In this document: piece by piece, positions 1 to 64,000 of the stretch
Layout of the letters: the number at the start of each line of letters is the position of its first letter
How positions within the stretch are numbered: position 1 is the first letter of the stretch
Source: Planosporangium mesophilum
Lineage (GTDB): Bacteria > Actinomycetota > Actinomycetes > Mycobacteriales > Micromonosporaceae
Length of the DNA: 64,000 nucleotides
Assembly (NCBI RefSeq): GCF_016863255.1
Contig: NZ_BOON01000008.1
Location: 1-64,000 of the forward strand
Reading direction: 5' to 3'
Made by a program: the position numbers and the translations under genes
The notes under the pieces: model-generated
Seen by the model: the letters and a program-made list of their open reading frames with translations, nothing else
The model's database searches: none
Told to the model about the DNA's origin: nothing

Positions 1-30
1 GGGGGCGCCCGGAGATCTCCGGGCGCCCCC
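1..30. terminator. Perfect 30-bp palindrome, likely terminator of the CsbD-like gene
   Basis: Two 15-base arms (gggggcgcccggaga and its exact complement) abut with no loop. In RNA this folds into a very stable GC hairpin. It lies 27 bases beyond the stop codon of the minus-strand CsbD-like gene, where a terminator is expected. There is no U-tract, as is usual in high-GC actinomycetes. The left edge of the window prevents seeing what lies on the other side. Confidence 0.6.
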
Positions 31-56
31 GCCGTGATGATCGGCGTCAGATCCGG

Positions 57-242
57 TCAGCTCTTGAACACGTCCTTGACGGCGTCCTTGACCTTCTCGC
101 CGGCCTGCTTGAGGTTCGCCGACGCCTGGTCGCCCTTGCCCTCGGCCTCAAGGCTCTCGTCGTCGGTCAGTTTGCCGACGCCCTCCTTGACCTTGCCGCC
201 AAGGTTCTCGGCCTGGTTGCTGGCCTTGTCGTCGTATCCCAT
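57..242 (-). CDS. CsbD-like stress protein
   Basis: A 61-residue, highly charged, Gly/Lys/Glu/Asp-rich protein starting MGYDDKASNQAENLGGKVKE, with the repeated amphipathic G-K-x-K-E pattern typical of the CsbD family. Family members are small, soluble, general-stress-induced proteins of unknown biochemical role. The chosen ATG at 242 sits a short distance after a GGGGAGG ribosome binding site (minus strand). The open frame continues upstream, but that part is antisense to the MFS gene and is a shadow. It appears monocistronic, ending near the palindrome at 1-30. Confidence 0.8.
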   Translation of the reverse strand: MGYDDKASNQAENLGGKVKEGVGKLTDDESLEAEGKGDQASANLKQAGEKVKDAVKDVFKS

Positions 243-301
243 GTCAAGCCTCCCCTTTCTGTGGAGATACTGGTTACTTACCCGTCGGCCGGCAGTCTCA
301 A

Positions 302-1786
302 TCAGGCCGTGGCCGTACGGGTCGGCTTGTCGACACTCGGCACCCGGCTGACCACCGACAGCGGCTTGGCCACCTGCTCGAGCGAGCGCCCGTGGGCCGG
401 CACCGCGTAGAACAGCGCGACGAGTCCGCCGACGGCCATCAGGCCGGCGCCGACGAGGTACCCGTAGAACAGCGGCGTGGGGTTCTTGGCGTCGCCGATC
501 AGCTGGGCGAACACCCACGGGGCGATCACACCGCCGACGACCTGCGCGATCGCGAAGAAGAACGAGATCGCCTGGGCCCGCAGCTCGATCGGGAAGATCT
601 CGCTGACGGTGAGGTACGCGCTCGACGCCCCGGCCGAGGCGATGAAGAACACCACGCACCACAGGATCGTCTGGGTGACGGCGTTGAGCGCGCCGATCCA
701 GAACAGGTACCCGCTGACGGCCAGGATCGCCGCGGACAGCAGGTACGTGCCCGCGATCATCGGCTTGCGGCCCCAGGTGTCGAAGAGGCGCCCCAGCAGC
801 AGCGGGCCGAGCAGGTTACCCAGCGCGAACGGGAAGAAGTACCACGGGATGCTCTGGTCCGGGATGTGGTAGAAGCCCGCCAGTACCAGCCCGTACGTGA
901 AGAAGATCGCGTTGTACAGGAACGACTGGGTGACCAGCATCGAGAAGCCGAGCAGCGAGCGGCTGGGGTAGTCGCGCAGCATGACCCGCGCGATCTGCCG
1001 GTACGTGACCTTCTCGGTCGGCCGGACCTCGATGACCGCGTCCTCGCCGAGCTCGGGCAGTTCACGCCCGTCGGCGCGGACCCGGTCCTCGATCTCGCGG
1101 ACCGTACGCTCGGCCTCCTCGGCGCGGCCGTGGGTGAGCAGCCACCGCGGGCTCTCCGGTACGTGCTTGCGCAGCTGCCAGATCGCCAGGCCGATCACCG
1201 GGCCGACGAACAGGCTGACCCGCCAGCCGATGTCCTTGGGCAGGATGTTCGGGTTGAGCAGGATCAGCTGCGAGGCGGCGCCGATCATGGCGCCCATCCA
1301 GTACGTCCCGTTGATCGCGATGTCGACGCGGCCCCGGTACCGGGCCGGGATCAGCTCGTCGATCGCCGAGTTGATCGCGGTGTACTCGCCGCCGATGCCC
1401 ATACCGGCGATGAACCGCATCGCCAGGAACGACCACAGGTTCCAGGCGAAGCCGGACAGACCGTTGAAGACGAGATAGATGCCGAGCGTCACCAGGAACA
1501 GGTTGCGCCGGCCGAGCCGGTCGGACAGGCGGCCGAAGACCAGGGCGCCGACGACCTCGCCGAGCAGGTAGATCGAGGCGGTGAGCCCGACCTCACCGGC
1601 CGTCAGGTGGAGGGTGTTCTGGTCCTTCAGGACGGAGGCGATGGACGCCGCCATCTGGATCTCCAGCCCGTCGAGGACCCAGGCGACCCCGAGCGCGACG
1701 ACCACCAGCCAGTGGAACCGCGCCCAGGGGAGCCGGTCTATGCGGGCCGGTACGTCACTTCGAACGGTCTGTTCGGTACTTGTCAT
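302..1786 (-). CDS. MFS transporter, sugar-porter/metabolite:proton symporter type
   Basis: This 494-residue integral membrane protein has about 12 hydrophobic segments. It carries the major facilitator signature between TM2 and TM3 (GRLSDRLGRRNLFL) and the sugar-porter-like PESPRWLL motif after TM6, followed by a charged cytoplasmic loop rich in Arg and Glu. The N-terminal RIDRLPWARFHWLVV followed by WVLDGLE resembles the metabolite:H+ symporter/NiaP-like branch rather than true hexose porters. The substrate cannot be assigned. The ATG at 1786 has a GGAGG site just upstream. It is divergent from cobN, with the cobalamin riboswitch in between on the opposite strand, so coregulation by B12 is not implied. 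Confidence 0.8.
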   Translation of the reverse strand: MTSTEQTVRSDVPARIDRLPWARFHWLVVVALGVAWVLDGLEIQMAASIASVLKDQNTLHLTAGEVGLTASIYLLGEVVGALVFGRLSDRLGRRNLFLVTLGIYLVFNGLSGFAWNLWSFLAMRFIAGMGIGGEYTAINSAIDELIPARYRGRVDIAINGTYWMGAMIGAASQLILLNPNILPKDIGWRVSLFVGPVIGLAIWQLRKHVPESPRWLLTHGRAEEAERTVREIEDRVRADGRELPELGEDAVIEVRPTEKVTYRQIARVMLRDYPSRSLLGFSMLVTQSFLYNAIFFTYGLVLAGFYHIPDQSIPWYFFPFALGNLLGPLLLGRLFDTWGRKPMIAGTYLLSAAILAVSGYLFWIGALNAVTQTILWCVVFFIASAGASSAYLTVSEIFPIELRAQAISFFFAIAQVVGGVIAPWVFAQLIGDAKNPTPLFYGYLVGAGLMAVGGLVALFYAVPAHGRSLEQVAKPLSVVSRVPSVDKPTRTATA

Positions 1787-1971
1787 GGGGGCACCTCCGA
1801 CTGCCGTTTTCTCCCGGCTGCGGAGAAGTCAAACGCCGTTCACCTGCCGCTGTCGGCGGCCGGGCCCCGCCGCGCTCCCGCCGCACCGATCCAGGAGAAA
1901 TGGCGCCACAAAGCGGACACGCCGCGGACCACAACTTCTAGATCGACGCGGACCCCTCAGGCGGCATGCCG

Positions 1972-2132
1972 TAGCATCCGCCACGGCGGCAGTGGAGGAA
2001 CCCGGTGGAAATCCGGGGCGGTCCCGCCACTGTCACCGGGGAGTGACCCTCGTTCTGCGCCACGGCCGCACCGCGCGGCGGGAAGGCTGAGGGAAGCGTC
2101 GATCCGGAAGCCAGGAGACTCCGGCCGCCGCC
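1972..2132 (+). promoter_or_regulatory. Cobalamin riboswitch upstream of cobN
   Basis: The region shows the hallmark B12-aptamer blocks in order: ggaacccggtggaaatccgg at about 1997-2016, then gcggtcccgccactgt (B12 box-like core), a variable arm with ggcgggaaggc, and the closing gccaggagactccggcc near 2110-2126. It lies in the 411-base gap between the divergent MFS gene and cobN and ends about 65 bases before the cobN ATG. A TAGCAT hexamer at 1972-1977 could be the -10 box or the start of the aptamer. Downstream, gggac and gtccc can pair, and the GGGAG ribosome binding site near 2184 is the likely sequestered element, implying translational control by adenosylcobalamin. Confidence 0.9.
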
Positions 2133-2198
2133 GGGACCCCGCGTCCCGACCTTCGACCCTGCGACCGGGGCGCGGACCCCGACGGGAGTAGTGCCTTC

Positions 2199-5100
2199 AT
2201 GACCTTCGTGCTGCTGTCCACGGCCGACACCGATCTCCTGGCAGCCCGGGCGAGCCAGGCCGGTTGGCTCGTCGCCAACCCCACCCGGCTGGAACCCGCG
2301 GACGTGCCGGCCCTCCTCGACGGCGCCGAACTCGTGGTCGTACGGCTGCTCGGCGGCCGGCGGACCTGGCCGGACGGGCTGGACGCGGTACTGCGCGCCG
2401 GAGTACCGGTGGTCGCGCTCGGCGGCGAGGCCACTCCGGACGCCGAGCTGACCGCACTGTCCACCGTGGCCGCAGGCGTCGCTCACGACGCCCAGCGGTA
2501 CCTCGTCGAGGGCGGACCGGACAACCTGCGTGAGCTGTACCGGTTCCTGTCCGACACGGTGCTGCTGACCGGCGAGGGCTTCGCGCCGCCGGCCGTGGCA
2601 CCGGCCTACGGCGTACACGGATCTTTCGAGCGGAGGCCCGAGCGCCCCACGATCGGGATCGTCTTCTACCGCGCCCACGCGCTCGCCGGGAACACCGCGT
2701 TCGTGGACACCCTCGCGGCCGCGATCGAGGACGCGGGCGGCAACGCGCTGCCGGTCTTCGCCTCGTCACTGCGTACGGTCGACGAGGGCCTCGCCGAGGT
2801 GCTGGGCCGCTGCGACGCGCTGGTCGTCACGGTGCTCGCCGCGGGCGGCACCCGGGCCGCCGACGCGAGCGCCGGTGGTGACTCCGACGCCTGGTCGGTG
2901 GAGGCCCTCGCCGCGCTGGACGTGCCCGTACTCCAAGGCCTCTGCCTGACGTCGAGCCGGGCGCAGTGGGCCGGCTCGGACGCCGCGCTGACGCCCATGG
3001 ACGCCGCGATGCAGGTCGCGATCCCCGAGTTCGACGGGCGGTTGATCACGGTGCCGTTCTCGTTCAAGGAGACCGGGCCGGACGGGATCCCGGTGTACGT
3101 GGCCGACCCCGAGCGGGCGGCCCGGGTGGCCGGCATCGCGCTGTCGTACGCCCGGCTGCGTTCGATACCCAACCGGGACAAGCGGCTGGCGATCCTGCTG
3201 TCGTCGTACCCGACGAAGCACTCCCGGGTGGGCAACGCGGTCGGCCTGGACACCCCCGCCTCGGCCGTGGAACTGCTACGGGCGCTGCGCGCGGCCGGGT
3301 ATGACGTCGGTGACTCCTGCGAGCTTGCGAGCGGGAGCGGCAAGTCCTTTCCGGAGGACGGCGACACGCTGATCCACTCGCTCATCGCGGCCGGCGGGCA
3401 CGACGTGGAGTGGCTGACCGAGGACCAGCTGGCGGCGGCGCCGATCCGGGTGCCGGCCGCGCAGTACCGCCGCTGGTTCGACGCGCTGCCCGTCGACCTG
3501 AAAGCCGACATGTTGGACAAGTGGGGCGAGCCGCCGGGCGAGCTGTACGTCGACGGGGACGAGATCGTCCTAGCCGGCCTCCGGTTCGGCAACGTGACGC
3601 TGATGATCCAGCCGCCGCGCGGGTTCGGCGAGAACCCGATCGCGATCTACCACGACCCGGACCTGCCGCCGTCGCACCACTACCTGGCCGCGTACCGGTG
3701 GCTGGCCGGCAACGTCGACGCCGTCGTCCACCTGGGCAAGCACGGCACCCTGGAGTGGCTGCCGGGCAAGGGGCTCGGGCTGGCCGCCGGCTGCGCGCCC
3801 GACGCGGTGCTGGGCGACCTGCCGCTGGTGTACCCGTTCATCGTCAACGACCCGGGGGAGGGGACCCAGGCCAAGCGCCGGGCCCACGCCACCGTGGTCG
3901 ACCACCTCGTGCCGCCGATGGCCCGCGCCGACACGTACGGCGACCTGGCGAAGCTGGAGCAGCTGCTCGACGAGTACGCGACCGTGCAGGCGCTCGACCC
4001 GGCGAAACTGCCGGCGGTCCGGGCGCAGATCTGGACGCTGATCCAGGCCGCCCAGCTCCACCACGACCTGCACCAGTCCGACATGCCGGGCGAGGACGAG
4101 TTCGACGACTTCATCCTGCACGTCGACGGGTACCTGTGCGAGATCAAGGATTCGCAGATCCGCGACGGTCTGCACATCCTCGGCGCGGCCCCGCAGGGCG
4201 AGGCGCGGGTCAACCTGGTCCTCGCCGTACTGCGGGCGCAGCAGGTCTGGGGTGGCAGCCACGCCTTCCCCGGCCTGCGTACGGCCCTCGCGGCGCATTT
4301 CGGGCTCGCCGAGGCCGACCTGCTGGCGGGGATCGCGCCCACCGGCGCGCCGGCCGGGCTGACCGCGATCGCCGACGGGCCCGCCACCACCGCCGCCGAC
4401 CTGGTCGACCTGCTCGAGGCCGTCGCGCGCAAGCTGGTACTCGGCTGCGAGACCCTCGGCTGGGACCCGGCCAAGGTCCCGGCGGTCGTCGCCGAGGTCG
4501 TCGGGGAGCCGGTGGCCGAGGTGGAGCGCGTCCTGCGGTTCGCCGCCACCGAGGTCGTACCCCGGCTGAACGCCACGACCGACGAGCTCACGGCCGTCGT
4601 GCACGCCCTCGACGGCGGGTACATCGCGGCCGGCCCGTCCGGCTCACCCACCCGTGGCCTGGTCAACGTGCTGCCGACCGGGCGCAACTTCTACTCGGTC
4701 GACCCGAAGGCCATCCCGTCTCGCAACGCCTGGGAGGTCGGCCGGGCGCTCGCCGACTCGCTGCTGGCCCGCCACCGCGACGACACCGGCGAGTGGCCGG
4801 CGCTGGTCGGCCTCACCGTCTGGGGCACCAGCGCCATGCGTACCCAGGGCGACGACATCGCCGAGGTCCTCGCCCTGCTGGGCTGCCGGCCGACCTGGGA
4901 CGACGCGTCACGCCGGGTCACCGGCTTCGAGATCGTCCCGCTGGCCGAGCTGGGCCGCCCCCGCGTCGACGTGACCATCCGCATCTCCGGCTTCTTCCGC
5001 GACGCGTTCCCGCACGTCGTGGGGCTGCTGGACGACGCGGTCGCGGCGGTGGCCGGGTTGGACGAGCCGGTCGATCAGAACTTCGTCCGGGCCCACGCGC

Positions 5101-5861
5101 TGGCCGACGCGGAGCAGCACGGCGACTGGCGGCGGGCCACCACCCGGATCTTCGGCTCCAAGCCCGGTGCGTACGGGGCCGGCCTGCTCCCGCTGATCGA
5201 CGCCCGGAACTGGCGCGACGACGGCGACCTGGCCGAGGTGTACGCCGTGTGGGGCGGGTACGCGTACGGGCGCGGTCTGGACGGCCGGGCGGCCCGGGAC
5301 GACCTCGAGACCGTGTACCGCAGGATGTCGGTCGCCGCCAAGAACGTCGACACCCGCGAGCACGACATCGCCGACTCCGACGACTACTTCCAGTACCACG
5401 GCGGGATGGTCGCCATGGTCCGCAGCTTGCGCGGCAGCGACCCGGCCGCGTACATCGGCGACTCGCACGTACCGTCGTCGGTCAAGACCCGTACCCTCGC
5501 GGAGGAGACGAAGCGGGTGTTCCGGGCCCGCGTGGTCAACCCCCGCTGGATCGAGGCGATGCGCCGCCACGGGTACAAGGGCGCCTTCGAGCTGGCGGCG
5601 ACCGTGGACTACCTGTTCGGCTACGACGCCACCGCCGGGGTCGTCGACGACTGGATGTACGAGCAGCTCGCGGCCTCGTACGTGGGTGACCCGGGGGTGC
5701 GGGACTTCCTGGAGAAGTCCAACCCCTGGGCGCTACGGGGGATCACCGAGCGGCTGCTCGAAGCGGCCGACCGGGGGCTGTGGGCGGAGCCACGGCCGGA
5801 GACGCTCGATCAGCTGCGCGAGGCGTACCTGGCCGTGGAGGGCGACCTGGAGGGCTCCTGA
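2199..5861 (+). CDS. cobN: Cobaltochelatase subunit CobN
   Basis: At 1220 residues it matches the usual size of CobN/BchH-type large chelatase subunits, which bind the corrin ring and insert cobalt with an ATPase partner (CobST, or a ChlI/D-type protein in actinomycetes). Recognisable family blocks include PPRGFGENPIAIYHDPDLPP, HLGKHGTLEWLPGK, VYPFIVNDPGEGTQAKRR and, near the C-terminus, a D-DYFQYHGGM motif. The ATG at 2199 follows GGGAG by about 10 bases. The gene is directly under a cobalamin riboswitch. Its likely partner, the chelatase I/D fusion, heads the second B12 operon at 7.4 kb. Hydrogenobyrinic acid a,c-diamide is the expected substrate in the late-insertion pathway, but see the pathway finding. 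Confidence 0.95.
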   Translation: MTFVLLSTADTDLLAARASQAGWLVANPTRLEPADVPALLDGAELVVVRLLGGRRTWPDGLDAVLRAGVPVVALGGEATPDAELTALSTVAAGVAHDAQRYLVEGGPDNLRELYRFLSDTVLLTGEGFAPPAVAPAYGVHGSFERRPERPTIGIVFYRAHALAGNTAFVDTLAAAIEDAGGNALPVFASSLRTVDEGLAEVLGRCDALVVTVLAAGGTRAADASAGGDSDAWSVEALAALDVPVLQGLCLTSSRAQWAGSDAALTPMDAAMQVAIPEFDGRLITVPFSFKETGPDGIPVYVADPERAARVAGIALSYARLRSIPNRDKRLAILLSSYPTKHSRVGNAVGLDTPASAVELLRALRAAGYDVGDSCELASGSGKSFPEDGDTLIHSLIAAGGHDVEWLTEDQLAAAPIRVPAAQYRRWFDALPVDLKADMLDKWGEPPGELYVDGDEIVLAGLRFGNVTLMIQPPRGFGENPIAIYHDPDLPPSHHYLAAYRWLAGNVDAVVHLGKHGTLEWLPGKGLGLAAGCAPDAVLGDLPLVYPFIVNDPGEGTQAKRRAHATVVDHLVPPMARADTYGDLAKLEQLLDEYATVQALDPAKLPAVRAQIWTLIQAAQLHHDLHQSDMPGEDEFDDFILHVDGYLCEIKDSQIRDGLHILGAAPQGEARVNLVLAVLRAQQVWGGSHAFPGLRTALAAHFGLAEADLLAGIAPTGAPAGLTAIADGPATTAADLVDLLEAVARKLVLGCETLGWDPAKVPAVVAEVVGEPVAEVERVLRFAATEVVPRLNATTDELTAVVHALDGGYIAAGPSGSPTRGLVNVLPTGRNFYSVDPKAIPSRNAWEVGRALADSLLARHRDDTGEWPALVGLTVWGTSAMRTQGDDIAEVLALLGCRPTWDDASRRVTGFEIVPLAELGRPRVDVTIRISGFFRDAFPHVVGLLDDAVAAVAGLDEPVDQNFVRAHALADAEQHGDWRRATTRIFGSKPGAYGAGLLPLIDARNWRDDGDLAEVYAVWGGYAYGRGLDGRAARDDLETVYRRMSVAAKNVDTREHDIADSDDYFQYHGGMVAMVRSLRGSDPAAYIGDSHVPSSVKTRTLAEETKRVFRARVVNPRWIEAMRRHGYKGAFELAATVDYLFGYDATAGVVDDWMYEQLAASYVGDPGVRDFLEKSNPWALRGITERLLEAADRGLWAEPRPETLDQLREAYLAVEGDLEGS

Positions 5862-5906
5862 CTCTTTGGCGTACGGGCTCCGGGGCGGGTAGCCTGGCGC
5901 GGCCAG

Positions 5907-6455
5907 GTGATTACTGAGAGTGAGTCCCGTACCGTGTCCACTAGCCTCTCCTCCGTCATAGCGGCCACTGCCCAGTGGCTGGTCCGCGCCTACCCGGGGC
6001 CCGGGGGCACGTTCAGCGCGACACTCGCCGAGGTGCAGGCGCGGCAGGCCACCACGGTGGCTGCCTGGCTGCGGTACCCGACGGCGCTGGACGCGGCGCT
6101 GGTCGACATGCTGGGGCCGGGCGGCTCGGACCGGCTGGACTGGCTGGCGGGAGCCGAGGGGCAACACCCGTCCGAGGAGCACGCCTGGCGTACCTGGGTC
6201 GACGAGGTGGTCGCGAGCTGGGCGGCGTGCCTGCTCGCCGACCCCGAGCTCGCGACCGCCGCCGTGGCCGCGGTGGCCAACAGTGAACACATGATCGGGC
6301 TGTACTGCGACTTCCTGCGCCTGACCACCCCCGACGACCGGGACCGGTACGCGGCAATCCTGCTGCGGCACCCGGACCTGACCGGGCCGGTCGCCGACCT
6401 GCACCGCACGCAACTGCTCGAACTCCTGGACAACGGCGCGGCCGAGGCCGCCTGA
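5907..6455 (+). CDS. Hypothetical protein downstream of cobN
   Basis: A 182-residue, Ala/Leu-rich, mostly helical protein with no signal peptide, membrane segment or family motif that I recognise. It begins 45 bases after cobN. A TAGCCT hexamer at 5890-5895 could be a -10 box giving a transcript that starts just before the GTG at 5907; an alternative GTG at 5934 would remove nine residues. Codon use matches its neighbours, so it is probably a real gene. It ends tail-to-tail, five bases from the hemerythrin gene. Function unknown. Confidence 0.6.
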   Translation: MITESESRTVSTSLSSVIAATAQWLVRAYPGPGGTFSATLAEVQARQATTVAAWLRYPTALDAALVDMLGPGGSDRLDWLAGAEGQHPSEEHAWRTWVDEVVASWAACLLADPELATAAVAAVANSEHMIGLYCDFLRLTTPDDRDRYAAILLRHPDLTGPVADLHRTQLLELLDNGAAEAA

Positions 6456-6459
6456 CGGG

Positions 6460-7029
6460 TCAGTCCTTGCGGCCCTTGGTGGCCTTCCGCATCGCGTCGC
6501 GGACCCGGTCGAACACGGCCAGCGGCGGCCCTGCGAGAATGTTGCCGATCGCCGACTCCGGAGTCTTGGGGTGGGGCCGGGTCGGTGCGGTCTTCTCCGC
6601 CAGCCGTACCGCGTCCGCCATCCGGCGGAGCTGGTCGGCGTCCACCTTCTCGCGCAGCTGCGAGAACTCGTCGCGCTCCTCACGCTCCGCGTGCTGGAGG
6701 ACCGCGTTCTTCAACGCCTGGAACCGGATGTCGAACTCGGGCTTGTCCGGGCCGAGGTCGTACAGCTCCGCGAGCATGTGCTTGGCCTGGTCCTCCTCGT
6801 GCAACCGCTGCTCCACGATCTGCTGACCGGCGTTGATCACCCGGGCCGAGACCGGGTGGACGACCTCTTCCTCGGCGGTCTCGTGGATGGCCAGCATCCG
6901 TACGATGTCCTCGAACACCTGGCGCTTGCGCTCGCCCTGCGCCTGGTCCATCTCGCCGAACATCTGGCGGATCTGGTTGTGCTGGTCGACCAGCAGCTCC
7001 ACCACGTCCTTTTCCCGCGTCGTGGTCAT
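6460..7029 (-). CDS. Hemerythrin HHE-domain protein
   Basis: A 189-residue helical protein. Its N-terminal half has the spaced His/Glu pattern of hemerythrin-like cation-binding domains: a first His in LLVDQHNQIR, then IHETAEEEVVHP, HEEDQAKHML and a late HAEREERDEF. Such proteins hold a diiron centre and act in oxygen, nitric oxide or iron handling. The C-terminal 50 residues (RPHPKTPESAIGN onward) are a basic extension. A GTG at 7035 is possible, but the ATG at 7029 sits 8 bases after GAGGAG and is preferred. It stands alone between the two B12 blocks. Confidence 0.85.
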   Translation of the reverse strand: MTTTREKDVVELLVDQHNQIRQMFGEMDQAQGERKRQVFEDIVRMLAIHETAEEEVVHPVSARVINAGQQIVEQRLHEEDQAKHMLAELYDLGPDKPEFDIRFQALKNAVLQHAEREERDEFSQLREKVDADQLRRMADAVRLAEKTAPTRPHPKTPESAIGNILAGPPLAVFDRVRDAMRKATKGRKD

Positions 7030-7145
7030 GGACACGACTCCTCACGTCGCCTTGTGTGCGGTCGAGTGCCGACTTCCCCGATCGGGCCCGCTCATGCACA
7101 CGCCCACGCCGCGTCGCCCATCTGGCGATCATGGGGCCTGTCACG

Positions 7146-7175
7146 TTGACGTGGGCCGGGGCGGTGGGACAACAT
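7146..7175 (+). promoter_or_regulatory. Candidate promoter of the long B12 operon
   Basis: TTGACG at 7146-7151 and CAACAT at 7170-7175 are separated by 18 bases. This arrangement would start transcription near 7182, just before the cobalamin aptamer. The -10 match is poor, so this is a position-based suggestion only. Confidence 0.35.
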
Positions 7176-7180
7176 GACCT

Positions 7181-7334
7181 CCAGAACGGCGGTGGAGGAA
7201 CCCGGTGCGAGTCCGGGGCGGTCCCGCCACTGTTACCGGGGAGCGACCCCTCACCGACGCGCCACGGCCGCATCTGCGGCGGGAAGGCCGAGGGAGAGCG
7301 CCGATCCGGGAGCCAGGAGACTCCGGCCGTTCGC
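7181..7334 (+). promoter_or_regulatory. Cobalamin riboswitch upstream of the 12-gene B12 operon
   Basis: It contains the same ordered aptamer blocks as the switch at 1972: ggaacccggtgcgagtccgg, gcggtcccgccactgt, ggcgggaaggc and gccaggagactccggcc. Identity between the two switches is high through the whole aptamer. The switch ends about 45 bases before a GGAAGGG ribosome binding site at about 7366-7372, which serves a short leader ORF rather than the first enzyme gene directly. Confidence 0.9.
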
Positions 7335-7380
7335 TGACACACCGATACGCGGGCGTGGACACCCGCGGAAGGGATAGCGC

Positions 7381-7407
7381 ATGGCCTCGCGCCTGAACGG
7401 CGGATGA
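7381..7407 (+). CDS. Putative 8-residue leader peptide coupled to the chelatase gene
   Basis: ATG at 7381 opens MASRLNGG and stops at the TGA of 7405-7407, which overlaps the ATG of the chelatase gene (ATGA). A GGAAGGG site lies about 8 bases before this ATG, whereas the chelatase ATG at 7404 has only a weak GGCGG inside the leader. The arrangement suggests that ribosomes load at the leader, under riboswitch control, and re-initiate on the enzyme gene. It is too short for compositional support, so this is inference from spacing. Confidence 0.4.
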   Translation: MASRLNGG

Positions 7408-9326
7408 TCCCGCCGTACCCGTTCGCCGCCGTCGTCGGCCTCGCCGACCTGCGCCTGGCGCTGCTGCTCACCGCCGTCTCGCCGGCCGTCGGCGGGGTCC
7501 TGGTACGCGGCGAGAAGGGCACCGCCAAGTCGACCGTGGTACGGGCCCTCGCGAGCCTGCTGCCCGAGGTCGACGTCGTCCGGGGCTGCCGGTTCGCCTG
7601 TGACCCGGCCGCGCCCGACGCCTCCTGCCCGGACGGTCCGCACGCCGACCCCGACCGCGTGACCCGGCGGTCCACACTGGTCGAACTGCCGGTCGGCGCG
7701 ACCGAGGACCGGGTGATCGGCTCCCTGGACCTGCAGCGGGCGCTCGGTGACGGGGTCCGGGCATACGAGCCCGGCCTGCTCGCCGCCGCCCACCGGGGCG
7801 TGCTCTATGTGGACGAGGTCAACCTGCTCCCCGACCACCTGGTGGACCTGCTGCTCGACGCCGCCGCGATGGGCCGCGCCCACGTCGAGCGCGACGGCGT
7901 CTCGGTGCAGCACGCGGCCCGCTTCCTGCTGGTCGGGACGATGAACCCGGAGGAGGGGGAGCCCCGCCCGCAGCTGGTCGACCGGTTCGGCCTGGTCGTC
8001 TCGGTCTCCGCTCCGGACGACCCGGCCCAGCGCGCCGAGGTGGTGCGCCGGCGGCTCGCGTACGAGGCCGACCCGGCGGGCTTCGCCGCGCGGTGGGCCG
8101 GCGAGGATGCCGCGATCGCCGGGCGCATCGCGACGGCGCGTGGTCGACTGCACGATGTGCGCCTGCCAGATACCGAACTGGACCGGATCGCCCGGATCTG
8201 CCTCGCGTACGGCGTGGACGGGCTGCGCGCCGACATCGTGATCGCCCGGGCCGCCATCGCCCTGGCCGCCTGGCACGGCCGTACCGAGGTGACGCCCGCC
8301 GACGTGGCCGACGCCGCCCGGCTCGCGCTGCCGCACCGCCGCCGGCGCGACCCGCTCGACCCGCCCGGTACCGACGAGCAGCGCCTCGACGAGGTCCTGG
8401 AGGAGAACCGGCCGGACCCCGACGACGACCCACCGCCCGGAGGCGGCGGCCCGAGCGGCCCGAGCGACGACGGCCCGGATCAGGGCGGTCCGGACCAGAG
8501 CGGCCCGAGCGATGCCGCCCCCGACGACCGGGGGGTGAGCCAGGAAGAAAACGGACAGCGGAGGCAACCGGCGCCGGTCGGTGCCGCGTACCGGCCGAAG
8601 GCGCTGCGGGTACCCGGCCGGGGCGTCGGCGGTCCGTCCGGAAAGCGCTCGTCGGCGTACGCGCGGACCGGCCGAGTGGTCGGCTCGCGACTGCCGGCCG
8701 GCCGGCTGACCAGCGTGCACCTGTCCGCGACGATCAGAGCCGCGGCCGCCCGCGGCAGCCGCCGGGTGGGCCGACCCGATCTCCGCGAGGCGGTACACGT
8801 CGGCCGCGAGGCGAACCTCGTCCTCTTCGTCGTCGACGCGTCCGGTTCGATGGCGGCCCGGCAGCGGATGCGGACCGTGAAGACGGCCGTCCTGTCGCTG
8901 CTGCGCGACGCGTACCAGCGGCGCGACAAGATCGGCATGATCACGTTCCGGGGCGCGGGCGCGCAGCCCGTCCTGGAGCCGACCACCAGCCACGAGGTCG
9001 GCGTGGCGAGGCTGAAGGACCTGCGCACCGGCGGGCGTACCCCGCTCGCCGAGGGACTACGCGCTGCCGTACGCACGCTCGCCGCCGAACGCCGTCGTGA
9101 CCCGCACCGCCGCCCGCTGCTCGTCGTCGTCACCGACGGCCGGGCCACGTCGGGTGCCGACCCGCTGACCGTCGCGCCGGCCCTCGCGGGCACGGCCGCC
9201 GTCGTCGTCGACTGCGAGTCCGGCCCGGTCCGGCTCGGCCTGGCGAAACGGCTGGCGGCAGCGCTCGACGCCGACCACATCCCTCTCGAGGCCCTCGACG
9301 CGACGACGATCAGGAGGGCAGCCTGA
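7404..9326 (+). CDS. Magnesium-chelatase-type I/D fusion, putative cobaltochelatase ATPase subunit
   Basis: This 640-residue fusion has an N-terminal AAA+ domain with P-loop VRGEKGTAKST, followed by VDEVNLLPDHLVDLLLD (Walker B) and NPEEGEPRPQLVDRFGL. A Pro/Gly/Asp-rich acidic linker spans about residues 330-400. A C-terminal von Willebrand A domain has the MIDAS motif DASGSMAA near residue 478 and a late TDGRATSG. In actinomycetes ChlI/ChlD-type proteins replace CobS/CobT as the ATPase partner of CobN, and the shared riboswitch type supports that here. It is the first enzyme gene of the operon, and its TGA overlaps the cobO ATG. Confidence 0.85.
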   Translation: MIPPYPFAAVVGLADLRLALLLTAVSPAVGGVLVRGEKGTAKSTVVRALASLLPEVDVVRGCRFACDPAAPDASCPDGPHADPDRVTRRSTLVELPVGATEDRVIGSLDLQRALGDGVRAYEPGLLAAAHRGVLYVDEVNLLPDHLVDLLLDAAAMGRAHVERDGVSVQHAARFLLVGTMNPEEGEPRPQLVDRFGLVVSVSAPDDPAQRAEVVRRRLAYEADPAGFAARWAGEDAAIAGRIATARGRLHDVRLPDTELDRIARICLAYGVDGLRADIVIARAAIALAAWHGRTEVTPADVADAARLALPHRRRRDPLDPPGTDEQRLDEVLEENRPDPDDDPPPGGGGPSGPSDDGPDQGGPDQSGPSDAAPDDRGVSQEENGQRRQPAPVGAAYRPKALRVPGRGVGGPSGKRSSAYARTGRVVGSRLPAGRLTSVHLSATIRAAAARGSRRVGRPDLREAVHVGREANLVLFVVDASGSMAARQRMRTVKTAVLSLLRDAYQRRDKIGMITFRGAGAQPVLEPTTSHEVGVARLKDLRTGGRTPLAEGLRAAVRTLAAERRRDPHRRPLLVVVTDGRATSGADPLTVAPALAGTAAVVVDCESGPVRLGLAKRLAAALDADHIPLEALDATTIRRAA

Positions 9327-9940
9327 TGCCCCAGGGAAAGCCGGAGCAGGTACCCGACGACGGCCTCACCACCCGGCAGCGGCGCCGCCAGCCGGTCCTG
9401 GCCGTGCATACCGGTACCGGCAAGGGCAAGTCGACGGCCGCGTTCGGCATGGCGCTGCGCGCCTGGAACGCCGGCTGGCCGATCGCGGTCTTCCAGTTCG
9501 TCAAGTCCGAGAAGTGGCGGGTCGGCGAGGAGGCCGCGTTCCGGGCGCTCGGCGAGGTCCACGACGCCAAGGGCATCGGCGCGCCGGTGACCTGGCACAA
9601 GATGGGCGAGGGCTGGTCGTGGATCCAGCGCGAGGGCACCGAGCGGGACCACGCCGCCGAGGCGGCCGAGGGCTGGGCCCAGGTCAAGCGCGACCTCGCC
9701 GTCGAGCGGTACCGCTTCTACGTGCTCGACGAGTTCACGTACCCGATCAAATGGGGTTGGGTCGACGTGTCCGATGTGGTCGGGACGCTGCGCGAGCGGC
9801 CCGGCAACCAGCACGTCGTCATCACCGGCCGGGACGCGGCGCCGGAGCTGATCGGCGCCGCCGACCTGGTGACCGAGATGGGCAAGGTCAAGCATCCGAT
9901 GGATGCCGGCCGCAAGGGTCAGCAGGGCATCGAGTGGTAG
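9326..9940 (+). CDS. cobO: Cob(I)yrinic acid a,c-diamide adenosyltransferase
   Basis: At 204 residues it has the CobO/BtuR P-loop HTGTGKGKSTAAFG near residue 28 and the downstream VLDEFTYPIKWGW and VVITGRDAAPELI motifs. It transfers the 5'-deoxyadenosyl group from ATP to Co(I) corrinoids. The ATG shares one base with the preceding TGA. The gene ends seven bases inside cobB. Length and motifs are normal for the family. Confidence 0.95.
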   Translation: MPQGKPEQVPDDGLTTRQRRRQPVLAVHTGTGKGKSTAAFGMALRAWNAGWPIAVFQFVKSEKWRVGEEAAFRALGEVHDAKGIGAPVTWHKMGEGWSWIQREGTERDHAAEAAEGWAQVKRDLAVERYRFYVLDEFTYPIKWGWVDVSDVVGTLRERPGNQHVVITGRDAAPELIGAADLVTEMGKVKHPMDAGRKGQQGIEW

Positions 9941-11271
9941 ACGTCGCGAGGGTCGTCATCGCCGCGCCCGCCTCCGGGCACGGCAAGACGACCATCGCCA
10001 CCGGGCTGCTCGCCGCGTTCGCGGCCCGCGGCCTGACCACCGCCGGTTTCAAGGTCGGTCCGGACTACATCGACCCCGGGTACCACACGCTCGCCGCCGG
10101 CCGGCCCGGGCGCAACCTCGACCCGGTCCTCGTCGGCACCGACCTCATCGCGCCGCTGTTCGCGCACGGCGCGGGCGGTGCCGACCTGGCCGTGGTCGAG
10201 GGCGTGATGGGCCTGTACGACGGGCGTACCGGCGCCGGCGAGCACGGCTCCACCGCCGAGGTCGCGAAGCTGCTGGACGCGCCGGTCATCCTGGTGGTCG
10301 ACGCGGCCGCCCAGGGGCGCTCGGTCGCCGCGCTCGTCCACGGCTTCCGCAGCTTCGGCGACGGCGTCCGCCTCGCGGGGGTCATCCTCAACCGGGTCGG
10401 TTCGTTCCGGCACGAGGACCTGCTGCGCGAGGCGCTGGAAGACATCGGTACCCCGGTCCTGGGTGCGCTGCACCGGCACGAGGAGGTGGCGGTGCCGTCG
10501 CGCCACCTCGGGCTGGTACCGGCGGTCGAGCGCCGGGCCGAGGCGGTGGCCTCGGTCGCGTCGCTCGCCGAGGTCGTCACCGCCTCGGTCAACCTGGACG
10601 CGGTCCTCGCGGTCGCGCGGTCCGCGCCGTCGCTGGCCACCGAGGCCTGGTCGCCGGAGGCCGAGACACCGGTCCGGGCCCGACCGGTGGTCGCGGTCGC
10701 CGGTGGTCCGGCCTTCAGTTTCGGGTACGCCGAGACCGTCGAACTGTTACGCGGGGCGGGCGCCGAGGTGGCCCTGTTCGACCCGCTGCACGACGGTTCG
10801 CTTCCCGAGGGGACGCGCGGGCTGGTCGTCGGCGGCGGCTTCCCCGAGGTGTACGCCTCGGAGCTGTCGGCGAACAAGCCGCTCCGGGCGTCCGTCGCCG
10901 CGCTGGCCGCGAGCGGCGCCCCGATCGCGGCCGAGTGCGCCGGGCTGCTCTGGCTGTGCCGGACCCTGGACTCCGCGCCGATGTGCGGCGTCCTCGACGC
11001 CGACGCGAGCATGACGCCCAAGCTGACCCTGGGGTACCGGGACGCGGTGGCGGTGTCGCCGAGCTGGCTCGCGCCCGAGGGCGCCCGGGTGACCGGCCAC
11101 GAGTTCCACCGCACCGCGGTGATCCCCCGCGCCGCCGGGGCCGCGGCGTGGGCATGGCGCGACGCGCCGCCGGAGGGGTACGTCCACGGCAACGTGCACG
11201 CCTCCTACCTGCATCTGCACTGGGCGGCCCACCCGGAGTTCGCACGCCGGCTGGTGACCTCATGCGTCTGA
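9934..11271 (+). CDS. cobB: Cobyrinate (hydrogenobyrinate) a,c-diamide synthase
   Basis: A 445-residue two-domain enzyme. The N-terminal dethiobiotin-synthetase-like ATPase has P-loop PASGHGKTTIATG and GPDYIDPGYHT. The C-terminal class I glutamine amidotransferase-like domain has its nucleophilic Cys in AECAGLLWL near residue 336 and a conserved GHEFHRT. It amidates the a and c side chains using glutamine and ATP. The GTG at 9934 overlaps the end of cobO by seven bases; no earlier start is possible without much longer overlap. The substrate form (cobyrinate or hydrogenobyrinate) depends on the route used. Confidence 0.93.
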   Translation: MVDVARVVIAAPASGHGKTTIATGLLAAFAARGLTTAGFKVGPDYIDPGYHTLAAGRPGRNLDPVLVGTDLIAPLFAHGAGGADLAVVEGVMGLYDGRTGAGEHGSTAEVAKLLDAPVILVVDAAAQGRSVAALVHGFRSFGDGVRLAGVILNRVGSFRHEDLLREALEDIGTPVLGALHRHEEVAVPSRHLGLVPAVERRAEAVASVASLAEVVTASVNLDAVLAVARSAPSLATEAWSPEAETPVRARPVVAVAGGPAFSFGYAETVELLRGAGAEVALFDPLHDGSLPEGTRGLVVGGGFPEVYASELSANKPLRASVAALAASGAPIAAECAGLLWLCRTLDSAPMCGVLDADASMTPKLTLGYRDAVAVSPSWLAPEGARVTGHEFHRTAVIPRAAGAAAWAWRDAPPEGYVHGNVHASYLHLHWAAHPEFARRLVTSCV

Positions 11272-11978
11272 TCGGAGTCGGGGTCGGCCCCGGCGATCCG
11301 GAACTCGTCACCCTCAAGGCGGTACGGGTGCTCGCGACCGCCGGCCGGGTCTTCGTGCCCGTACTGGACGCGGCCGACACGGGCCGCGCGGAGGCGACGG
11401 TACGTGCCCACGCCTCGCACGAGCGGATCGAGCGCCTCGTCTTCGCGCTCAACGAACGCACCGACACCGCGCGGCGGGAGCGGCACTGGGACGCCGCGGG
11501 TTCGCGGGTCGCGCAGTGGCTGCGCGACACCGGCGGTACGGCGGCTTTCGCCACGATCGGCGACCCCAACGTGTACTCGACCTTCGGCTATCTCGCCCAG
11601 ACCGTCCGGGACCTGCTGCCCGACGTTGTCGTCGAGACCATCCCCGGGATCACGGCCATGCAGGCGATGGCGGCGGCGTCGGGTACGCCGCTGGTCGAGG
11701 GCACCGAGCCGCTGACCCTGCTGCCGCTGGCCCGGGGTGTCGAGCCGCTGCGGGACGCGCTGACCGGCGACGGCACGGTCGTGGTGTACAAGGGCGGCCG
11801 CCACCTGCGCCGGATCGCGGAGCTCGCGAAGGACGCCGGCCGGGACGCCGTGTACGGCGAGCACCTCGGCCTGCCCGACGAACGGGTCCGATCACTGTCC
11901 GATGTCGATGATTCCGGCCCGTACCTGGCGACCGTGCTGCTGCCGGCGCGCCGCTCCAGCCGAGGAGGCAAGCTATGA
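11262..11978 (+). CDS. cobI: Precorrin-2 C20-methyltransferase
   Basis: A 238-residue tetrapyrrole methylase with the N-terminal MRLIGVGVGPGDPELVTLKA (SAM-binding GxGPGDPELVT loop), FATIGDPNVYST, and VETIPGITAMQAMAAASGTP. These motifs identify CobI/CbiL. It methylates precorrin-2 (or cobalt-precorrin-2) at C20. Its ATG lies ten bases inside cobB and its end overlaps cobM by four bases (ATGA). Confidence 0.93.
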   Translation: MRLIGVGVGPGDPELVTLKAVRVLATAGRVFVPVLDAADTGRAEATVRAHASHERIERLVFALNERTDTARRERHWDAAGSRVAQWLRDTGGTAAFATIGDPNVYSTFGYLAQTVRDLLPDVVVETIPGITAMQAMAAASGTPLVEGTEPLTLLPLARGVEPLRDALTGDGTVVVYKGGRHLRRIAELAKDAGRDAVYGEHLGLPDERVRSLSDVDDSGPYLATVLLPARRSSRGGKL

Positions 11979-12793
11979 GTGACGGTGCTGTTCCTAGGGG
12001 CAGAGCAACCTTTGTCGGCGCCGGCCCGGGCGCGGCCGACCTGATCACCGTCCGGGGTGCCCGCGCGCTGGAGCGCGCCGACATCGTGGTGTGGGCGGCC
12101 AGCCTGGTCTCCCCGGACGTGCTGGACTACGCGTCCCCGGCCGCCGAGATCGTCGACTCCGCCGAGCTGACGCTGGAATCCACGGTGGACATCTACCGGC
12201 GGGCGGTGGCCGATGACCTGCACGTGGTACGCCTGCACTCCGGCGATCCGGCGCTGTGGGGCGCGATGCAGGAGCAGCTCGAACACTGCGAGCGGCTCGG
12301 CCTGACCGTCGAGGTGGTCCCCGGGGTGTCGTCGTTCTCGGCCGCCGCCGCGGCGGTACAGCGGGAGCTGACCGTGCCGGAGGTGGCCCAGTCGGTGATC
12401 CTGACCCGCCTGGAGGGCGGCAAGACGCCGATGCCCGCGGGGGAGAGCGTCCGGGAGTTCGCCCGGCACGGTACGACCATGGCGCTGTTCCTGTCGGCCG
12501 CGCGCGCCAAGCAGCTCGCCGAGGAGCTTCAGGCCGGCGGGTACGGCCCCGACACCCCGGTCGTGGTCGCCTACCGGGTCACCTGGCCCGACGAGCTGAT
12601 GCTGCGCTGCACCGTGGGCACCTTGGCGGAGACCGTACGCGAGCACAAGCTCTGGAAGCACACGCTGTTCCTGGTCGGCCCGGCGCTGGACGCGCACGGT
12701 ACCCGCAGTCACCTGTACCACCCGGGGCATTTCCACGGGTACCGGCGGGCCGACCGGACGGCGCGTCAGGCGCTGCGGGCCAGTGGTGGATGA
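11975..12793 (+). CDS. cobM: Precorrin-4 C11-methyltransferase
   Basis: This 272-residue tetrapyrrole methylase has FVGAGPGAADLITVRGARAL, ASLVSPDVL, VRLHSGDPALWGAMQEQ and VPGVSSFSAAAAAV, diagnostic for CobM/CbiF. It adds the methyl group at C11. The ATG at 11975 follows a GAGG-type site (cgaggaggcaag) inside cobI. The last 11 bases overlap cbiD. The usual family length is about 250-260 residues, so the C-terminus is slightly extended. Confidence 0.93.
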   Translation: MSDGAVPRGRATFVGAGPGAADLITVRGARALERADIVVWAASLVSPDVLDYASPAAEIVDSAELTLESTVDIYRRAVADDLHVVRLHSGDPALWGAMQEQLEHCERLGLTVEVVPGVSSFSAAAAAVQRELTVPEVAQSVILTRLEGGKTPMPAGESVREFARHGTTMALFLSAARAKQLAEELQAGGYGPDTPVVVAYRVTWPDELMLRCTVGTLAETVREHKLWKHTLFLVGPALDAHGTRSHLYHPGHFHGYRRADRTARQALRASGG

Positions 12794-13925
12794 CGTCCCC
12801 TCGCTGCGCGAGCCCGACCTGCCGCGTACCGCGAAGGTACGTCCGAAGGCGCTGCGTACCGGCTGGACCACCGGTACCTGCGCCTCGGCGGCGGCGAAGG
12901 CGGCCGCGTCGCTCCTGCTCTCCGGCGAGCCACCGGCCTGGGTGGAGGTCGCGCTGCCCAGCGGCCGCCGGGTGACGTTCGCCGTGGAGAGCACCGTCGT
13001 CGCGGACGGTGTCGCGACCGCCGTGGTGGTCAAGGACGCCGGCGACGACCCCGACGTGACCCACGGCGCGCACCTGACCGCGACGGTGTCGTGGCTCCCC
13101 GCGGGCGACGGCGTCGAGCTCGACGGCGGCGAGGGCGTCGGTGTGGTGACCAGGCCCGGCCTGGGCCTGGAGGTCGGCGGGCCGGCGATCAACCCGGTAC
13201 CCCGCGAGATGATCACGCAGGCGGTGCGCGAGGTGGTCGGCGGGCGCGGCGTACGCGTCGTGATCAGCGTGCCCGGCGGCGAGAAGATGGCGCGCAAGAC
13301 CACCAACCGCCGACTCGGAGTGCTCGGCGGCATCTCGATCCTCGGTACCACCGGGATCGTGCGGCCCTTCTCCACCGCGTCGTGGCGGGCCAGTGTCGTG
13401 CAGGCGGTCGCAGTCGCGGCGGCGCAGGGCGAGCAGACGATCGTGCTCTGCACCGGCGGGCGTACCGAGAAGGGCGCGATGGCGCTGCTGCCGGACCTGC
13501 CCGAGGTGTGCTTCATCGAGGTCGGTGACTTCACCGGGGCGGCGCTGCGGATGGCGGTCGAGCGGGACGTCGGCCGGGTCGTCTTCGTCGGCATGGTCGG
13601 CAAGCTCACCAAGCTCGGGGCGGGCGTACTGATGACGCACTACACCCGGTCGGCGGTCGACACCGGCCTGCTGGGGCGCCTGACGTCCGCGGCCGGCGGG
13701 TCGCAGTCGCTGGTGGACGACGTCGCGGCGGCGAACACCGCCCGGCACGCGTACGAGCTGTGGCAGGCCGCCGGCCTGCTGCGCGCCGCCGGGGACGCGC
13801 TCTGCGCGCGGGTACGTGACGTGCTCGTCGCCTTCACCGACGGCGCCGTCTCCGCCTCCGTCGCGATGGTCGACTTCACCGGTAAGACCGTGGTGGCCGC
13901 GACCGAGCCGGGGTGGGTGTCATGA
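12783..13925 (+). CDS. cbiD: Cobalt-precorrin-5B C1-methyltransferase CbiD
   Basis: A 380-residue protein with the CbiD start block LRTGWTTGTCASAAAKAA, the central NPVPREMITQ and GGEKMARKTTNRRLGVLGGISILGT region, and GKLTKLGAGVLMTHY near the C-terminus. CbiD belongs to the early-cobalt (anaerobic-type) pathway, where it methylates C1 after ring contraction, in place of CobF. The start is one of two adjacent GTG codons at 12783 and 12786, inside cobM. Confidence 0.93.
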   Translation: MVDDVPSLREPDLPRTAKVRPKALRTGWTTGTCASAAAKAAASLLLSGEPPAWVEVALPSGRRVTFAVESTVVADGVATAVVVKDAGDDPDVTHGAHLTATVSWLPAGDGVELDGGEGVGVVTRPGLGLEVGGPAINPVPREMITQAVREVVGGRGVRVVISVPGGEKMARKTTNRRLGVLGGISILGTTGIVRPFSTASWRASVVQAVAVAAAQGEQTIVLCTGGRTEKGAMALLPDLPEVCFIEVGDFTGAALRMAVERDVGRVVFVGMVGKLTKLGAGVLMTHYTRSAVDTGLLGRLTSAAGGSQSLVDDVAAANTARHAYELWQAAGLLRAAGDALCARVRDVLVAFTDGAVSASVAMVDFTGKTVVAATEPGWVS

Positions 13926-15079
13926 TCACGGTCATCGGCTGCGACGGTGGCCCGCTCCCACCGGCGGCGCAGGCGCTGCTCGCCGGCGCGACCCTGGTCG
14001 TCGGCGCCGCCCGCCACCTCGACACGGTGAAGACCGACGCCGAGCGGATCGTGCTGGGCAACGTCGCCGATGCGGTCGCCCGGCTGTCCACATCCGACGG
14101 TCGCGCGGTCGTCCTGGCCAGCGGCGACCCCGGCTTCTTCGGCATCGTCGCGACCCTGCGCCGCGCCGGGCTGGACCCCGAGGTCGTACCGGCGCCGTCG
14201 TCGGTGGCCCACGCCTTCGCCCGGCTCGGCCTGCCCTGGGACGACGCGGTCGTGGTCTCCGCGCACGGCCGCGACCTGCGCCGCGCGGTGAACGTGTGCC
14301 GCGCGCACCGCAAGGTCGCGGTGCTGACCGCGCCGGGCGCCGGCCCGGTCGAGCTGGCTGAGGCGTTGAACGGCACCCCGCGCCGGATCGTGGTGGCGTC
14401 CCGGCTCGGTACCCCCGACGAGCGGATCACCGACCCCGACGGCGACTGGGCCGATCCGAACGTCGTCCTGGTCCTGGGTCCCGCCGTCGAGCCGTCGCCG
14501 CGCTGGGTGGCCGGCCCGCAGCCCGGCCCGACCGCATGGGCGCTGCCCGAGGCGGCCTTCGCCCACCGCGACTCCATGATCACAAAGGCGGAGGTACGGG
14601 CCCTCGTGCTCGCCCGGCTCGGCCCGCGCCTGGGTGACCTCGTCTGGGACGTCGGCGCCGGCAGCGGCTCGGTGGCGGTCGAATGCGCCCGGCTCGGCGC
14701 GGCCGTGATCGCGGTCGAGCACGACGCCGACGCGTGCGAGCGGGTGCGGCGCAACGCGGAAGCGTTCACAGTGGACGTCGGCGTGGTGCACGGCTCCGCC
14801 CCGGCGGCGCTGGCCGGCCTGCCCGAGCCGGACGCGGTGTTCGTCGGCGGCGGAGGGGCGGCCGTGCTCGTGGCGTGCCTCGAACGCCACCCGGCGCGCG
14901 TGGTCGCCGCGTACGCCGCGCTGGAACGCGTCGGCCCGGCGCTGTCCGCGCTGACCGACGCCGGGTACCGCGCCGACGGTACCCAGCTACAGGCCAACCG
15001 GTTCGCCCCGCTGCCCGGCGGCGTGCACCGGCTGGAGGCGACCAATCCGGTGTACGTGGTGTGGGGGGAGCGGCCGTGA
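13922..15079 (+). CDS. cobL: Precorrin-6Y C5,15-methyltransferase (CbiE-CbiT fusion)
   Basis: A 385-residue bifunctional enzyme. The N-terminal tetrapyrrole methylase half (CbiE) contains VVLASGDPGFFGIVATL and PAPSSVAHAFARLGLPWDD. The C-terminal class I SAM methyltransferase half (CbiT) has LVWDVGAGSGSVAVECARL near residue 242. It methylates C5 and C15 and decarboxylates the acetate side chain at C12. The ATG at 13922 overlaps the cbiD TGA in an ATGA junction; an in-frame GTG lies nine bases earlier. Confidence 0.93.
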   Translation: MITVIGCDGGPLPPAAQALLAGATLVVGAARHLDTVKTDAERIVLGNVADAVARLSTSDGRAVVLASGDPGFFGIVATLRRAGLDPEVVPAPSSVAHAFARLGLPWDDAVVVSAHGRDLRRAVNVCRAHRKVAVLTAPGAGPVELAEALNGTPRRIVVASRLGTPDERITDPDGDWADPNVVLVLGPAVEPSPRWVAGPQPGPTAWALPEAAFAHRDSMITKAEVRALVLARLGPRLGDLVWDVGAGSGSVAVECARLGAAVIAVEHDADACERVRRNAEAFTVDVGVVHGSAPAALAGLPEPDAVFVGGGGAAVLVACLERHPARVVAAYAALERVGPALSALTDAGYRADGTQLQANRFAPLPGGVHRLEATNPVYVVWGERP

Positions 15080-16782
15080 TCGCATTGGTGACCGCGACGG
15101 CCGCCGGACGGGCCCTGGCGGATCGGCTCGCCGCGGCCTGGCCCGGCGAGACGACGCGTCGCGGGGGGCCGGTGGGCGACCAGATCCGCGACGCCTGGCC
15201 GCGGGCGGAGGCGCTGGTCTGCTTCCTCGCCGCCGGCGCCACGATCAGGCTCGTCGCGCCGCTGCTCGGGGACAAGCACACCGACCCCGGCGTGGTCTGC
15301 GTCGACGAAGCGGGCCGGTACGCCGTCGCGCTGCTGGGTGGCCACGGCGGCGGCGCCAACGAACTGGCCGCGCGGGTCGCCGCCGTGCTGGGGGCGCAGC
15401 CGGTCGTCACGACCGCCACCGACGCGAGCGGGGTGACGCCGCTGGACACGTACGGCCGGGACCTCGGCTTCCGGCTGGTCGACTCCTCGCCGGTGGCGCG
15501 GGTGACAACGGAGGTCCTCAACGGCGCCCCGCTGCGGGTCGGGTCCGACCAGACCTGGCCGCTCCCGGCGCTCGCGTCGTCGGACGGCTCACCCGGCCGC
15601 CCGGTGTCGCTGGCCGTCTCCGACCGCGTCGACGCCGACGGGGATCTCGTCTACCGGCCGCCGTCGCTCGTGGTCGGCGTGGGGGCGAGCCGCAACGCGC
15701 CCGCCGACGAGATCGACGAGCTGATCGCGAAGTCCCTGGCCGAGGCGGGCGTGGTGGCGGAGTCGGTCCGCTGCATCGCCACCGTCGACCTCAAGGCCGA
15801 CGAGCCGGGCATCGTCGAGGTGGCCGGGCGGCACGGCTGGCCGGTGCTGACCTACCCGGCCGAGAGACTCAAGCAGGTCGACGTGCCCAACCCGTCCGAC
15901 GTGGTCAACGCCGCCGTCGGTACGCCCAGCGTGGCCGAGGCGGCGGCGCTGACCGCGGCGCGGGAGGCGGGACGAGCCGCGGACCTGATCGCGCCGAAGC
16001 GGGCCAGCGCCATGGCGACCGTGGCGGTCGCCCGGTTGACCCCGCGCGGGCGGCTGACCGTCGTCGGGCTCGGCCCGGGCGCCGAGGACCTGCGTACCCC
16101 GCGCGCGACGGCCGTGCTGAAAAGAGCGGGCGTCGTCGTCGGCCTCGACCAGTACGTCGACCAGGTACGCCACCTGCTGACGCCGGGGACGCGCATCGTG
16201 GCGAGCGGACTCGGCGCGGAGGAGGAGCGGGCGCGTACCGCCGTCGAACTCGCCACCGCCGGGCACGCGGTCGCGCTGATCGGCTCCGGGGACGCGGGCG
16301 TGTACGCGATGGCCTCCCCGGCCCTGCAGGTCGCCGGCGAGGACGTCGACGTCGAGGCGGTACCGGGGGTCACCGCCGCCCTCGCCGCCGCCGCGCTGCT
16401 GGGCGCGCCGCTCGGCCACGACCACGCGTACCTGTCCCTGTCCGACCTGCACACGCCGTGGCCTGTGATCACCGAGCGGCTGCGCGCCTGCGCCGCCGCC
16501 GACCTGGTGGTCTGCCTGTACAACCCGCGCAGCCGCAAGCGCCAGACGCAGTTCGACGAGGCCCTGGCCATCCTGCGCGAGCACCGGCCCGACACCACGC
16601 CGGTCGGCCTGGTCCGGCAGGCCAGCCGCGCCGACCAGCGGGTCACCGTGACCACGCTCGCCGACCTGGCCGAGGACCCGGCACGAGTGGACATGTTCAC
16701 GGTGGTGCTGGTCGGCTCGACCCGCACCGAGGTCAGGGCCGGCCGGATGGTCACCCCCCGGGAGTACCGATGGCTGCCGTGA
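15076..16782 (+). CDS. cobJ: Fusion of cobalt-precorrin-5A hydrolase (CbiG) and precorrin-3B C17-methyltransferase (CobJ/CbiH)
   Basis: A 568-residue fusion. The first ~320 residues match CbiG: an N-terminal VCFLAAGATIRLVAPLLGDK, HGGGANELAARVA, and a C-terminal GVGASRNAPADEIDELI block. From about residue 325 a tetrapyrrole methylase begins (LTVVGLGPGAEDLRTPRA), with IGSGDAGVYAMASPALQVA and VPGVTAALAAAALLGAPLGHD, typical of CobJ/CbiH. CbiG opens the delta-lactone made after ring contraction; CobJ/CbiH methylates C17 and drives the contraction. The fusion couples successive steps. The start is the GTG at 15076, overlapping the cobL TGA. Confidence 0.92.
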   Translation: MIALVTATAAGRALADRLAAAWPGETTRRGGPVGDQIRDAWPRAEALVCFLAAGATIRLVAPLLGDKHTDPGVVCVDEAGRYAVALLGGHGGGANELAARVAAVLGAQPVVTTATDASGVTPLDTYGRDLGFRLVDSSPVARVTTEVLNGAPLRVGSDQTWPLPALASSDGSPGRPVSLAVSDRVDADGDLVYRPPSLVVGVGASRNAPADEIDELIAKSLAEAGVVAESVRCIATVDLKADEPGIVEVAGRHGWPVLTYPAERLKQVDVPNPSDVVNAAVGTPSVAEAAALTAAREAGRAADLIAPKRASAMATVAVARLTPRGRLTVVGLGPGAEDLRTPRATAVLKRAGVVVGLDQYVDQVRHLLTPGTRIVASGLGAEEERARTAVELATAGHAVALIGSGDAGVYAMASPALQVAGEDVDVEAVPGVTAALAAAALLGAPLGHDHAYLSLSDLHTPWPVITERLRACAAADLVVCLYNPRSRKRQTQFDEALAILREHRPDTTPVGLVRQASRADQRVTVTTLADLAEDPARVDMFTVVLVGSTRTEVRAGRMVTPREYRWLP

Positions 16783-16958
16783 CGATCGCCGGCTGCGCCG
16801 GCTGCGGGGCCTGCCTGCTCACCTGCCCCACCCACGCGATCCGCCCGGACGGCGGCCGCCTGTACGTCCGTGACGACCTGTGCACCGGCTGCGGGGAGTG
16901 CGTCGAGGTCTGCCCGGTGGATGCCGTGTACCTCACCGAAAGCGAGGAGGATGCATGA
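16770..16958 (+). CDS. Small 2[4Fe-4S] ferredoxin inside the B12 operon
   Basis: A 62-residue protein with two full ferredoxin cluster motifs: CAGCGACLLTCP (CxxCxxCxxxCP) near residues 9-20 and CTGCGECVEVCP near residues 42-53. It overlaps the cobJ fusion by 13 bases and the permease by four, so it is translationally embedded. It probably supplies electrons for a corrin step, such as cobalt reduction before adenosylation, precorrin reduction or ring contraction chemistry. The partner cannot be named from sequence. Confidence 0.85.
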   Translation: MAAVTIAGCAGCGACLLTCPTHAIRPDGGRLYVRDDLCTGCGECVEVCPVDAVYLTESEEDA

Positions 16959-18013
16959 CCGTTCGTGAAGCGGCGGCGCCGGTCGGGGCGTGGACCCGGG
17001 CCGAGCGCGCGCGCCTGTCCGGCATCGTGGCGACCGTCGTGCTCCTCAACGTCGCCGGCTGGTCGCTGTACCTGTACTACAGTACGAGCCTCGCGGCGGC
17101 CAGTGCGTTCGCCGGGGCCGGTACCCTCGCCTACGTCCTCGGTATCCGGCACGCGTTCGACGCCGACCACATCGCCGCGATCGACGACACCACCCGGCTC
17201 ATGCTGCTGCGCGGTCGCCGGCCGGTCGGGGTCGGGTTCTTCTTCGCGATGGGGCACTCCGCCGTCGTCGTCGTCCTCGCCCTCATCGTGGCGTTCGCCG
17301 CGCGCAGCCTCAACGTCGAGCCGTTCCAGCATGCCGGCGCCCTCCTCGCGACCGTCGTCGCGGTCGTGTTCCTGCTGGTGGTCGGCGTCCTCAACGCCAC
17401 CGTCCTGGCGAGCATGGTGAAGCTGTGGCGGGGCCTGAGCCGGGGCGAGGTGGACCAGGCCGCGATCGACCGGGAACTGGTCAACCGGGGCCTGATGAAC
17501 CGGATGCTCGGCGGCCGGATACGCGGCCTCATCCGCTCCAGTTGGCACATGTTCCCGGTCGGGCTGCTGTTCGGCCTCGGCCTGGAGACCGCGAGCGAGG
17601 TGACGCTGCTGTCGCTGCAGGCGGCCACCGCCTCCCAGGGTGCGGTACCCGCGCTGGCCGTGCTCACCCTCCCGCTGCTGTTCGCCGCCGGGATGTCCGC
17701 GATGGACACCGCCGACTCGCTGCTGATGACCCGGGCGTACTCGTGGGCGTACCGTCACCCGGCCCGGCGGCTGTACTACAACCTCGCCACCACCGGGATG
17801 ACCGTCGTCGTCGCGCTGTTCGTCGCGTCGGTCTACCTGGCCGGGCTGATCACCGAGGTCACGCCGGTCACCGGCCCGCTGGCCTCCTACGCGGCAATCG
17901 CCGACCACTTCGAACTGCTCGGCTACGTCATCGTCGGCGCGTTCGTGCTGGCCTGGGGCGGCGCGGTCGCCGCCTGGAAGCTGGGCCGCTTCGACCAGAG
18001 GTACACGTCGTGA
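16955..18013 (+). CDS. NiCoT-family cobalt/nickel permease
   Basis: A 352-residue membrane protein with about eight hydrophobic segments and the NiCoT signature GIRHAFDADHIAAIDDTTR (HAFDADH metal-selectivity motif in TM2), plus FFAMGHSAVVV and LFGLGLETASEVTLL. The family imports Co2+ and/or Ni2+. Position inside the B12 operon and control by the cobalamin riboswitch favour cobalt. The ATG at 16955 overlaps the ferredoxin stop (ATGA), and the end overlaps cobH by four bases (GTGA). Confidence 0.9.
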   Translation: MTVREAAAPVGAWTRAERARLSGIVATVVLLNVAGWSLYLYYSTSLAAASAFAGAGTLAYVLGIRHAFDADHIAAIDDTTRLMLLRGRRPVGVGFFFAMGHSAVVVVLALIVAFAARSLNVEPFQHAGALLATVVAVVFLLVVGVLNATVLASMVKLWRGLSRGEVDQAAIDRELVNRGLMNRMLGGRIRGLIRSSWHMFPVGLLFGLGLETASEVTLLSLQAATASQGAVPALAVLTLPLLFAAGMSAMDTADSLLMTRAYSWAYRHPARRLYYNLATTGMTVVVALFVASVYLAGLITEVTPVTGPLASYAAIADHFELLGYVIVGAFVLAWGGAVAAWKLGRFDQRYTS

Positions 18014-18624
18014 CCCGAGTCGTGGCCCGGGTCGTGCACCCCATCGAGGCCGAGTCGTACCGGATCCTCCGCTCCCTTGTGGACACCTCCACCCTGCCGT
18101 CGCGTACCCGGGACGTGACCGAGCGGATCATCCACACGACCGCGGACCCCGGCTGGCGCGACGACCTGGTCACCGACGAGGCGGCCCTCGAAGCGGGCGC
18201 GGCCGCGTTGGCCGCCGGCGTCCCGCTCGTGGTCGACGTCGCAATGGTGGCCGCCGGCATCACGCGGTACCCGTCGATCTGTCTGGTGAGTAGCCCGACG
18301 GCGCGCGACCTGGCCGCCCGGTCCGGGCTGACTCGGTCCGCGGCGGCCGTCCGGCTCGCGGCGGAGCAGGCCCCGGATGGCGCGGTCTGGGCCGTCGGCA
18401 ACGCGCCGACCGCGCTGTACGAACTGATCCGGCTGGCCGAGTCCGGCTCGGTACGCCCGGCGCTCGTCGTCGGACTGCCGGTCGGGTACGTCGGCGCCGC
18501 CGAGTCCAAGGCCGCGCTGCGCGCCGCCGGCCTGCCCCAACTGTCCAACGTCAGCGCGCGGGGCGGCTCGGCCGTGGCCGCCGCGGCGGTCAACGCCCTG
18601 CTGTACGGAGACCCACTGTCATGA
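18010..18624 (+). CDS. cobH: Precorrin-8X methylmutase
   Basis: A 204-residue enzyme with the CobH/CbiC features HPIEAESYRILRSLVD, TRDVTERIIHTTADP (catalytic His), VDVAMVAAGITR, AVGNAPTALYEL and a GLPVGYVGAAESK block. It moves the C11 methyl group to C12, giving (hydrogeno)cobyrinic acid. The GTG at 18010 overlaps the permease stop and the end overlaps cbiX by four bases. Length is normal. Confidence 0.94.
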   Translation: MTRVVARVVHPIEAESYRILRSLVDTSTLPSRTRDVTERIIHTTADPGWRDDLVTDEAALEAGAAALAAGVPLVVDVAMVAAGITRYPSICLVSSPTARDLAARSGLTRSAAAVRLAAEQAPDGAVWAVGNAPTALYELIRLAESGSVRPALVVGLPVGYVGAAESKAALRAAGLPQLSNVSARGGSAVAAAAVNALLYGDPLS

Positions 18625-19475
18625 CCACCCCTTTGCTGATCGCCGGGCACGGTACCGCCGACTCCGCCGGTGCCGAGCAGTTCCGCCAGTTCGTCAAGCG
18701 GGTCGACGGCCTGCTCGACGCGCCGGTCGCCGGCGGTTTCATCGAGCTGTCCAACCCGCCGATCGCTTCGGCCGTCGACGGGTTGGTCGGGACAGGGGCC
18801 CGTCGGGTCGCCGCCGTGCCGCTGATGCTGGTCGCCGCCGGGCACGCCAAGGGTGACATCCCGGCGTCACTGGCCCGGGAGCGCCAGCGACACATCGGAC
18901 TGTCCTTCGTGTACGGTCGTCCGCTCGGCCCGCACCCGACGATCCTCGCCCTGCTCCGCGAGCGGCTGGCGGAGATCTCGCCGGACCCGGACACCATGGT
19001 GCTGCTGGTCGGCCGGGGCTCCACGGACCCCGACGCCAACGCCGAGGTGGCGCGGGCCGCCCGGCTACTGGCCGAAACGAGACCGGGCGCCGGGGTGGAG
19101 TACGCCTTCGTGTCGCTGGCGGAGCCGGGGGTGGCAGCCGGTCTCGAGCGGTGCCGCCTGCTCGGCGCCGGGCGGGTCGCGGTGCTGCCGTACTTCCTGT
19201 TCACCGGCGTACTGCCGCGTCGCGTCGCGGCCCAGGCCGCCGACTGGTCTTCGTCGTCGGGTGTGCCGGTTGACACCGCCGAGGTGATCGGCGACTGCGA
19301 CGGGCTGGCGTCGCTGGTCGTGGAGCGGTACGACGAGGCACTGCGCGGAGAGGCACGGGCCAACTGCGACGCCTGCCTGTACCGGATCGCCCTGCCCGGG
19401 CACGAGCATCGGGTCGGGGCACCGCAGATGCCGCATGATCATCCGCACGATCACGCGCACCCGCACCCGCACTGA
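18621..19475 (+). CDS. cbiX: CbiX-type sirohydrochlorin chelatase with His-rich tail
   Basis: A 284-residue protein with two related chelatase half-domains: LLIAGHGTADSAG with IELSNPPIASAVD, and VLLVGRGSTDPDANAEV with a matching downstream half. The last ~25 residues carry a His-rich tail (HEHRVGAPQMPHDHPHDHAH and further HP pairs), probably metal-binding. CbiX inserts cobalt into sirohydrochlorin at the start of the early-cobalt route; related proteins insert iron for siroheme. The second half-domain has GRGST instead of GHGST, so one metal-site His is missing and catalysis may rest on the first half. It is the last gene of the operon. Confidence 0.85.
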   Translation: MTTPLLIAGHGTADSAGAEQFRQFVKRVDGLLDAPVAGGFIELSNPPIASAVDGLVGTGARRVAAVPLMLVAAGHAKGDIPASLARERQRHIGLSFVYGRPLGPHPTILALLRERLAEISPDPDTMVLLVGRGSTDPDANAEVARAARLLAETRPGAGVEYAFVSLAEPGVAAGLERCRLLGAGRVAVLPYFLFTGVLPRRVAAQAADWSSSSGVPVDTAEVIGDCDGLASLVVERYDEALRGEARANCDACLYRIALPGHEHRVGAPQMPHDHPHDHAHPHPH

Positions 19476-19566
19476 GTCGACCGGCCACTCTCTGCTCGCA
19501 TGGACGGATACGGCAAAGCCTACGAAGTGGACCGAACCAGGTGGATGGCGATGCCATGATCAGGGC

Positions 19567-20409
19567 ATGCATGTCCGCGTTGCCACGGAGGCCGGTTCAT
19601 CCGACACGCCGAACGAGGATCGGGTTGTCGTGGGGACCGACCTTCTGGTCGTCGTCGACGGTGCCACCGCTCGTACCGACACCGGATGCGTTCACGGCAC
19701 AGCCTGGTACTCGGATCACCTCGCCGATGCCGTACTACGGTATCGCCATCTCGGACCTTCTGCGGCTCTTGCCGCTGGCATCCGCCGGACCGCGCAGCGC
19801 CATAGCCGTACGTGCGATCTGGACCACCCAGGTTCGCCGTCGGGGTCGGTCGGCATCGTCCAGGTCGACGGCGACCAGCTGCGTTATCTCGTCCTTGGTG
19901 ACGTGACGGTCGTCATCGACACGGGAGCCGGCGAGTTTGTCGTCGTTGACGACCGGGTGAGTCGGATTGCGTCCACGGAACGAGCAGCTGCCGACGAACT
20001 ACCGATCGGCTCGAAGGGAAAGAAGGCCGCGCTGGCCCGGATGAAGCGCGCCGAGCTTGCCGCGAGAAACCGGGCGGGTGGGTACTGGATTGCGGCCGGC
20101 GATCCCGCCGTCGTCGATCAGGCGTTGACCGGTGCGGTTCCGCTGGCGGGAGTGCGCCGCGGTGCGATTCTGACTGACGGGGCGGCGCGGGCCGTCAGTA
20201 CCTTTGCGCTGTACGACTGGGCCGGTGTTCTCGATCTCCTGGCGACTGCGGGGCCACACGCCCTGGTCAACGAGGTAAGGGCCGCTGAGTCACAGGACGT
20301 GCGGGGCACTCGTTGGCCACGGAACAAGACATCCGATGACGCGACGGTGGCCTACTTCGCCGGCTTTCCGAACGAGGCACGCCGCTCGGTCGGTGACGGA
20401 GGTGCGTGA
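19567..20409 (+). CDS. PP2C-family (PPM) protein phosphatase-like protein
   Basis: A 280-residue soluble protein. The metal-binding motifs of PPM phosphatases are recognisable: NEDR near residue 16, VVVDGAT near residue 31, ILTDGAAR near residue 200 and SDDATVAYF near residue 259. It is short and divergent, with a Lys/Arg-rich insert (KGKKAALARMKRAELAARNR). Its function is probably Ser/Thr dephosphorylation, but no cognate kinase lies nearby. Codon use is visibly less GC-biased than in the B12 genes, suggesting transfer. The ATG at 19567 has only a weak GGG before it. The next gene is 71 bases downstream. Confidence 0.75.
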   Translation: MHVRVATEAGSSDTPNEDRVVVGTDLLVVVDGATARTDTGCVHGTAWYSDHLADAVLRYRHLGPSAALAAGIRRTAQRHSRTCDLDHPGSPSGSVGIVQVDGDQLRYLVLGDVTVVIDTGAGEFVVVDDRVSRIASTERAAADELPIGSKGKKAALARMKRAELAARNRAGGYWIAAGDPAVVDQALTGAVPLAGVRRGAILTDGAARAVSTFALYDWAGVLDLLATAGPHALVNEVRAAESQDVRGTRWPRNKTSDDATVAYFAGFPNEARRSVGDGGA

Positions 20410-20480
20410 GCTGCCTATAGTGGCGATCATCTGTACGTGATGGTGCCGTGCCGTCATCCGAACCCGATGAGGCCGAAAGC

Positions 20481-21665
20481 ATGATTCTGCTCAGAATCTT
20501 CCTGGGCCGGTTCCTTCGTTGGTCCGTTCGGCACACCTGGTCGCTCGTCATCGGCATCGTCTTGCTGGTTGTCGAGGTGGTCGGCCTTGCCGGGTCCTCA
20601 GTGTTTTTCCGGGTGGCGGCCCTGCTGTCCGTCGGCTATGGCGTCTTCGAGATCGTGCGCAAAGCAACCGACGACTGGCAGAGGCTGCAGCGTATCTACG
20701 AACGTGAGCGGCCGGATGGGCCGGTGGTCGGCCAGTACGAAGCTCCATACGACGGATGGGAAGAGATCGAGCTGAATTCGTGGCGGGCGGTGACCGACGC
20801 GCGCATCAACGCTCGCCTCATCCATGGTGAAAAAATCGCGATCGAGCGCACTCCCGAGCTCTGGCTGCCCAGCGGAAGGTATGAGGAGCTACGAAAGCTG
20901 CTCAGGGTCCGACTTGACGCCGATGAGAAGAAGATAAGGCTGTCCCGGGACTTCCTGTCCGACAGTGCGACGATTTCGCTCCAGCAGACGGTTTACTCGG
21001 CATTTCTCGTCACCAACCGTCTTGGTCTTTACAAACTCAGGGAGCGCGGAAGCGAGCGGGAGATACTTGATTCCGAGGAGGTTCTGCTCCGTGCAGGCAG
21101 GATTCCGACGTTCGATCGAAGCAGGTGCTCCAACCACCTTGGCGTCGACGTGCTCGCGATCTCGTCGGATGGCCGGATTCTCGTAACCAGGCAGAGCGCC
21201 GGCAACCAGGTGAGTCGCGGGCTACTCGCGTCGTCCGGTAGTGGTTCGGTGGACTGGGATGATCTCCATGAGCAGGATGAACTGGTCACCCTGCTTGCTC
21301 GAGCGATGCGCCGCGAGATGTGTGAGGAGTTGGGCCTGCATAGTACGGAGACGCCGGAGTTGGGTTCAATTCTTCCCTTGGGATACGCCCGTTTCAGCCA
21401 CCTCGGTGGGAAGCCTCAATTCTTCGGGGTGGCCAGACTTGACGCGGCGAACGGGCGAGTGCAGGGAATCGAAAGCCGCTACATCGATGATCATTTGACC
21501 ATCCACTTCGATCCGGGGCGCGGTGTCGACGAACTTGTTCAGAAGATCGACAAGTTCGAGTCGAATCATCGCAACGAGATGTCGTTTCCGCTCCACGTCA
21601 ACTTCCAGATGATCCGGCGTTGGCTGGCCACCGACGATCAGGCCGGCGCCTGGTTGGGTCTATAG
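20481..21665 (+). CDS. Membrane-anchored protein with Nudix-like C-terminal domain
   Basis: A 394-residue protein. Residues 1-60 hold two adjacent membrane helices (around LVIGIVLLVVEVVGLAG and VAALLSVGYGVFEIV). A 120-residue unassigned middle follows, then a region from about residue 225 containing DVLAISSDGRILVTRQ and, near residues 278-286, REMCEELGL. The latter is the catalytic second half of a Nudix box (REUxEExGU), although the upstream GX5E part is not conserved. The ATG at 20481 follows GAGG by about nine bases; a GTG at 20448 is the alternative. A TATAGT hexamer at 20415-20420 could give it its own promoter. It contains rare codons (ATA, AGA) and looks acquired. The substrate is unknown. 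Confidence 0.65.
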   Translation: MILLRIFLGRFLRWSVRHTWSLVIGIVLLVVEVVGLAGSSVFFRVAALLSVGYGVFEIVRKATDDWQRLQRIYERERPDGPVVGQYEAPYDGWEEIELNSWRAVTDARINARLIHGEKIAIERTPELWLPSGRYEELRKLLRVRLDADEKKIRLSRDFLSDSATISLQQTVYSAFLVTNRLGLYKLRERGSEREILDSEEVLLRAGRIPTFDRSRCSNHLGVDVLAISSDGRILVTRQSAGNQVSRGLLASSGSGSVDWDDLHEQDELVTLLARAMRREMCEELGLHSTETPELGSILPLGYARFSHLGGKPQFFGVARLDAANGRVQGIESRYIDDHLTIHFDPGRGVDELVQKIDKFESNHRNEMSFPLHVNFQMIRRWLATDDQAGAWLGL

Positions 21666-21716
21666 CGGCCAGTGGGCAGGATGAGGCGTCCCGCACTCAG
21701 AGCTCCTGACGGATGG

Positions 21717-21935
21717 TCATTTGCTGAGGCGGCGGTAGCAGATGATGGCGCAGGCCAGCGAGGCGGTCGGCGCCCTGTAGTTCGGCCAGCAATAGCGCGT
21801 GCAGTTGCTGCCACACTCCGGCCCGGTTCCATTCCTCCAGACGCCGCCAGCAGGTCATCCCGGACCCGAACCCCAACTCCCGGGTAGGAGCGCCCACGGG
21901 ATCCCGGGGTGCCGCACGAACAAGATTCCGCACAG
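21717..21935 (-). pseudogene. Internally deleted, frameshifted IS5-family transposase remnant
   Basis: Three pieces of an IS5-type (DUF4096/DDE) transposase are readable on the minus strand. LCGILFVRHPGIPW lies at 21894-21935. After a frame change, ELGFGSGMTCWRRLEEWNR and VWQQLHALLLAELQGADRL occupy about 21760-21880. After a second frame change, SLACAIICYRRLSK and a stop lie at 21717-21761. The last piece is the normal C-terminus of such transposases, so the catalytic centre has been deleted. Short imperfect inverted sequences at 21686-21698 and 21948-21957 might be terminal-repeat relics. Confidence 0.75.
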
Positions 21936-21984
21936 CGGTTGGGGCGGGAGTGGACGCTCACGCCCTAGGCGTTGTGAACGGTTG

Positions 21985-22215
21985 GCGGAGACCCCTCCGG
22001 TCGTTCGGGGATGCGGTTCCGCTCGGGGGACCAGGTGAGTCGGCGGTGCGGTCGGGGCGTAGCGTTGCGTGAAAGAGGCATTACTCTGGGTGCGCTGATG
22101 TCGTTGGCCGTCCTACCCGGATCGCTGGCGATGCCGCCGTGGCGTGCGTCCCGTGCGTGCTCTACCTGTAGGCGTTGGTCCTCAAGTTCTGTGCGTGATC
22201 GGCCTGTTCGCTTAC
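21985..22215 (+). promoter_or_regulatory. Possible divergent c-di-AMP (ydaO-type) riboswitch leader
   Basis: The 330 bases before the Pro-rich protein gene hold no credible ORF but contain blocks resembling the ydaO aptamer. There is a cgggggacc followed by ggtgagtcgg near 22024-22042, a cctacccggatcgct block near 22112-22126, and gctctacctgtaggcgtt near 22159-22176, which resembles the family block gctaacctcgtaggcgt. Actinomycete members of this class usually precede secreted cell-wall proteins, which fits the downstream gene. Spacing and several conserved bases differ, so this is tentative. Confidence 0.3.
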
Positions 22216-22266
22216 TCGGCGACTAGCTTCGCGGTCCCTGCGGCTAGCGTCGGAAGGAACAGGAAG

Positions 22267-24063
22267 ATGAACATTCAACCGCCTGACCGACCACGACGAC
22301 TCACGAGGTCGCGTCGCGAGAAGGTCCAAAGGGCGGTGATGGGCACGATTACCGCGCTGGCGGTGGCGTTCGCCGTTGCCGGCGCGGAGTTGAGTAACCC
22401 GAACCTGTCCGCGGACGCGGCATCCCACCACCCGAACCTCGTCACGCTGGCGAACGGCCGGGCCGGTCCGCTCGAGGCTGGTCTGCCCCTGTCCTACGCG
22501 CAGCAGCCGGTATCGGTGCCGGTCCCGGGCGTCTACCCCGTCGACAACGTGGTCTATCACGACAGCGTGTGGACCGTCAGCCTGGACCAGATGTGGGTGG
22601 TCTCCGCCCAGCAGTTCGTCACTTTCGTAAAGATCACGAACCTGACAACCGCTCCGCGGACGTTCACCTGTACCCGTACCGACTATCTGCGGATCGTCAG
22701 TGGTCAGGTGATCAACCCGGTCAACACCTACTGCACCACGTTCCCGCGTAAGCAGGTCGTCATTCCGGGGCGTGGCTACTTCCGGGACTTCGCCGTATTT
22801 CCCGTTGCTCCTCCGGCCAACGCGAAGATCACCGTTGTCTGGCAGCCGGCGACGGCCCCTCCGGCGACCGTCTCGAACATCACCATCAGCGCACCGGCTC
22901 AGGTCTTCACCTCGAATCAGGTAACGATAATCGGGTCCCGGATCAACAATCTGCTCACGGTGCAGGGTGCGCCGAGGCCGTTGGACCCGGTCGGTCCGGT
23001 GCTGCCGGCGCCGTCGCTGCCGCCTCGTTCTCCTTCGCCTCCGCCGGCCACGGCGACGACGAGTCCGCCTCGTTCTCCTTCGCCTACGGCGACGACGACG
23101 AGTCCGCCTCGTTCTCCTTCGTCTCCGCCGCCTGCGGCGACGACGAGTCCCGCCGCGCCGCCCCCACCGCCGCGGACGACGACAAGTCCGCCTCCACCGC
23201 GGACCACCACGAGTCCTCCTCCGCCACCGACGACTACGACGACCACGAGTCCGCCTGGGGCGACGACGAGTCCGGCCGCGCCACCGCCGCCTCCACCGCT
23301 GACCACCACGAGTCCTCCTCCACCGCGGACGACTACGACGACAAGTCCGCCGCCTCCGCCGACGACCACGAGTCAGCCTGGGGCGACGACGACTCCGGCC
23401 GCGCCTCCGCCGACCGCCGCGAGTCCTCCTCCGCCGCCGCCGACGACGGGTCCGGCCGTGCCTCCGCCGACCGCCACGAGTCCTCCTCCTCCGCCGCCGC
23501 CGACGACGGGTCCGGCCGTGCCTCCGCCGCCTCCGCCGACGACGGGTCCGGCCGTGCCGCCTCCGCCGCCTCCGCCGACGACGGGTCCGGCCGTGCCGCC
23601 GCCTCCGCCGACGACGGGTGAAGTTCCGGGTGCGCCGGTTGCTCCGGCGCAGCCGACCGCACCCGGCGAGCAGCCAGGGATGCCGCCGGGCGCTCCGGCT
23701 CAGCCGACTCCGGGTGAACAGCAGCCTGGTATGCCGGGCGCTCCGGCGCAGCCGACCGCACCCGGCGAGCAGCCAGGGATCCCGCCGGGTGCTCCGGCGC
23801 AGCCTACGCCGGGTGAGCAGCCGGGTGGTCCGGCTCAGCCGACGCCGGGCGAGCAGCAGCCTGGTATGCCTGGTGGTCCGGCGCAGCCCGCTCCCGGTGA
23901 GCAGCCGGGTGGTCCGGCTCAGCCGACTCCGGGCGAGCAGCAGCATGCGCCTGAGATGCCGGGTGGCCCGGCCCAGCCCGCTCCCGGTGAGCAGCAGCAG
24001 GGTGGACCGGCCCAGCCCGCTCCGGGCGAGCAGCAGCAGGCGCCCGTTCAGCCGCAGCAGTGA
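22267..24063 (+). CDS. Secreted or surface Pro/Thr/Ser-rich repeat protein
   Basis: A 598-residue protein. An N-terminal basic segment and hydrophobic stretch (VMGTITALAVAFAVAGAEL, residues ~21-40) form a long signal peptide or anchor. Residues ~50-235 are a compact, probably beta-rich globular domain with no family I recognise (VVYHDSVWTVSLDQMWVVS; two Cys in FTCTRTDYL and VNTYCTTF could pair). Residues ~240-455 are a PP-TTT-SPP low-complexity arm, and ~455-598 hold nine copies of a P-x-P-G-E-Q-containing repeat. There is no LPXTG motif. The ATG at 22267 follows GGAAGGA. It probably extends through or attaches to the cell envelope. Confidence 0.75.
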   Translation: MNIQPPDRPRRLTRSRREKVQRAVMGTITALAVAFAVAGAELSNPNLSADAASHHPNLVTLANGRAGPLEAGLPLSYAQQPVSVPVPGVYPVDNVVYHDSVWTVSLDQMWVVSAQQFVTFVKITNLTTAPRTFTCTRTDYLRIVSGQVINPVNTYCTTFPRKQVVIPGRGYFRDFAVFPVAPPANAKITVVWQPATAPPATVSNITISAPAQVFTSNQVTIIGSRINNLLTVQGAPRPLDPVGPVLPAPSLPPRSPSPPPATATTSPPRSPSPTATTTSPPRSPSSPPPAATTSPAAPPPPPRTTTSPPPPRTTTSPPPPPTTTTTTSPPGATTSPAAPPPPPPLTTTSPPPPRTTTTTSPPPPPTTTSQPGATTTPAAPPPTAASPPPPPPTTGPAVPPPTATSPPPPPPPTTGPAVPPPPPPTTGPAVPPPPPPPTTGPAVPPPPPTTGEVPGAPVAPAQPTAPGEQPGMPPGAPAQPTPGEQQPGMPGAPAQPTAPGEQPGIPPGAPAQPTPGEQPGGPAQPTPGEQQPGMPGGPAQPAPGEQPGGPAQPTPGEQQHAPEMPGGPAQPAPGEQQQGGPAQPAPGEQQQAPVQPQQ

Positions 24064-24241
24064 GCCAGGAACCCGCGGCGTAGGGGACGCGACCCCTACG
24101 CCGCGGTCCTCGAGGAGGCCCGCTGTAGCGGCACCCGAATAAACAGTTAACAAACCTTGACATTAATCGTCGCATCGGGTTGCATCGATGTCCACGCGGT
24201 ACGGGGTGGCCCCGGCGGGCCGCGTCCCGAAGGAGTTGTGC

Positions 24242-25729
24242 ATGCGCGGATATCGGTATGTGCTGGCCGCCAGCACGGTCGCGGCAACGGTCACCGGCGC
24301 GGTCGTCCTGATCGTCGGACCGGTCGCGGCGGCCACGAACACGATCGCCAACCCCGGCTTCGAGTCCGGGTTGGCCGGCTGGTCCTGTCCGGCCACGGCC
24401 ACCGCCGTCACCGGCCACGCTCACAGCGGTAGCTACGCACTGCAGGGGGCGGCGAGCAGTAACGACAACGCCCAGTGCACGCAGACCGTCGCCGTCGCGC
24501 CGAACACCACGTACACCCTGTCGGCGTACGTCAACGGCGCCTACGTCTACCTCGGCGCGACCGGCACCGGCGGGGCCGACCCGAGCACCTGGACCCCGGG
24601 TACGGGCGGTGGCTACCAGCAGTTGTCGGTCACGTTCACCACCGGCGCCGGTACCCGCAGCGTCACCGTGTACCTGCACGGCTGGTACGGCCAGGGCAGT
24701 TACTACGCCGACGACGTCACCATGCCCGGCCCCGGCGGCACCCCGCCACCGCCAGCGACGCCGACGCCGACGCCGAGCACGTCACCGACGACGGCGCCGC
24801 CCCCACCCCCGCCTCCACCGGGCGGCGGACCGCTGCCGAGGCACGAGCTCACCGGGTACTGGCAGAACTTCAACAACGGCGCCGCCGTGCAGCGGCTGCG
24901 CGACGTCGCGGGCGACTACGACCTGATCGCGGTGGCCTTCGCCGACACCGACCCGAGCGGGCCGGGCAAGGTCACCTTCAACGTCGACTCCGGGCTCTCC
25001 TCGGCGCTGGGCGCGTACACCAACGCCGACCTCAAGACGGACGTCGCCACCCTCCACTCGCGCGGCAAGAAGGTGGTCATCTCGGTCGGCGGCCAGAACG
25101 GCACCGTCTCGGTGGGCGACCCGGCCGCCGCCAACAACTTCGCCACCAGCGTCTACAACCTCATGCAGGCGTACGGCTTCGACGGCGTCGACATCGACCT
25201 GGAGAACGGGGTGAACCCGGACCAGATGGCCTCCGCGCTGCGGACCCTGCGGAGCCGGGCCGGTTCCGGCCTCGTCATCACGATGGCGCCGGAGACGATC
25301 TTCATGCAGTCCGCGTCGTCGACCTACCTCTCGCTGGCCCTCAAGATCAAGGACATTCTGACCGTCGTACACACCCAGTACTACAACTCCGGGTCGATGA
25401 ACGGCTGCGACGGCAACGTGTACTCGCAGGGCACGGTCGACTTCATCACGGCGCAGGCCTGTATCGCCATCCAGGCCGGGCTGCGCCCGGATCAGGTGGC
25501 GATCGGCCTGCCCGCTTCGTCCAGAGCTGCCGGGAGTGGGTACGTGGACCCATCGGTGGTGAACAACGCTCTAGACTGCCTCGCCAGGGGGACCGGGTGC
25601 GGTCGCTTCAGGCCGGCCACGCCCTGGCCGGACATCCGCGGTGCGATGACCTGGTCGACCAACTGGGATACATCCGCCGGAGGTAACTGGTCACGTAGCG
25701 TGAAGGGACACCTGGGCACACTTCCGTAG
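24242..25729 (+). CDS. Secreted GH18 chitinase with N-terminal carbohydrate-binding module
   Basis: A 495-residue protein. A signal peptide covers residues ~1-31 (cleavage after VAAA-T). A CenC-like beta-sandwich carbohydrate-binding module follows (NPGFESGLAGWSCP to YYADDVTMPGP), then a Pro/Thr linker and a GH18 catalytic domain from about residue 205 (ELTGYWQNFNNG). The GH18 catalytic motif DGVDIDLE is complete at residues ~314-321 with Glu as acid/base. It hydrolyses chitin outside the cell. TTGACA at 24157-24162 may be a -35 box; I see no clear DasR site. A GGAG site precedes the ATG at 24242. A strong hairpin follows the gene. Confidence 0.92.
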   Translation: MRGYRYVLAASTVAATVTGAVVLIVGPVAAATNTIANPGFESGLAGWSCPATATAVTGHAHSGSYALQGAASSNDNAQCTQTVAVAPNTTYTLSAYVNGAYVYLGATGTGGADPSTWTPGTGGGYQQLSVTFTTGAGTRSVTVYLHGWYGQGSYYADDVTMPGPGGTPPPPATPTPTPSTSPTTAPPPPPPPPGGGPLPRHELTGYWQNFNNGAAVQRLRDVAGDYDLIAVAFADTDPSGPGKVTFNVDSGLSSALGAYTNADLKTDVATLHSRGKKVVISVGGQNGTVSVGDPAAANNFATSVYNLMQAYGFDGVDIDLENGVNPDQMASALRTLRSRAGSGLVITMAPETIFMQSASSTYLSLALKIKDILTVVHTQYYNSGSMNGCDGNVYSQGTVDFITAQACIAIQAGLRPDQVAIGLPASSRAAGSGYVDPSVVNNALDCLARGTGCGRFRPATPWPDIRGAMTWSTNWDTSAGGNWSRSVKGHLGTLP

Positions 25730-25750
25730 AGCCTTCTTCCCCAACAGAAA

Positions 25751-25790
25751 GCCGGTGGGGTGCGCGTCCGGCCAGGCGCACCCCACCGGC
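25751..25790. terminator. Bidirectional hairpin terminator after the chitinase gene
   Basis: Fifteen-base perfect arms (gccggtggggtgcgc and its complement) surround a 10-base loop, 21 bases after the chitinase stop and 67 bases before the end of the converging minus-strand gene. This position suits termination from both sides. Confidence 0.85.
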
Positions 25791-25857
25791 GCTGTTCATG
25801 ATCGTCACAACGTGCGGGACGGCTGGGGATTCGCCAGCAGGCCTCGATCCGAACCCG

Positions 25858-26415
25858 TCAGTCGACGCTCTCGGTGACCTCCCCGTACGGGCCGTTCCAC
25901 CAACGGACCCAGATTCGCGAGGTCTTGCGGTTGCCGAAGAAAGACACCATGACCGAGTCGACCCCGTACCGGGTGACGTTGACCGTGTACCCCGCCCTGG
26001 GGGTGCTGGACGAGACCTGTACCGCGTCCTTGGTCATGAAGAAGTCCGCGTCGCCGCCGACGGTGTGGAAGACCCGCTTGAACCCGTCGCCGCTGGGCTG
26101 CCAGCCGCCGGTGCCGGTCGCGGGGGAGCCGGACACGGGGCCGCCGGACCCGGCCGGCGGCGCGGGCGGGCTGCCCGGGGCCGCGGAAGGGTCGGACGAT
26201 GGCGAGGAGGAAGACGACGACCCGGGGGTGGACGGCGAGGCGGCGGGCGGTGCCGGGACAACCCGGCGCAGCTCGGCGGCCGACAGCGGCGCCGTACGGG
26301 TCGGCGCGGCGGCGGCCAGCACTGACCGGATCCCGAGCCAGGACGCACTGACGGTGATCGCCGCCGCTACGGACCACGCGAGGAGGTAGGCGAGCCGGCG
26401 CTGCACGCGCCCCAT
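25858..26415 (-). CDS. Membrane-anchored hypothetical protein, divergent from the two-component system
   Basis: A 185-residue protein. Residues ~1-35 hold basic residues and one membrane helix (YLLAWSVAAAITVSASWL), residues ~50-105 a Ser/Pro-rich linker, and residues ~106-185 a small globular domain (WQPSGDGFKRVFHTVGGDAD to RIWVRWWNGPYGEVTESVD). The topology suggests an extracytoplasmic domain. No family was recognised. Its start lies 27 bases from that of the response regulator on the other strand, so it may be a sensor accessory or a target of that system. Confidence 0.7.
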   Translation of the reverse strand: MGRVQRRLAYLLAWSVAAAITVSASWLGIRSVLAAAAPTRTAPLSAAELRRVVPAPPAASPSTPGSSSSSSPSSDPSAAPGSPPAPPAGSGGPVSGSPATGTGGWQPSGDGFKRVFHTVGGDADFFMTKDAVQVSSSTPRAGYTVNVTRYGVDSVMVSFFGNRKTSRIWVRWWNGPYGEVTESVD

Positions 26416-26442
26416 CTTGCCCTACCCGATACGGTGCTCACC

Positions 26443-27129
26443 ATGGCCACGGTCCTATTGGTCGAGGACGACCACATCATCCGCGCGGCTCTCCTGCGCT
26501 CGCTCACCGACCGGGGGCACACGGTCCACGCGGTCGGGACCGCGCTTGACGCGCTGCGCCGAGTGGCGTCCGACACGCCGGACCTGATCGTGCTCGACCT
26601 CGGCCTGCCCGACCTGGACGGGGCGGACGCGCTGCGGATGCTGCGCGGGATCGCCGACGTGCCGATCATCATCGCGACCGCCCGGGACGACGAGACCGAG
26701 ATCGTCCGGCTGCTCAAGGCCGGTGCCGACGACTACATGGTCAAGCCCTTCACCAGCGCCCACCTCGACGCCCGGCTAACCTCGGTCCTGCGCCGGGCCG
26801 GCCGCGCCAGCCGGGAGGAGCCGGTCGTGATCGACGCCGGATCGCTCCGGGTCGATGTCGGCCAGCGCCTGGCGTACCTTGACGACCAGCCGTTGACATT
26901 GACGCGCAAGGAGTTCGACCTGCTGGCATACCTGGCCGCGCGGCCGGGTCGGGTCGTATCGCGGCGAGAGCTGCTGGAGGAAGTATGGCGGCAACCGTCG
27001 GTGGGCGAGGACCAGACGATCGACGTCCACCTGTACTGGTTGCGCCGCAAGCTGGGCGAGAGCGCGGCGAAACCCAGGTTCCTACACACCGTGCGGGGGG
27101 TCGGCTTCAAGTTCGCGGTACCGGCCTGA
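26443..27129 (+). CDS. OmpR/PhoB-family response regulator
   Basis: A 228-residue protein. The receiver domain has the acidic pair VEDDH, phospho-acceptor Asp in LIVLDLGLPDLDG near residue 51, and Lys in MVKPF near residue 101. The C-terminal winged helix has LTRKEFDLLAYLAARPGRVV and VDVHLYWLRRKLGE-like features (IDVHLYWLRRKLGE). A TACGGT hexamer ends seven bases before the ATG at 26443, suggesting a leaderless message. It overlaps the histidine kinase. Confidence 0.93.
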   Translation: MATVLLVEDDHIIRAALLRSLTDRGHTVHAVGTALDALRRVASDTPDLIVLDLGLPDLDGADALRMLRGIADVPIIIATARDDETEIVRLLKAGADDYMVKPFTSAHLDARLTSVLRRAGRASREEPVVIDAGSLRVDVGQRLAYLDDQPLTLTRKEFDLLAYLAARPGRVVSRRELLEEVWRQPSVGEDQTIDVHLYWLRRKLGESAAKPRFLHTVRGVGFKFAVPA

Positions 27130-28553
27130 GGCGAGCCCTGGCGTACGTCTGTGTGGCCGTGACGGCCATGGTCGCATTGGCGTTCCTCATCCCACTCGGC
27201 ATGGTCGTTTCGCAATTGGCGCGGGAACGGGCGCTGTCGGACGCCGAGCGGCAGACCGCCGTCGTGGTTGCGGTCCTGACCGCCACCACCGACCCGATCG
27301 CGGTCGACCGGGCGATCGCCACGACCGGCGGGCCGACGGCCGCCCGCGTCGCCGTACACGGCCTCGACGGTGGGAGCGTCGGGCAGCGGCACGCCCGCGC
27401 CGAGGAGATCGCCGGCGTGGCCAGGCAGCTCAAGTCCCTCGTCGTGGACGTACCGGGCGGCCTGTCCTACCTCGAACCCGTCGACATCGGCGCCGACCGG
27501 ACCGCGGTGGTGGAGGTGTTCATCCCGAGCGGCGAGCTGACCCGCGGCGTGCCGGCCGCGTGGTACACCCTGACCGCCGTCGCGCTCGTGCTGGTCGTCG
27601 CGGCGGTGTTGGTCGGTGACCGGCTCGCCGCGAAGGTCGTCTCGTCGGCCCGCGGGCTGGCCGACGCCGCCGTTGCGCTGGGCAACGGCCGGCTCGACGT
27701 ACGGGTGGAGCCGAGCGGTCCGCGTGAGCTGGCCGAGGCGGGGCTCGCGTTCAACGCCATGGCCGAACGGGTGAAGGTGCTGCTGGACAGCGAACGGGAA
27801 CTGCTGGCCGACCTGTCGCACCGGCTGCGTACCCCGCTGACCGCGCTGCGGCTGGACGCCGAGACCCTCGACGACGGCCGGGCCGGGCAGCGCATCCGGC
27901 ACGCCATCGGCAACCTCGAACTGGAGGTCGACGAGATCATCCGGGCCGCCCGGAAGTCGGGCCCGGCCGCCGCGGTGGAGCAGGGCGAGGCGACCGGCTG
28001 CGACGCCAGCGAAGTGGTGCGGGAACGGATGAAGTTCTGGTCCGCGGTCGCGGGCGACCAGGGGCGGCGCTGCGAGGCGGTCGGCGTGAACGAGCGGGCA
28101 CCGGTACCGGTGCCGCGCGCCGAACTGGCCGCCGCGCTGGACGCCTTGCTGGGCAACGTGTTCCGGTACACCCCCCAGGGCGTGCCGCTGGAGGTGACGG
28201 TGTCGCGGCGGGACGGGTACGTGGCGATCCGGGTCGAGGATGGCGGCCCGGGCATCGCCGATCCCGACCGCGCGCTGCGCCGGGGCGAGACCAGCCACGG
28301 GTCTACGGGCCTCGGTCTCGACATCGTCAAGCGGGTCGCGTACTCCGCCAACGGGGCGGTCAACATCGCCCGTGGGCGGCTGGGCGGCGCCAGCATCGTG
28401 GTCCTGCTCGCCGACGCGGAGTGGGCCCCGCCCACGTCGAGCCGGTTCGGGTTCGTCGGCCGGCTGTCGCGGGACCCGGCCGAACGGCGTCGCAAGCGGG
28501 TCGAGAAGGGCGGAGCGGAGTCCCCGCTTCACGGCTCGGCAAATCTTTCTTAG
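27126..28553 (+). CDS. Sensor histidine kinase, partner of the response regulator
   Basis: About 475 residues. TM1 is at residues ~5-30, followed by a ~110-residue extracytoplasmic sensor domain. TM2 is at ~145-165 (TAVALVLVVAAVLVG), then HAMP, HisKA with phospho-acceptor His near residue 232 in LSHRLRTPLTALRL, and HATPase_c with NVFRYTPQG, EDGGPGI and GSTGLGLDIVKR. The end of TM1 needs the residues RRALAYV, so the start is probably the CTG at 27126, overlapping the regulator stop as CTGA. The first later canonical starts (GTG 27153 or 27159, ATG 27168) would cut into TM1. Confidence 0.88.
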   Translation: MRRALAYVCVAVTAMVALAFLIPLGMVVSQLARERALSDAERQTAVVVAVLTATTDPIAVDRAIATTGGPTAARVAVHGLDGGSVGQRHARAEEIAGVARQLKSLVVDVPGGLSYLEPVDIGADRTAVVEVFIPSGELTRGVPAAWYTLTAVALVLVVAAVLVGDRLAAKVVSSARGLADAAVALGNGRLDVRVEPSGPRELAEAGLAFNAMAERVKVLLDSERELLADLSHRLRTPLTALRLDAETLDDGRAGQRIRHAIGNLELEVDEIIRAARKSGPAAAVEQGEATGCDASEVVRERMKFWSAVAGDQGRRCEAVGVNERAPVPVPRAELAAALDALLGNVFRYTPQGVPLEVTVSRRDGYVAIRVEDGGPGIADPDRALRRGETSHGSTGLGLDIVKRVAYSANGAVNIARGRLGGASIVVLLADAEWAPPTSSRFGFVGRLSRDPAERRRKRVEKGGAESPLHGSANLS

Positions 28554-28799
28554 GTCTCGGTTAATAAGCCCCCGGTGGCGGCGCGGAACCCACTACGGTC
28601 TGACGTAGTTCCCACGCGGACGGTCCGGGCGTTACCCCCCGTTCCACATCCCACACCCGGTGCCCGGTACGTCCAGCGCGCGGCGGGGCCGACAAGGCCC
28701 GGTTCGGCTCCGCCGCCGCACATCCCGAGTCAGGGAGGCCGGCGTGACGTCAGGTGAGCCCGACACGGAACCCACGGCCGTGCTCCCGAGCTTGCGTGC

Positions 28800-29915
28800 T
28801 CAGGAGTGGCCGGCCAGTTCGGTGGCCCGGACCATGTCGGCCTCGCTGACCACGCCCACCAGGAGGTCGTCCTCCACGACCAGGACCAGGCCGTACCGCG
28901 CCAGGGCCGGCGCGATCTCGGCCGCCGGCCGGGACGCTGACACCACCGGTACCTGGTCGGGCTGGGTCGCGACCTGGGACAGCGGGGTCCGCTCCCGGGC
29001 GTCGGCGGGTACCCGCGCCACGTCGGCCAGGCGCACCACGCCCGCCGGCCGGCCGTACCAGTCGCGCAGTGGGAACGCCCGGTGATGTGCGCGGGAGGCG
29101 ACCGTACGGGCGAAGTCGCCCACGCTCTGCTCCGGGTTCCCGCTCAGCGGATAGGGGTTCATGACCTCGCGTACCGGTACCTGTCCCAGCATCGAGCGGT
29201 ACCGGGCGCCGGCCTCCTCGGCGGTGGCCGCGGAGACGAGGAACCAGCCGACCAGGGCCATCCACAGTCCCCGGAGGCGACCGGTGAAGAGCACCTCGGC
29301 CAGGCCGGCCATGACCAGGACCAGCCCGAGTCCGTGCCCGGCGCGGGCCGCGGCCAGGCTGGCCCGGTCCCGGTCGCCGCGCACCCGCCACAGGACCGCG
29401 CGCAGCACCCGTCCGCCGTCCAGCGGCGCGCCGGGGAGCAGGTTGAAGATCGCCAGGACGCCGTTGATCAGCGCCAGCCAGATCAGCGCGGCGGTGAGCA
29501 CCGCCGGCGCGCCGGCGACGGTCGTCACGACGGCCGAGCCGGCGAAGGCGGCACCGGCGAGCACGCTGGTCAACGGGCCGGCCGCGGCGACGAACAGGTC
29601 GGCGCGGGCGTGCGGGGCCTCGTCGGTGAGCTCGGCGACGCCGCCGAGCAGCCACAGGGTGACCCGCTGCACGCGGATCCCGTAGCGTCGCGCGACGAGG
29701 GCGTGGGCCAGTTCGTGGGCGAGCAGCGAGACCAGGAAGAGCACCGCCGCGGCGACGGCCATCGTCCAGTAGGCCCAGGCGGGCTGGCCGGCGGCGCTGG
29801 TCGGCAGCACGGAGGTGGCCAGCCCCTGCACCAGCAGGGCCATGATGACCAGGACCGACCAGTGCACCCCGACCGGGATGCCGGCCACCCGCCCCAGCCG
29901 CAGCGTCTGTCCCAT
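28800..29915 (-). CDS. Site-2 protease family (M50) metalloprotease with CBS domains
   Basis: A 371-residue integral membrane protein. The zinc site HELAH lies in a membrane helix near residue 65 (VSLLAHELAHALVARRYG), and the third ligand lies in PGAPLDGGRVLRAVLW near residue 165. C-terminal CBS-type repeats begin near residue 240 (VPVREVMNPYPLSG to VGVVSEADMVRA). Family members cleave membrane-bound regulators such as anti-sigma factors; CBS domains sense adenine nucleotides. The ATG at 29915 is preceded by GGGAGGGG. It is divergent from the ligase gene at 29994. The 246-base gap on its 3' side (28554-28799) contains only a short actacg/cgtagt hairpin and no gene I can support. Confidence 0.88.
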   Translation of the reverse strand: MGQTLRLGRVAGIPVGVHWSVLVIMALLVQGLATSVLPTSAAGQPAWAYWTMAVAAAVLFLVSLLAHELAHALVARRYGIRVQRVTLWLLGGVAELTDEAPHARADLFVAAAGPLTSVLAGAAFAGSAVVTTVAGAPAVLTAALIWLALINGVLAIFNLLPGAPLDGGRVLRAVLWRVRGDRDRASLAAARAGHGLGLVLVMAGLAEVLFTGRLRGLWMALVGWFLVSAATAEEAGARYRSMLGQVPVREVMNPYPLSGNPEQSVGDFARTVASRAHHRAFPLRDWYGRPAGVVRLADVARVPADARERTPLSQVATQPDQVPVVSASRPAAEIAPALARYGLVLVVEDDLLVGVVSEADMVRATELAGHS

Positions 29916-29993
29916 CGTCACCCCTCCCAGTTCGACGGTCCTCCGAACGAGTGATCGATACCAGTGCCGATGGGCCCGCCCTAGGGTGTGACC

Positions 29994-31328
29994 ATGAATC
30001 CGCCCGCAGACACCGCCGATGTTGTCTTCGATCCCGCCGAAACCATGTCCGCCGATGAGCGGACCGCCCTGCAGACCGAACGGCTGCGGGGACTGGTGGA
30101 CCGGTTGCTGGCCGCCGACGGCGTGCTCGGGCGCCGGCTGCGCGCCACCGGCGTCGACTCCGGTGCCGGGTTGAGCCTGGCCGACCTGCCCCGGCTGCCC
30201 CAGACGACCAAGGCCGACCTGTGGGAGCACTACCCGCTCGGGATGCTCGCAGTACCGGCCGAGGAGGTGGCCTGCATCCACGGCTCGTCGGGTACCGGTG
30301 GCCGGCCGACGCTGGTGGGGTACACCGCGGGCGACGTGGCGACCTGGGCCAACGTCATGGCGAGGTCGCTGGTCGGTGCGGGCGCCACCCGCTCGTCGCT
30401 GATCCACAACGCGTACGGGTACGGCCTGTTCACCGGTGGCCTCGGGGTGCACCACGGGGCCGGCGCGCTGGGCGCGACCGTGGTACCCGTCTCGGCCGGC
30501 ATGACCCAGCGGCAGCTGCGGCTCATTCAGGACCTGCGCCCGGACGTCCTCACCTGTACCCCCTCGTACGCGATCTACCTGGGCGAGGCGTTCGCGGCCG
30601 CGGGCGTGGCGCCGGCGGAGACCGGGCTGCGGGTCGGGGTACACGGCGCCGAGCCGTGGACCGATGCGATGCGGGTACAGATCGAGCGGCTGCTCGGCAT
30701 CCGGGCACTCGACATCTACGGCCTGTCCGAGATCACCGGCCCCGGCGTGGCCTGCGAGACGCTCGACTCCGAGGGCTGGCTGCACGTCCAGGAGGACCAC
30801 TTCTACGTGGAGGCGCTCGATCCGCTCAGCGGCGAGCCCGTACCCGACGGGCAGCTCGGCGAGCTGGCCTTCACCACGCTCACCAAGGAGGCGCTGCCGC
30901 TGCTGCGCTACCGCACCGGCGACCTGGCCCGGTTGAACCGCGCGCCCGGTCCGGGCAAGCGCACCACGGTACGGATGAGCAAGCTGACCGGGCGGGTCGA
31001 CGACATGCTGGTCATCCGCGGCGTCAACGTGTACCCGAGCGAGGTCGAGCAGGTCGTCCTGGCCGACCCGGCCGTCGCGCCCCAGTACCTTCTCGTGGTC
31101 GACGCGCGGACCGCGCAGCCCAGGTTGGCGGTCTGTGCGGAAGCGGCGGGGGACTTCACCCCCGAGGTGGTCACCGCCCGGCTCGGCGGGGCGCTGCGGG
31201 AGCGGCTCGGCCTGTCCTGCGAGGTCGTCCTGGTGGAGCCGGGGCAGCTGCCGCGCACGGAGGTCGGCAAGGCGCGCCGGCTGATCCGTTGGGACGGCGG
31301 GGAGCCTCCGGTGCCGGGGTTGCGGTAG
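29994..31328 (+). CDS. Phenylacetate-CoA ligase-like adenylate-forming enzyme
   Basis: A 444-residue protein of the PaaK type, shorter than general acyl-CoA ligases. It has the AMP-binding loop SSGTGGRPTLVGYT, YGLSEITGPGVACE, LPLLRYRTGDLARL and VDDMLVIRGVNVYPSEVE. The typical reaction activates phenylacetate (or another aryl acid) to its CoA thioester with ATP. No other paa genes are present, so the substrate is open. TAGGGT at 29982-29987 followed by seven bases and ATG points to a leaderless transcript and supports the ATG at 29994 over the GTG at 29988. Confidence 0.85.
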   Translation: MNPPADTADVVFDPAETMSADERTALQTERLRGLVDRLLAADGVLGRRLRATGVDSGAGLSLADLPRLPQTTKADLWEHYPLGMLAVPAEEVACIHGSSGTGGRPTLVGYTAGDVATWANVMARSLVGAGATRSSLIHNAYGYGLFTGGLGVHHGAGALGATVVPVSAGMTQRQLRLIQDLRPDVLTCTPSYAIYLGEAFAAAGVAPAETGLRVGVHGAEPWTDAMRVQIERLLGIRALDIYGLSEITGPGVACETLDSEGWLHVQEDHFYVEALDPLSGEPVPDGQLGELAFTTLTKEALPLLRYRTGDLARLNRAPGPGKRTTVRMSKLTGRVDDMLVIRGVNVYPSEVEQVVLADPAVAPQYLLVVDARTAQPRLAVCAEAAGDFTPEVVTARLGGALRERLGLSCEVVLVEPGQLPRTEVGKARRLIRWDGGEPPVPGLR

Positions 31329-31353
31329 AGCCACGCGGGGTAGAGCGGTGGCA

Positions 31354-31518
31354 TGACTGAGGAACAGGTTCCGTCGCTGCAGGTCCCGGAGGCCGGCGAC
31401 ATCCCGGCTGAGGACGCGACGTCGCCCCAGGTCGAGCAGGCCCGGGACCGGGACCAGGCCGAGGGCGACGTCGACCAGGAGGACGAGGTCTAACGCATGT
31501 CGCCGACGGCCTCGCTGA
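31354..31518 (+). pseudogene. Small acidic ORF, apparently frameshifted
   Basis: From the ATG at 31354 the first 29 codons (MTEEQVPSLQVPEAGDIPAE onward) are acidic with strongly GC-ending codons. Near 31440 the good coding signal jumps to another frame, which reads RDRDQAEGDVDQEDEV and stops at 31491-31493. In the original frame the ORF becomes Arg-rich and stops at 31518. One missing base near 31440 would restore a 46-residue acidic protein. This could be a sequencing error or a recent mutation. Function unknown. Confidence 0.45.
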
Positions 31519-31681
31519 CGTCGTTGGGGGAGTTGAACCGGTCCCGGGGCAGCTCCTGCAGTGTGCGCACCACGTTGTCGTCGGCGCCGTTCTCCCGGGC
31601 GCGTTGCAGGAGGGTGTTCTTGTCGGCCGGGTAGTCGATGCCCTTGAGGAACTTCTGCAGCTGGATCGGGTTCACCGTCAT
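31490..31681 (-). CDS. DUF2795 family small protein
   Basis: A 63-residue protein starting MTVNPIQLQKFLKGIDYPAD, with the DUF2795 pattern of a short helical N-terminus, a Y/PA turn, LLQRARENGAD and a C-terminal VRTLQELPRDRF. DUF2795 proteins are common in actinobacteria and have no known function. It converges on the small acidic ORF, its stop overlapping the likely original stop of that ORF. Confidence 0.75.
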   Translation of the reverse strand: MTVNPIQLQKFLKGIDYPADKNTLLQRARENGADDNVVRTLQELPRDRFNSPNDVSEAVGDMR

Positions 31682-31774
31682 GCCCGGCGGTTACCCCGCG
31701 TCTCAGATGCCATGCATGCCTTGCTCCGCATACGGGTATGGGAACAGGTGTTCGAGCATCCGAAAGGTGGAGAA

Positions 31775-31981
31775 ATGAGCGACCCGCAGGAGAACCCGCA
31801 GTCGGCGATCAAGGACCCGGACGACTGGAAGACCGGCGACGAGCCGCCCACCGGCGCCCAGCGGTCCTACCTGGAGACCCTGGCGACGGAGGCGGGGGAG
31901 CAGGTCCCCGAGACCCCGACGAAGGCCGAGGCGTCGAAGAAGATCGACGAACTGCAGGAGAAGACCGGGCGGGGCGCCTGA
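31775..31981 (+). CDS. DUF3072 family small protein
   Basis: A 68-residue protein with the DUF3072 core: SAIKDPDDWKTGDEPPTGAQ, then RSYLETLATEAGEQVP and EASKKIDELQEKTGR. It is soluble and helical, of unknown function; family members occur mostly in actinobacteria and proteobacteria. An AAAGGTGGAG ribosome binding site precedes the ATG at 31775. The longer upstream reading is antisense to the DUF2795 gene. Confidence 0.8.
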   Translation: MSDPQENPQSAIKDPDDWKTGDEPPTGAQRSYLETLATEAGEQVPETPTKAEASKKIDELQEKTGRGA

Positions 31982-32098
31982 GACCCAGGGGGGCACGGCT
32001 GCTCGGGCTTGCCGGCCGGGACCGTAGACGTACGCGGTCGCCGGACACCGTCACCGGGCGAAGGTACCGCCGGTAACGGGCGGGGTGCGCCTGCTTCC

Positions 32099-32187
32099 GC
32101 CGCGCGCTTTGCTCTGCTCCCGCTTCGGCATCACCGGTAGCAGCGCTACGCCTGATGACTATCCGGCAGCAGAGCAAAGCGCGCGGC
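32099..32187. repeat. 20-bp perfect inverted repeat with 49-base loop
   Basis: The arms 32099-32118 (gccgcgcgctttgctctgct) and 32168-32187 are exact complements. The loop holds a smaller gtagc/gctac stem. It lies in the 361-base gap (31982-32342) between the DUF3072 gene and the diguanylate cyclase gene, which otherwise holds no ORF I can support. It could be a long-stem terminator, a non-coding RNA, or an inverted-repeat pair left by a small mobile element. Confidence 0.7.
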
Positions 32188-32342
32188 AGGCACCGGTGGG
32201 GTGGGCGGCGTGACCAGGGTGGAGGGGGCCCCCGAACCGGATGATCTAGTCAACAAATCCTCATTCCGGCCTCTTCGCTGCCGACCTGCGCCAAGGATCG
32301 TTCTCCGCGCGTACGGGAGCGGCCGCTCGCGAGGAGGACGAC

Positions 32343-33947
32343 ATGGGCACAGGCGTCGACGATCGTCGCCTGCCCGTCTTCCCGGACCCGCTCGGCGGCT
32401 TCAAGGTCCTGGTCATGCGGATGCACGAGCTGACCATCAAGGGCCGCAACCCTGAGGCGCTGCGGGCCGCCGACGTCTTCGAGTTGATCGCGCGACTGGC
32501 CGGCGACGCCCGAGGCCTGAAGTTCGCGGTCCAGACCCGGATGTACGCCCTGATCGGGCTGGGCCGGCTGCAGGAGGCGCTGGCCGCCGGTGAGTCCCTG
32601 CTGCGGCAGCACCGGGCCGCCGGGAACACCGTGGACGAGGCGAAGACGCTCGCGGACGTCGCCGAGATCCTGATCCGGCTGGGTCGCCTGGATGAGGGGC
32701 TCCAGTCGGTGGCGCGCGCGATCATCCTGCTGGACCAGGCCCCGCGAGCCCATGCCCGTTACCTGTCGGCGTTGTCCTCGCTCGGCGACGCCGCCCGCGC
32801 CGCCGAGCTGTACGAGCTGGCCGACACGTCGGCGCGGAGCATGACGGACGGTCGCCCGGAGGGCCACCCCGACCGTGAGGCCGGTGAGCTGCAACGCGCC
32901 GAGTTCCTGGTGGAGTGGGCCCTGCGCCTGGAGCACATCGGCCGCGCCGACGAGGCGATCAGCCGGTACCAGCTCAGCGAGCGGCTGCTCGGGTACTGGG
33001 TGGAGGTGTACCGCCGCGCGGGCCACCCGGCGGACGCACCGCTGGCCACCGCACTGCTCGCGATCGCGCTCGTCAAGCTCGGCCAGGTCGACGAAGCCGT
33101 GGCGCTGGCCGGGCCGATGATCGTTCCGATGCGGGACCGGGGCCAGTTCCACGAGGCCAGGCTGGCGCACCTGGCGTACGGCATTGCGCTGCGTGCGCGG
33201 GGTGACTACCGCGAGGCGCGGCGGGAGTTCGTGGCCGCCGAGGAGCTGACCGCGAGCGCCGGGCAGACGACCCAGCGGTTGATCATTCAGCACGAGCTGG
33301 CGCTGCTGGCCGTCGCCGAGCATCCCGAGGCGGGGCGGCACGTGCTGACCGCACTGCGGGCGCAGGCCCAGCACCTCTGGAGCCTGCGGCTGGAGCGGAT
33401 CGCGATGCTGCGGCAGGCCCGCCGCCGGATGGAGCTGGAGGCGGAGTGGACCCGCGCGGACGCGGCGGCGTTCCAGGACCCGCTCACCGGCCTGGGTAAC
33501 CGCCGCCGGTTCGACCAGCAGATGGCCCTCCTCGACCGGGGCGTCGAATCCAGGCCGAACCGGCTCGTCCTGTTGCTCGTCGATGTCGACAAGTTCAAGG
33601 ACATCAACGACACGTACTCGCACGGCGTCGGCGACCGGGTCCTCGTCGAGATCGCCCGGGCGCTGCAGGGGCACTGCCGGCGCGCCGACGTGCCGGTGCG
33701 CTTCGGCGGCGACGAGTTCGCGATCTTCGTGCCCGGGGACCTTGCCACCGCCGCCCGTATCGGCGAGCGGATCCGCCGCAGCGTCGCCACGTACCCCTGG
33801 CACGAGATCGCGCCCGGCATGCGCGTGACCGTCAGTATGGGTGCCGCCGCGCTTCGTGACGGCATGGTCGCTGGCCACCTCTTCGACGCCGCTGACCGGC
33901 AGTTGTACGCCGCCAAGCACCGCGGCCGGGACCAGTTGGCCGCGTAG
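32343..33947 (+). CDS. TPR-GGDEF diguanylate cyclase
   Basis: A 534-residue soluble protein. Residues ~30-360 are helical TPR-like repeats (for example FAVQTRMYALIGLGRLQEAL and AEILIRLGRLDEGLQSVARA). A GGDEF domain follows from about residue 378 (DPLTGLGNRRRFDQQM), with VDVDKFKDINDTYSH and the active motif RFGGDEFAIF near residue 453. The sequence RRAD five residues before GGDEF is a complete RxxD inhibitory site, so product feedback is likely. It makes c-di-GMP from two GTP. The ATG follows gaggagg by six bases. The TPR part resembles actinomycete regulators of development. Confidence 0.9.
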   Translation: MGTGVDDRRLPVFPDPLGGFKVLVMRMHELTIKGRNPEALRAADVFELIARLAGDARGLKFAVQTRMYALIGLGRLQEALAAGESLLRQHRAAGNTVDEAKTLADVAEILIRLGRLDEGLQSVARAIILLDQAPRAHARYLSALSSLGDAARAAELYELADTSARSMTDGRPEGHPDREAGELQRAEFLVEWALRLEHIGRADEAISRYQLSERLLGYWVEVYRRAGHPADAPLATALLAIALVKLGQVDEAVALAGPMIVPMRDRGQFHEARLAHLAYGIALRARGDYREARREFVAAEELTASAGQTTQRLIIQHELALLAVAEHPEAGRHVLTALRAQAQHLWSLRLERIAMLRQARRRMELEAEWTRADAAAFQDPLTGLGNRRRFDQQMALLDRGVESRPNRLVLLLVDVDKFKDINDTYSHGVGDRVLVEIARALQGHCRRADVPVRFGGDEFAIFVPGDLATAARIGERIRRSVATYPWHEIAPGMRVTVSMGAAALRDGMVAGHLFDAADRQLYAAKHRGRDQLAA

Positions 33948-34020
33948 TCGATCTCCGCCGGGGGTGGCCGCGACCGGATGCGCGCGGCATGATTGGCGTC
34001 GATGCCCACGGGAGGACCCG

Positions 34021-34629
34021 ATGACCACACTGGACGGCATGCTCGACGGCGTACGGGTGATGGTGATCCTGCGGGCGCTGGGCCCGCAGCAGACCGTCGA
34101 ACGGGCCGAGGCGGCGTGGGCCGCCGGGGTGCCCTTGATCGAGGTCACGATCGGTACGCCCGACGACGTGCCGTCGCTGCGCGCGGCGGTGGAGGCCAGC
34201 CGCGAGCGCGGGCTCGGGGTGGTCGCCGGCACCGTGGTCACACCCGAGGCGGTCCGGGTCGCGGCCGACGCGGGTGCGGTCTTCACGGTGGCGCCCGGGC
34301 TCGACCCGGACGTCGTCGCCGCCAGCGCCGAGATCGGCCTGCCGCACGTGCCCGGCGTCGCGACCCCGAGTGAGGTGCATCGCGCCGTCCACTTGGGCTG
34401 TCGCTGGCTCAAGGCGTTCCCCGCGGTCAGCCTCGGGCCGCAGTGGTTCTCCGCGATCCGCGGGCCGTTCCCGCAGGTGCGGTTCGTCGCCACCGGCGGG
34501 CTCAACCCCGTCAACGCCGGGGCGTTCCTGGATGCCGGCGCCGCCGCGGTGGGGCTGGGCTCGGCCGGCGACGACCCGGCGGCCCTGGCGGAGCTCGCCG
34601 GTGCTCGCCCTGGCGCCCTGTCCCGGTGA
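34021..34629 (+). CDS. eda: KDPG/KHG aldolase
   Basis: A 202-residue class I aldolase with the Glu of VPLIEVTIGTP, the Schiff-base Lys in RWLKAFPAVSLG near residue 139 and the phosphate-binding ATGGLNPVNAGAFLDAGA. It cleaves 2-keto-3-deoxy-6-phosphogluconate to pyruvate and glyceraldehyde 3-phosphate and/or 4-hydroxy-2-oxoglutarate to pyruvate and glyoxylate. No kinase or dehydratase partner lies next to it; a glucarate operon begins 4 kb away. A GGGAGG site precedes the ATG at 34021. Confidence 0.85.
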   Translation: MTTLDGMLDGVRVMVILRALGPQQTVERAEAAWAAGVPLIEVTIGTPDDVPSLRAAVEASRERGLGVVAGTVVTPEAVRVAADAGAVFTVAPGLDPDVVAASAEIGLPHVPGVATPSEVHRAVHLGCRWLKAFPAVSLGPQWFSAIRGPFPQVRFVATGGLNPVNAGAFLDAGAAAVGLGSAGDDPAALAELAGARPGALSR

Positions 34630-34643
34630 CGCCCGGCTGACGC

Positions 34644-34766
34644 TCAGCGCAGCACGAGGTTGGCGAGCACGGTCAGCACGACCGAGGCGACGATCGAGAA
34701 CAGGATCATCAGCAGGCAGCCCAGGCCGCCGCCGAGCGGGCGGACCTCTACACCTCCGATACGCAT
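34644..34766 (-). CDS. Small single-pass membrane protein
   Basis: A 40-residue ORF, MRIGGVEVRPLGGGLGCLLM followed by a hydrophobic helix and ending LANLVLR. It resembles many small actinobacterial Gly-rich membrane peptides with a V-R-P-x-G-G-G-x-G-C-L motif. It converges on eda with a 14-base gap. It is supported by codon bias and topology only. Confidence 0.6.
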   Translation of the reverse strand: MRIGGVEVRPLGGGLGCLLMILFSIVASVVLTVLANLVLR

Positions 34767-34842
34767 GCCCGGTCGATACCCGTTCGAGGTCGATGCCAAT
34801 CCACCCGTACCGTAACCGCCGTTCGTGCGTTGAACGTCCCGG

Positions 34843-36456
34843 ATGAGAATCTGGCGACGAGGCGAGGACTCAGGACAGGTGAAGAGCGAAACCGCGGGCG
34901 CGGACACGCCCACCGCGTGCAGCGGTCGCGTACTGACGCCCGACGGCACGATCGAGGACCGCTCGTACGACCTACTTGAGGAGATCGGCAGCGGCGCGGC
35001 GGCGACGGTGTGGCGGGGGCGTGACCGTGCCAGCGGCCGGGAGGTCGCCGTCAAGGTCCTCCACGAGGAGCAGGTCGGGCACCCGAAGGCGGTCGCGCGG
35101 TTCCTGCAGGAGCGGTCGATTCTGCTGTCCCTGCGTCACGACAACATCGTGCGGGTACGCGATCTGATCGCGACCGCCGACGGCATGCTGGCGCTGGTCA
35201 TGGACCTGGTGCACGGCGGGAACCTGCGCGAGTACCTCGCCCAGCGGGGCACCCTGCCGATGGGTGAGGCGGCGACGCTGCTGGCGCAGGTGGCCGACGG
35301 GCTGAACGCCGCCCACGTACGGTCGGTGGTGCACCGTGACCTCAAGCCGGACAACGTCCTGGTCGACCGGGCGCTGGACGGCAGCCCGCGGGCCCGGTTG
35401 ACCGACTTCGGCATCGCGCGGGTCCTCGACGAGCCGGGGATGACCACGTCCGGGGCGGTCATCGGTACCCCCAACTACATGGCCCCCGAGCTGATCGAGG
35501 GTGGCCTGCCCGGCCCGGCCGTCGACGTGTACGCCCTGGGCGTGATGTTCTACGAGCTGCTGCTCGGGCGGCCGCCGTACGCCGACCAGTTGCAGAGCAC
35601 GATCCTGGTCCGGCACCTGCGGGGTGCGCCGCGCAAGCGGGCCGGCATCCCGAAACGGGCCTGGGCGGTGATCCAGGCCTGTCTGAACCGCGACCCGGCC
35701 CGCCGCCCGTCGGCCGCGGCCCTCGCGGTCGACCTGCGGCGGCTCGCGCTCGAGTCGGCCGGCGTGGCGTCACTGCCGAGACTCGCCGACGACATCCGCG
35801 GTGCCGGTCGCCGGCCCCGCCGGGTGGCCCTGTCCGCCTGGATCGTCGCCGCCGCGGTGGTGGTCTCCGGGGTCGCCGGGTTCGGTGGGCGGCATCTGCT
35901 CGGCGGGTACCTCCGGAACGAACCGGGGCACGCCGCCCGCCCGTCCGGTCCGGCAGGCGCCCACGCCGCCTCCCGACCGAGCGCGCCGGCCGCGAGCGCG
36001 GTCGCGGCCACGCCTTCGCCGGCGCCGTCGGCGTCCGCCAGGAGCCGGACGGCGCTACCCGGGGGAGTCGGCGGCAGCGCGGCGGTGAAGCTACCGCCGG
36101 TGTTCGGCGCGTGGCAGTGCTCGACGCGCATCGCGTACGCCGGCGGCAACCAGGGGGCGCTGGTCCGGCCGTGCTACACCACCGGTCCGGCGGTGCGGAT
36201 CAAGGCCTCCATGCTGGGCGGGCAGTCCGGCATGAGGGTGGACCTGACCGTGGCCCTGCACGACGCCGACACCGACGCCGCGGTGGCGACGAACACGTGC
36301 CCCGGCCTGGCGCCCACACAGGCCGCGCCGGAGATGAGCTGCGGGCCGTTCGACCACCAGCCGCCGCACGGTCACCGGTACGTCGTCGTGCTGAGCTGGA
36401 AGTACTACGCGCCCACGCCCGGTGGTTCGGCCCGCGGCGAGGTGTTCAGCTGGTAA
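34843..36456 (+). CDS. PknB-type Ser/Thr protein kinase, membrane-anchored
   Basis: A 537-residue protein. The kinase domain spans about residues 45-300, with glycine loop IGSGAAATVW, catalytic Lys in VAVKVLHEE, HRDLKPDN and DFGIAR, and activation segment GTPNYMAPE. A membrane helix lies near residues 328-348 (SAWIVAAAVVVSGVAGFGG). The extracytoplasmic part is an Ala/Pro/Ser linker and a ~100-residue domain with four Cys (CSTRIAYAG, RPCYTTG, TCPGLAP, SCGPF) that could form disulfides. The ATG at 34843 lacks a clear ribosome binding site; the GTG at 34879 is an alternative. Confidence 0.9.
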   Translation: MRIWRRGEDSGQVKSETAGADTPTACSGRVLTPDGTIEDRSYDLLEEIGSGAAATVWRGRDRASGREVAVKVLHEEQVGHPKAVARFLQERSILLSLRHDNIVRVRDLIATADGMLALVMDLVHGGNLREYLAQRGTLPMGEAATLLAQVADGLNAAHVRSVVHRDLKPDNVLVDRALDGSPRARLTDFGIARVLDEPGMTTSGAVIGTPNYMAPELIEGGLPGPAVDVYALGVMFYELLLGRPPYADQLQSTILVRHLRGAPRKRAGIPKRAWAVIQACLNRDPARRPSAAALAVDLRRLALESAGVASLPRLADDIRGAGRRPRRVALSAWIVAAAVVVSGVAGFGGRHLLGGYLRNEPGHAARPSGPAGAHAASRPSAPAASAVAATPSPAPSASARSRTALPGGVGGSAAVKLPPVFGAWQCSTRIAYAGGNQGALVRPCYTTGPAVRIKASMLGGQSGMRVDLTVALHDADTDAAVATNTCPGLAPTQAAPEMSCGPFDHQPPHGHRYVVVLSWKYYAPTPGGSARGEVFSW

Positions 36457-36467
36457 GCCCGTCGGCG

Positions 36468-37604
36468 TTACGGGGAGCGCCAGGTCTCCACCATCCCCCG
36501 CAGGTCGGGTAGCCGCCAGGCGGGTGCGAGGCCCAGGTGGTACAGGCTCAGCCGGGACGCGCCCGCGGCCCGCAGCCGGTCCAGGTGGGCCGGCAGGTCG
36601 TCCGGGTCGGCAGGCGGCAGCACCGTGACGTACGCGTCCACCGGCCGGCCCGCGGACGCCGCGCGCGCCACCAGGTCGGCGGTGGCGGGCTGAGGCGACC
36701 AGCAGGGTACGAGGACCGCGTCGACGTCGGCCGCGGCGGTGGGCGTCAGCCCCGGCGACGCGCCGGTCACCCACGGGTCGGGGTGGGCGTGCAGCGTCAC
36801 CGGCGCGCCGGGAGCCTCCTCGCGTACCCGCGCGAGCACCCGGGCGCGCAGCGCGTCGGTGGCGGCGTGCCGGGCGGCCAGCACCTCGTCGAGGTCGTCC
36901 ACATCGGAGGGTTCACCGAGAGCGTCCGCGTGGACCGCGGCGCGCAGGCCGCAGACCACGCGGTCCGGGTCGAGACCGCGCTCGCGCCACCCGGCCCGGC
37001 ACGCGGCGCAGCAGCAGACCGACAGCAGTCGCTGCGCGTACGGCGTCCACGCCCCGTCGGTCTTCTCGTGGTGGGTGAGGTGGGTCAGGCCGAGCTGGCC
37101 GCACGCCTCCACGGACACCTCGTCGACCGGTACGCCCCGCAGCGCCTCCGCCGCCAGGGTCGCCGCGTACCCGCGCACCTCCTCGTGCGTCGGGCACAGC
37201 GCGTACGGGTACGCGTCGCCGAAGCAGTTGACGACTGCCAGGTCGGGGTTGGCGGCCCCGAGCCGGGTGTTGTGGGTGAGCACGATCCAGGCGGCCACCG
37301 TCAACCCGGCCGCGCGCAGGCTCGCGGCGGCGGTCGCGAACGGGTCGGGCTCGGCCATCCAGCGGGGGCCGAGCGGCGCCAGTCGGCTGCCGCGCCACGC
37401 CTCCTCCCGGACCGGCCGGTACAGCGCCGCGTGGTCGGCCGTGACGACCTGGTGTGCCGGGTGCAGGGGAGTGGCCGCCCGGGTGGAGTGGTACGCGGCC
37501 GCGAGCGTCACCGTGTCCACGCCGATCTCGCGTACCCGGCCGACGAAGTCGGGGTCACCGAGCACGTCCCACGGGTACGCGTGCCCCGCGATCCGGCCAC
37601 TCAC
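36468..37604 (-). CDS. Protein of unknown function in the glucarate operon
   Basis: A 378-residue soluble protein. The alternation of short strands and helices, ATLAAEALRGVPVDEVSVEA, LTVAAWIVLTHNTRLG and VTLHAHPDPW suggest a TIM-barrel fold of the putative glycoside hydrolase type, but no named family is certain. A Cys-rich stretch (LLSVCCCAACRAGW) and possible acidic residues in VSVEACGQLG could serve metal binding or catalysis. The start is the GTG at 37604, overlapping the gudD stop as GTGA, so it is translationally coupled to glucarate catabolism. A role in releasing or handling uronic/aldaric acid glycosides is a guess. Confidence 0.75.
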   Translation of the reverse strand: MSGRIAGHAYPWDVLGDPDFVGRVREIGVDTVTLAAAYHSTRAATPLHPAHQVVTADHAALYRPVREEAWRGSRLAPLGPRWMAEPDPFATAAASLRAAGLTVAAWIVLTHNTRLGAANPDLAVVNCFGDAYPYALCPTHEEVRGYAATLAAEALRGVPVDEVSVEACGQLGLTHLTHHEKTDGAWTPYAQRLLSVCCCAACRAGWRERGLDPDRVVCGLRAAVHADALGEPSDVDDLDEVLAARHAATDALRARVLARVREEAPGAPVTLHAHPDPWVTGASPGLTPTAAADVDAVLVPCWSPQPATADLVARAASAGRPVDAYVTVLPPADPDDLPAHLDRLRAAGASRLSLYHLGLAPAWRLPDLRGMVETWRSP

Positions 37605-38863
37605 CACCGTGGCCTGCGCAGTTCGTAGTCGGGTTGGAACTGCCTCATGTACCCGACGTCGTCGCGCTGCCGGATGCCGCAGCGCAGATAGTCGGCGTGC
37701 ATCCGGGCCAGGGCGTCCCGGTCCAGGGTCACGCCGAGGCCGGACGCGTCCGGCGGGGTGACCGCACCGTCCACGAAGGACAGCGGCTGCTCGACCACGT
37801 CCACCCCGAGCTGCCAGGGGGTGTGCGTGTCGGCCGCGTACGTCAAATTCGGTGTCGCGACGCCCAGGTGGGCCATGGCGGCCAGGCTGATGCCAAGGTG
37901 GCTGTTTGAGTGCATGGACAGCCCCACGCCCCAGGTGGCGCAGATGCCGGCCAGTCGCTGGGAGGCACGCAGCCCGCCCCAGAAGTGGTGGTCGGAGAGG
38001 ACCACGCCGACGGCGCGCCGTTCGAAGCCGGGCTTCACGTCGGCGAACGTGATCACGCACATGTTGGTGGCCAGCGGCATCGATGCCTCGCGGGCGACGG
38101 CAGCCATGCCCTCGATGGTCGGCGTCGGGTCCTCGAGGTACTCCAGCAGCCCATCGGTCTCGCGCGCGACCTTGATCGAGGTGTCGACGCTCCAGGCGGC
38201 GTTGGGATCCAGTCGCAGCGGGTGGTCGGGGAACTGCGCGCGCAGCGCCCGGATCGCCTCGATCTCCTGCTCCGGTTCGAAGACCCCACCCTTGAGCTTG
38301 ATCGACGTGAAGCCGTACCGGTCGATCATCCGCCTGGCCTGAGCGACGATGCCGGCCGGGTCGAGCGCCTCACCCCACTCGTCCGGCTCGGCGCCGGGAT
38401 GTGCGGCCCACTTGTAGAACAGGTACGCCGAGAACGGCACCGACTCGCGCGCCCTGCCGCCGAGCAGTGCCCACAGTGGACGGCCGACCAGCTGGCCCTG
38501 GAGGTCCAGGCTGGCCACCTCGAACGGGGAGAGGACCCGCAGTACCGTCTTCTTCACGGTCGAGTGGCCGGTCAGCCCGTGCAGGTCGGGCACGTCGACC
38601 CGGCCGACCGCGGCCGAGACCCGGCGGGTCAGGTCGGCCAGGTCGAACGGGTCCACCCCGACGACGGCCTCGGCGGCCCGGCGGACCAGTTCCAGGTGGG
38701 GCGCGTCACCGTACGTCTCGCCGAGGCCGACCAGGTCGTCGCCGACGCGCAGCTCGACGATGGTCCGCAGAGCCCAGGGCTGGTGGACCCCGGTGGCGTT
38801 CAGCAGCGGCGGGTCCGGAAACGCGATGGGCGTGACGACGACCTCGGTCACCCGCTCGGTCAT
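37601..38863 (-). CDS. gudD: Glucarate dehydratase
   Basis: A 420-residue enolase-superfamily enzyme. The N-terminal capping domain ends near GRVDVPDLHGLTG. The barrel holds SIKLKGG (catalytic Lys pair), LDPNAAWS (metal ligand), LEYLEDPTP, TNMCVITFADVKP, DHHFWGG and the catalytic His in MHSNSHLGIS. It dehydrates D-glucarate (and often L-idarate) to 5-dehydro-4-deoxyglucarate. The ATG at 38863 overlaps the kdgD stop (ATGA). Confidence 0.92.
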   Translation of the reverse strand: MTERVTEVVVTPIAFPDPPLLNATGVHQPWALRTIVELRVGDDLVGLGETYGDAPHLELVRRAAEAVVGVDPFDLADLTRRVSAAVGRVDVPDLHGLTGHSTVKKTVLRVLSPFEVASLDLQGQLVGRPLWALLGGRARESVPFSAYLFYKWAAHPGAEPDEWGEALDPAGIVAQARRMIDRYGFTSIKLKGGVFEPEQEIEAIRALRAQFPDHPLRLDPNAAWSVDTSIKVARETDGLLEYLEDPTPTIEGMAAVAREASMPLATNMCVITFADVKPGFERRAVGVVLSDHHFWGGLRASQRLAGICATWGVGLSMHSNSHLGISLAAMAHLGVATPNLTYAADTHTPWQLGVDVVEQPLSFVDGAVTPPDASGLGVTLDRDALARMHADYLRCGIRQRDDVGYMRQFQPDYELRRPRW

Positions 38864-39771
38864 GCGAGCGCCTCCCGGCCCCGCTCGATGATGGCGGCCA
38901 ACTGTTCGACGTGCCCGGGGCCGGCGTCGACCAGCGGCGGGCGTACCGGGCCCACCCTCAGTCCGGACAGTCGCGCGCCGGCCTTGACCAGCGCCACCGC
39001 GTACCCGGGGACCTGGTCGCGCAGCGCCACGAACGGCAGGTAGAACTCCGTGAGCAGGGCCTGTACCCGGGCGTCGTCGCCGGCGCCGACGGCGCGGTGG
39101 AAGGCCGTGGCGATGTCGGGGGCGAAGCAGAGCACCGCCGAGGAGTAGCTGTCGACGCCGATCGCCCGGTACGCCTGTACCGACATCTCGGCGGTGGGGA
39201 GCCCGTTGAGGAAGGAGAACTCCGCTGCGCGCGGGTGCCCGCTGGCGCGTACCGCCGTGACCAGGCGCAGCATCGCGACGACGTCGCCGCGGCCGTCCTT
39301 GATTCCCGCCACCGTGGGCACGTCCAGCAGTTCGACCGCGGCGGCCGGGTCGAGCACGGCGTTGTCGCGCTGGTACACGACGATCGGCAGCGGCGTGGCC
39401 CCGGCGACGTAGCGGACGTGCCGCACCAGCCCGGCCGGGGTGGACCGCACCAGGTACGGCGGGAGCAGCAGCAGCCCGTCGGCTCCGCTGTCGGCCGCGG
39501 CCAGGGCGAACTCGCGGGCCTGTTGCGGGCCTCCGCCGGTACCGGCGAAGACCGGTACCCGACCGGCGGCGAGCCGTACCGCCGTGGCGACGACCGTGCG
39601 GTACTCGGCCAGCGACAGGGCCGTGTACTCGCCGGTGCCGCACGCGACGAACAGCCCGCCCGGGCCGGCGTCGAGCTGCCGGGACACGTGCTCGGCGAAG
39701 ACGTCGACGTCGACGGTGTCATCGGCGGCGAACGGGGTCAGCGGGAAAGACAGCAGCCCGGTGATTGACAC
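38860..39771 (-). CDS. kdgD: 5-dehydro-4-deoxyglucarate dehydratase
   Basis: A 303-residue DHDPS/NAL-superfamily barrel. It has GTGEYTALSLAEYR at the substrate loop, the active-site Tyr in VVYQRDNAVLD and the Schiff-base Lys in VAGIKDGRGDV near residue 182. It converts the GudD product to 2,5-dioxopentanoate with loss of water and CO2. The dehydrogenase that would complete the path to 2-oxoglutarate is not in the window. It is the first gene of a three-gene operon divergent from an IclR regulator. Confidence 0.92.
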   Translation of the reverse strand: MSITGLLSFPLTPFAADDTVDVDVFAEHVSRQLDAGPGGLFVACGTGEYTALSLAEYRTVVATAVRLAAGRVPVFAGTGGGPQQAREFALAAADSGADGLLLLPPYLVRSTPAGLVRHVRYVAGATPLPIVVYQRDNAVLDPAAAVELLDVPTVAGIKDGRGDVVAMLRLVTAVRASGHPRAAEFSFLNGLPTAEMSVQAYRAIGVDSYSSAVLCFAPDIATAFHRAVGAGDDARVQALLTEFYLPFVALRDQVPGYAVALVKAGARLSGLRVGPVRPPLVDAGPGHVEQLAAIIERGREALA

Positions 39772-39780
39772 GCCGCCTCC

Positions 39781-39819
39781 TGTCTACATATGTGGACAGC
39801 TTCCGTGGACTTGGAAGCT
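39781..39819. promoter_or_regulatory. Palindromic operator candidates between kdgD and iclR-type gene
   Basis: An 18-bp near-perfect palindrome, tgtctacatatgtggaca (39781-39798), is followed directly by a second inverted pair, agcttcc at 39798-39804 and ggaagct at 39813-39819. Both lie just upstream of kdgD and 70-110 bases before the IclR gene, the expected place for an IclR-family operator controlling the divergent operon. The assignment is by position and symmetry only. Confidence 0.6.
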
Positions 39820-39888
39820 ATAGGGCCAAGGTATCGATCGGTACCATGACGGTCAACACATCGAAACATGTAGAGACGGGAAACGGAG

Positions 39889-40671
39889 ATGGCGCAGCCC
39901 GGCGACGACCGCGGTCACCTGGTCAAGTCCGCGGAGCGCACCGTGCGCATCCTCGAGACCCTGGCCGCGTCGCCGCACAAGCTCACGCTCTCCGAGCTCC
40001 AGGATCGTGTGGGGTACCCCCGCTCCAGCCTGCACGCGTTGGTACGCACGCTGCGCGACCTCAAGTGGGTCGAGTCCGACGACGGCGGGTCGGCGATCGG
40101 AATCGGACCGCACGCGCTGCTCTCCGGCACCGCCTACCTCGACAAGGACCCGGCGTTGCCGTACGCCCACGACGCCCTCGAGGACCTGCGCGGGGAGGTC
40201 GGGTACACCATCCACTACGCGCGCCGCGACGACGGCCACATCATCTACCTCGCCTCCCGCGAGTCGCGCGACTCGGTACGGGTCATCCCGCGGGTCGGGC
40301 GGCGGCTGCCCGGCTACCTCACCGCGCTGGGGCAGGCACTGCTGGCGCAGTTGACCACCGACGAGGTGGACGCGCTGGTCTCGGCCGATCTCGTCGCCCA
40401 CACGGCGAACACCATCACCGATCGCGAGGCGCTGCACCGCGAGCTGGAACAGGTACGGGTACGGGGCTGGGCCTTCGAGCGGGAGCAGGGCACCGTGGGG
40501 GTGGCGTGCGTGGCCGCCCCGGTCGACTACCGGATCCCGGCCACGGACGCGATCAGCTGTTCTATGCCCTCGGAACTGGCAGGCGGCGAGGAGTTGGAGC
40601 GGGTGGCCAAGGCCGTCGTCGCGCACACCCAGCGGCTGGCGCTGACCCTGCGGCGGGCGGGAATCCGCTGA
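39889..40671 (+). CDS. IclR-family transcriptional regulator of the glucarate operon
   Basis: A 260-residue protein. The N-terminal winged helix is at residues ~10-70 (SAERTVRILETLAASPHKLTL with the recognition segment YPRSSLHALVRTL). The C-terminal IclR effector domain includes GQALLAQL, FEREQGTVGVACVAAPV and a final regulatory helix. The divergent position next to kdgD-gudD strongly suggests it controls that operon in response to glucarate or a pathway intermediate. The ATG at 39889 is preceded by a GGAG-containing leader. Confidence 0.9.
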   Translation: MAQPGDDRGHLVKSAERTVRILETLAASPHKLTLSELQDRVGYPRSSLHALVRTLRDLKWVESDDGGSAIGIGPHALLSGTAYLDKDPALPYAHDALEDLRGEVGYTIHYARRDDGHIIYLASRESRDSVRVIPRVGRRLPGYLTALGQALLAQLTTDEVDALVSADLVAHTANTITDREALHRELEQVRVRGWAFEREQGTVGVACVAAPVDYRIPATDAISCSMPSELAGGEELERVAKAVVAHTQRLALTLRRAGIR

Positions 40672-40695
40672 CCCGGCCGTAACGATGAGGGGCAT

Positions 40696-40733
40696 GGTTG
40701 AAGGGCACCGTGTCGCCACGGTGCCCTTCAACC
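40696..40733. terminator. Bidirectional terminator between the IclR gene and the subtilisin gene
   Basis: Perfect 17-base arms (ggttgaagggcaccgtg and complement) flank a tcgc tetraloop. It lies 24 bases after the IclR stop and 5 bases before the end of the converging protease gene, fitting termination in both directions. Confidence 0.9.
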
Positions 40734-40738
40734 AACCA

Positions 40739-43678
40739 TTAGATCTGTACGCCCCGGCACTGCACCGTCTGGCAGCGGGTCGCCGCCCACAGCCCTGCCG
40801 GCGGGTTGAGGACCGGCGCCAGCTTCAGCCCGTTGCGCTCGGTCGCCGCGCCGAGCTTGAGCGGGTCACGCCGGGTTGCCCCGGTCGGCCCGGCCGGCGT
40901 CGGCTTCGGGGTGGTCCCCGGGGTTGAGCTGCCCGGAGCCGGCGTGGTGGGCGCCGGGGTCGCACCGGACACCGCGTCGTAGCGGAACGCCTTCGCCATC
41001 GTCACCGACTTGCCGGTCGGGTCACCGACCGTCACGTCGACGATCGAGCCGGCCGTACCCGGCGGCGTGATCACGGTCAGGCTGGCCGGACCGCGGCTCG
41101 ACACGTACGCCCCGACCCCGCCGATCTTCACCACCGGGGAGGCGGGGAAGCCGGATCCGGTGATCATCACCGCGGTACCCCCGCCGGCCGGTCCGTTCGC
41201 GGGCGTCACCGACGTGATGGTGATGCCGTTCCCGGTGACCGGCGACGGTGCCGGCGCCGGAGCCGTGGTCTGCGTCGGGCCGGGCGTCGTGGGCTTGGTA
41301 CCCGGGGCCGTCGGCTGTGCCGTCACAGTCGTGCCCGGCTGGGGGGCGGTGGTCGGCTTCGGCGTGGTCCCGGTCCCCGGCTGCGGGCTGGTACCCGTAC
41401 CGGGCTGCGGGCTCGTGCCGGTTCCCGGCTGCGGGCTGGTGCCCGTGCCCGGCTTCGGGCTGGTGCCGGTTCCCGGCTGCGGGCTGGTGCCCGTACCCGG
41501 CTTCGGGCTCGTGCCGGGCGCCGTCGTCGGGCCGGTCGTCGGCCGGGGGCCGCTCGTCGGCTGCGTGCCGGGCGCCGTCGGCGCAGGCGTGGTTGTGCCC
41601 GGCTTGGGCGCGGTCGTCGTCGGCGTGGTCGTACCGGGCCGCGGTGTGCTGCCGGCCGGCGTGGTGGTCGTCGGCGCGGGCGTCGGGCCGCCCGGCGCCG
41701 GAGCGGTGGTGCGCGGCTCGCCGACCGTGAAGACGACCGCGTTCGACCGGCCGTACGCGTACCCGGGGTCGGCTACCGACACCAGGTCCACGACGACGGC
41801 GTAGTCACCGGCGGGCAGCGTCGTACCGACCGCCACCCGGATGCCGTCGCCGGTCAGGGTGGTGTCCGCCCCGTCCACACCGGCCTCGGGGCCGAGCAGG
41901 AACTGGCCGTTGGCGTCGGTGGTGACCTCGGCGCCGTTCAGCGTCACCGGCTGGTCGAGCACGGCGTAGGTGGTGCCGTCGACGTTGGTGAGCAGCGTCG
42001 CCCGCGGCGTGACCGCGGTCCCCGCCGGTACCGCGCCCGCAGCCGCCTTGACGGTCAGGGTGCCGGTGTGCGGCGTGTCCGGAGTGAACTCGTTGAACGC
42101 GGCCGCGTCGACGGTGAACCCGCTCGCGGCGAGCGCGCGGTCGGCGTTGAGCCGGGCACCGGTGACCGACTTCCCGCTGTACACGCCGACCCGGTCCGCG
42201 GTGTCCATCAGCCGCTGCCGCACCTCGGACGGGGGCATTCCCGGATCCGCCGACATCACCAGCGCCGCGGCGGCGGCCACGTGCGGTGCCGCCATCGAGG
42301 TGCCCTGCATCGACGCGTACCCGTTGGGGACGGTGGAGACGATGTAGTGGCCGGGCGCGAACAGGTCGACCGTGGTCGCGCCGTAGTTCGAGAAGCCGGC
42401 GATACCCTCGGCGGCGGTCGACGCGCCCACCGAGACGATGTTGTCCAGCGGCAGGTCGGCCGGCCAGACGGCTGCTGCGTCGGTGTTGGTGGCGTCGTTG
42501 CCGGCCGCGGCGACGACCACGACGCCCTTGCTGCCCGCGTACGCGATCGCGTCCTGCAGGTCCCGCACGGCCTCGATCGGCGTCGAGCCGGGCTTGTTGC
42601 CCAGGCTGGCGTTGACGACCTTCGCGCCGTTGTCGGCGGCGTACCGGATGGCCCGCGCGACGTCGGAATTCCACATCGATCCGTTGGCGCTGACCTTCAG
42701 CGACATGATCGTCGCACCGGGGGCCAGGCCCGCGGTGCCCTGGCCGTTGTTCGGGACGGCCGCGATCGTGCCGGCCACGTGGGTGCCGTGGTCGTTGCTG
42801 TCGGCGGGGTCGTAGATGGTGCTGTCGTTGTGGACGAAGTCGTAGCCCTCGCAGTCGTCGACGTAGCCGTTGCGGTCGTCGTCGACGCCGTTGCCGCAGA
42901 CCTCGTTCGGGTTGCGCCACAGCGGCGGCAGGTCGGGGTGGTTGTTCTGGACGCCGGTGTCGACCACGGCGACGATGACGCCGGTACCGGTACCGCGCCG
43001 GTTGGCCTCCACCCCGTCGACGTCCGCGTCCGCGACGGCCGGGTAGCCGCCGACCGTGCCGCCCTTGTTCTCCAGCGCCCACAGCGACGAGCGGTACGTG
43101 TCGTCCGCGGTGGCCTGCAACAGCACGTCCGAGCGGGTGGGCAGGCCCGACAGCGCGGACACCCGGTCGGCCGGCAGGTTACCGGTCACCTTCCAGGTGG
43201 TCGGGCTGACCGGCTCGAGGTCCACCACGTCCGGGTTGGACGCCAGGGCCAGCAGCGGTGCGGGTACGTCCTTGGCGGCGGCCTTGCTCGTGGCCGGCGA
43301 GGTCGGCACCGCCCCGGCGCCGGCTGTCACGTCGACGCTGCTGCCGTCGGTCAGGATGGCCAGCACCCGGCCGTTCTGGTCGCGTTCGAGGCGGTCCACC
43401 CGGCCCTGGAGCCGGGACAGCGCGGCCAGGTCGACACCGGCGTCCGCCGGTCCGGCGTTCCCCGCCGGTGCGGTCCGACCCGCCGGCACGATCGGCGTGC
43501 CTGCCGGTACGTCAACCAGCACGTGCTGGTACGAGTCGGCAGCGGGTTGGGGCTGCTGCAGGGGCCGCAACGGCAGATAGTCCGGGCGCGATATCGCCAC
43601 GGCCGCAGTCGCCGTGCCGGCCATGACGGCGGCGAGACCGCCGACCATGAGCCTTCTTCGAAGCCTGTTGGTCTTCAC
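40739..43678 (-). CDS. Large secreted S8 subtilisin-like protease with Pro-rich repeats and IPT domain
   Basis: A 979-residue protein. A signal peptide (RRRLMVGGLAAVMAGTATAA) is followed by an inhibitor-like propeptide and an S8 catalytic domain with Asp in VAVVDTGVQ (about residue 240), His in NDHGTHVAG (about 297) and Ser in GTSMAAPH (about 460). A Ca-binding-like NGVDDDRNGYVDD insert follows the Asp. Next come a beta domain, a Thr/Pro arm with six PGTGTSPQ/K-type octapeptide repeats (DNA 41380-41520), an IPT/TIG domain (ITSVTPANGPAGGGTAV) and a C-terminus with two Cys. The GTG at 43678 follows GGGGAGGA. The role is extracellular proteolysis. Confidence 0.92.
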   Translation of the reverse strand: MKTNRLRRRLMVGGLAAVMAGTATAAVAISRPDYLPLRPLQQPQPAADSYQHVLVDVPAGTPIVPAGRTAPAGNAGPADAGVDLAALSRLQGRVDRLERDQNGRVLAILTDGSSVDVTAGAGAVPTSPATSKAAAKDVPAPLLALASNPDVVDLEPVSPTTWKVTGNLPADRVSALSGLPTRSDVLLQATADDTYRSSLWALENKGGTVGGYPAVADADVDGVEANRRGTGTGVIVAVVDTGVQNNHPDLPPLWRNPNEVCGNGVDDDRNGYVDDCEGYDFVHNDSTIYDPADSNDHGTHVAGTIAAVPNNGQGTAGLAPGATIMSLKVSANGSMWNSDVARAIRYAADNGAKVVNASLGNKPGSTPIEAVRDLQDAIAYAGSKGVVVVAAAGNDATNTDAAAVWPADLPLDNIVSVGASTAAEGIAGFSNYGATTVDLFAPGHYIVSTVPNGYASMQGTSMAAPHVAAAAALVMSADPGMPPSEVRQRLMDTADRVGVYSGKSVTGARLNADRALAASGFTVDAAAFNEFTPDTPHTGTLTVKAAAGAVPAGTAVTPRATLLTNVDGTTYAVLDQPVTLNGAEVTTDANGQFLLGPEAGVDGADTTLTGDGIRVAVGTTLPAGDYAVVVDLVSVADPGYAYGRSNAVVFTVGEPRTTAPAPGGPTPAPTTTTPAGSTPRPGTTTPTTTAPKPGTTTPAPTAPGTQPTSGPRPTTGPTTAPGTSPKPGTGTSPQPGTGTSPKPGTGTSPQPGTGTSPQPGTGTSPQPGTGTTPKPTTAPQPGTTVTAQPTAPGTKPTTPGPTQTTAPAPAPSPVTGNGITITSVTPANGPAGGGTAVMITGSGFPASPVVKIGGVGAYVSSRGPASLTVITPPGTAGSIVDVTVGDPTGKSVTMAKAFRYDAVSGATPAPTTPAPGSSTPGTTPKPTPAGPTGATRRDPLKLGAATERNGLKLAPVLNPPAGLWAATRCQTVQCRGVQI

Positions 43679-43787
43679 GCGCGGTCCTCCCCGTCGACGC
43701 ACGATCAATGGATCATCAGGACATCCGATCGCCGTAGCGGCCCGGGTGAACGACGGGTGCGGACCGGTTGCAGGGGCTTTTACTTCG

Positions 43788-45101
43788 TCACGCCGCGAGG
43801 TCGAGCAGGGATCCACGGCGGCCGAGACCGCCCAACAGTCGCTGGATCAGGTCCGCGTGCGCGGCCCGTGCGGTGGACAGCACCGCGATCCCGGCGGAGA
43901 ACCGGCTCTGCGCGAGAGCCAGCTGCACCGAGGCGGCGCCCAGGTCGGCGTCGCTGATCCGGGACGCCGCCTCGGTCAGGTTGTCCGCGGTGACGTCCGC
44001 GAGCCGTGCCGACGAGGTCAGCGCGTTCGTCTGCGCTCCGAGCGTGGTGCGCGTCGACATCACCTGTGCCAGCGCGCTGTCGACGGCGTCGATACCCGCC
44101 TGACCGGGCGCCCAGCCGGTCAACCCCAGCGCCTGCGTGTCGAGCAGCGGAATCAGGATGTCGAACCCGTCGCCGGCGTCCGGTCCCTCCTGGACGTACA
44201 GCCGCAGTGGCTGCTCCCGCTGGGCGGGTACCTCCGGCCGGCCGGGGACGCCCGGTGTGGCGTCGGCCCCGACGGTCGTCGTCGGATTGTCCAGGCCCAG
44301 CGCGGCCGTGGCCCCGCCCGCCACGGTCACGCTGCTCGTCGGGCCGGTGTCGCCCGCGGTCACGGTCAGCGCGCCGCCGGCGGTGAGGGAGAAGGTCACC
44401 CCGGCCACGGCCGCGGCGGTCGCCGCGTCGGCGCCGGCGAGGGCGGTCGTCCACGCCGCCCGTACCCCGGTCAGGGCGTCCTGCGCGGTGGCGTACGTGC
44501 CCGGTGCGAGGTGCAGCGTGAGGCTGCTGCCCCCGGTGGACACGGTCAGGTCGTCCCCGGCCGCGGCCGGGGGAGCGGCACCGCCGACCGTGAAGGCGCC
44601 GAGCGGTGACCCGGTCAGGACCGCGGGTTTCGCGGGTACCGGAGGGACCGGCGCCACGGCGGGTTGGTACGGCACGGCGGTTCCGGGCTGCCCGGCGAAC
44701 ACCGCCCGGCCGGACAGGCGCAACGCCAGCAGCGCGTCGATGTGGGCCAGGCCCTGCCGCGACTCGGCGCCGAGGGCGGCCCGGTCGTCCGGGCCGAGAG
44801 CCCCGCTGCCGGACTGCACGCCGAGGTCACGCAGCCGCTGCAGGACGCCGGTGACGGTTGCGAACACGCCGTCGATGACGGTGAGGCCGTCGATGACCTC
44901 CCGTACGCCCTTCGCCGCGACCGTCAGCCCACGCGCCCGGGTGGTCAGGGCGGTGGAGGTGCTCAGGCCGGCGGCGTCGTCGGCGGCCGAGTTGATGCGC
45001 CGTCCCGAGATCAGGCCGGCCTGCGCGGCCCGGACGGCGGCAGCCGATCGCCCGAGCGCGTTGACCGCGCTCGCGCCGCCGCTCATCCCGATCCCGATCA
45101 C
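43788..45101 (-). CDS. Flagellin
   Basis: A 437-residue protein with conserved flagellin ends. The N-terminal D0/D1 region has LISGRRINSAADDAAGLSTS (compare LSSGxRINSAxDDAAGLAIS), and the C-terminal region has EAASRISDADLGAASVQLAL and LSTARAAHADLIQRLLG. The middle ~220 residues are a variable, Ala/Thr/Gly-rich, surface-exposed part. It forms the flagellar filament, presumably of zoospores. No hook, basal body or chaperone gene is adjacent, so it is separated from the main flagellar locus or is an additional filament gene. The GTG at 45101 follows AGGTG; the ATG at 45086 is an alternative. Confidence 0.85.
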   Translation of the reverse strand: MIGIGMSGGASAVNALGRSAAAVRAAQAGLISGRRINSAADDAAGLSTSTALTTRARGLTVAAKGVREVIDGLTVIDGVFATVTGVLQRLRDLGVQSGSGALGPDDRAALGAESRQGLAHIDALLALRLSGRAVFAGQPGTAVPYQPAVAPVPPVPAKPAVLTGSPLGAFTVGGAAPPAAAGDDLTVSTGGSSLTLHLAPGTYATAQDALTGVRAAWTTALAGADAATAAAVAGVTFSLTAGGALTVTAGDTGPTSSVTVAGGATAALGLDNPTTTVGADATPGVPGRPEVPAQREQPLRLYVQEGPDAGDGFDILIPLLDTQALGLTGWAPGQAGIDAVDSALAQVMSTRTTLGAQTNALTSSARLADVTADNLTEAASRISDADLGAASVQLALAQSRFSAGIAVLSTARAAHADLIQRLLGGLGRRGSLLDLAA

Positions 45102-45221
45102 GGTGTCACCTCGGCCCTCCCCGGCTGTTCGGGACTATCGGCGCCGAGCCGGGTGACCTGAGGGGAATCGGGCGGGTGCCCACGGCGCAATCGGGTGGCG
45201 GCGCGCAACCGAGCGGCGGCG

Positions 45222-46556
45222 TCACTCCCCGACCGGTGTCAGCCCCAGGTAGGCGGGCAGGTCCAGGCGGCGGACCTTGCCGGTACCGGTACGGGGCAGG
45301 TCCGCCACCAGGTGGTAGTCCTTGGGGCGCCGAGCCGGCGGGAGCCGCTCGCGCGCGTACGCGTCCAGCTCCTCGGCGGCGACCGACCCCACCACGGCCG
45401 CGCTCAGCCGCTGGCCCCACCGTTCGTCGGCGACGCCGAACACGGCGACCTCGTCGACGCCGGGGTGTTCGGCGAGTACCAGTTCGACCTCCCGCGGGTA
45501 CACGTTGACGCCGCCGGTGATGACCAGGTCGTCGCGGCGGCCGTCGAGGTAGAGGTACCCGTCGGCGTCGAGCCGGCCGGCGTCGCCGACGGTGAACTCG
45601 TCGCCGTGCCAGGCGGCCGCCGTCTTGGCCGGGTCACCCCAGTAGCTGAACCGGGCGTGCGCCGGTACCCGGCACCAGATGACACCGTCGGCATCGACCC
45701 GCAGTGCCCGACCCGGCCGCGCCCGCCCGACGCTGGTGGGCCTGTTCTCCCACTCGGCCGCGGAGCAGGCGGTGAACTGGCCCTCGGTGGAGCCGTAGAA
45801 CTCGTACACCGAGCCCGCTGGGAACGTGTCCACGACGCGGCGCTTCAGCGGGTACGGGCAGGGCTCGCCGGCGTGGGCGAGCAGCCGGAAGTCGGAGAGG
45901 TCGGGCAGGCCGGGGCCGGCGTCCGCGGCGGCGAGGAGCCGGCGCAGCTGTGTCGGTACGCAGAACGCGGTCGTGGGCCGGGCTCGGCGGATCACGTCGA
46001 GCACCCGCGCCGGATCGAAGCGGCCGGGCAGGATCACCGTACCGCCGCTGAGCAGGGTGGACGTGGCGAACCGCAGCGGCGCCGAGTGGTACAGCGGGGA
46101 GAACACCAGATGCCGGTCGTCCGGGCCGAACCCCCAGAGCGTGACCTCCTCGTCGAGCAGTGCGCGGGCGGCAGGCTCGTCGAGCACGCCCGACCAGACG
46201 CCCTTGCGCCGCCCCGTGGTACCGGAGGTGTAGTGCATGGGGCGGCCCAGCGGTACCGGCGCCAACTCGGCCGGCGGCCCGCCGAGCAGCCGGTCGAGCG
46301 CGGCGGCGTCGTCCACGACGAGCCCCGGCCGGCAGTCGGCGAGCAGGTCCGCGCGCTCGGCTGCCGACAGCGCGGGGTCGAGCACCACCGGGATGACGCC
46401 GCGGCGCAGCGCACCGAGGACGGCGGCGAGCAGGCCGGCGGACGGCTCCAGCAGCAGCGCCACCCGGTCACCGGGGCCGAGCCCCGCCGCGGTGAGCGCT
46501 CCGGCGACCCGCTGCTGTCGCGCCTCGCTCTCCGACGCCGTCACGATCTCGACCAT
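45222..46556 (-). CDS. AMP-dependent acyl-CoA synthetase/ligase
   Basis: A 444-residue ANL-superfamily enzyme with MHYTSGTTGRRKGVW (P-loop), YEFYGSTEGQ, VGDAGRLDADGYLYLDGR, LVITGGVNVYPREVE and a late catalytic Lys in PRTGTGKVRRLDL. It activates a carboxylic acid to an acyl-adenylate and then probably a CoA thioester. The N-terminal part is short compared with typical ~500-residue members. The ATG at 46556 lies six bases after TACCGT, a possible leaderless start. It is divergent from the TPR gene. Substrate unknown. Confidence 0.85.
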   Translation of the reverse strand: MVEIVTASESEARQQRVAGALTAAGLGPGDRVALLLEPSAGLLAAVLGALRRGVIPVVLDPALSAAERADLLADCRPGLVVDDAAALDRLLGGPPAELAPVPLGRPMHYTSGTTGRRKGVWSGVLDEPAARALLDEEVTLWGFGPDDRHLVFSPLYHSAPLRFATSTLLSGGTVILPGRFDPARVLDVIRRARPTTAFCVPTQLRRLLAAADAGPGLPDLSDFRLLAHAGEPCPYPLKRRVVDTFPAGSVYEFYGSTEGQFTACSAAEWENRPTSVGRARPGRALRVDADGVIWCRVPAHARFSYWGDPAKTAAAWHGDEFTVGDAGRLDADGYLYLDGRRDDLVITGGVNVYPREVELVLAEHPGVDEVAVFGVADERWGQRLSAAVVGSVAAEELDAYARERLPPARRPKDYHLVADLPRTGTGKVRRLDLPAYLGLTPVGE

Positions 46557-46589
46557 TGCCGAACGGTACCCGCCCGGCCGACTGGGAAC

Positions 46590-47027
46590 ATGAACGGTGG
46601 AGGCGCTGTTGCCGGGGTACACGAGATCCTCAAGGGGGACGGTGCGGTGGATCTTTACGCGGAGTACGAGCGGGCCGTCAGGTCGTTCGACGCGGGTGAC
46701 CCGATCGGCGCGGCCAACACGCTGGCGCCGGTCGTGGCGGCCGAGCCCGACAACACGTCCGTACGACTGCTGCTGGCGCGGGCGTACTACCACTCGGCCC
46801 AGCTACGCCGGGCCGAGGAGCAGCTGCGCTGGCTGATCGACCGGGACCCGACCGACCATTACGCGCACTTCGTGCTCGGCCGCACCCTCGAGCGCCTGGG
46901 GAAGCCGGGGGAGGCGCTGCCGCACCTGCGGATGGCGCTGGCGATGCGGCCCCTGGACGACTACGCCGACGCGTTGCGGCGGGTGGAGGCGCGGGCGGCC
47001 GGCCGTGGTGGCGGTACCCGCCGTTAG
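46590..47027 (+). CDS. Small TPR protein
   Basis: A 145-residue soluble protein with two to three TPR units (residues ~25-125), for example SVRLLLARAYYHSAQLRRAE and HYAHFVLGRTLERLGKPGEA. It is probably a protein-protein adaptor. The ATG at 46590 is used here; a GTG at 46646 (MDLYAEYERAV) preceded by GGGGGA is equally plausible. There is no operon partner on this strand for 90 bases. Confidence 0.75.
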   Translation: MNGGGAVAGVHEILKGDGAVDLYAEYERAVRSFDAGDPIGAANTLAPVVAAEPDNTSVRLLLARAYYHSAQLRRAEEQLRWLIDRDPTDHYAHFVLGRTLERLGKPGEALPHLRMALAMRPLDDYADALRRVEARAAGRGGGTRR

Positions 47028-47120
47028 GTCGCGGTGGTGGTACACGCCGTTACTACTGGGTAGTGCACAACCTCGGTGAAGGCAAGCTCGGTACCACAAG
47101 CGCCCCCACCGGAGGTTGTC

Positions 47121-47708
47121 ATGCGGTTACCCTTCGTGGCTGGAATCGTGGCCGCCGTGTGCGCGGCCCTAGCGGCCCCCACCGCGGCGGTGGCGCAACC
47201 GGCCAGCCCCACCCCGGACGGCCCTGTCCCCAGTGGACAGCTCAGCGCCCGGGACAAGGCCTTCCTCAACGTCGCCGGCCAGGGCGCGCGGTTCGAGGTG
47301 GTCAGCGGCAAGCTCGCCGCGGACCGGGCCGCCAACCCGAGGGTACGGGCATTCGGCGAGCGGATGGCCCGCGACCACGGCAAGGAGTACGAGCAGTTGC
47401 AGCAGCTCGGCCGTAGTCTCGGAGTGACGCCGCCGAGCGGTCCCGGTCCCGATCAGCAGAAGGTGCTCACCATCTGGCAGAGCCTGCGTGGCGGGCCGTT
47501 CGACTGCTCGTACGCGCCGGTGATGTACGCCGACCACGAGGACGATGTCGGCATGTACCTGCTGATGTCGGCACACGCCGACGACGCCCGGGTCCGCGCG
47601 TTCGCCAAGGCACAGGTGCCGGTGCTGCAGACGCACCTGGCGCTGGCCGACAAGAACCTCACCGGACTGAACTGTTCGGCGCCGCCACGGGCACCCTCGG
47701 CTTCGTGA
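47121..47708 (+). CDS. Secreted DUF4142 protein
   Basis: A 195-residue protein. A signal peptide (MRLPFVAGIVAAVCAALAAP to AVA-QP) precedes a ferritin-like DUF4142 four-helix region, with DKAFLNVAGQGARFEVVSGK, VRAFGERMARDHGKEYEQLQ and VQ/LQTHLALADKNL-type blocks. Two Cys in the mature part may pair. DUF4142 proteins are exported and of unknown activity. A GGAGG site lies just before the ATG at 47121. Confidence 0.88.
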   Translation: MRLPFVAGIVAAVCAALAAPTAAVAQPASPTPDGPVPSGQLSARDKAFLNVAGQGARFEVVSGKLAADRAANPRVRAFGERMARDHGKEYEQLQQLGRSLGVTPPSGPGPDQQKVLTIWQSLRGGPFDCSYAPVMYADHEDDVGMYLLMSAHADDARVRAFAKAQVPVLQTHLALADKNLTGLNCSAPPRAPSAS

Positions 47709-47717
47709 CGGCGCGCC

Positions 47718-47843
47718 TCAGGCGGTCATCGAGATGATGCCGGCAAGGCCGAGCAGAGCCATGACGCACACCGCGATCAGGGGCATCCGGTCGGCACCCG
47801 CCACGTTGGTCCGGTCACGGGTGTCGATTTCGATGGTCGTCAT
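47718..47843 (-). CDS. Small membrane protein (41 residues)
   Basis: MTTIEIDTRDRTNVAGADRM is followed by one hydrophobic helix (LIAVCVMALLGLAGIISM) and ends TA. An AGGAGGG site lies about eight bases before the ATG at 47843, and codon use is strongly GC-ending. It lies between the DUF4142 gene and the acetyltransferase gene, on the opposite strand. No family recognised. Confidence 0.65.
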   Translation of the reverse strand: MTTIEIDTRDRTNVAGADRMPLIAVCVMALLGLAGIISMTA

Positions 47844-48017
47844 TGTGTGCGCCCTCCTGCGGTCCGTGCGGTACGGGGTCGCGGCGAACGGGTCGTGCCC
47901 GCCGGCCTGTAGGTGGGTTACCCGGCCACACCCGCTGCGACACGGTGAATCGACGAGAATGACGGGACGAGGGTCACACCCAGCGGGAGAACGGGCGCGG
48001 TGGCATAGGGTCTGCGC

Positions 48018-48464
48018 GTGGAGATCGAGACGATCCGGGAGGTCACCGACGAGGTCGTGGCGGCGTTCGCGCGGCTGCTTCCGCAGTTGTCGTCCTCGGC
48101 CGACCCACCCGATCGGGCGTCCCTGGGTCGGGTGGTCGCCGCCGAGCCGAACACCGTGCTGGTCGCGCGGTCAGCCGGGCGGATCGTCGGCACCCTCACG
48201 CTGGTCACCGTGCCCATGCTGACCGGGGTGCGCTGCCGGATCGAGGACGTGGTGGTCGACTCCAGCGCGCGCGGGCAGGGCGTCGGCGCCGAGCTCACGA
48301 CCGCCGCGCTCCGGCTCGCGCGCGAGGCCGGCGCCGGGTCGGTCGAGCTGACCTCCCGCGCGTCGCGGATCGCCGCCAACCGGCTGTACCAGCGGCTGGG
48401 CTTCCAGCGCCGGGAGTCCAACCTGTACCGGTACCCGCTGTCAGGACCCGCGGAGCTTCCGTAG
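48018..48464 (+). CDS. GNAT-family N-acetyltransferase
   Basis: A 148-residue protein with the acetyl-CoA binding motif VVDSSARGQGVGAELTTAAL (RGxGxG/A pattern) near residue 80 and the C-terminal ANRLYQRLGFQRR typical of GNATs. Substrate unknown. TAGGGT at 48006-48011, seven bases before the GTG at 48018, indicates a leaderless message. Its last 24 bases overlap the 3' end of the converging ATPase gene. Confidence 0.85.
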   Translation: MEIETIREVTDEVVAAFARLLPQLSSSADPPDRASLGRVVAAEPNTVLVARSAGRIVGTLTLVTVPMLTGVRCRIEDVVVDSSARGQGVGAELTTAALRLAREAGAGSVELTSRASRIAANRLYQRLGFQRRESNLYRYPLSGPAELP

Positions 48465-49763
48465 CCGGCTCTGCGCGAGCGCCACCAGCGGCGCGTCCCC
48501 GGCCCGGTCGGCCGCCTCGACGGCCCGTACCAGCAGACCCTCCGCGTCCGCAGTGGCCTGGCGGTCGGCGGCGTCGACGGCGGCGAGCAACCAGCCGCGC
48601 GCCGCCCGGGACCAGTCCCCGACGGCGGCCGCGTGCCCCGCCATCGCCTCCGGGAGGTGTTCGAGCAGGTCGGCGGCGCGGCCGTGGTGCCGGGCCCGTA
48701 CCGGGTCCGCGGTCGTGCCGTACAGGATCTCCCGCACCAGCTCGTGGGTGAACCCGTAGCCGCCGTCGGCCGGCGCCAGCAGTCCGGCGGACAGGGCTGC
48801 CTCGCAGTGCCCGGCCGCCACCGGCAGCGGCAGGTCGACCAGGCGGGCCAGGGTCGCGGGGTCCACGGTGACCCCGAGTACGGCCGCGGCGCGCAGGACC
48901 TCTGCGGTCTCGTCGTCCACCCGGTGCAGCCGCGCCAGGACCGCCGCCTCCAGCGACTCCGGCACCCCGTCCGCGCCCGCGTCCAGGGCCCGCAGCGCCT
49001 CCAGTACGGACAGTGGGTGGCCGCGGGTGCGGGACCGGAGGTCGGCGTCGAGCCCGGACCAGCCGGCGTCGGCCGCCCACCGCGTGACCGCCGCCGGTGA
49101 CAGCGGCCCGAGGTCCACCCGGACCGCGACGTCGGCGAGCGCGTCGAGGGTGGCGTCGCCCTGCGGCGTGCGTACGGTCGCGACGACGAGCAGCCGGGTA
49201 CCCGTACCGCGGGCCAGCTCACGGAGCAGCCGGACGGTCGTCGACCCCGCGTGGTGGAGGTCGCCCAGGAGCAGCAGGACGGGTTCCTGCGCTGCGAGGT
49301 CCCGTAGCGCGCCGGTGACCGCCGCGTCCGCGAGGTGCCGCCGTAGCGCCGGTACCGCCGACGTCGGACCGAACACCGACGCGGCCTGGGGGATCAGCGC
49401 GGCGAGCGTCGCGGCCCGCTGGCCGGCGAGCCGGCGCAGGGTGTCGGGCGCCAGACTCGCCACGTGGTCGCCGATGGCCTCCACGAGCGGCTGCAACAGC
49501 AGCGACCGCTCCGCCTCCTGGCAGCGCGCCGACAGCACCACACCACCGGTACGGCGGGCAAGCCGGGCCGCCTGCGCGGCGACCCGGCTCTTGCCGATGC
49601 CGGCCTCGCCGGCGATCAGGACGAGCGACGGTCGGCCCCGCGTCGCCCCGGCCCATGCCGCGCCGAGGCGGAACACCTCGGACTCCCGCCCGAAGATCGG
49701 CGGACGCTCCGGGTCGGGGTTGGTCATGACGCAGCCGGCGTCGGCCTCCTCGCCTGTCACCAT
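48441..49763 (-). CDS. LuxR-type AAA+ ATPase lacking the HTH domain
   Basis: A 440-residue protein with the N-terminal half of large LuxR (LAL-type) regulators: PIFGRESEVFRLGAAWAGA, P-loop IAGEAGIGKSRVAAQ near residue 55, Walker B-like EPVLLLLGDLHHAG, and a winged-helix-like linker with GYGFTHELVREILYG. Normal members continue for 400 or more residues with TPRs and a C-terminal LuxR HTH; here the protein stops after about 60 residues of the helical region. It is either a truncated derivative or a shorter STAND ATPase. TAGGCT seven bases before the ATG supports the start at 49763. Confidence 0.75.
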   Translation of the reverse strand: MVTGEEADAGCVMTNPDPERPPIFGRESEVFRLGAAWAGATRGRPSLVLIAGEAGIGKSRVAAQAARLARRTGGVVLSARCQEAERSLLLQPLVEAIGDHVASLAPDTLRRLAGQRAATLAALIPQAASVFGPTSAVPALRRHLADAAVTGALRDLAAQEPVLLLLGDLHHAGSTTVRLLRELARGTGTRLLVVATVRTPQGDATLDALADVAVRVDLGPLSPAAVTRWAADAGWSGLDADLRSRTRGHPLSVLEALRALDAGADGVPESLEAAVLARLHRVDDETAEVLRAAAVLGVTVDPATLARLVDLPLPVAAGHCEAALSAGLLAPADGGYGFTHELVREILYGTTADPVRARHHGRAADLLEHLPEAMAGHAAAVGDWSRAARGWLLAAVDAADRQATADAEGLLVRAVEAADRAGDAPLVALAQSRLRKLRGS

Positions 49764-49884
49764 GCAGCCAAGCCTAGAGGCGGGACGGCGCGGGGGCCGG
49801 GTAGTGGTGCCCGACTGCGGTGTCCTACCGGTGATGAGGTGGGTGTCGGTGGTCGAACCGTCCGGCTTGGACCGGTCGAGGAGC

Positions 49885-50151
49885 CTATGCCCCCGGCGGC
49901 GGGGGAGGCGGTGGCTGGCGACGGCGCCGTACCAGCATGACGGCGAGCACGACCGCGAGCACCACGACCAGGCAGCAGCAGCCGCCCAGGAGCCCGGTGC
50001 CGCCGCGGCGCGGGCTGCGGGCCAGCTCGTTGCCGACCAGCGCCACGCCGGGACCGCTCTGCGCCCAGGCCGCCGCTGGCAGCAGCCACAGGGCAACGGT
50101 CGCCGCCGTCGCCGCTGTCAGCCACAGCCACCATCGCTTTACCGGTTCCAT
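49885..50151 (-). CDS. Small membrane protein with signal peptide and Pro tail
   Basis: An 88-residue protein. An N-terminal signal-like helix (WWLWLTAATAATVALWLL, cleavage possibly after AWA) precedes a short extracytoplasmic loop. A CCC-containing second helix (LGGCCCLVVVLAVVLAVMLV) and a basic/proline tail (RRRRQPPPPPPPGA) complete it. It resembles small actinomycete envelope proteins; no family recognised. It lies between the ATPase and egtD on the same strand. Confidence 0.6.
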   Translation of the reverse strand: MEPVKRWWLWLTAATAATVALWLLPAAAWAQSGPGVALVGNELARSPRRGGTGLLGGCCCLVVVLAVVLAVMLVRRRRQPPPPPPPGA

Positions 50152-50243
50152 ACCAGTTCCTTCCGCCGGCTCAGGCCCGAGCGTACGACCAGGGATCTAC
50201 CCTCCGGCCGCCCACTGCTAACCAAGATCGTCACAACTTGCCC

Positions 50244-50282
50244 GACGTCGTGGCCTCGAGACCACCCCGAGGCCACGACGTC
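50244..50282. terminator. Hairpin terminator of the egt operon
   Basis: Perfect 15-base arms (gacgtcgtggcctcg and complement) surround a 9-base loop, 17 bases beyond the egtD stop on the minus strand. It ends the egtABCD transcript. Confidence 0.85.
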
Positions 50283-50298
50283 CCGACGTGGTGAGGAT

Positions 50299-51270
50299 CT
50301 ACACGGCCTGGGAGAGCGAGACGCCGAACAGGCCGTCCGGGTCGGTCCACCACCGCCGGAGCGCGAACCCGGCCGACTCCAGCTCCCGCGCCAACCCCTC
50401 GCGGCGGAACTTGGCCGAGATCTCGGTCCGTACCTCCTCACCCTCGTCGAACTCCACGACGAGGTCCAGGCCGGCGATCGGTACCCGCATCGCCTCCCGG
50501 GCCCGCAGTCGCATCTCGATCCACTCGTCGGCCGGATTCCACACCGCCACGTGGTCGAACGCCTCCGGATCGAACGAAGCGCCCAGCTCCCGGTTGACCA
50601 CCCGCAGCACGTTGCGGTTGAACTCGGCGGTCACGCCGGCCGCGTCGTCGTACGCGGGCAGCAGGATCCGCTCGTCCTTGACCAGGTCGCTGCCGAGCAG
50701 CAGCCACTCGCCGGGTTCGAGGACCGCGCGCAGGGCGGTCAGGAACTCCCGGCGCTCGGCGGGCAGCAGGTTGCCGATGGTGCCGCCGAGGAACGCGACG
50801 AGCCGGGTGGCGCCGCCGGGCAGTACGCGCAGGTGCCGGGTGAAGTCGCCGACGATGCCCCGTACCGAGAGGTTCGGGTACTCCGCCGTCAGCGCGGCCA
50901 CCGCGTCGCGCAGCGCCGCCGCCGAGACGTCCAACGGGACGAAGGTGCCGAGGGAGCCGTGCCGGGACAGGGCGTCCAGCAGCAGGCGGGTCTTGTCCGA
51001 CGAGCCGGAACCCAGTTCGACGAGGGTCTTCGCCACGGTGACGTCCGCGATCTCGGTGGCGTACGCGGTGAGGACGGCCCGCTCGGCGCGGGTCGGGTAG
51101 TACTCCGGCAGGCGGGTGATCTCCTCGAAGAGTTCGCTGCCCCGCGCGTCGTAGAACCACTTGGGCGGTAGCCACTTCGCGGGGGCGGTCAGCCCGGCCC
51201 GGACGTCGTCGCGCAGCGACCGCGCCAGGTCGGACTCGTCGAGGTGGATCTCCAGTTCGGGTACGGTCAC
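50299..51270 (-). CDS. egtD: L-histidine N-alpha-methyltransferase EgtD
   Basis: A 323-residue SAM-dependent enzyme with the family N-terminus (LRDDVRAGLTAPAKWLPPKW, FYDARGSELFEEITRLPEYY), SAM loop VELGSGSSDKTRLLL and IGNLLPAERREFL. It trimethylates histidine to hercynine, the first committed step of ergothioneine synthesis. The GTG at 51270 overlaps the egtC stop (GTGA). Length is normal. Confidence 0.95.
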   Translation of the reverse strand: MTVPELEIHLDESDLARSLRDDVRAGLTAPAKWLPPKWFYDARGSELFEEITRLPEYYPTRAERAVLTAYATEIADVTVAKTLVELGSGSSDKTRLLLDALSRHGSLGTFVPLDVSAAALRDAVAALTAEYPNLSVRGIVGDFTRHLRVLPGGATRLVAFLGGTIGNLLPAERREFLTALRAVLEPGEWLLLGSDLVKDERILLPAYDDAAGVTAEFNRNVLRVVNRELGASFDPEAFDHVAVWNPADEWIEMRLRAREAMRVPIAGLDLVVEFDEGEEVRTEISAKFRREGLARELESAGFALRRWWTDPDGLFGVSLSQAV

Positions 51271-52016
51271 TGCCTGCCCCAATCGGTGATGTCGACGGCG
51301 TCGGGGGTGGCGACGACGAGCTTCCCGTCGGGTACCGGCGCCCAAGCGGCGTCGTCGTCGAGTGGTTCGGAGCTGACCACGACGGATCCTTCGGTCCGCC
51401 GCACGGACAGGGCGTGGCCGGCGGTGGTGGCGGCGATCCGGGCACCGTCGGTGAGCAGCAGGTTGAGGCGCGATCCCGGCGCGGCTGCGGCCGTCTCGGC
51501 GACCGTCTCCGCCAGCGCTTCGGGCAGCGGCGCGCCGGCCCGCAGCCGGGCCCGTACCAGCGCCCACAGCAGCGCGGCGTCGCTGGGTGCGTCGAGGGTC
51601 AGCAGGTCGCCGGTCGGCAGCCGCCCGGCGAGCTTGGCCATCGAGTCGGGCCAGTCCGTGACGGCGCCGTTGTGGCTGAACAGCCAGGGCCCGTCGGTGA
51701 ACGGGGCGACCGCGGTCTCGGTCACCGGCATCCCGGGCGTGGCGTTGCGTACCGCCGCGAGGACGGCGCGCGAACGCGCGCCGGCCGCGACCGGGGCCAG
51801 GTTGCCGTCCGCCCACATCGGACAGTTGCGCCGGTACCGCAGCGGGGTCGCCGCGGCCTGCGGGTACCAGCCGAAGCCGTACCCGTCGGCGTTGATCGTG
51901 CCGCCGCCGCGCATGTCCTTGGGCGCGTAGGACTGGCGCAGCAGCGAGTGCGGCGGCTCGGTCAGCAGCCGGGCCAGCGGCACCGGCGGCCCGAGGTAGG
52001 CCAGGTGACGGCACAT
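51267..52016 (-). CDS. egtC: Ergothioneine gamma-glutamyl hydrolase EgtC
   Basis: A 249-residue class II (Ntn) amidotransferase-like enzyme. Cys2 after the initiator Met (MCRHLAYLGPP) is the nucleophile, and SHNGAVTDWPDSM and SYAPKDMRGGGTINADGYGF are conserved. It removes the gamma-glutamyl group from gamma-glutamyl-hercynylcysteine sulfoxide. The ATG overlaps the egtB stop. Confidence 0.95.
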   Translation of the reverse strand: MCRHLAYLGPPVPLARLLTEPPHSLLRQSYAPKDMRGGGTINADGYGFGWYPQAAATPLRYRRNCPMWADGNLAPVAAGARSRAVLAAVRNATPGMPVTETAVAPFTDGPWLFSHNGAVTDWPDSMAKLAGRLPTGDLLTLDAPSDAALLWALVRARLRAGAPLPEALAETVAETAAAAPGSRLNLLLTDGARIAATTAGHALSVRRTEGSVVVSSEPLDDDAAWAPVPDGKLVVATPDAVDITDWGRQ

Positions 52017-53332
52017 CAGCCCAGCTCCGACAGGTGGGCGTCGCGGGCGCAGCGGAGACCGCTGAAGATCTGTCGGCGGATCGGGTAGTCCCAGTTGCGG
52101 AACGTGCCCCGGCAGGCCGCCGCGTCGGTACCGAACGAGCCGCCGCGCAGCACCTTGTACTTCGGCCCGAAAAACACCTCCGAGTACTCCCGGTAGGGGA
52201 ACGCGGCGAAGCCCGGATAGCCGGCGAAGTCGGAGGCGGTCCACTCCCACACGTCGCCGATGAGCTGGTGTACGCCGGCCGGCGACGCCCCGGCCGGGTA
52301 CGCCCCCGCGACCGCCGGGGCGAGGTGGCGCTGGCCCAGGTTGGCGTGGTGCTCCTGCGGGTCCTCGTCCCCCCACGGGTACCGGCGGGAGCGCCCGGTC
52401 GCCGGGTCGAAGCGGGCGGCCTTCTCCCATTCGGCCTCGGTCGGCAGCCGCTTGCCGGCCCACGCCGCGTACGCCTGCGCCTCGTGGAAGCAGACGTGCA
52501 CGACCGGCTCGTCGGGGTTCACGGCCTCGGTCCGGCCGAAGCGGGTGTACGCCCACCAGTCGCGGTCGCGCAGCCAGTGCATCGGCGCGGTCAGGTCGGC
52601 CCGTACCCGGTGCTCCCAGCCCTCCGGCGTCCACCATCGGGGCTGGTCGTACCCGCCGTCGGCGATGAACCGGGCGTACTCGCCGTTGGTGACGCACGCG
52701 GCGTCCATGAAGAACGCGGGTACGTCGACGGTGTGCGCGGGCCGCTCGTTGTCCAGCGCCCAGGCCTCGGTGGAGGTACCCATGGTGAACGGGCCACCGG
52801 GGATGAGCACCTCATCGCCGACCCGTACCGCGGCATCCGGCGGGGACGGTGCCGTCAGTACGGGAGCGCCGACCCGCAGTTGATGGGTGGCGAGCATGGT
52901 CTCGTCGTGCTGCTGCTCGTGCTGCACGATCATCCCGAACGCGAACGCGTCCGTGGTGAGCCGGCGGCCCTCCAACGGCACCGCGTCGAGCAGGTCGAGC
53001 ACCTTGTCGCGTACGGTCCGCACGTAACCGCGGGCCTCCACCGGTCCGAGCAGCGGCAACTGCGGCCGGTCGCGGCGGGGGTGCTGGAACGCGTCGTAGA
53101 GCTCGTCGATGTCCCGGCGTACCGGGTCACGCCCGCCGACGTCGCGTACCAGCCACAGCTCCTCCTGGTTGCCGACGTGTGCCAGGTCCCACACCAGCGG
53201 GGACATCAGTGGTGAGTGCTGCCGGACCAGGTCGTCGTCGTCCACGGCGTCGGTGAGCAGCGCGGTACGTGCCCGGGTGCGCTCCAGTTCGACCGCGACC
53301 CGATCGCGCAGCCGCTCGGTCTCATCGGTCAT
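52016..53332 (-). CDS. egtB: Hercynine sulfoxide synthase EgtB
   Basis: A 438-residue enzyme. An N-terminal DinB-like domain has the iron-binding pattern HEQQHDETML near residue 138 and an earlier His in LVWDLAHVGNQEE. The C-terminal formylglycine-generating-like (FGE-sulfatase) domain contains PGGPFTMGTSTEAWALDNER, VNGDVWEWTASDF-like (IGDVWEWTASDF) and LRGGSFGTDAAACRGTFRN. It joins hercynine to gamma-glutamylcysteine with O2. The stop and start overlap both neighbours. Confidence 0.95.
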   Translation of the reverse strand: MTDETERLRDRVAVELERTRARTALLTDAVDDDDLVRQHSPLMSPLVWDLAHVGNQEELWLVRDVGGRDPVRRDIDELYDAFQHPRRDRPQLPLLGPVEARGYVRTVRDKVLDLLDAVPLEGRRLTTDAFAFGMIVQHEQQHDETMLATHQLRVGAPVLTAPSPPDAAVRVGDEVLIPGGPFTMGTSTEAWALDNERPAHTVDVPAFFMDAACVTNGEYARFIADGGYDQPRWWTPEGWEHRVRADLTAPMHWLRDRDWWAYTRFGRTEAVNPDEPVVHVCFHEAQAYAAWAGKRLPTEAEWEKAARFDPATGRSRRYPWGDEDPQEHHANLGQRHLAPAVAGAYPAGASPAGVHQLIGDVWEWTASDFAGYPGFAAFPYREYSEVFFGPKYKVLRGGSFGTDAAACRGTFRNWDYPIRRQIFSGLRCARDAHLSELG

Positions 53333-54573
53333 GCGAAATCCTTCCGTGATCCCAGGGGGAGGCCGCCGGCGAGTCGGCGGTCGAGGACGTCAAGCACGGT
53401 GGCCTGCGCGGTCACCGACAGGTCGGTCCCGCTGAGCGCCCGCGCCGTCACGTCGGCCACCCGGGCGGCGGCCGCCGCGAACGCGGGGTCGGCGAGGCCC
53501 AGCCGGGCGGCGTCCCGCCAGCGGCCTTCGGTCGGCTCGCACGCCGCCCGCGCCTCGTCCAGGGCGTGGGCGTCACCCAGCAGCGCGGCCACGACCGCGA
53601 CCGGGGCGAACCACTCGCCGCCCGGCTGGGTGTCGAGGAACCGCAGCTCCAGGTACCCGCGGGGGCGTACCGGCGGGAACAGGGTGCCGAGGTGGTAGTC
53701 CAGGTCGTCGGTGGTCGGCGGGCGGGGGAGCGCGCCGGCGATCCAGTCGGCGAACGTGACGCCGGCCGGTACGTCCCAGTTCGGGCCGAGACCGCGTACG
53801 CACAGCAGCGGCGCTGCGAGGGCGTACCGCGCCCAGGCCAGCGCGGGATCGGCGGCGGCGCCGACCGGACCGGTGCGCCGCAGGTCCATGCCGAGCCACG
53901 TCCGCATTCGGGCCGAAGCCCAGCCGCTGTCGCGGCCGGCGTACCGGCGGGCCGTGGCGAAGAGGGCGACCAGGGCGGGACCGAGCGCGTGCACCGCCGC
54001 CCAGCGGGCCGCGAGCCCGGACGGTTCGCCGGCGTCGACGCAGACCTGCAGCCCGGCGGTACTGCACATCATGGTGCGCCCGTGCGGGCCGTCCGCGTCG
54101 AACGCCCGCTGCATCGCGGTGTACCGAGGGGTTTCGAGCAACCGGCGCGGCGGGCGGTGCTGGTCGATCCCGGAATCGCCGAGCCTGAGGCCGGCCGCGC
54201 GCAGCCGCTCGGCCAGGTGGGCGATGTCGCCGTCGACCGTGTCGCGCAGCACGGTCAGCGAGGTGGCCGGGGCCGAGGAGATCTCGACCTGGCCGCCCGG
54301 CTCGAGGGTCACCAGGCCGCCGCCGGGTAACGCCTGGTGGGAGCCGTCGGGAACAAGGGTCGGTGGGGCGTGAGGGCCGAGGGCCCGGCGCAGCGACGCC
54401 GGGTCGAGCGGAGCCTCGGGATCGTCGCGGGCGTGCACGGTCCACTCCAGCTCCGCGCCGACGAGTGCCGGCGGCCCGGTCTTGAAGCAGATCGAGGCGA
54501 TGTACCCCTCGGCCTCGGTCACCTCGTGCAGGATCGTCGCGCCGTTGGTGCGACGCTGCGGAACGCTCGCCAT
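53329..54573 (-). CDS. egtA: Glutamate-cysteine ligase EgtA
   Basis: A 414-residue GCS2-like ligase with VGAELEWTVHA, GGLVTLEPGGQVEISSAPA, MMCSTAGLQVCVDAG and YLELRFLDTQPGGEW. It makes gamma-glutamylcysteine, the EgtB co-substrate. A GGGGAG site precedes the ATG at 54573; the ORF extends to 54636 without a better start. It is the first gene of egtABCD; its end overlaps egtB by four bases. The 211-base gap upstream (54574-54784) holds no recognised element. Confidence 0.93.
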   Translation of the reverse strand: MASVPQRRTNGATILHEVTEAEGYIASICFKTGPPALVGAELEWTVHARDDPEAPLDPASLRRALGPHAPPTLVPDGSHQALPGGGLVTLEPGGQVEISSAPATSLTVLRDTVDGDIAHLAERLRAAGLRLGDSGIDQHRPPRRLLETPRYTAMQRAFDADGPHGRTMMCSTAGLQVCVDAGEPSGLAARWAAVHALGPALVALFATARRYAGRDSGWASARMRTWLGMDLRRTGPVGAAADPALAWARYALAAPLLCVRGLGPNWDVPAGVTFADWIAGALPRPPTTDDLDYHLGTLFPPVRPRGYLELRFLDTQPGGEWFAPVAVVAALLGDAHALDEARAACEPTEGRWRDAARLGLADPAFAAAAARVADVTARALSGTDLSVTAQATVLDVLDRRLAGGLPLGSRKDFA

Positions 54574-54784
54574 AAGCTCCCCGGGACCCGTGGACGGCTT
54601 CGCTTCCGAACGTACCCAAGAGTCGGCGCCGGGCACAGTGGAATCCGGCGAGCCGCCCGATGTTCACACAGATTGAGTGGTGCGTTCGACTCCTTCGCCT
54701 GGGCACCGGACCGGCCGCCGCACGCATGTCGAGGCCGCTCGGCGGGTAGCGGTATCACCGGGCAAGCAACGGAGGCGGGACGAC

Positions 54785-54976
54785 ATGGTGGCGAGAATGC
54801 TGCTGCGTTGGGTGCTGGTGATCGTCGCGCTCCCGCTGGTCGCGGCACTGATCCGACGGTTGAGTCAGGCTCTGGAGGAGCGCGGCGGGCGACCGACCCG
54901 TACCAGCGCCCTGTTGCGCCGCTCGGCGGAGGTGCTGGAGCGGGAGCGGGTGGGAACGTTCCGCCGACGGCGGTGA
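54785..54976 (+). CDS. Small single-pass membrane protein
   Basis: A 63-residue protein with a hydrophobic N-terminal helix (MLLRWVLVIVALPLVAALI) and an Arg-rich cytoplasmic tail ending FRRRR. A GGAGG site nine bases before the ATG at 54785 supports translation. It converges on the kinase gene with a four-base gap. No family recognised. Confidence 0.65.
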   Translation: MVARMLLRWVLVIVALPLVAALIRRLSQALEERGGRPTRTSALLRRSAEVLERERVGTFRRRR

Positions 54977-54980
54977 GCGG

Positions 54981-56441
54981 TCACCGGGACGGCAGTGGGA
55001 GGCTGGTGCCCCGGCTCAGCGGCGAGTCGCGGACGATCAGCCGGGTCGCGCGGGCGTCGGCCGGCGTGTCGAAGACCAGCGCGCCCTCGACGGTACGGCC
55101 CGGGTCGACCGGGGCGGTGAACGGCCGGGAAGCCTGCGAGTAGACCCAGGCCCACTCGTCGCCGGAGTACTCCGTGCCCGCCGAGTCCACCAGCCGCTGG
55201 CTGCCCATGAAGACCCGGCCGGCGTGCTGCCCGCCGGTGTTCGTGACGGTCAGGTCGACCAGGCAGAACCGGCCCTTTGCCTGTTTGCGCACCGGCCAGT
55301 CGCCGAGGGTCGTGTCCCCGCAATGCACGCCGGTGACCGTGAACGTGAGTTTGCCGTCCTTGGCGGTGGAGGTCGCCGGCTTCGCGACCGGGGTGGCGCC
55401 GGGCAGCGGTGCGGCGGCCGCCGGCCGGCTGGCGGGGTCGGCGGTGCCGGTCGCCCGGTCGGGCCGCTTGGCGACGAGCCAGCCCGCGGCCAGCAGCGTG
55501 GTGACGAGGACGACCGGGACCGGCCGCCACCGGCGGCGCCGGGGCAGGGCCGGCGGGGTGGCCGGAACACCGGGAGGCGGGGTCGGCGCGTGGGCCGGCG
55601 CGCCCGGGCCGCACAGGCCCACCACCAGGTCCCGGGCTCCTGGCCGGGCGGCGGGGGCGGGTCGCAGCGCCGCCTGGACCGCGGGCAGCAGGTGGGGCGG
55701 CAGGCCCGACAGGTCGGGTGCGCCGGTCCGCCGGTGCGGGGGCACCGGATGGCGGCCCGTGGCGGCCCAGGCGACCAGCAGCCCCCAGGCGTACACGTCG
55801 GCCGCCGGCCCGCCCGGATGCCCCGCCATCTGCTCCGGTGCGAGCCAGCCGGGCGTACCGAAGCGCGAACCCGGGTTCGCCATCGGGACGATCGCCCCCG
55901 CGACGCCGAAGTCGATGACCTTCACGCCGACCGGCGACAGCATGACGTTGCGCGGCTTGAGGTCACGGTGTACGACACCGGCGGCGTGGATGGCGGCCAG
56001 CGCCGCGGCGACGCCGACCGCCACCGCGTGGGCGTCGGACGCGCCGAGCGGGCCACCGCCGTCCACCCGGTCGCGCAGCGACATCCCCTCGACGTACTCG
56101 GTGACCAGGAACGGCGTCCGGGCGTCCGGGTCGGCGTCGAGGACACGCGCGGTGCCCGGACCGGCCACGCGCGCGGCGGCGGCGATCTCACCGGCGAACC
56201 GCTCGCGCAGGACCGGGTCGTCGCGCAGGTGCTCGCGCAGCAGTTTCAGCGCGACCGGCCGGCGTTGCCGGTCGAGGGCGAGGAAGACGGTGCCCATGCC
56301 GCCGGCGCCGAGCCGCCGCACGACGCGGTAGCTGCCCACCCGCCTCGGATCACCGGGCCGTAGGTCGCCGGGGCCCCAGCTCGACTGGTCGGCTCCCCGC
56401 TCGGTGATCCGGGTCCGTACGCGCACCTCTCCACGATGCAT
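54981..56441 (-). CDS. PknB-type Ser/Thr kinase with extracytoplasmic DUF4352-like domain
   Basis: A 486-residue protein. The kinase domain (about residues 33-280) has LGAGGMGTVFLA, Lys in VALKLLREH, HRDLKPRNV, DFGVAG and GTPGWLAPEQM. One membrane helix lies near residue 315 (VPVVLVTTLLAAGWLV). The extracytoplasmic C-terminus resembles a DUF4352/telokin-like beta domain (GRFCLVDLTVTNTGGQHAGR). It probably senses envelope state. HRDLKP has Arg where Asp/Glu sometimes occurs, but the catalytic Asp is present. The ATG at 56441 is chosen; the ORF opens further upstream to 56543. Confidence 0.87.
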   Translation of the reverse strand: MHRGEVRVRTRITERGADQSSWGPGDLRPGDPRRVGSYRVVRRLGAGGMGTVFLALDRQRRPVALKLLREHLRDDPVLRERFAGEIAAAARVAGPGTARVLDADPDARTPFLVTEYVEGMSLRDRVDGGGPLGASDAHAVAVGVAAALAAIHAAGVVHRDLKPRNVMLSPVGVKVIDFGVAGAIVPMANPGSRFGTPGWLAPEQMAGHPGGPAADVYAWGLLVAWAATGRHPVPPHRRTGAPDLSGLPPHLLPAVQAALRPAPAARPGARDLVVGLCGPGAPAHAPTPPPGVPATPPALPRRRRWRPVPVVLVTTLLAAGWLVAKRPDRATGTADPASRPAAAAPLPGATPVAKPATSTAKDGKLTFTVTGVHCGDTTLGDWPVRKQAKGRFCLVDLTVTNTGGQHAGRVFMGSQRLVDSAGTEYSGDEWAWVYSQASRPFTAPVDPGRTVEGALVFDTPADARATRLIVRDSPLSRGTSLPLPSR

Positions 56442-56562
56442 CGACAGTGCAACGACCAGGTCTCCAACGCGCCTCAACTCCGCCGATCGGCTGACCGCTA
56501 CGGGGGAGCGACCTGCTGACAGCGCTCGTGCGGCCCAGGTCACGGCCAGATTACGAACAGGT

Positions 56563-56572
56563 ATAGCGCTAT
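56563..56572. promoter_or_regulatory. AT-rich palindromic box in a 319-base divergent gap
   Basis: atagcgctat is a perfect 10-bp palindrome inside tatagcgctatctgctatat, an AT-rich patch that stands out in this GC-rich DNA. It lies between the kinase gene (minus) and the DUF6232 gene (plus). It could be a regulator site or overlap a -10 box. The rest of 56442-56760 shows no credible gene; an ORF from 56580 lacks a ribosome binding site and a recognisable product. Confidence 0.4.
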
Positions 56573-56760
56573 CTGCTATATGGCAACTTGTGGCCTAGCG
56601 GACAGTGATGCGGCGCCGCATACTCAGGTTACCGGTCAGAAACAACCGCCTGTGGGTGAGAACGCACCGGCACCCGACGGGCCACCGGGTGGCATTGGCG
56701 CCTCAACTCCGCCGCGAGCGCACCCTCCTCCCCGCTCGCAAGGAACGAGAGGGCAGGGAG

Positions 56761-57060
56761 ATGACGATCTACTACCGGGGCCCTGAGGTCTTGATTACCG
56801 ACCAGGTCTTCGTCGCTCGCCGGCCTACCCCTCGGACGTTCGTGATCGACGAGCTGGACGACGTCCATGTGGTGGTGCTGACCATGCGCTGGTTCGGTCC
56901 GCGCCGTCACGAGCTTCGGGCCAGGCACCGCTCCGTCGCGGTGCTGCTGTTCGCGTCCTTCGACCCCACGACGTTCGGGCAGGTCAGGCGAGGTTTGATG
57001 CGCGCTGTGGAGTGCCAGCGGGAGCAGCGAGAGGAGTGCGGCGAGCTGGGCTACCGCTGA
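56761..57060 (+). CDS. DUF6232-like small protein
   Basis: A 99-residue soluble protein: an N-terminal YYRGPEVLITDQVFVARRP with TFVIDELDDVHVVVL, resembling the first beta-rich part of DUF6232 proteins, then a basic WFGPRRHELRARHRS and a short helix. Many DUF6232 relatives continue into membrane helices, which are absent here. The ATG at 56761 follows gcagggag. The downstream 158 bases to the pirin gene hold nothing recognised. Confidence 0.55.
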   Translation: MTIYYRGPEVLITDQVFVARRPTPRTFVIDELDDVHVVVLTMRWFGPRRHELRARHRSVAVLLFASFDPTTFGQVRRGLMRAVECQREQREECGELGYR

Positions 57061-57218
57061 CGTCGCACGCGACGCGCCCAGGCACCGCGTGACTCGGCGG
57101 TCCGGCCGTCGAGCGGTCCGCCGGACTGACCCGCCGGCAGCGCGGTCTCCCGCCGACCGGGAGGGGGCTGCGATGGTATGGGACACCGCAGCACCCACCC
57201 GGCCGGCGGGAGTTGGTC

Positions 57219-58199
57219 TCAGTCGGCTTCGCCGCGTACGTCCGTGTGGGCGGCGGGGATGCTGCCGAGGCGCCCCGCCTGGTAGTCCTCGAACGCCTGG
57301 ACGAGCTCGGCCCTGGTGTTCATCACGAACGGGCCGTACGCGACGACCGGCTCGCGGATCGGCAGGCCGCCGAGCAGGAGGACGTCGAGCTGCGGGCTGC
57401 GGCTCTCCTGGCTCGCGTCGGCGGCCACGGTCACCGTGTCACCGGCGCCGAAGACGGCGAGCTGCCCGGCCTCGATCGGGCGCAGCTCGTCGCCGACCGT
57501 GCCCCGGCCGCCCAGCACGTACGCGAGGGCGTTGAAGTCCGTACGCCAGGGCAGCGACAGTGCCGCGCCCGGGCTGACCGTCGCGTGTACGAGCGTGATC
57601 GGGGTGTGCGTGGACCCCGGACCGGAGTGTCCGGCGACCTCACCGGCGATGATCCGTACCAGGGCGCCACCGTCGGCCGACGAGAGCAGGGCGACGCTGG
57701 TGGCGCGAATGTCCTGGTAGCGCGGTGGCGCGAACTTCATCACCTTCGGCAGGTTGACCCAGAGCTGGAAGCCGTGGAACAGGCCACCGCTCATGACCAG
57801 GTGCTCGGGCGGCGTCTCGATGTGAAGCAGGCCACTGCCCGCTGTCATCCACTGCGTGTCCCCGTTGGTGATCAGCCCGCCGCCGCCGTTGGAGTCGGAG
57901 TGGGCCATCTCGCCGTCGATCATGTACGTGACGGTCTCGAAGCCCCGGTGGGGGTGCCACGGGGTTCCCTTCGGCTCGCCCGGCGCGTACTCCACCTCAC
58001 CCATCTGGTCCATGTGGATGAAGGGGTCGAGGGCGCGCAGGTCGACCCCGGCGAACGCCCGGCGTACCGGGAAACCCTCGCCCTCGAAGCCGCGCGGCGC
58101 CGTGGTGACCGAGACGACCGGGCGCGTACGGGCGGTCGCCGGATCGGACCCCGGGACGCGGGGGAGGACCAGGATGTCCTCGACGGTCACAGCAGGCAT
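57219..58199 (-). CDS. Pirin family protein
   Basis: A 326-residue bicupin. The N-terminal cupin carries the metal ligands in GTPWHPHRGFETVTYM (HPHRGFE) and a later SGLLHIE, and PFIHMDQMG is typical of pirins. Related proteins act as quercetin dioxygenases or redox-sensing cofactors. A GGAGGG site precedes the ATG at 58199. It is divergent from the DUF72 gene across a short AT-rich gap. Confidence 0.9.
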   Translation of the reverse strand: MPAVTVEDILVLPRVPGSDPATARTRPVVSVTTAPRGFEGEGFPVRRAFAGVDLRALDPFIHMDQMGEVEYAPGEPKGTPWHPHRGFETVTYMIDGEMAHSDSNGGGGLITNGDTQWMTAGSGLLHIETPPEHLVMSGGLFHGFQLWVNLPKVMKFAPPRYQDIRATSVALLSSADGGALVRIIAGEVAGHSGPGSTHTPITLVHATVSPGAALSLPWRTDFNALAYVLGGRGTVGDELRPIEAGQLAVFGAGDTVTVAADASQESRSPQLDVLLLGGLPIREPVVAYGPFVMNTRAELVQAFEDYQAGRLGSIPAAHTDVRGEAD

Positions 58200-58372
58200 G
58201 GGAGCCCTCCAGGAAAGCTGGCCGGGGTCTGGTCCGTTCCGGCGCGTCCTCCACTGTACTTGCTCGAACAATATTACGCAAAGCAATAAAGTACGTGGAA
58301 GGCATCACATGATCAAGGAGATCCAGGGCGATCAAGTTGCCGGGGCACCGATATCGAGGTGGACTGGACCGC

Positions 58373-59260
58373 GTGGGCGAGATCCGGGTCGGTACCGCCT
58401 CGTGGACCGACAAGACGCTACTGGCCTCCGGCTGGTACCCGAACGGGGCCAACACCGCCGAGAAGCGCCTGGGGTACTACGCGCGCCAGTTCCCGCTGGT
58501 GGAGGTCGACGCCACCTACTACGCGCCGCCGGCGGAGCAGACCGCCAGGCTGTGGGCGCAGCGCACTCCCGATCACTTCACGTTCAACGTCAAGGCGTTC
58601 GCGCTGCTGACCGGGCATCCGGCGAAACCCACGGCGCTGCCGACCGATCTGCGCCCGGAGACCGACAAGAAGAACATCTACCCCAATGATCTTAAACCGC
58701 AGGTGTACGAGGACCTGTGGAGCCGTTTCCTGTCCGCGCTCGACCCGCTCGCGGACGCCGGCAAGCTCGGCGTGATCCTGTTCCAGTTCCCGCCCTGGTT
58801 CACCATCCGTAAGTCCAACAAGCAGTACATCCTGGAGGTGGCCGAGCGCTGCAAGCCGCTGCGGGTGGCGGTGGAGTTCCGGCACCAGTCGTGGTTCGCC
58901 GGTGACAACGCCGACGAGACCCTCGACTTCCTGCGCGAGCACGACCTGCCGTTCGTGGGAGTGGACATGCCGCAGGGGTACCGGTCCTCGGTACCGCCGC
59001 TGCTGGCAGCCACCTCGGACCTGGCCGTGGTCCGCTTCCACGGCCACAGCGACAACTGGACCAGCCACGACATCCAGGAGAAGTTCAGGTACCTCTACTC
59101 CGACAAGGAGCTGGCGGAGTGGGCGCCGCGGATCCGGCAGCTCGGGGACGAGGCCGATCAGACCCACGTACTGTTCAACAACTGCGCCGGCGACAACGCC
59201 CAGCGCAACGCCGCGGAGCTGATGAGCCTGCTGGAGTCGGAGTCAGGGGACGGGCAGTAG
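58373..59260 (+). CDS. DUF72 (YecE) family protein
   Basis: A 295-residue TIM-barrel-like protein with IRVGTASWTDKTLLASGWYP, VEVDATYYAPP, FTFNVKAFALLTGHP, LGVILFQFPPWF, AVEFRHQSWF and a C-terminal VLFNNCAGDNAQRNA. Family function is unknown, with links proposed to metal or nucleic-acid metabolism. The GTG at 58373 is the best start. The 3' end overlaps the converging GGDEF-EAL gene by 18 bases. Confidence 0.9.
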   Translation: MGEIRVGTASWTDKTLLASGWYPNGANTAEKRLGYYARQFPLVEVDATYYAPPAEQTARLWAQRTPDHFTFNVKAFALLTGHPAKPTALPTDLRPETDKKNIYPNDLKPQVYEDLWSRFLSALDPLADAGKLGVILFQFPPWFTIRKSNKQYILEVAERCKPLRVAVEFRHQSWFAGDNADETLDFLREHDLPFVGVDMPQGYRSSVPPLLAATSDLAVVRFHGHSDNWTSHDIQEKFRYLYSDKELAEWAPRIRQLGDEADQTHVLFNNCAGDNAQRNAAELMSLLESESGDGQ

Positions 59261-61561
59261 CAGGTCCGGGATCGTCCGCCCCTTCGCCAGCAGGGCGTCG
59301 ACCTCGTGCGCCTGGAGCGGTTTGGAGAAGAGGTACCCCTGCCCGAGCTGGCAGCCGGACCTGCGGAGCTGTACGAGCTGGTCGGCGGCCTCGATGCCCT
59401 CCGCGACGGTGCTCAGCCGCAGCTTGCGGCCGAGCTGGACGATGGCGAGGGCGAGGGCGGAGTCGTCCGGTTCACCGGCGATCTCGTCCACGAACGACTT
59501 GTCGATCTTGATGATGTCGATCGGGAACTTCCGGAGGTAGGCGAGCGACGAGTACCCGGTACCGAAGTCGTCGATCGCCAGCCGCAGGCCCAGCGTCTTG
59601 AGCTGTCGCAGCCGCCGGGTGGTCGCCACGGTGTCCAGCAGCAGCAACGACTCGGTGATCTCCAGGACCAGGCAGGACGGGTCGAGCTGCGTCTCCAGCA
59701 GGATCTGCGCGACCACGCCGGGCAGGTCGGGCTGCTGGACCTGGCGGGCGGACAGGTTGACGCTGACCGTCAACGGCGGCTGCCCTCCCCGCCCGGCGTT
59801 CCAGGCACTGGCCTGCCGGCACGCCTCGCGCAGCACCCACCGGCCGATCGGCACGATCAGGCCGGTCTCCTCGGCGAGCGGGACGAACGTCGACGGCGCG
59901 ATGACGCCATGCTCCGGATGGCGCCAGCGCACCAGCGCCTCGACCCCGGTCACCCGGCCCCCGGCCAGCTCCACGATCGGCTGGTAGTGCAGCACGAACT
60001 CGTTGCGGCCGACCGCCCGGCGCAGGTCGGCCTCCAGCTCCAGCGTGCTCGTCAGGGCGGCCTGCATCTCGCACTGGAAGATCTCGTACTGGCCGGTGCC
60101 GTTCTTCTTCGCGCGGTACATCGCCAGGTCGGCGTTGCGCATCAACTCCTCGCCGCACCCGGCGCCGTCGGTGTTGAACGCGACGCCGATGCTGGCGTTG
60201 ACGAAGACCTCCTTGCCCGCGATCACGAACGGCTGGCCCAGCGCCTCATTGATCCGCTCGGCCACCGCGGTCGCCTGGCCGGCGTGGTCCACGTCGTGCA
60301 GGAGGACGGCGAACTCGTCGCCGCCGAACCGGGCGGCGCCGTCGGTACCGCGCAGGCAGGCGCGCAGCCGCTCGGCCACGCCGATGAGCAGGGTGTCGCC
60401 GGCCGCGTGGCCGAGGGAGTCGTTGACCACCTTGAACCGGTCGAGGTCGACGAAGAGGACCGCGAGCCGGGTCTGCTGCCGCGAGGCCCGGATCAGGCTC
60501 TGCTCCAGCCGCTCCATGAACAGCGCCCGGCTGGCCAGGCCTGTCAGCGAGTCGTGGTACGCCTCGTGCATCTTCTGGCGGGTGTTGTGGTCGGTCACGG
60601 CAAGGCTGACGTGCTCGGCGAAGACCTGCAACATCTCCTGCTCGCCCCGGCTGTAGGTGCGCGGGGAGAACGAGGCGACGACGAGCGCGCCGGCCACGTC
60701 GCCGGCGTCGTGGACGGGTGCCGCCATCGCGGCCCGCAGCCGGGCGGCCGCCGCCTCGGGGGCGTGGTGCGGGGAGGCGGTGTAATCCTCCATCACCACC
60801 AGCTCGCCCTGGTGCACGGCGCGGCCGGCCGCACCGGCGTCCTGGACGCTCACCCGCCACACCTCCCTGGCGAGCTCGGGCGGCACGCCGGTGTGCGAGA
60901 CGAGTACCAGCATCCGGGGATCGTCCGGGTCGCGGATCCGCAGGCCGACCACCTCGTCGTCGGCGAACAGCTCCTTCGCGCTCGCGGTGATCGTGTCCAG
61001 GGTCTCGGCCAGCGGCTCGCGGCGACTGATCGAGCGCTGGATCCTCGACATCTGCTCCAGTAGCCGGTTGCGGTCGCGCAGCGAGGCGAGGAGCCGTACG
61101 TTCTCGTCGGCCTGCCGCCGCTCGGCCTCGATGCGGTGCAGGTTCTCGATGGTCAGGTCGAGCACCCGCGCGATGCCCCGGAGCAGGCTCACCTCGTCGA
61201 CGGTGAACCCGTCGTCACCCGAGCGGGCGATGACCAGATGCCCGGGTACGGGCCCGCGCAGCGGCGTCACGGCGGTGTGGCACGGGCCGGCGCCCGGTAC
61301 GTCGATCCGGCACCGGTCCCCGGCGACCACGTCGGTCAACTCGGCCACCGGCACCCGGCCCAGGGGAAAGCCGACGGAGCTGACCACGGCGTCGGCCCCC
61401 TGGCCGTCGCGCCGCAGCAGGACGGCGACCTCGGCCTCGAGCGCTCGGGCCGCGCGTTCGGTGGCGACCCGTGTGGCCGATCGGGTGTCGGGCATCGCCG
61501 ACACCGAAGCGAGGAACTCGGCGAGCTGCTGGGTGGAGAGGGCGGTCGTGGATGGCAGCAT
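59243..61561 (-). CDS. GAF-GAF-GGDEF-EAL dual c-di-GMP enzyme
   Basis: A 772-residue soluble protein. Two GAF domains cover residues ~10-330 (for example VAVLLRRDGQGADAVVSSVG and VVMEDYTASPHHAPEAAAAR). The GGDEF domain has LTGLASRALFMERLEQ, VDLDRFKVVNDSLGHAAGD and ARFGGDEFAVLL near residue 412, with an RGTD I-site five residues before. The EAL domain from ~520 has GVEALVRWRHPEHG, LVLEITES, IDDFGTGYSSLAYL, VAEGIEAADQL and GYLFSKPL. Both active sites look complete, so it could make or degrade c-di-GMP. It begins one base after the FIST gene ends, so the two are cotranscribed. Confidence 0.92.
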   Translation of the reverse strand: MLPSTTALSTQQLAEFLASVSAMPDTRSATRVATERAARALEAEVAVLLRRDGQGADAVVSSVGFPLGRVPVAELTDVVAGDRCRIDVPGAGPCHTAVTPLRGPVPGHLVIARSGDDGFTVDEVSLLRGIARVLDLTIENLHRIEAERRQADENVRLLASLRDRNRLLEQMSRIQRSISRREPLAETLDTITASAKELFADDEVVGLRIRDPDDPRMLVLVSHTGVPPELAREVWRVSVQDAGAAGRAVHQGELVVMEDYTASPHHAPEAAAARLRAAMAAPVHDAGDVAGALVVASFSPRTYSRGEQEMLQVFAEHVSLAVTDHNTRQKMHEAYHDSLTGLASRALFMERLEQSLIRASRQQTRLAVLFVDLDRFKVVNDSLGHAAGDTLLIGVAERLRACLRGTDGAARFGGDEFAVLLHDVDHAGQATAVAERINEALGQPFVIAGKEVFVNASIGVAFNTDGAGCGEELMRNADLAMYRAKKNGTGQYEIFQCEMQAALTSTLELEADLRRAVGRNEFVLHYQPIVELAGGRVTGVEALVRWRHPEHGVIAPSTFVPLAEETGLIVPIGRWVLREACRQASAWNAGRGGQPPLTVSVNLSARQVQQPDLPGVVAQILLETQLDPSCLVLEITESLLLLDTVATTRRLRQLKTLGLRLAIDDFGTGYSSLAYLRKFPIDIIKIDKSFVDEIAGEPDDSALALAIVQLGRKLRLSTVAEGIEAADQLVQLRRSGCQLGQGYLFSKPLQAHEVDALLAKGRTIPDLLLPVP

Positions 61562-61562
61562 C

Positions 61563-62774
61563 TCAGGCCACCGCGAGGACGACCAGCGTCTGGTTGTGGA
61601 AGCCGTTGATGCCCCGGGTCCGCCCGATCTCGCCCCACGTGTACATGCCCGCGACCGGAGCGCCGCCGGCCTGCCCCGTCATCCGGGCGAACTCTCGGCC
61701 CGTTCCCTCCGGGCCGAGGAACCGGCCGCGCGACTCGCAGTCGAACGCCACCAGCCCCAGCGGCGGCTGCCCGCCGAGCGCCTCCACCGCATCCCGGCAG
61801 GCGTCCGTCGCGGCGGCCAGCACCGACTCCTCGTCGCCCACCATCGGCCAGACGAGGCAGCCCTCAGGAACCTCGCCGCTGGAGCACAGCAGGCCGTCGC
61901 GCAGCAGCGCCGGTGAGCTGACGCCGCGAACTTCCACGCCGCTGCGCCGCCGGATGCCGATCGGCCGGGACTGCGCGAAGTTCGAGAAGGTCGCCGGGTC
62001 GGTGTAGGCCTCCGGCGGCGCGTCCAGTCGCTGCAGGTACGCCGACAGGGCCGGGCGGTCGTCGAGCGTGAACACGTCACCGCCGGTACTCTTCGTCACG
62101 ATCATCGGCTCGCCGACCTCGCGCCAGCCGTGGCGGAGCGCCACGCCGAGGGGGCCGTCGGAGGCGATCGACGCGCCCACCACCGAACCGGTCAGCACCT
62201 CGTCGCCGTGCAGTTGGAACGTGCGCGGCTCGGTCGGATAGTGCGGACTCGACGAGCCACCGAGCAGGGGTACGCTCGCGCCGACCACGCTGTACGCCCC
62301 GGCCAGGATCTCCTCCTGCCCGGACCGCAGACCGTCGGTGAGCAGGACGAGCACCTGGTGCGGGCGGTCTTCGACCAGCCCCGCCGTCATGGCGACGGTC
62401 GCGCCCGCGGCGCGCTGCTGCCCGTTCGCGCCGTCGGCGGCGGCGGTGACCACGGAGAAGCCGGGGCCGCCCAGCGCCACCACGACGACGCCGTCCTCGA
62501 TGGGCCCGGCCGGCCCGATGACGGCTCGGGATGAGCACCCGATCAGCGGTACTCCGGCACCGACCGCCCTGATGCCGGCGAGGACCGCCCGTGGATCGCG
62601 CAGCGCGGAGCAGAAGACCATCAGCAGCCGCGGACTCGCGCCGGTCAACGCCGCCCGCGCCGCGATCTCGCCGGCCAGGCGCGGGTCGGTGGCTGCCGAC
62701 CTGCCGACGGAGAGCCAACGGTGGGCCGTGGCCGCCGGGCTGGGGACCGGGGTGGGGTCCTCCGTCAGATCCAT
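61563..62774 (-). CDS. FIST-domain sensor protein
   Basis: A 403-residue protein with FIST_N (SPRLLMVFCSALRDPRAVLA, VPLIGCSSRAVIG, VVVVALGGPGFSV) and FIST_C (LSAYLQRLDAPPE, RRSGVEVRGVSSPALL, LGLVAFDCESRGRFLGPEG, GAPVAGMYTWGEIGR). FIST proteins are predicted small-ligand (amino acid) sensors often paired with signalling output proteins. Here the output is the downstream GGDEF-EAL protein. The ATG at 62774 is used; the GTG at 62792 is an alternative with a better purine-rich leader. Confidence 0.9.
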   Translation of the reverse strand: MDLTEDPTPVPSPAATAHRWLSVGRSAATDPRLAGEIAARAALTGASPRLLMVFCSALRDPRAVLAGIRAVGAGVPLIGCSSRAVIGPAGPIEDGVVVVALGGPGFSVVTAAADGANGQQRAAGATVAMTAGLVEDRPHQVLVLLTDGLRSGQEEILAGAYSVVGASVPLLGGSSSPHYPTEPRTFQLHGDEVLTGSVVGASIASDGPLGVALRHGWREVGEPMIVTKSTGGDVFTLDDRPALSAYLQRLDAPPEAYTDPATFSNFAQSRPIGIRRRSGVEVRGVSSPALLRDGLLCSSGEVPEGCLVWPMVGDEESVLAAATDACRDAVEALGGQPPLGLVAFDCESRGRFLGPEGTGREFARMTGQAGGAPVAGMYTWGEIGRTRGINGFHNQTLVVLAVA

Positions 62775-62925
62775 GACCTTAGTTTTGGGCACCGTGCCCC
62801 GCCCTTCAAGGTTGCCTGCGCAAACCGGCCACAAAGGAGGGTGCGTGGGGTCTCGGCGGCCGACGCCGAGGGGGAGTGTACGCGGCGGTGAGCCGGGGCG
62901 GGCGCCCGACGTATCCACCGACGGC

Positions 62926-62963
62926 GATGCCCGGGCCGGGTCGACGGACCCGGCCCGGGCATC
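62926..62963. terminator. Hairpin terminator of the second subtilisin gene
   Basis: Perfect 17-base arms (gatgcccgggccgggtc and complement) flank a gacg loop, seven bases beyond the protease stop on the minus strand and upstream of the FIST gene. Confidence 0.88.
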
Positions 62964-62969
62964 TGGACG

Positions 62970-64000
62970 TCAGCGCTCGACGTTCCTGGCCGTCACGGCG
63001 GCGTACGCGTCCACGATGCCGTGCCCGTAGAACCCGTTGAACCGCTCGTCACCGGCGCAGTAGGCGTCGAACTCCGGCGACTGCCCCTCCGCGGCGTAGC
63101 TGCGCAGCCGCGGCTCGGGGCAGGCGTGCCGGGCGGCGGTACCGGTCAGTACGGACTCCACCGTGGACGGAGCCATGGTCAGCGTGCCGGCGTGCGCCCG
63201 GTCCGGCTTGCCGAACCTGCTCACGATCAGGGCGGCGACGCCCGCCGCGTGCGGCGAGGCCATCGAGGTGCCCTGCAGGTACGTGTAGTACCCGCACCTG
63301 CCGTCCGCGGTGCACTCCTTGAACACCGTGGCCGCGGCGGCCGGCACCACGTTGCCGTCCGCGTCGACCAGCTTCTTCTCCTGCAGCACCTTCTTCGGGT
63401 ACGTGGACAGGATCCGGTTGCCGGGGCTGAGGTACGACGGGGTGCCGACGAAGTCGCGGGCGAAGCCGCCCGGCGCGGACACCGAGATCTGCTCGGTGCC
63501 GTAGTTGGAGTAGTCGGACTTGCCGCCGGACGGGCCAAGCGCCGACACGCCGATCACGAACGGGCCCTCGACCGGCAGGTCCAGGCAGGCCCGGTTGTCG
63601 ATCGGGCGGTCGTACGCGGCGCCGTCCGGGTAGTCCGGGCTGCTCTTGTCGGTACGCGGGTTGCCGAGGTCCTCGTGGTTGTTGCCGAGCGCACCGACCA
63701 GCGTCACTCCCCGCAGGTGGGCGTAGGTCAGCGCCCGGGTCATGGCCTTGATGATGGTGCGCTGCTCGGCCTGTGCGGCCGGCGCGTCGGCCGAATTGCT
63801 GACGCAGTTGTACAGCCACGGGTCGAGGTAGAACGACATGTTGACCACGTCGAGGCCGGCGTCGCCGGCGTGGGTCAGGGCGTTGACGACCGGCTCGAGG
63901 AAGAACAGGCCGGCGTCCTGGCCGCCCTTGAGCTCCACCAGGGACACGTTGGGCGCGACGCCGGAGACGCCGAAGCCGTTCGCCGCGGCGCCGATGGTGC
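62970..64000 (-). CDS. S8 subtilisin-like protease, 5' part outside the window
   Basis: The C-terminal ~343 residues are visible and the reading frame is open to the window edge, so the start and catalytic Asp/His lie beyond 64000. Visible blocks are ANGFGVSGVAPNVSLVELKG, DVVNMSFYLDP, VTLVGALGNNHEDLG (oxyanion Asn), VIGVSALGPSGGKSDYSNYG and the catalytic Ser in LQGTSMASPHAAGVAALIV. Several Cys (ECTADGRCG, ARHACPEP, DAYCAGDE) suggest disulfides in an exported protein. Unlike the protease at 41-43 kb it has no Pro-rich repeat arm. Confidence 0.88.
   Translation of the reverse strand, partial: TIGAAANGFGVSGVAPNVSLVELKGGQDAGLFFLEPVVNALTHAGDAGLDVVNMSFYLDPWLYNCVSNSADAPAAQAEQRTIIKAMTRALTYAHLRGVTLVGALGNNHEDLGNPRTDKSSPDYPDGAAYDRPIDNRACLDLPVEGPFVIGVSALGPSGGKSDYSNYGTEQISVSAPGGFARDFVGTPSYLSPGNRILSTYPKKVLQEKKLVDADGNVVPAAAATVFKECTADGRCGYYTYLQGTSMASPHAAGVAALIVSRFGKPDRAHAGTLTMAPSTVESVLTGTAARHACPEPRLRSYAAEGQSPEFDAYCAGDERFNGFYGHGIVDAYAAVTARNVER

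Follow-up and report, generated by a model that had tools for sequence, protein, structure and literature searches.

The window analysed here, a stretch of 64,000 nucleotides from the 6.6 Mb genome (G000) of Planosporangium mesophilum, carries two neighbouring genes on the same strand, 38 bp apart and both 3' of the B12 operon. The first encodes a PP2C-type protein phosphatase and the second a protein with two putative membrane helices and a Nudix domain. The features of the locus are the following:

19477 to 25720, no strand: species-variable slot, from the B12 operon to the response-regulator region; its flanks are conserved in the congener G022, with no blastn match between them
19567 to 20409, plus strand: PP2C-type (PPM) protein phosphatase gene, 280 aa, open and intact frame
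20393 to 20421, plus strand: near-chance match to a promoter pattern (9 of 12 positions), overlapping the 3' end of the PP2C gene
20448 to 21665, plus strand: second gene, for a candidate membrane-anchored NUDT22-like Nudix protein, 405 aa, GTG start, open frame
21690 to 21960 (approximate limits), minus strand: IS4/5-family transposase remnant, an 86-aa fragment between stops assigned to Pfam PF13340

An alternative in-frame ATG of the second gene is found at 20481 (394 aa), with a ribosome-site-like GAGG 8 nt upstream. The promoter scan returned one match where 0.5 was expected (sd 0.6), and the terminator scan was also at chance level. When codon usage was measured, both genes fell far below the other window genes in CAI and GC3, in agreement with the less GC-biased codons described for this same-strand pair in the sequence-only reading. 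Against 44 other genes, the z-scores were -7.5 (CAI) and -11.7 (GC3) for the PP2C gene and -8.1 and -11.4 for the second gene, values that are inflated because the comparison genes were chosen by a coding model favouring high GC3. A 639-aa ORF of the same slot (22144-24063) was equally deviant (CAI z -7.6, GC3 z -10.9); therefore, the codon bias does not tie the PP2C gene and the second gene together.

The context of both genes was compared with that of three congeners. The B12 operon was present in G022 and G053 with 84-86% identity up to about window position 19476, and identity to G022 resumed at 25721 (82%), the left and right flanks being 85.6% and 81.7% identical to this genome, respectively. 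The slot holds WXG-like and aminotransferase-like genes in G022 and a glycosidase-like and a WXG-like gene in G053 (all named by eye from translations); for the third congener, G073, the assembly is incomplete and its contig breaks off at window position 18727. The Nudix protein had no match in any of the three congeners searched, and relatives of the PP2C protein were detected at other places in G022 and G053, with 42-45% identity. Therefore, the pair appears not to have been inherited vertically within the genus, as represented by these four genomes.

As had been noted from the sequence, the two genes lie between the B12 operon and an IS remnant, whose fragment matches PF13340 over 25 positions (28.6 bits, E 1.6e-6) without reaching the cut-off of 34.3 bits; the interval considered in the sequence-only reading ends at 21935, inside this remnant. 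No tRNA was found in the window and no conspicuous repeat pair on either side of the slot; inspection of the slot for integrases and translocases, by Pfam for three ORFs of the slot region and the remnant and by eye for the others, revealed none. The foreign origin proposed earlier agrees with the codon bias, the absence of the Nudix gene from the three congeners and the species-variable content of the slot. As one part of the overall explanation towards which we lean, both genes would have reached the chromosome by transfer into this slot.

The PP2C protein keeps the acidic positions of NED (D18), DGAT (D31), LGDV (D112), TDGA (D204) and SDD (D257/D258), which we take to be the PPM metal motifs, and each of them is shared by 90% or more of the 30 sequences aligned, the window copy included; the four motifs first read by inspection are thus all there. 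Its score against Pfam PP2C_2 (19.5 bits) is below the cut-off of 24, as are those of two relatives (23.7 and 23.9 bits). The subfamily is common, with relatives in 230 of 300 genomes of the host's taxonomic family (best identity 63%), matches in 31 plasmid records and a second, weaker match elsewhere in the host genome.

Directly upstream of the phosphatase gene, a sigma-70 region-4-like helix-turn-helix gene was found in 16 of 22 PP2C loci, the latter corresponding to 20 of the 29 best relatives and 2 of the 31 plasmid records; two of the 16 pairs (L149 and L150) are partial or broken. Plasmids pVMKU and pRL1 are among these 16 loci, with the pair annotated as 'sigma factor-like helix-turn-helix' and 'protein phosphatase 2C domain' and the gene upstream of PP2C in pRL1 as 'hypothetical', and their PP2Cs are 50-53% identical to that of the window. 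Unlike these plasmid pairs, the window PP2C has no helix-turn-helix gene directly upstream, where the gap to the preceding gene is only 91 bp, and the partner, matched in 53 of the 300 genomes (some weakly), had no match in the host genome among the 8 of 14 first-look candidates that were scored. Therefore, the window PP2C looks like an orphan, and is apparently left over from a helix-turn-helix/PP2C pair that actinomycete plasmids carry as well. No description of this plasmid pair appears in the titles and abstract beginnings among the literature matches listed.

The two genes of the window had been proposed to work as one unit. According to such a proposal, the phosphatase would remove phosphate from the Nudix protein or from a regulator of it, within a transferred two-gene unit for signalling or defence, consistent with the short distance between the genes on one strand, their equally atypical codons and their common location in a slot that differs between congeners. 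However, the pairing was absent elsewhere: no PP2C was detected at any of 80 loci carrying the family of the second protein when the fetched flanks were searched with a profile from 30 sequences at E values up to 1 (63 loci from the contig scan described below and 17 others; 74 distinct loci and six repeats, 72 of the 80 with at least 5 kb on both sides). The six repeats are loci from the host's taxonomic family whose gene sequence is identical to that of Micromonospora loci, in line with Micromonosporaceae as this family. A tblastn search agreed with this result, and the family profile revealed no relative of the second protein at the 22 PP2C loci, in 16 of which the phosphatase gene follows another gene, its usual neighbour. 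Moreover, the codon bias is shared by the 639-aa ORF of the same slot. The idea of a single unit was therefore not borne out: the two genes are probably not one system, control of the second protein by PP2C has no support in the loci examined, and we consider a transferred phosphatase-Nudix unit very unlikely. In the literature on PP2C with Nudix, the excerpts available describe other systems.

The second protein can be divided into three regions:

20538 to 20690, plus strand: putative two-helix membrane hairpin, hydrophobic stretches with model helices at residues 31-44 and 52-81
20750 to 21100 (approximate limits), plus strand: middle domain; it and the Nudix domain jointly align with most of the NUDT22 chain
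21126 to 21605, plus strand: Nudix domain, with GSG (264-266), D272, REMCEE (289-294), G312 and R315, and with E324 replaced by Q and W316 by F

Hydrophobic stretches were located in 19-residue windows starting at residues 26 and 45, and basic residues before the first helix and after the second one suggest that both ends of the hairpin would face the cytoplasm. Both the pair of N-terminal membrane helices and the REMCEELGL half-box pointed out earlier were found. A full Nudix box has the form GX5EX7REUXEEXGU; it is absent from this protein, in which a longer, variable stretch precedes RExxEE, and 'half-box' is accurate. The RExxEE motif, the metal-binding motif of Nudix hydrolases, is kept in 36 of 36 family members, window copy included, and R289, E290, E293, E294, G264-G266, D272, G312 and R315 are likewise invariant. 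The residue located eight positions before the arginine of RExxEE varies among the 36 (T in 13, D in 13, E in 8, N in 1 and Q in 1), being T in the window copy. The family shares a stretch rich in aromatic residues, closed by SN or TN, within the middle domain and the pattern GSG...D...RExxEE...G..RW within the Nudix domain, and two N-terminal hydrophobic stretches were present in 43 of 46 family proteins called at 385 aa or more. The window protein scores 19.8 bits against Pfam NUDIX, below the cut-off of 21.1, has no NCBIfam match at E <= 1, and belongs to a family in which 21 of 36 members match Pfam NUDIX at E <= 0.1 (best E 0.00079).

Relatives were detected in 19 of 300 genomes of the host's taxonomic family (one judged false), in 9 of 394 genomes of the class (three being short membrane-helix matches) and in 4 of 396 of the phylum, the host's own genome being included each time and the other three of the last set having already been found in the class-level search. 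Four candidates were dropped, one (G024/L037) as a PAS/SpoIIE-like frame, judged by reading it, and three (G302, G457 and G528) because they matched in the membrane helices, over 54-64 positions. A contig scan with a single query gave no relative, and with an alignment query it gave 63 loci in 23 genus-level taxa (counted from titles), including a Ruminococcaceae MAG and a MAG labelled Microgenomates. As the search patterns favour a 'GSGSLEP' subfamily, relatives nearer the 'GSGSVDWDD' type of the window may have been missed. No relative was found in phage records or, with the same pattern bias, in viral contigs; only one plasmid record, a replicon of Monoglobus (Clostridia), matched the Nudix protein, and the relative carried by it is annotated as 'hypothetical protein'. 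Judging from these sequence matches, the family is patchy in actinomycetes and reaches Clostridia. The sub-cut-off Pfam NUDIX score of the window protein, its lack of an NCBIfam match and the 'hypothetical' label of the Clostridia member make the family easily overlooked. Text searches of the literature found no mention of membrane-anchored, membrane-bound or transmembrane Nudix proteins, nor of a membrane Nudix UDP-glucose pyrophosphatase of actinobacteria.

The window copy is 19-27% identical to other family members and forms a very long branch in the tree (3.04), apart from the members of its own taxonomic family, in a weakly supported position for which the tree program warns of long-branch joins. 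Within the same overall explanation, the second protein would belong, as a divergent copy, to a still unnamed family of bacterial NUDT22-like proteins with a membrane tether.

The likeness to NUDT22 was revealed by structure comparison. The window protein (pLDDT 84.0, pTM 0.82) and its Georgenia relative (pLDDT 88.4, pTM 0.87) were modelled with AlphaFold2 from alignments that have most rows in common, and Foldseek was used to search the PDB with both models. The six best matches were all human NUDT22 chains for the window model (E 6.8e-12 to 1.7e-10) and all NUDT22 chains for the Georgenia model (E 2.2e-12 to 9.5e-11), covering 291-331 columns with a target TM of 0.59-0.68 and an rmsd of 5-7 angstrom over both domains, and the next PDB structure followed at E 7.3e-6 and 7.6e-6, respectively. 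The window model matched 73 PDB chains at E <= 0.001, the best 50 of which are almost all Nudix or isopentenyl-diphosphate isomerase, so that the Nudix fold first ascribed to the second protein is supported by the predicted structure. As the NUDT22 match spans both domains, the middle domain, unassigned in the sequence-only reading, is most likely a NUDT22-type N-terminal domain.

When profiles were used instead, the family profile matched NUDT22 by hmmsearch at E 0.97 and 1, which is noise level (best single stretch, i-Evalue 11-12), with aligned lengths of 97-109 positions for NUDT22, 70 for NUDT17 and 21-24 for MTH1-like proteins, and NUDT22 was not among the matches of a second profile (A1). 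A match of the family profile to MDA5 was judged to be chance, though it scored better than NUDT22. The hhalign comparison of the family with a piece of NUDT22 gave a probability of 75 and P 2.5e-5, a value that is no fair test because this piece was picked from the profile match.

NUDT22 (PDB 5lor, 5lou and 5lf9), a human UDP-glucose/galactose hydrolase, resembles the bacterial family in having an N-terminal and a Nudix domain in one chain and an unconventional Nudix box with a long insert, and the LG(V), the Asp at D272, E290, E294 and the LG.AR positions agree in the alignments. In contrast, the bacterial proteins add a two-helix membrane anchor, are 14-20% identical to NUDT22 in structural alignments and have a substrate that is only predicted. 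According to excerpts of the published work, NUDT22 is also without a conventional Nudix box and stands out markedly from the other Nudix proteins of humans (PMC5688067), and it converts UDP-glucose into UMP and glucose-1-phosphate (PMC10101856). Bacterial NUDT22 relatives are not described in the titles and abstract beginnings among the literature matches listed.

With respect to the neighbourhood of the relatives, galE (over its curated cut-off) adjoins the family gene in three Brevibacterium loci, in Promicromonospora and in Georgenia, where both genes lie on one strand with a 4-base overlap (starts as called by script). In Cryobacterium, galE lies about 6 kb off, in a region with GDP-mannose-dehydratase-like and O-antigen-ligase-type genes, and other glycan genes lie near some family copies. 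A tblastn search with three of these galE proteins gave matches in 6 of 80 family loci, the other 74 having none, compared to 0 of 20 PP2C loci, a weak control taken from one other family; in four genomes checked, one galE over the cut-off was found in each. As Georgenia, Cryobacterium and Brevibacterium group together in a single supported clade, with Promicromonospora outside the tree's sampling, the galE link does not represent several independent events, and it is given without a p-value because the genera are not independent. No partner of the Nudix family was shared across genera: the larger neighbour clusters were each bound to one genus, except those of widespread families (response regulators, for example) and a cluster of sugar epimerases, through which galE was noticed. 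The neighbours in Amycolatopsis and Micromonospora are, as judged by eye, ordinary-looking chromosomal genes with shared order. Being confined to few genera, the galE context is no more than suggestive, an indirect pointer to hydrolysis of UDP-glucose or UDP-galactose.

The combination of membrane helices with a Nudix domain is also that of Cap16, a CBASS transmembrane effector whose toxicity survives mutation of its NUDIX domain, as the excerpted text describes (PMC10419184). By analogy with this effector, compared here by description only, the second protein, with its membrane helices, could sense a signal through its Nudix domain, oligomerise and damage the inner membrane. When PADLOC was run on the family, three models weakly matched 3, 2 and 1 of 36 members, among them '2TM' effector models matching three members (best E 0.0038) and one member (E 0.035), and the match placed on the family protein L103 covers residues 20-114, the membrane end. 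Against such a role, neither the window protein nor PP2C had a PADLOC match, no CD-NTase model was matched in the 12 window proteins scanned, and the relatives of Amycolatopsis and Micromonospora sit in the shared chromosomal gene order mentioned above. Nine of the ten neighbouring window proteins had no PADLOC match either, the tenth, a response regulator, having three over its N-terminal part. The suggestion of a defence module found no support in these scans, and we regard a Cap16-like effector as quite improbable.

Excerpts of published work on actinomycete integrative elements describe Nudix genes as frequent on them, with Pif of the Streptomyces element pSAM2 acting in conjugal immunity (PMC3218068). 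The second protein shares with Pif, compared by description only, an actinomycete Nudix domain and a possible mobile-element setting, and it could be an immunity factor left over from an integrated element together with a plasmid-type PP2C, whose subfamily matches the 31 plasmid records. A remnant of this kind is nevertheless highly improbable in our judgement, since the slot has no recognised integrase or translocase, the family members lie among genus-specific neighbours, and the single plasmid record matching the Nudix protein is a Clostridia replicon.

Our preferred reading, held as slightly more likely than not, is that the second protein, tethered to the membrane and facing the cytoplasm, acts on nucleotide sugars as a NUDT22-like pyrophosphatase or as a sensor, with PP2C as an unrelated neighbour. 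The domain layout, the similarity of fold, the missing pairing at the loci examined and the variable slot are computed results, while substrate, topology, cellular role and transfer history are inferred from them. The two-helix hairpin would hold a cytoplasmic two-domain unit, formed by an N-terminal alpha/beta domain and the Nudix domain, at the inner face of the membrane. There, the family would cleave a UDP-sugar, our best guess being UDP-glucose or UDP-galactose, to UMP and sugar-1-phosphate, with the metal for cleavage held by RExxEE, and this cleavage may reduce the supply of nucleotide sugars at the site of envelope glycan synthesis.

For the window copy, binding that is not followed by fast cleavage may apply instead, since a glutamate that is near-invariant in the family is replaced: E324, present in 35 of 36 members, is Q in this copy, and W316, also present in 35 of 36, is F, neither change being found in any other member. 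These changes make the activity of this divergent copy uncertain and, along with its long branch, would fit a catalytically dead sensor that binds a nucleotide sugar or another nucleoside diphosphate. On the other hand, the RExxEE residues, GSG, D272, G312 and R315 are all kept and E324 is only putatively catalytic, so that a dead sensor seems unlikely to us. A membrane-anchored hydrolase of nucleotide-linked compounds, as guessed at first, was a reasonable proposal.

Returning to the preferred reading, it can be extended tentatively to the whole family, with somewhat less confidence than would make it probable: a membrane-tethered NUDT22-type family, with its gene next to galE in some genera, could hydrolyse UDP-glucose or UDP-galactose at the inner membrane, tune envelope glycan synthesis and be the bacterial counterpart, perhaps the origin, of NUDT22. 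If true, a bacterial family with the two-domain fold of NUDT22 would provide relatives of this human enzyme open to genetic study, and the sugars of the cell envelope could be controlled through the breakdown of UDP-sugars by an enzyme bound to the membrane.

At 16 of the 22 PP2C phosphatase loci examined, the PP2C gene was the second member of a two-gene unit, in which it directly followed a sigma-like helix-turn-helix gene, whose product also contains an unassigned C-terminal part. The pair was found on two plasmids, among other loci:

L131 (locus with a PP2C relative), 3537-5191: helix-turn-helix/PP2C pair
L139 (locus with a PP2C relative), 6993-8641: helix-turn-helix/PP2C pair
L171 (plasmid pVMKU), 8154-9816: helix-turn-helix/PP2C pair
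L172 (plasmid pRL1), 8079-10050: helix-turn-helix/PP2C pair

The gene 3' of PP2C on pVMKU (10071-10787) carries an Abi family annotation. On pRL1, about 7-8 kb separate the pair from genes annotated as a Pycsar effector and a RES NAD+ phosphorylase (101-586 and 16982-17629).

The NUDT22-like family, to which the membrane-anchored Nudix protein of the window belongs, was also represented in Georgenia (L126, 7572-9778), where its gene and galE are on the same strand and, as called, overlap by 4 bases.

By eye, the translations of four window genes at 50299-54573 (-) resemble an ergothioneine EgtABCD cluster.

The region at 19477-25720 of the window is an insertion slot located 3' of the B12 operon, in which the congeners carry differing content. 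Two further genes were recorded in and around it:

22144-24063: ORF of 639 aa whose long tail consists of repeats and is rich in Pro, Thr, Ser, Gln and Gly
24188-25729: glycosidase of family GH18 that also carries a CBM_4_9 domain (Pfam)

The ORF has foreign-looking codons and gave no match in a Pfam search; the codon usage of the glycosidase (CAI 0.673) is much closer to that of the other window genes.
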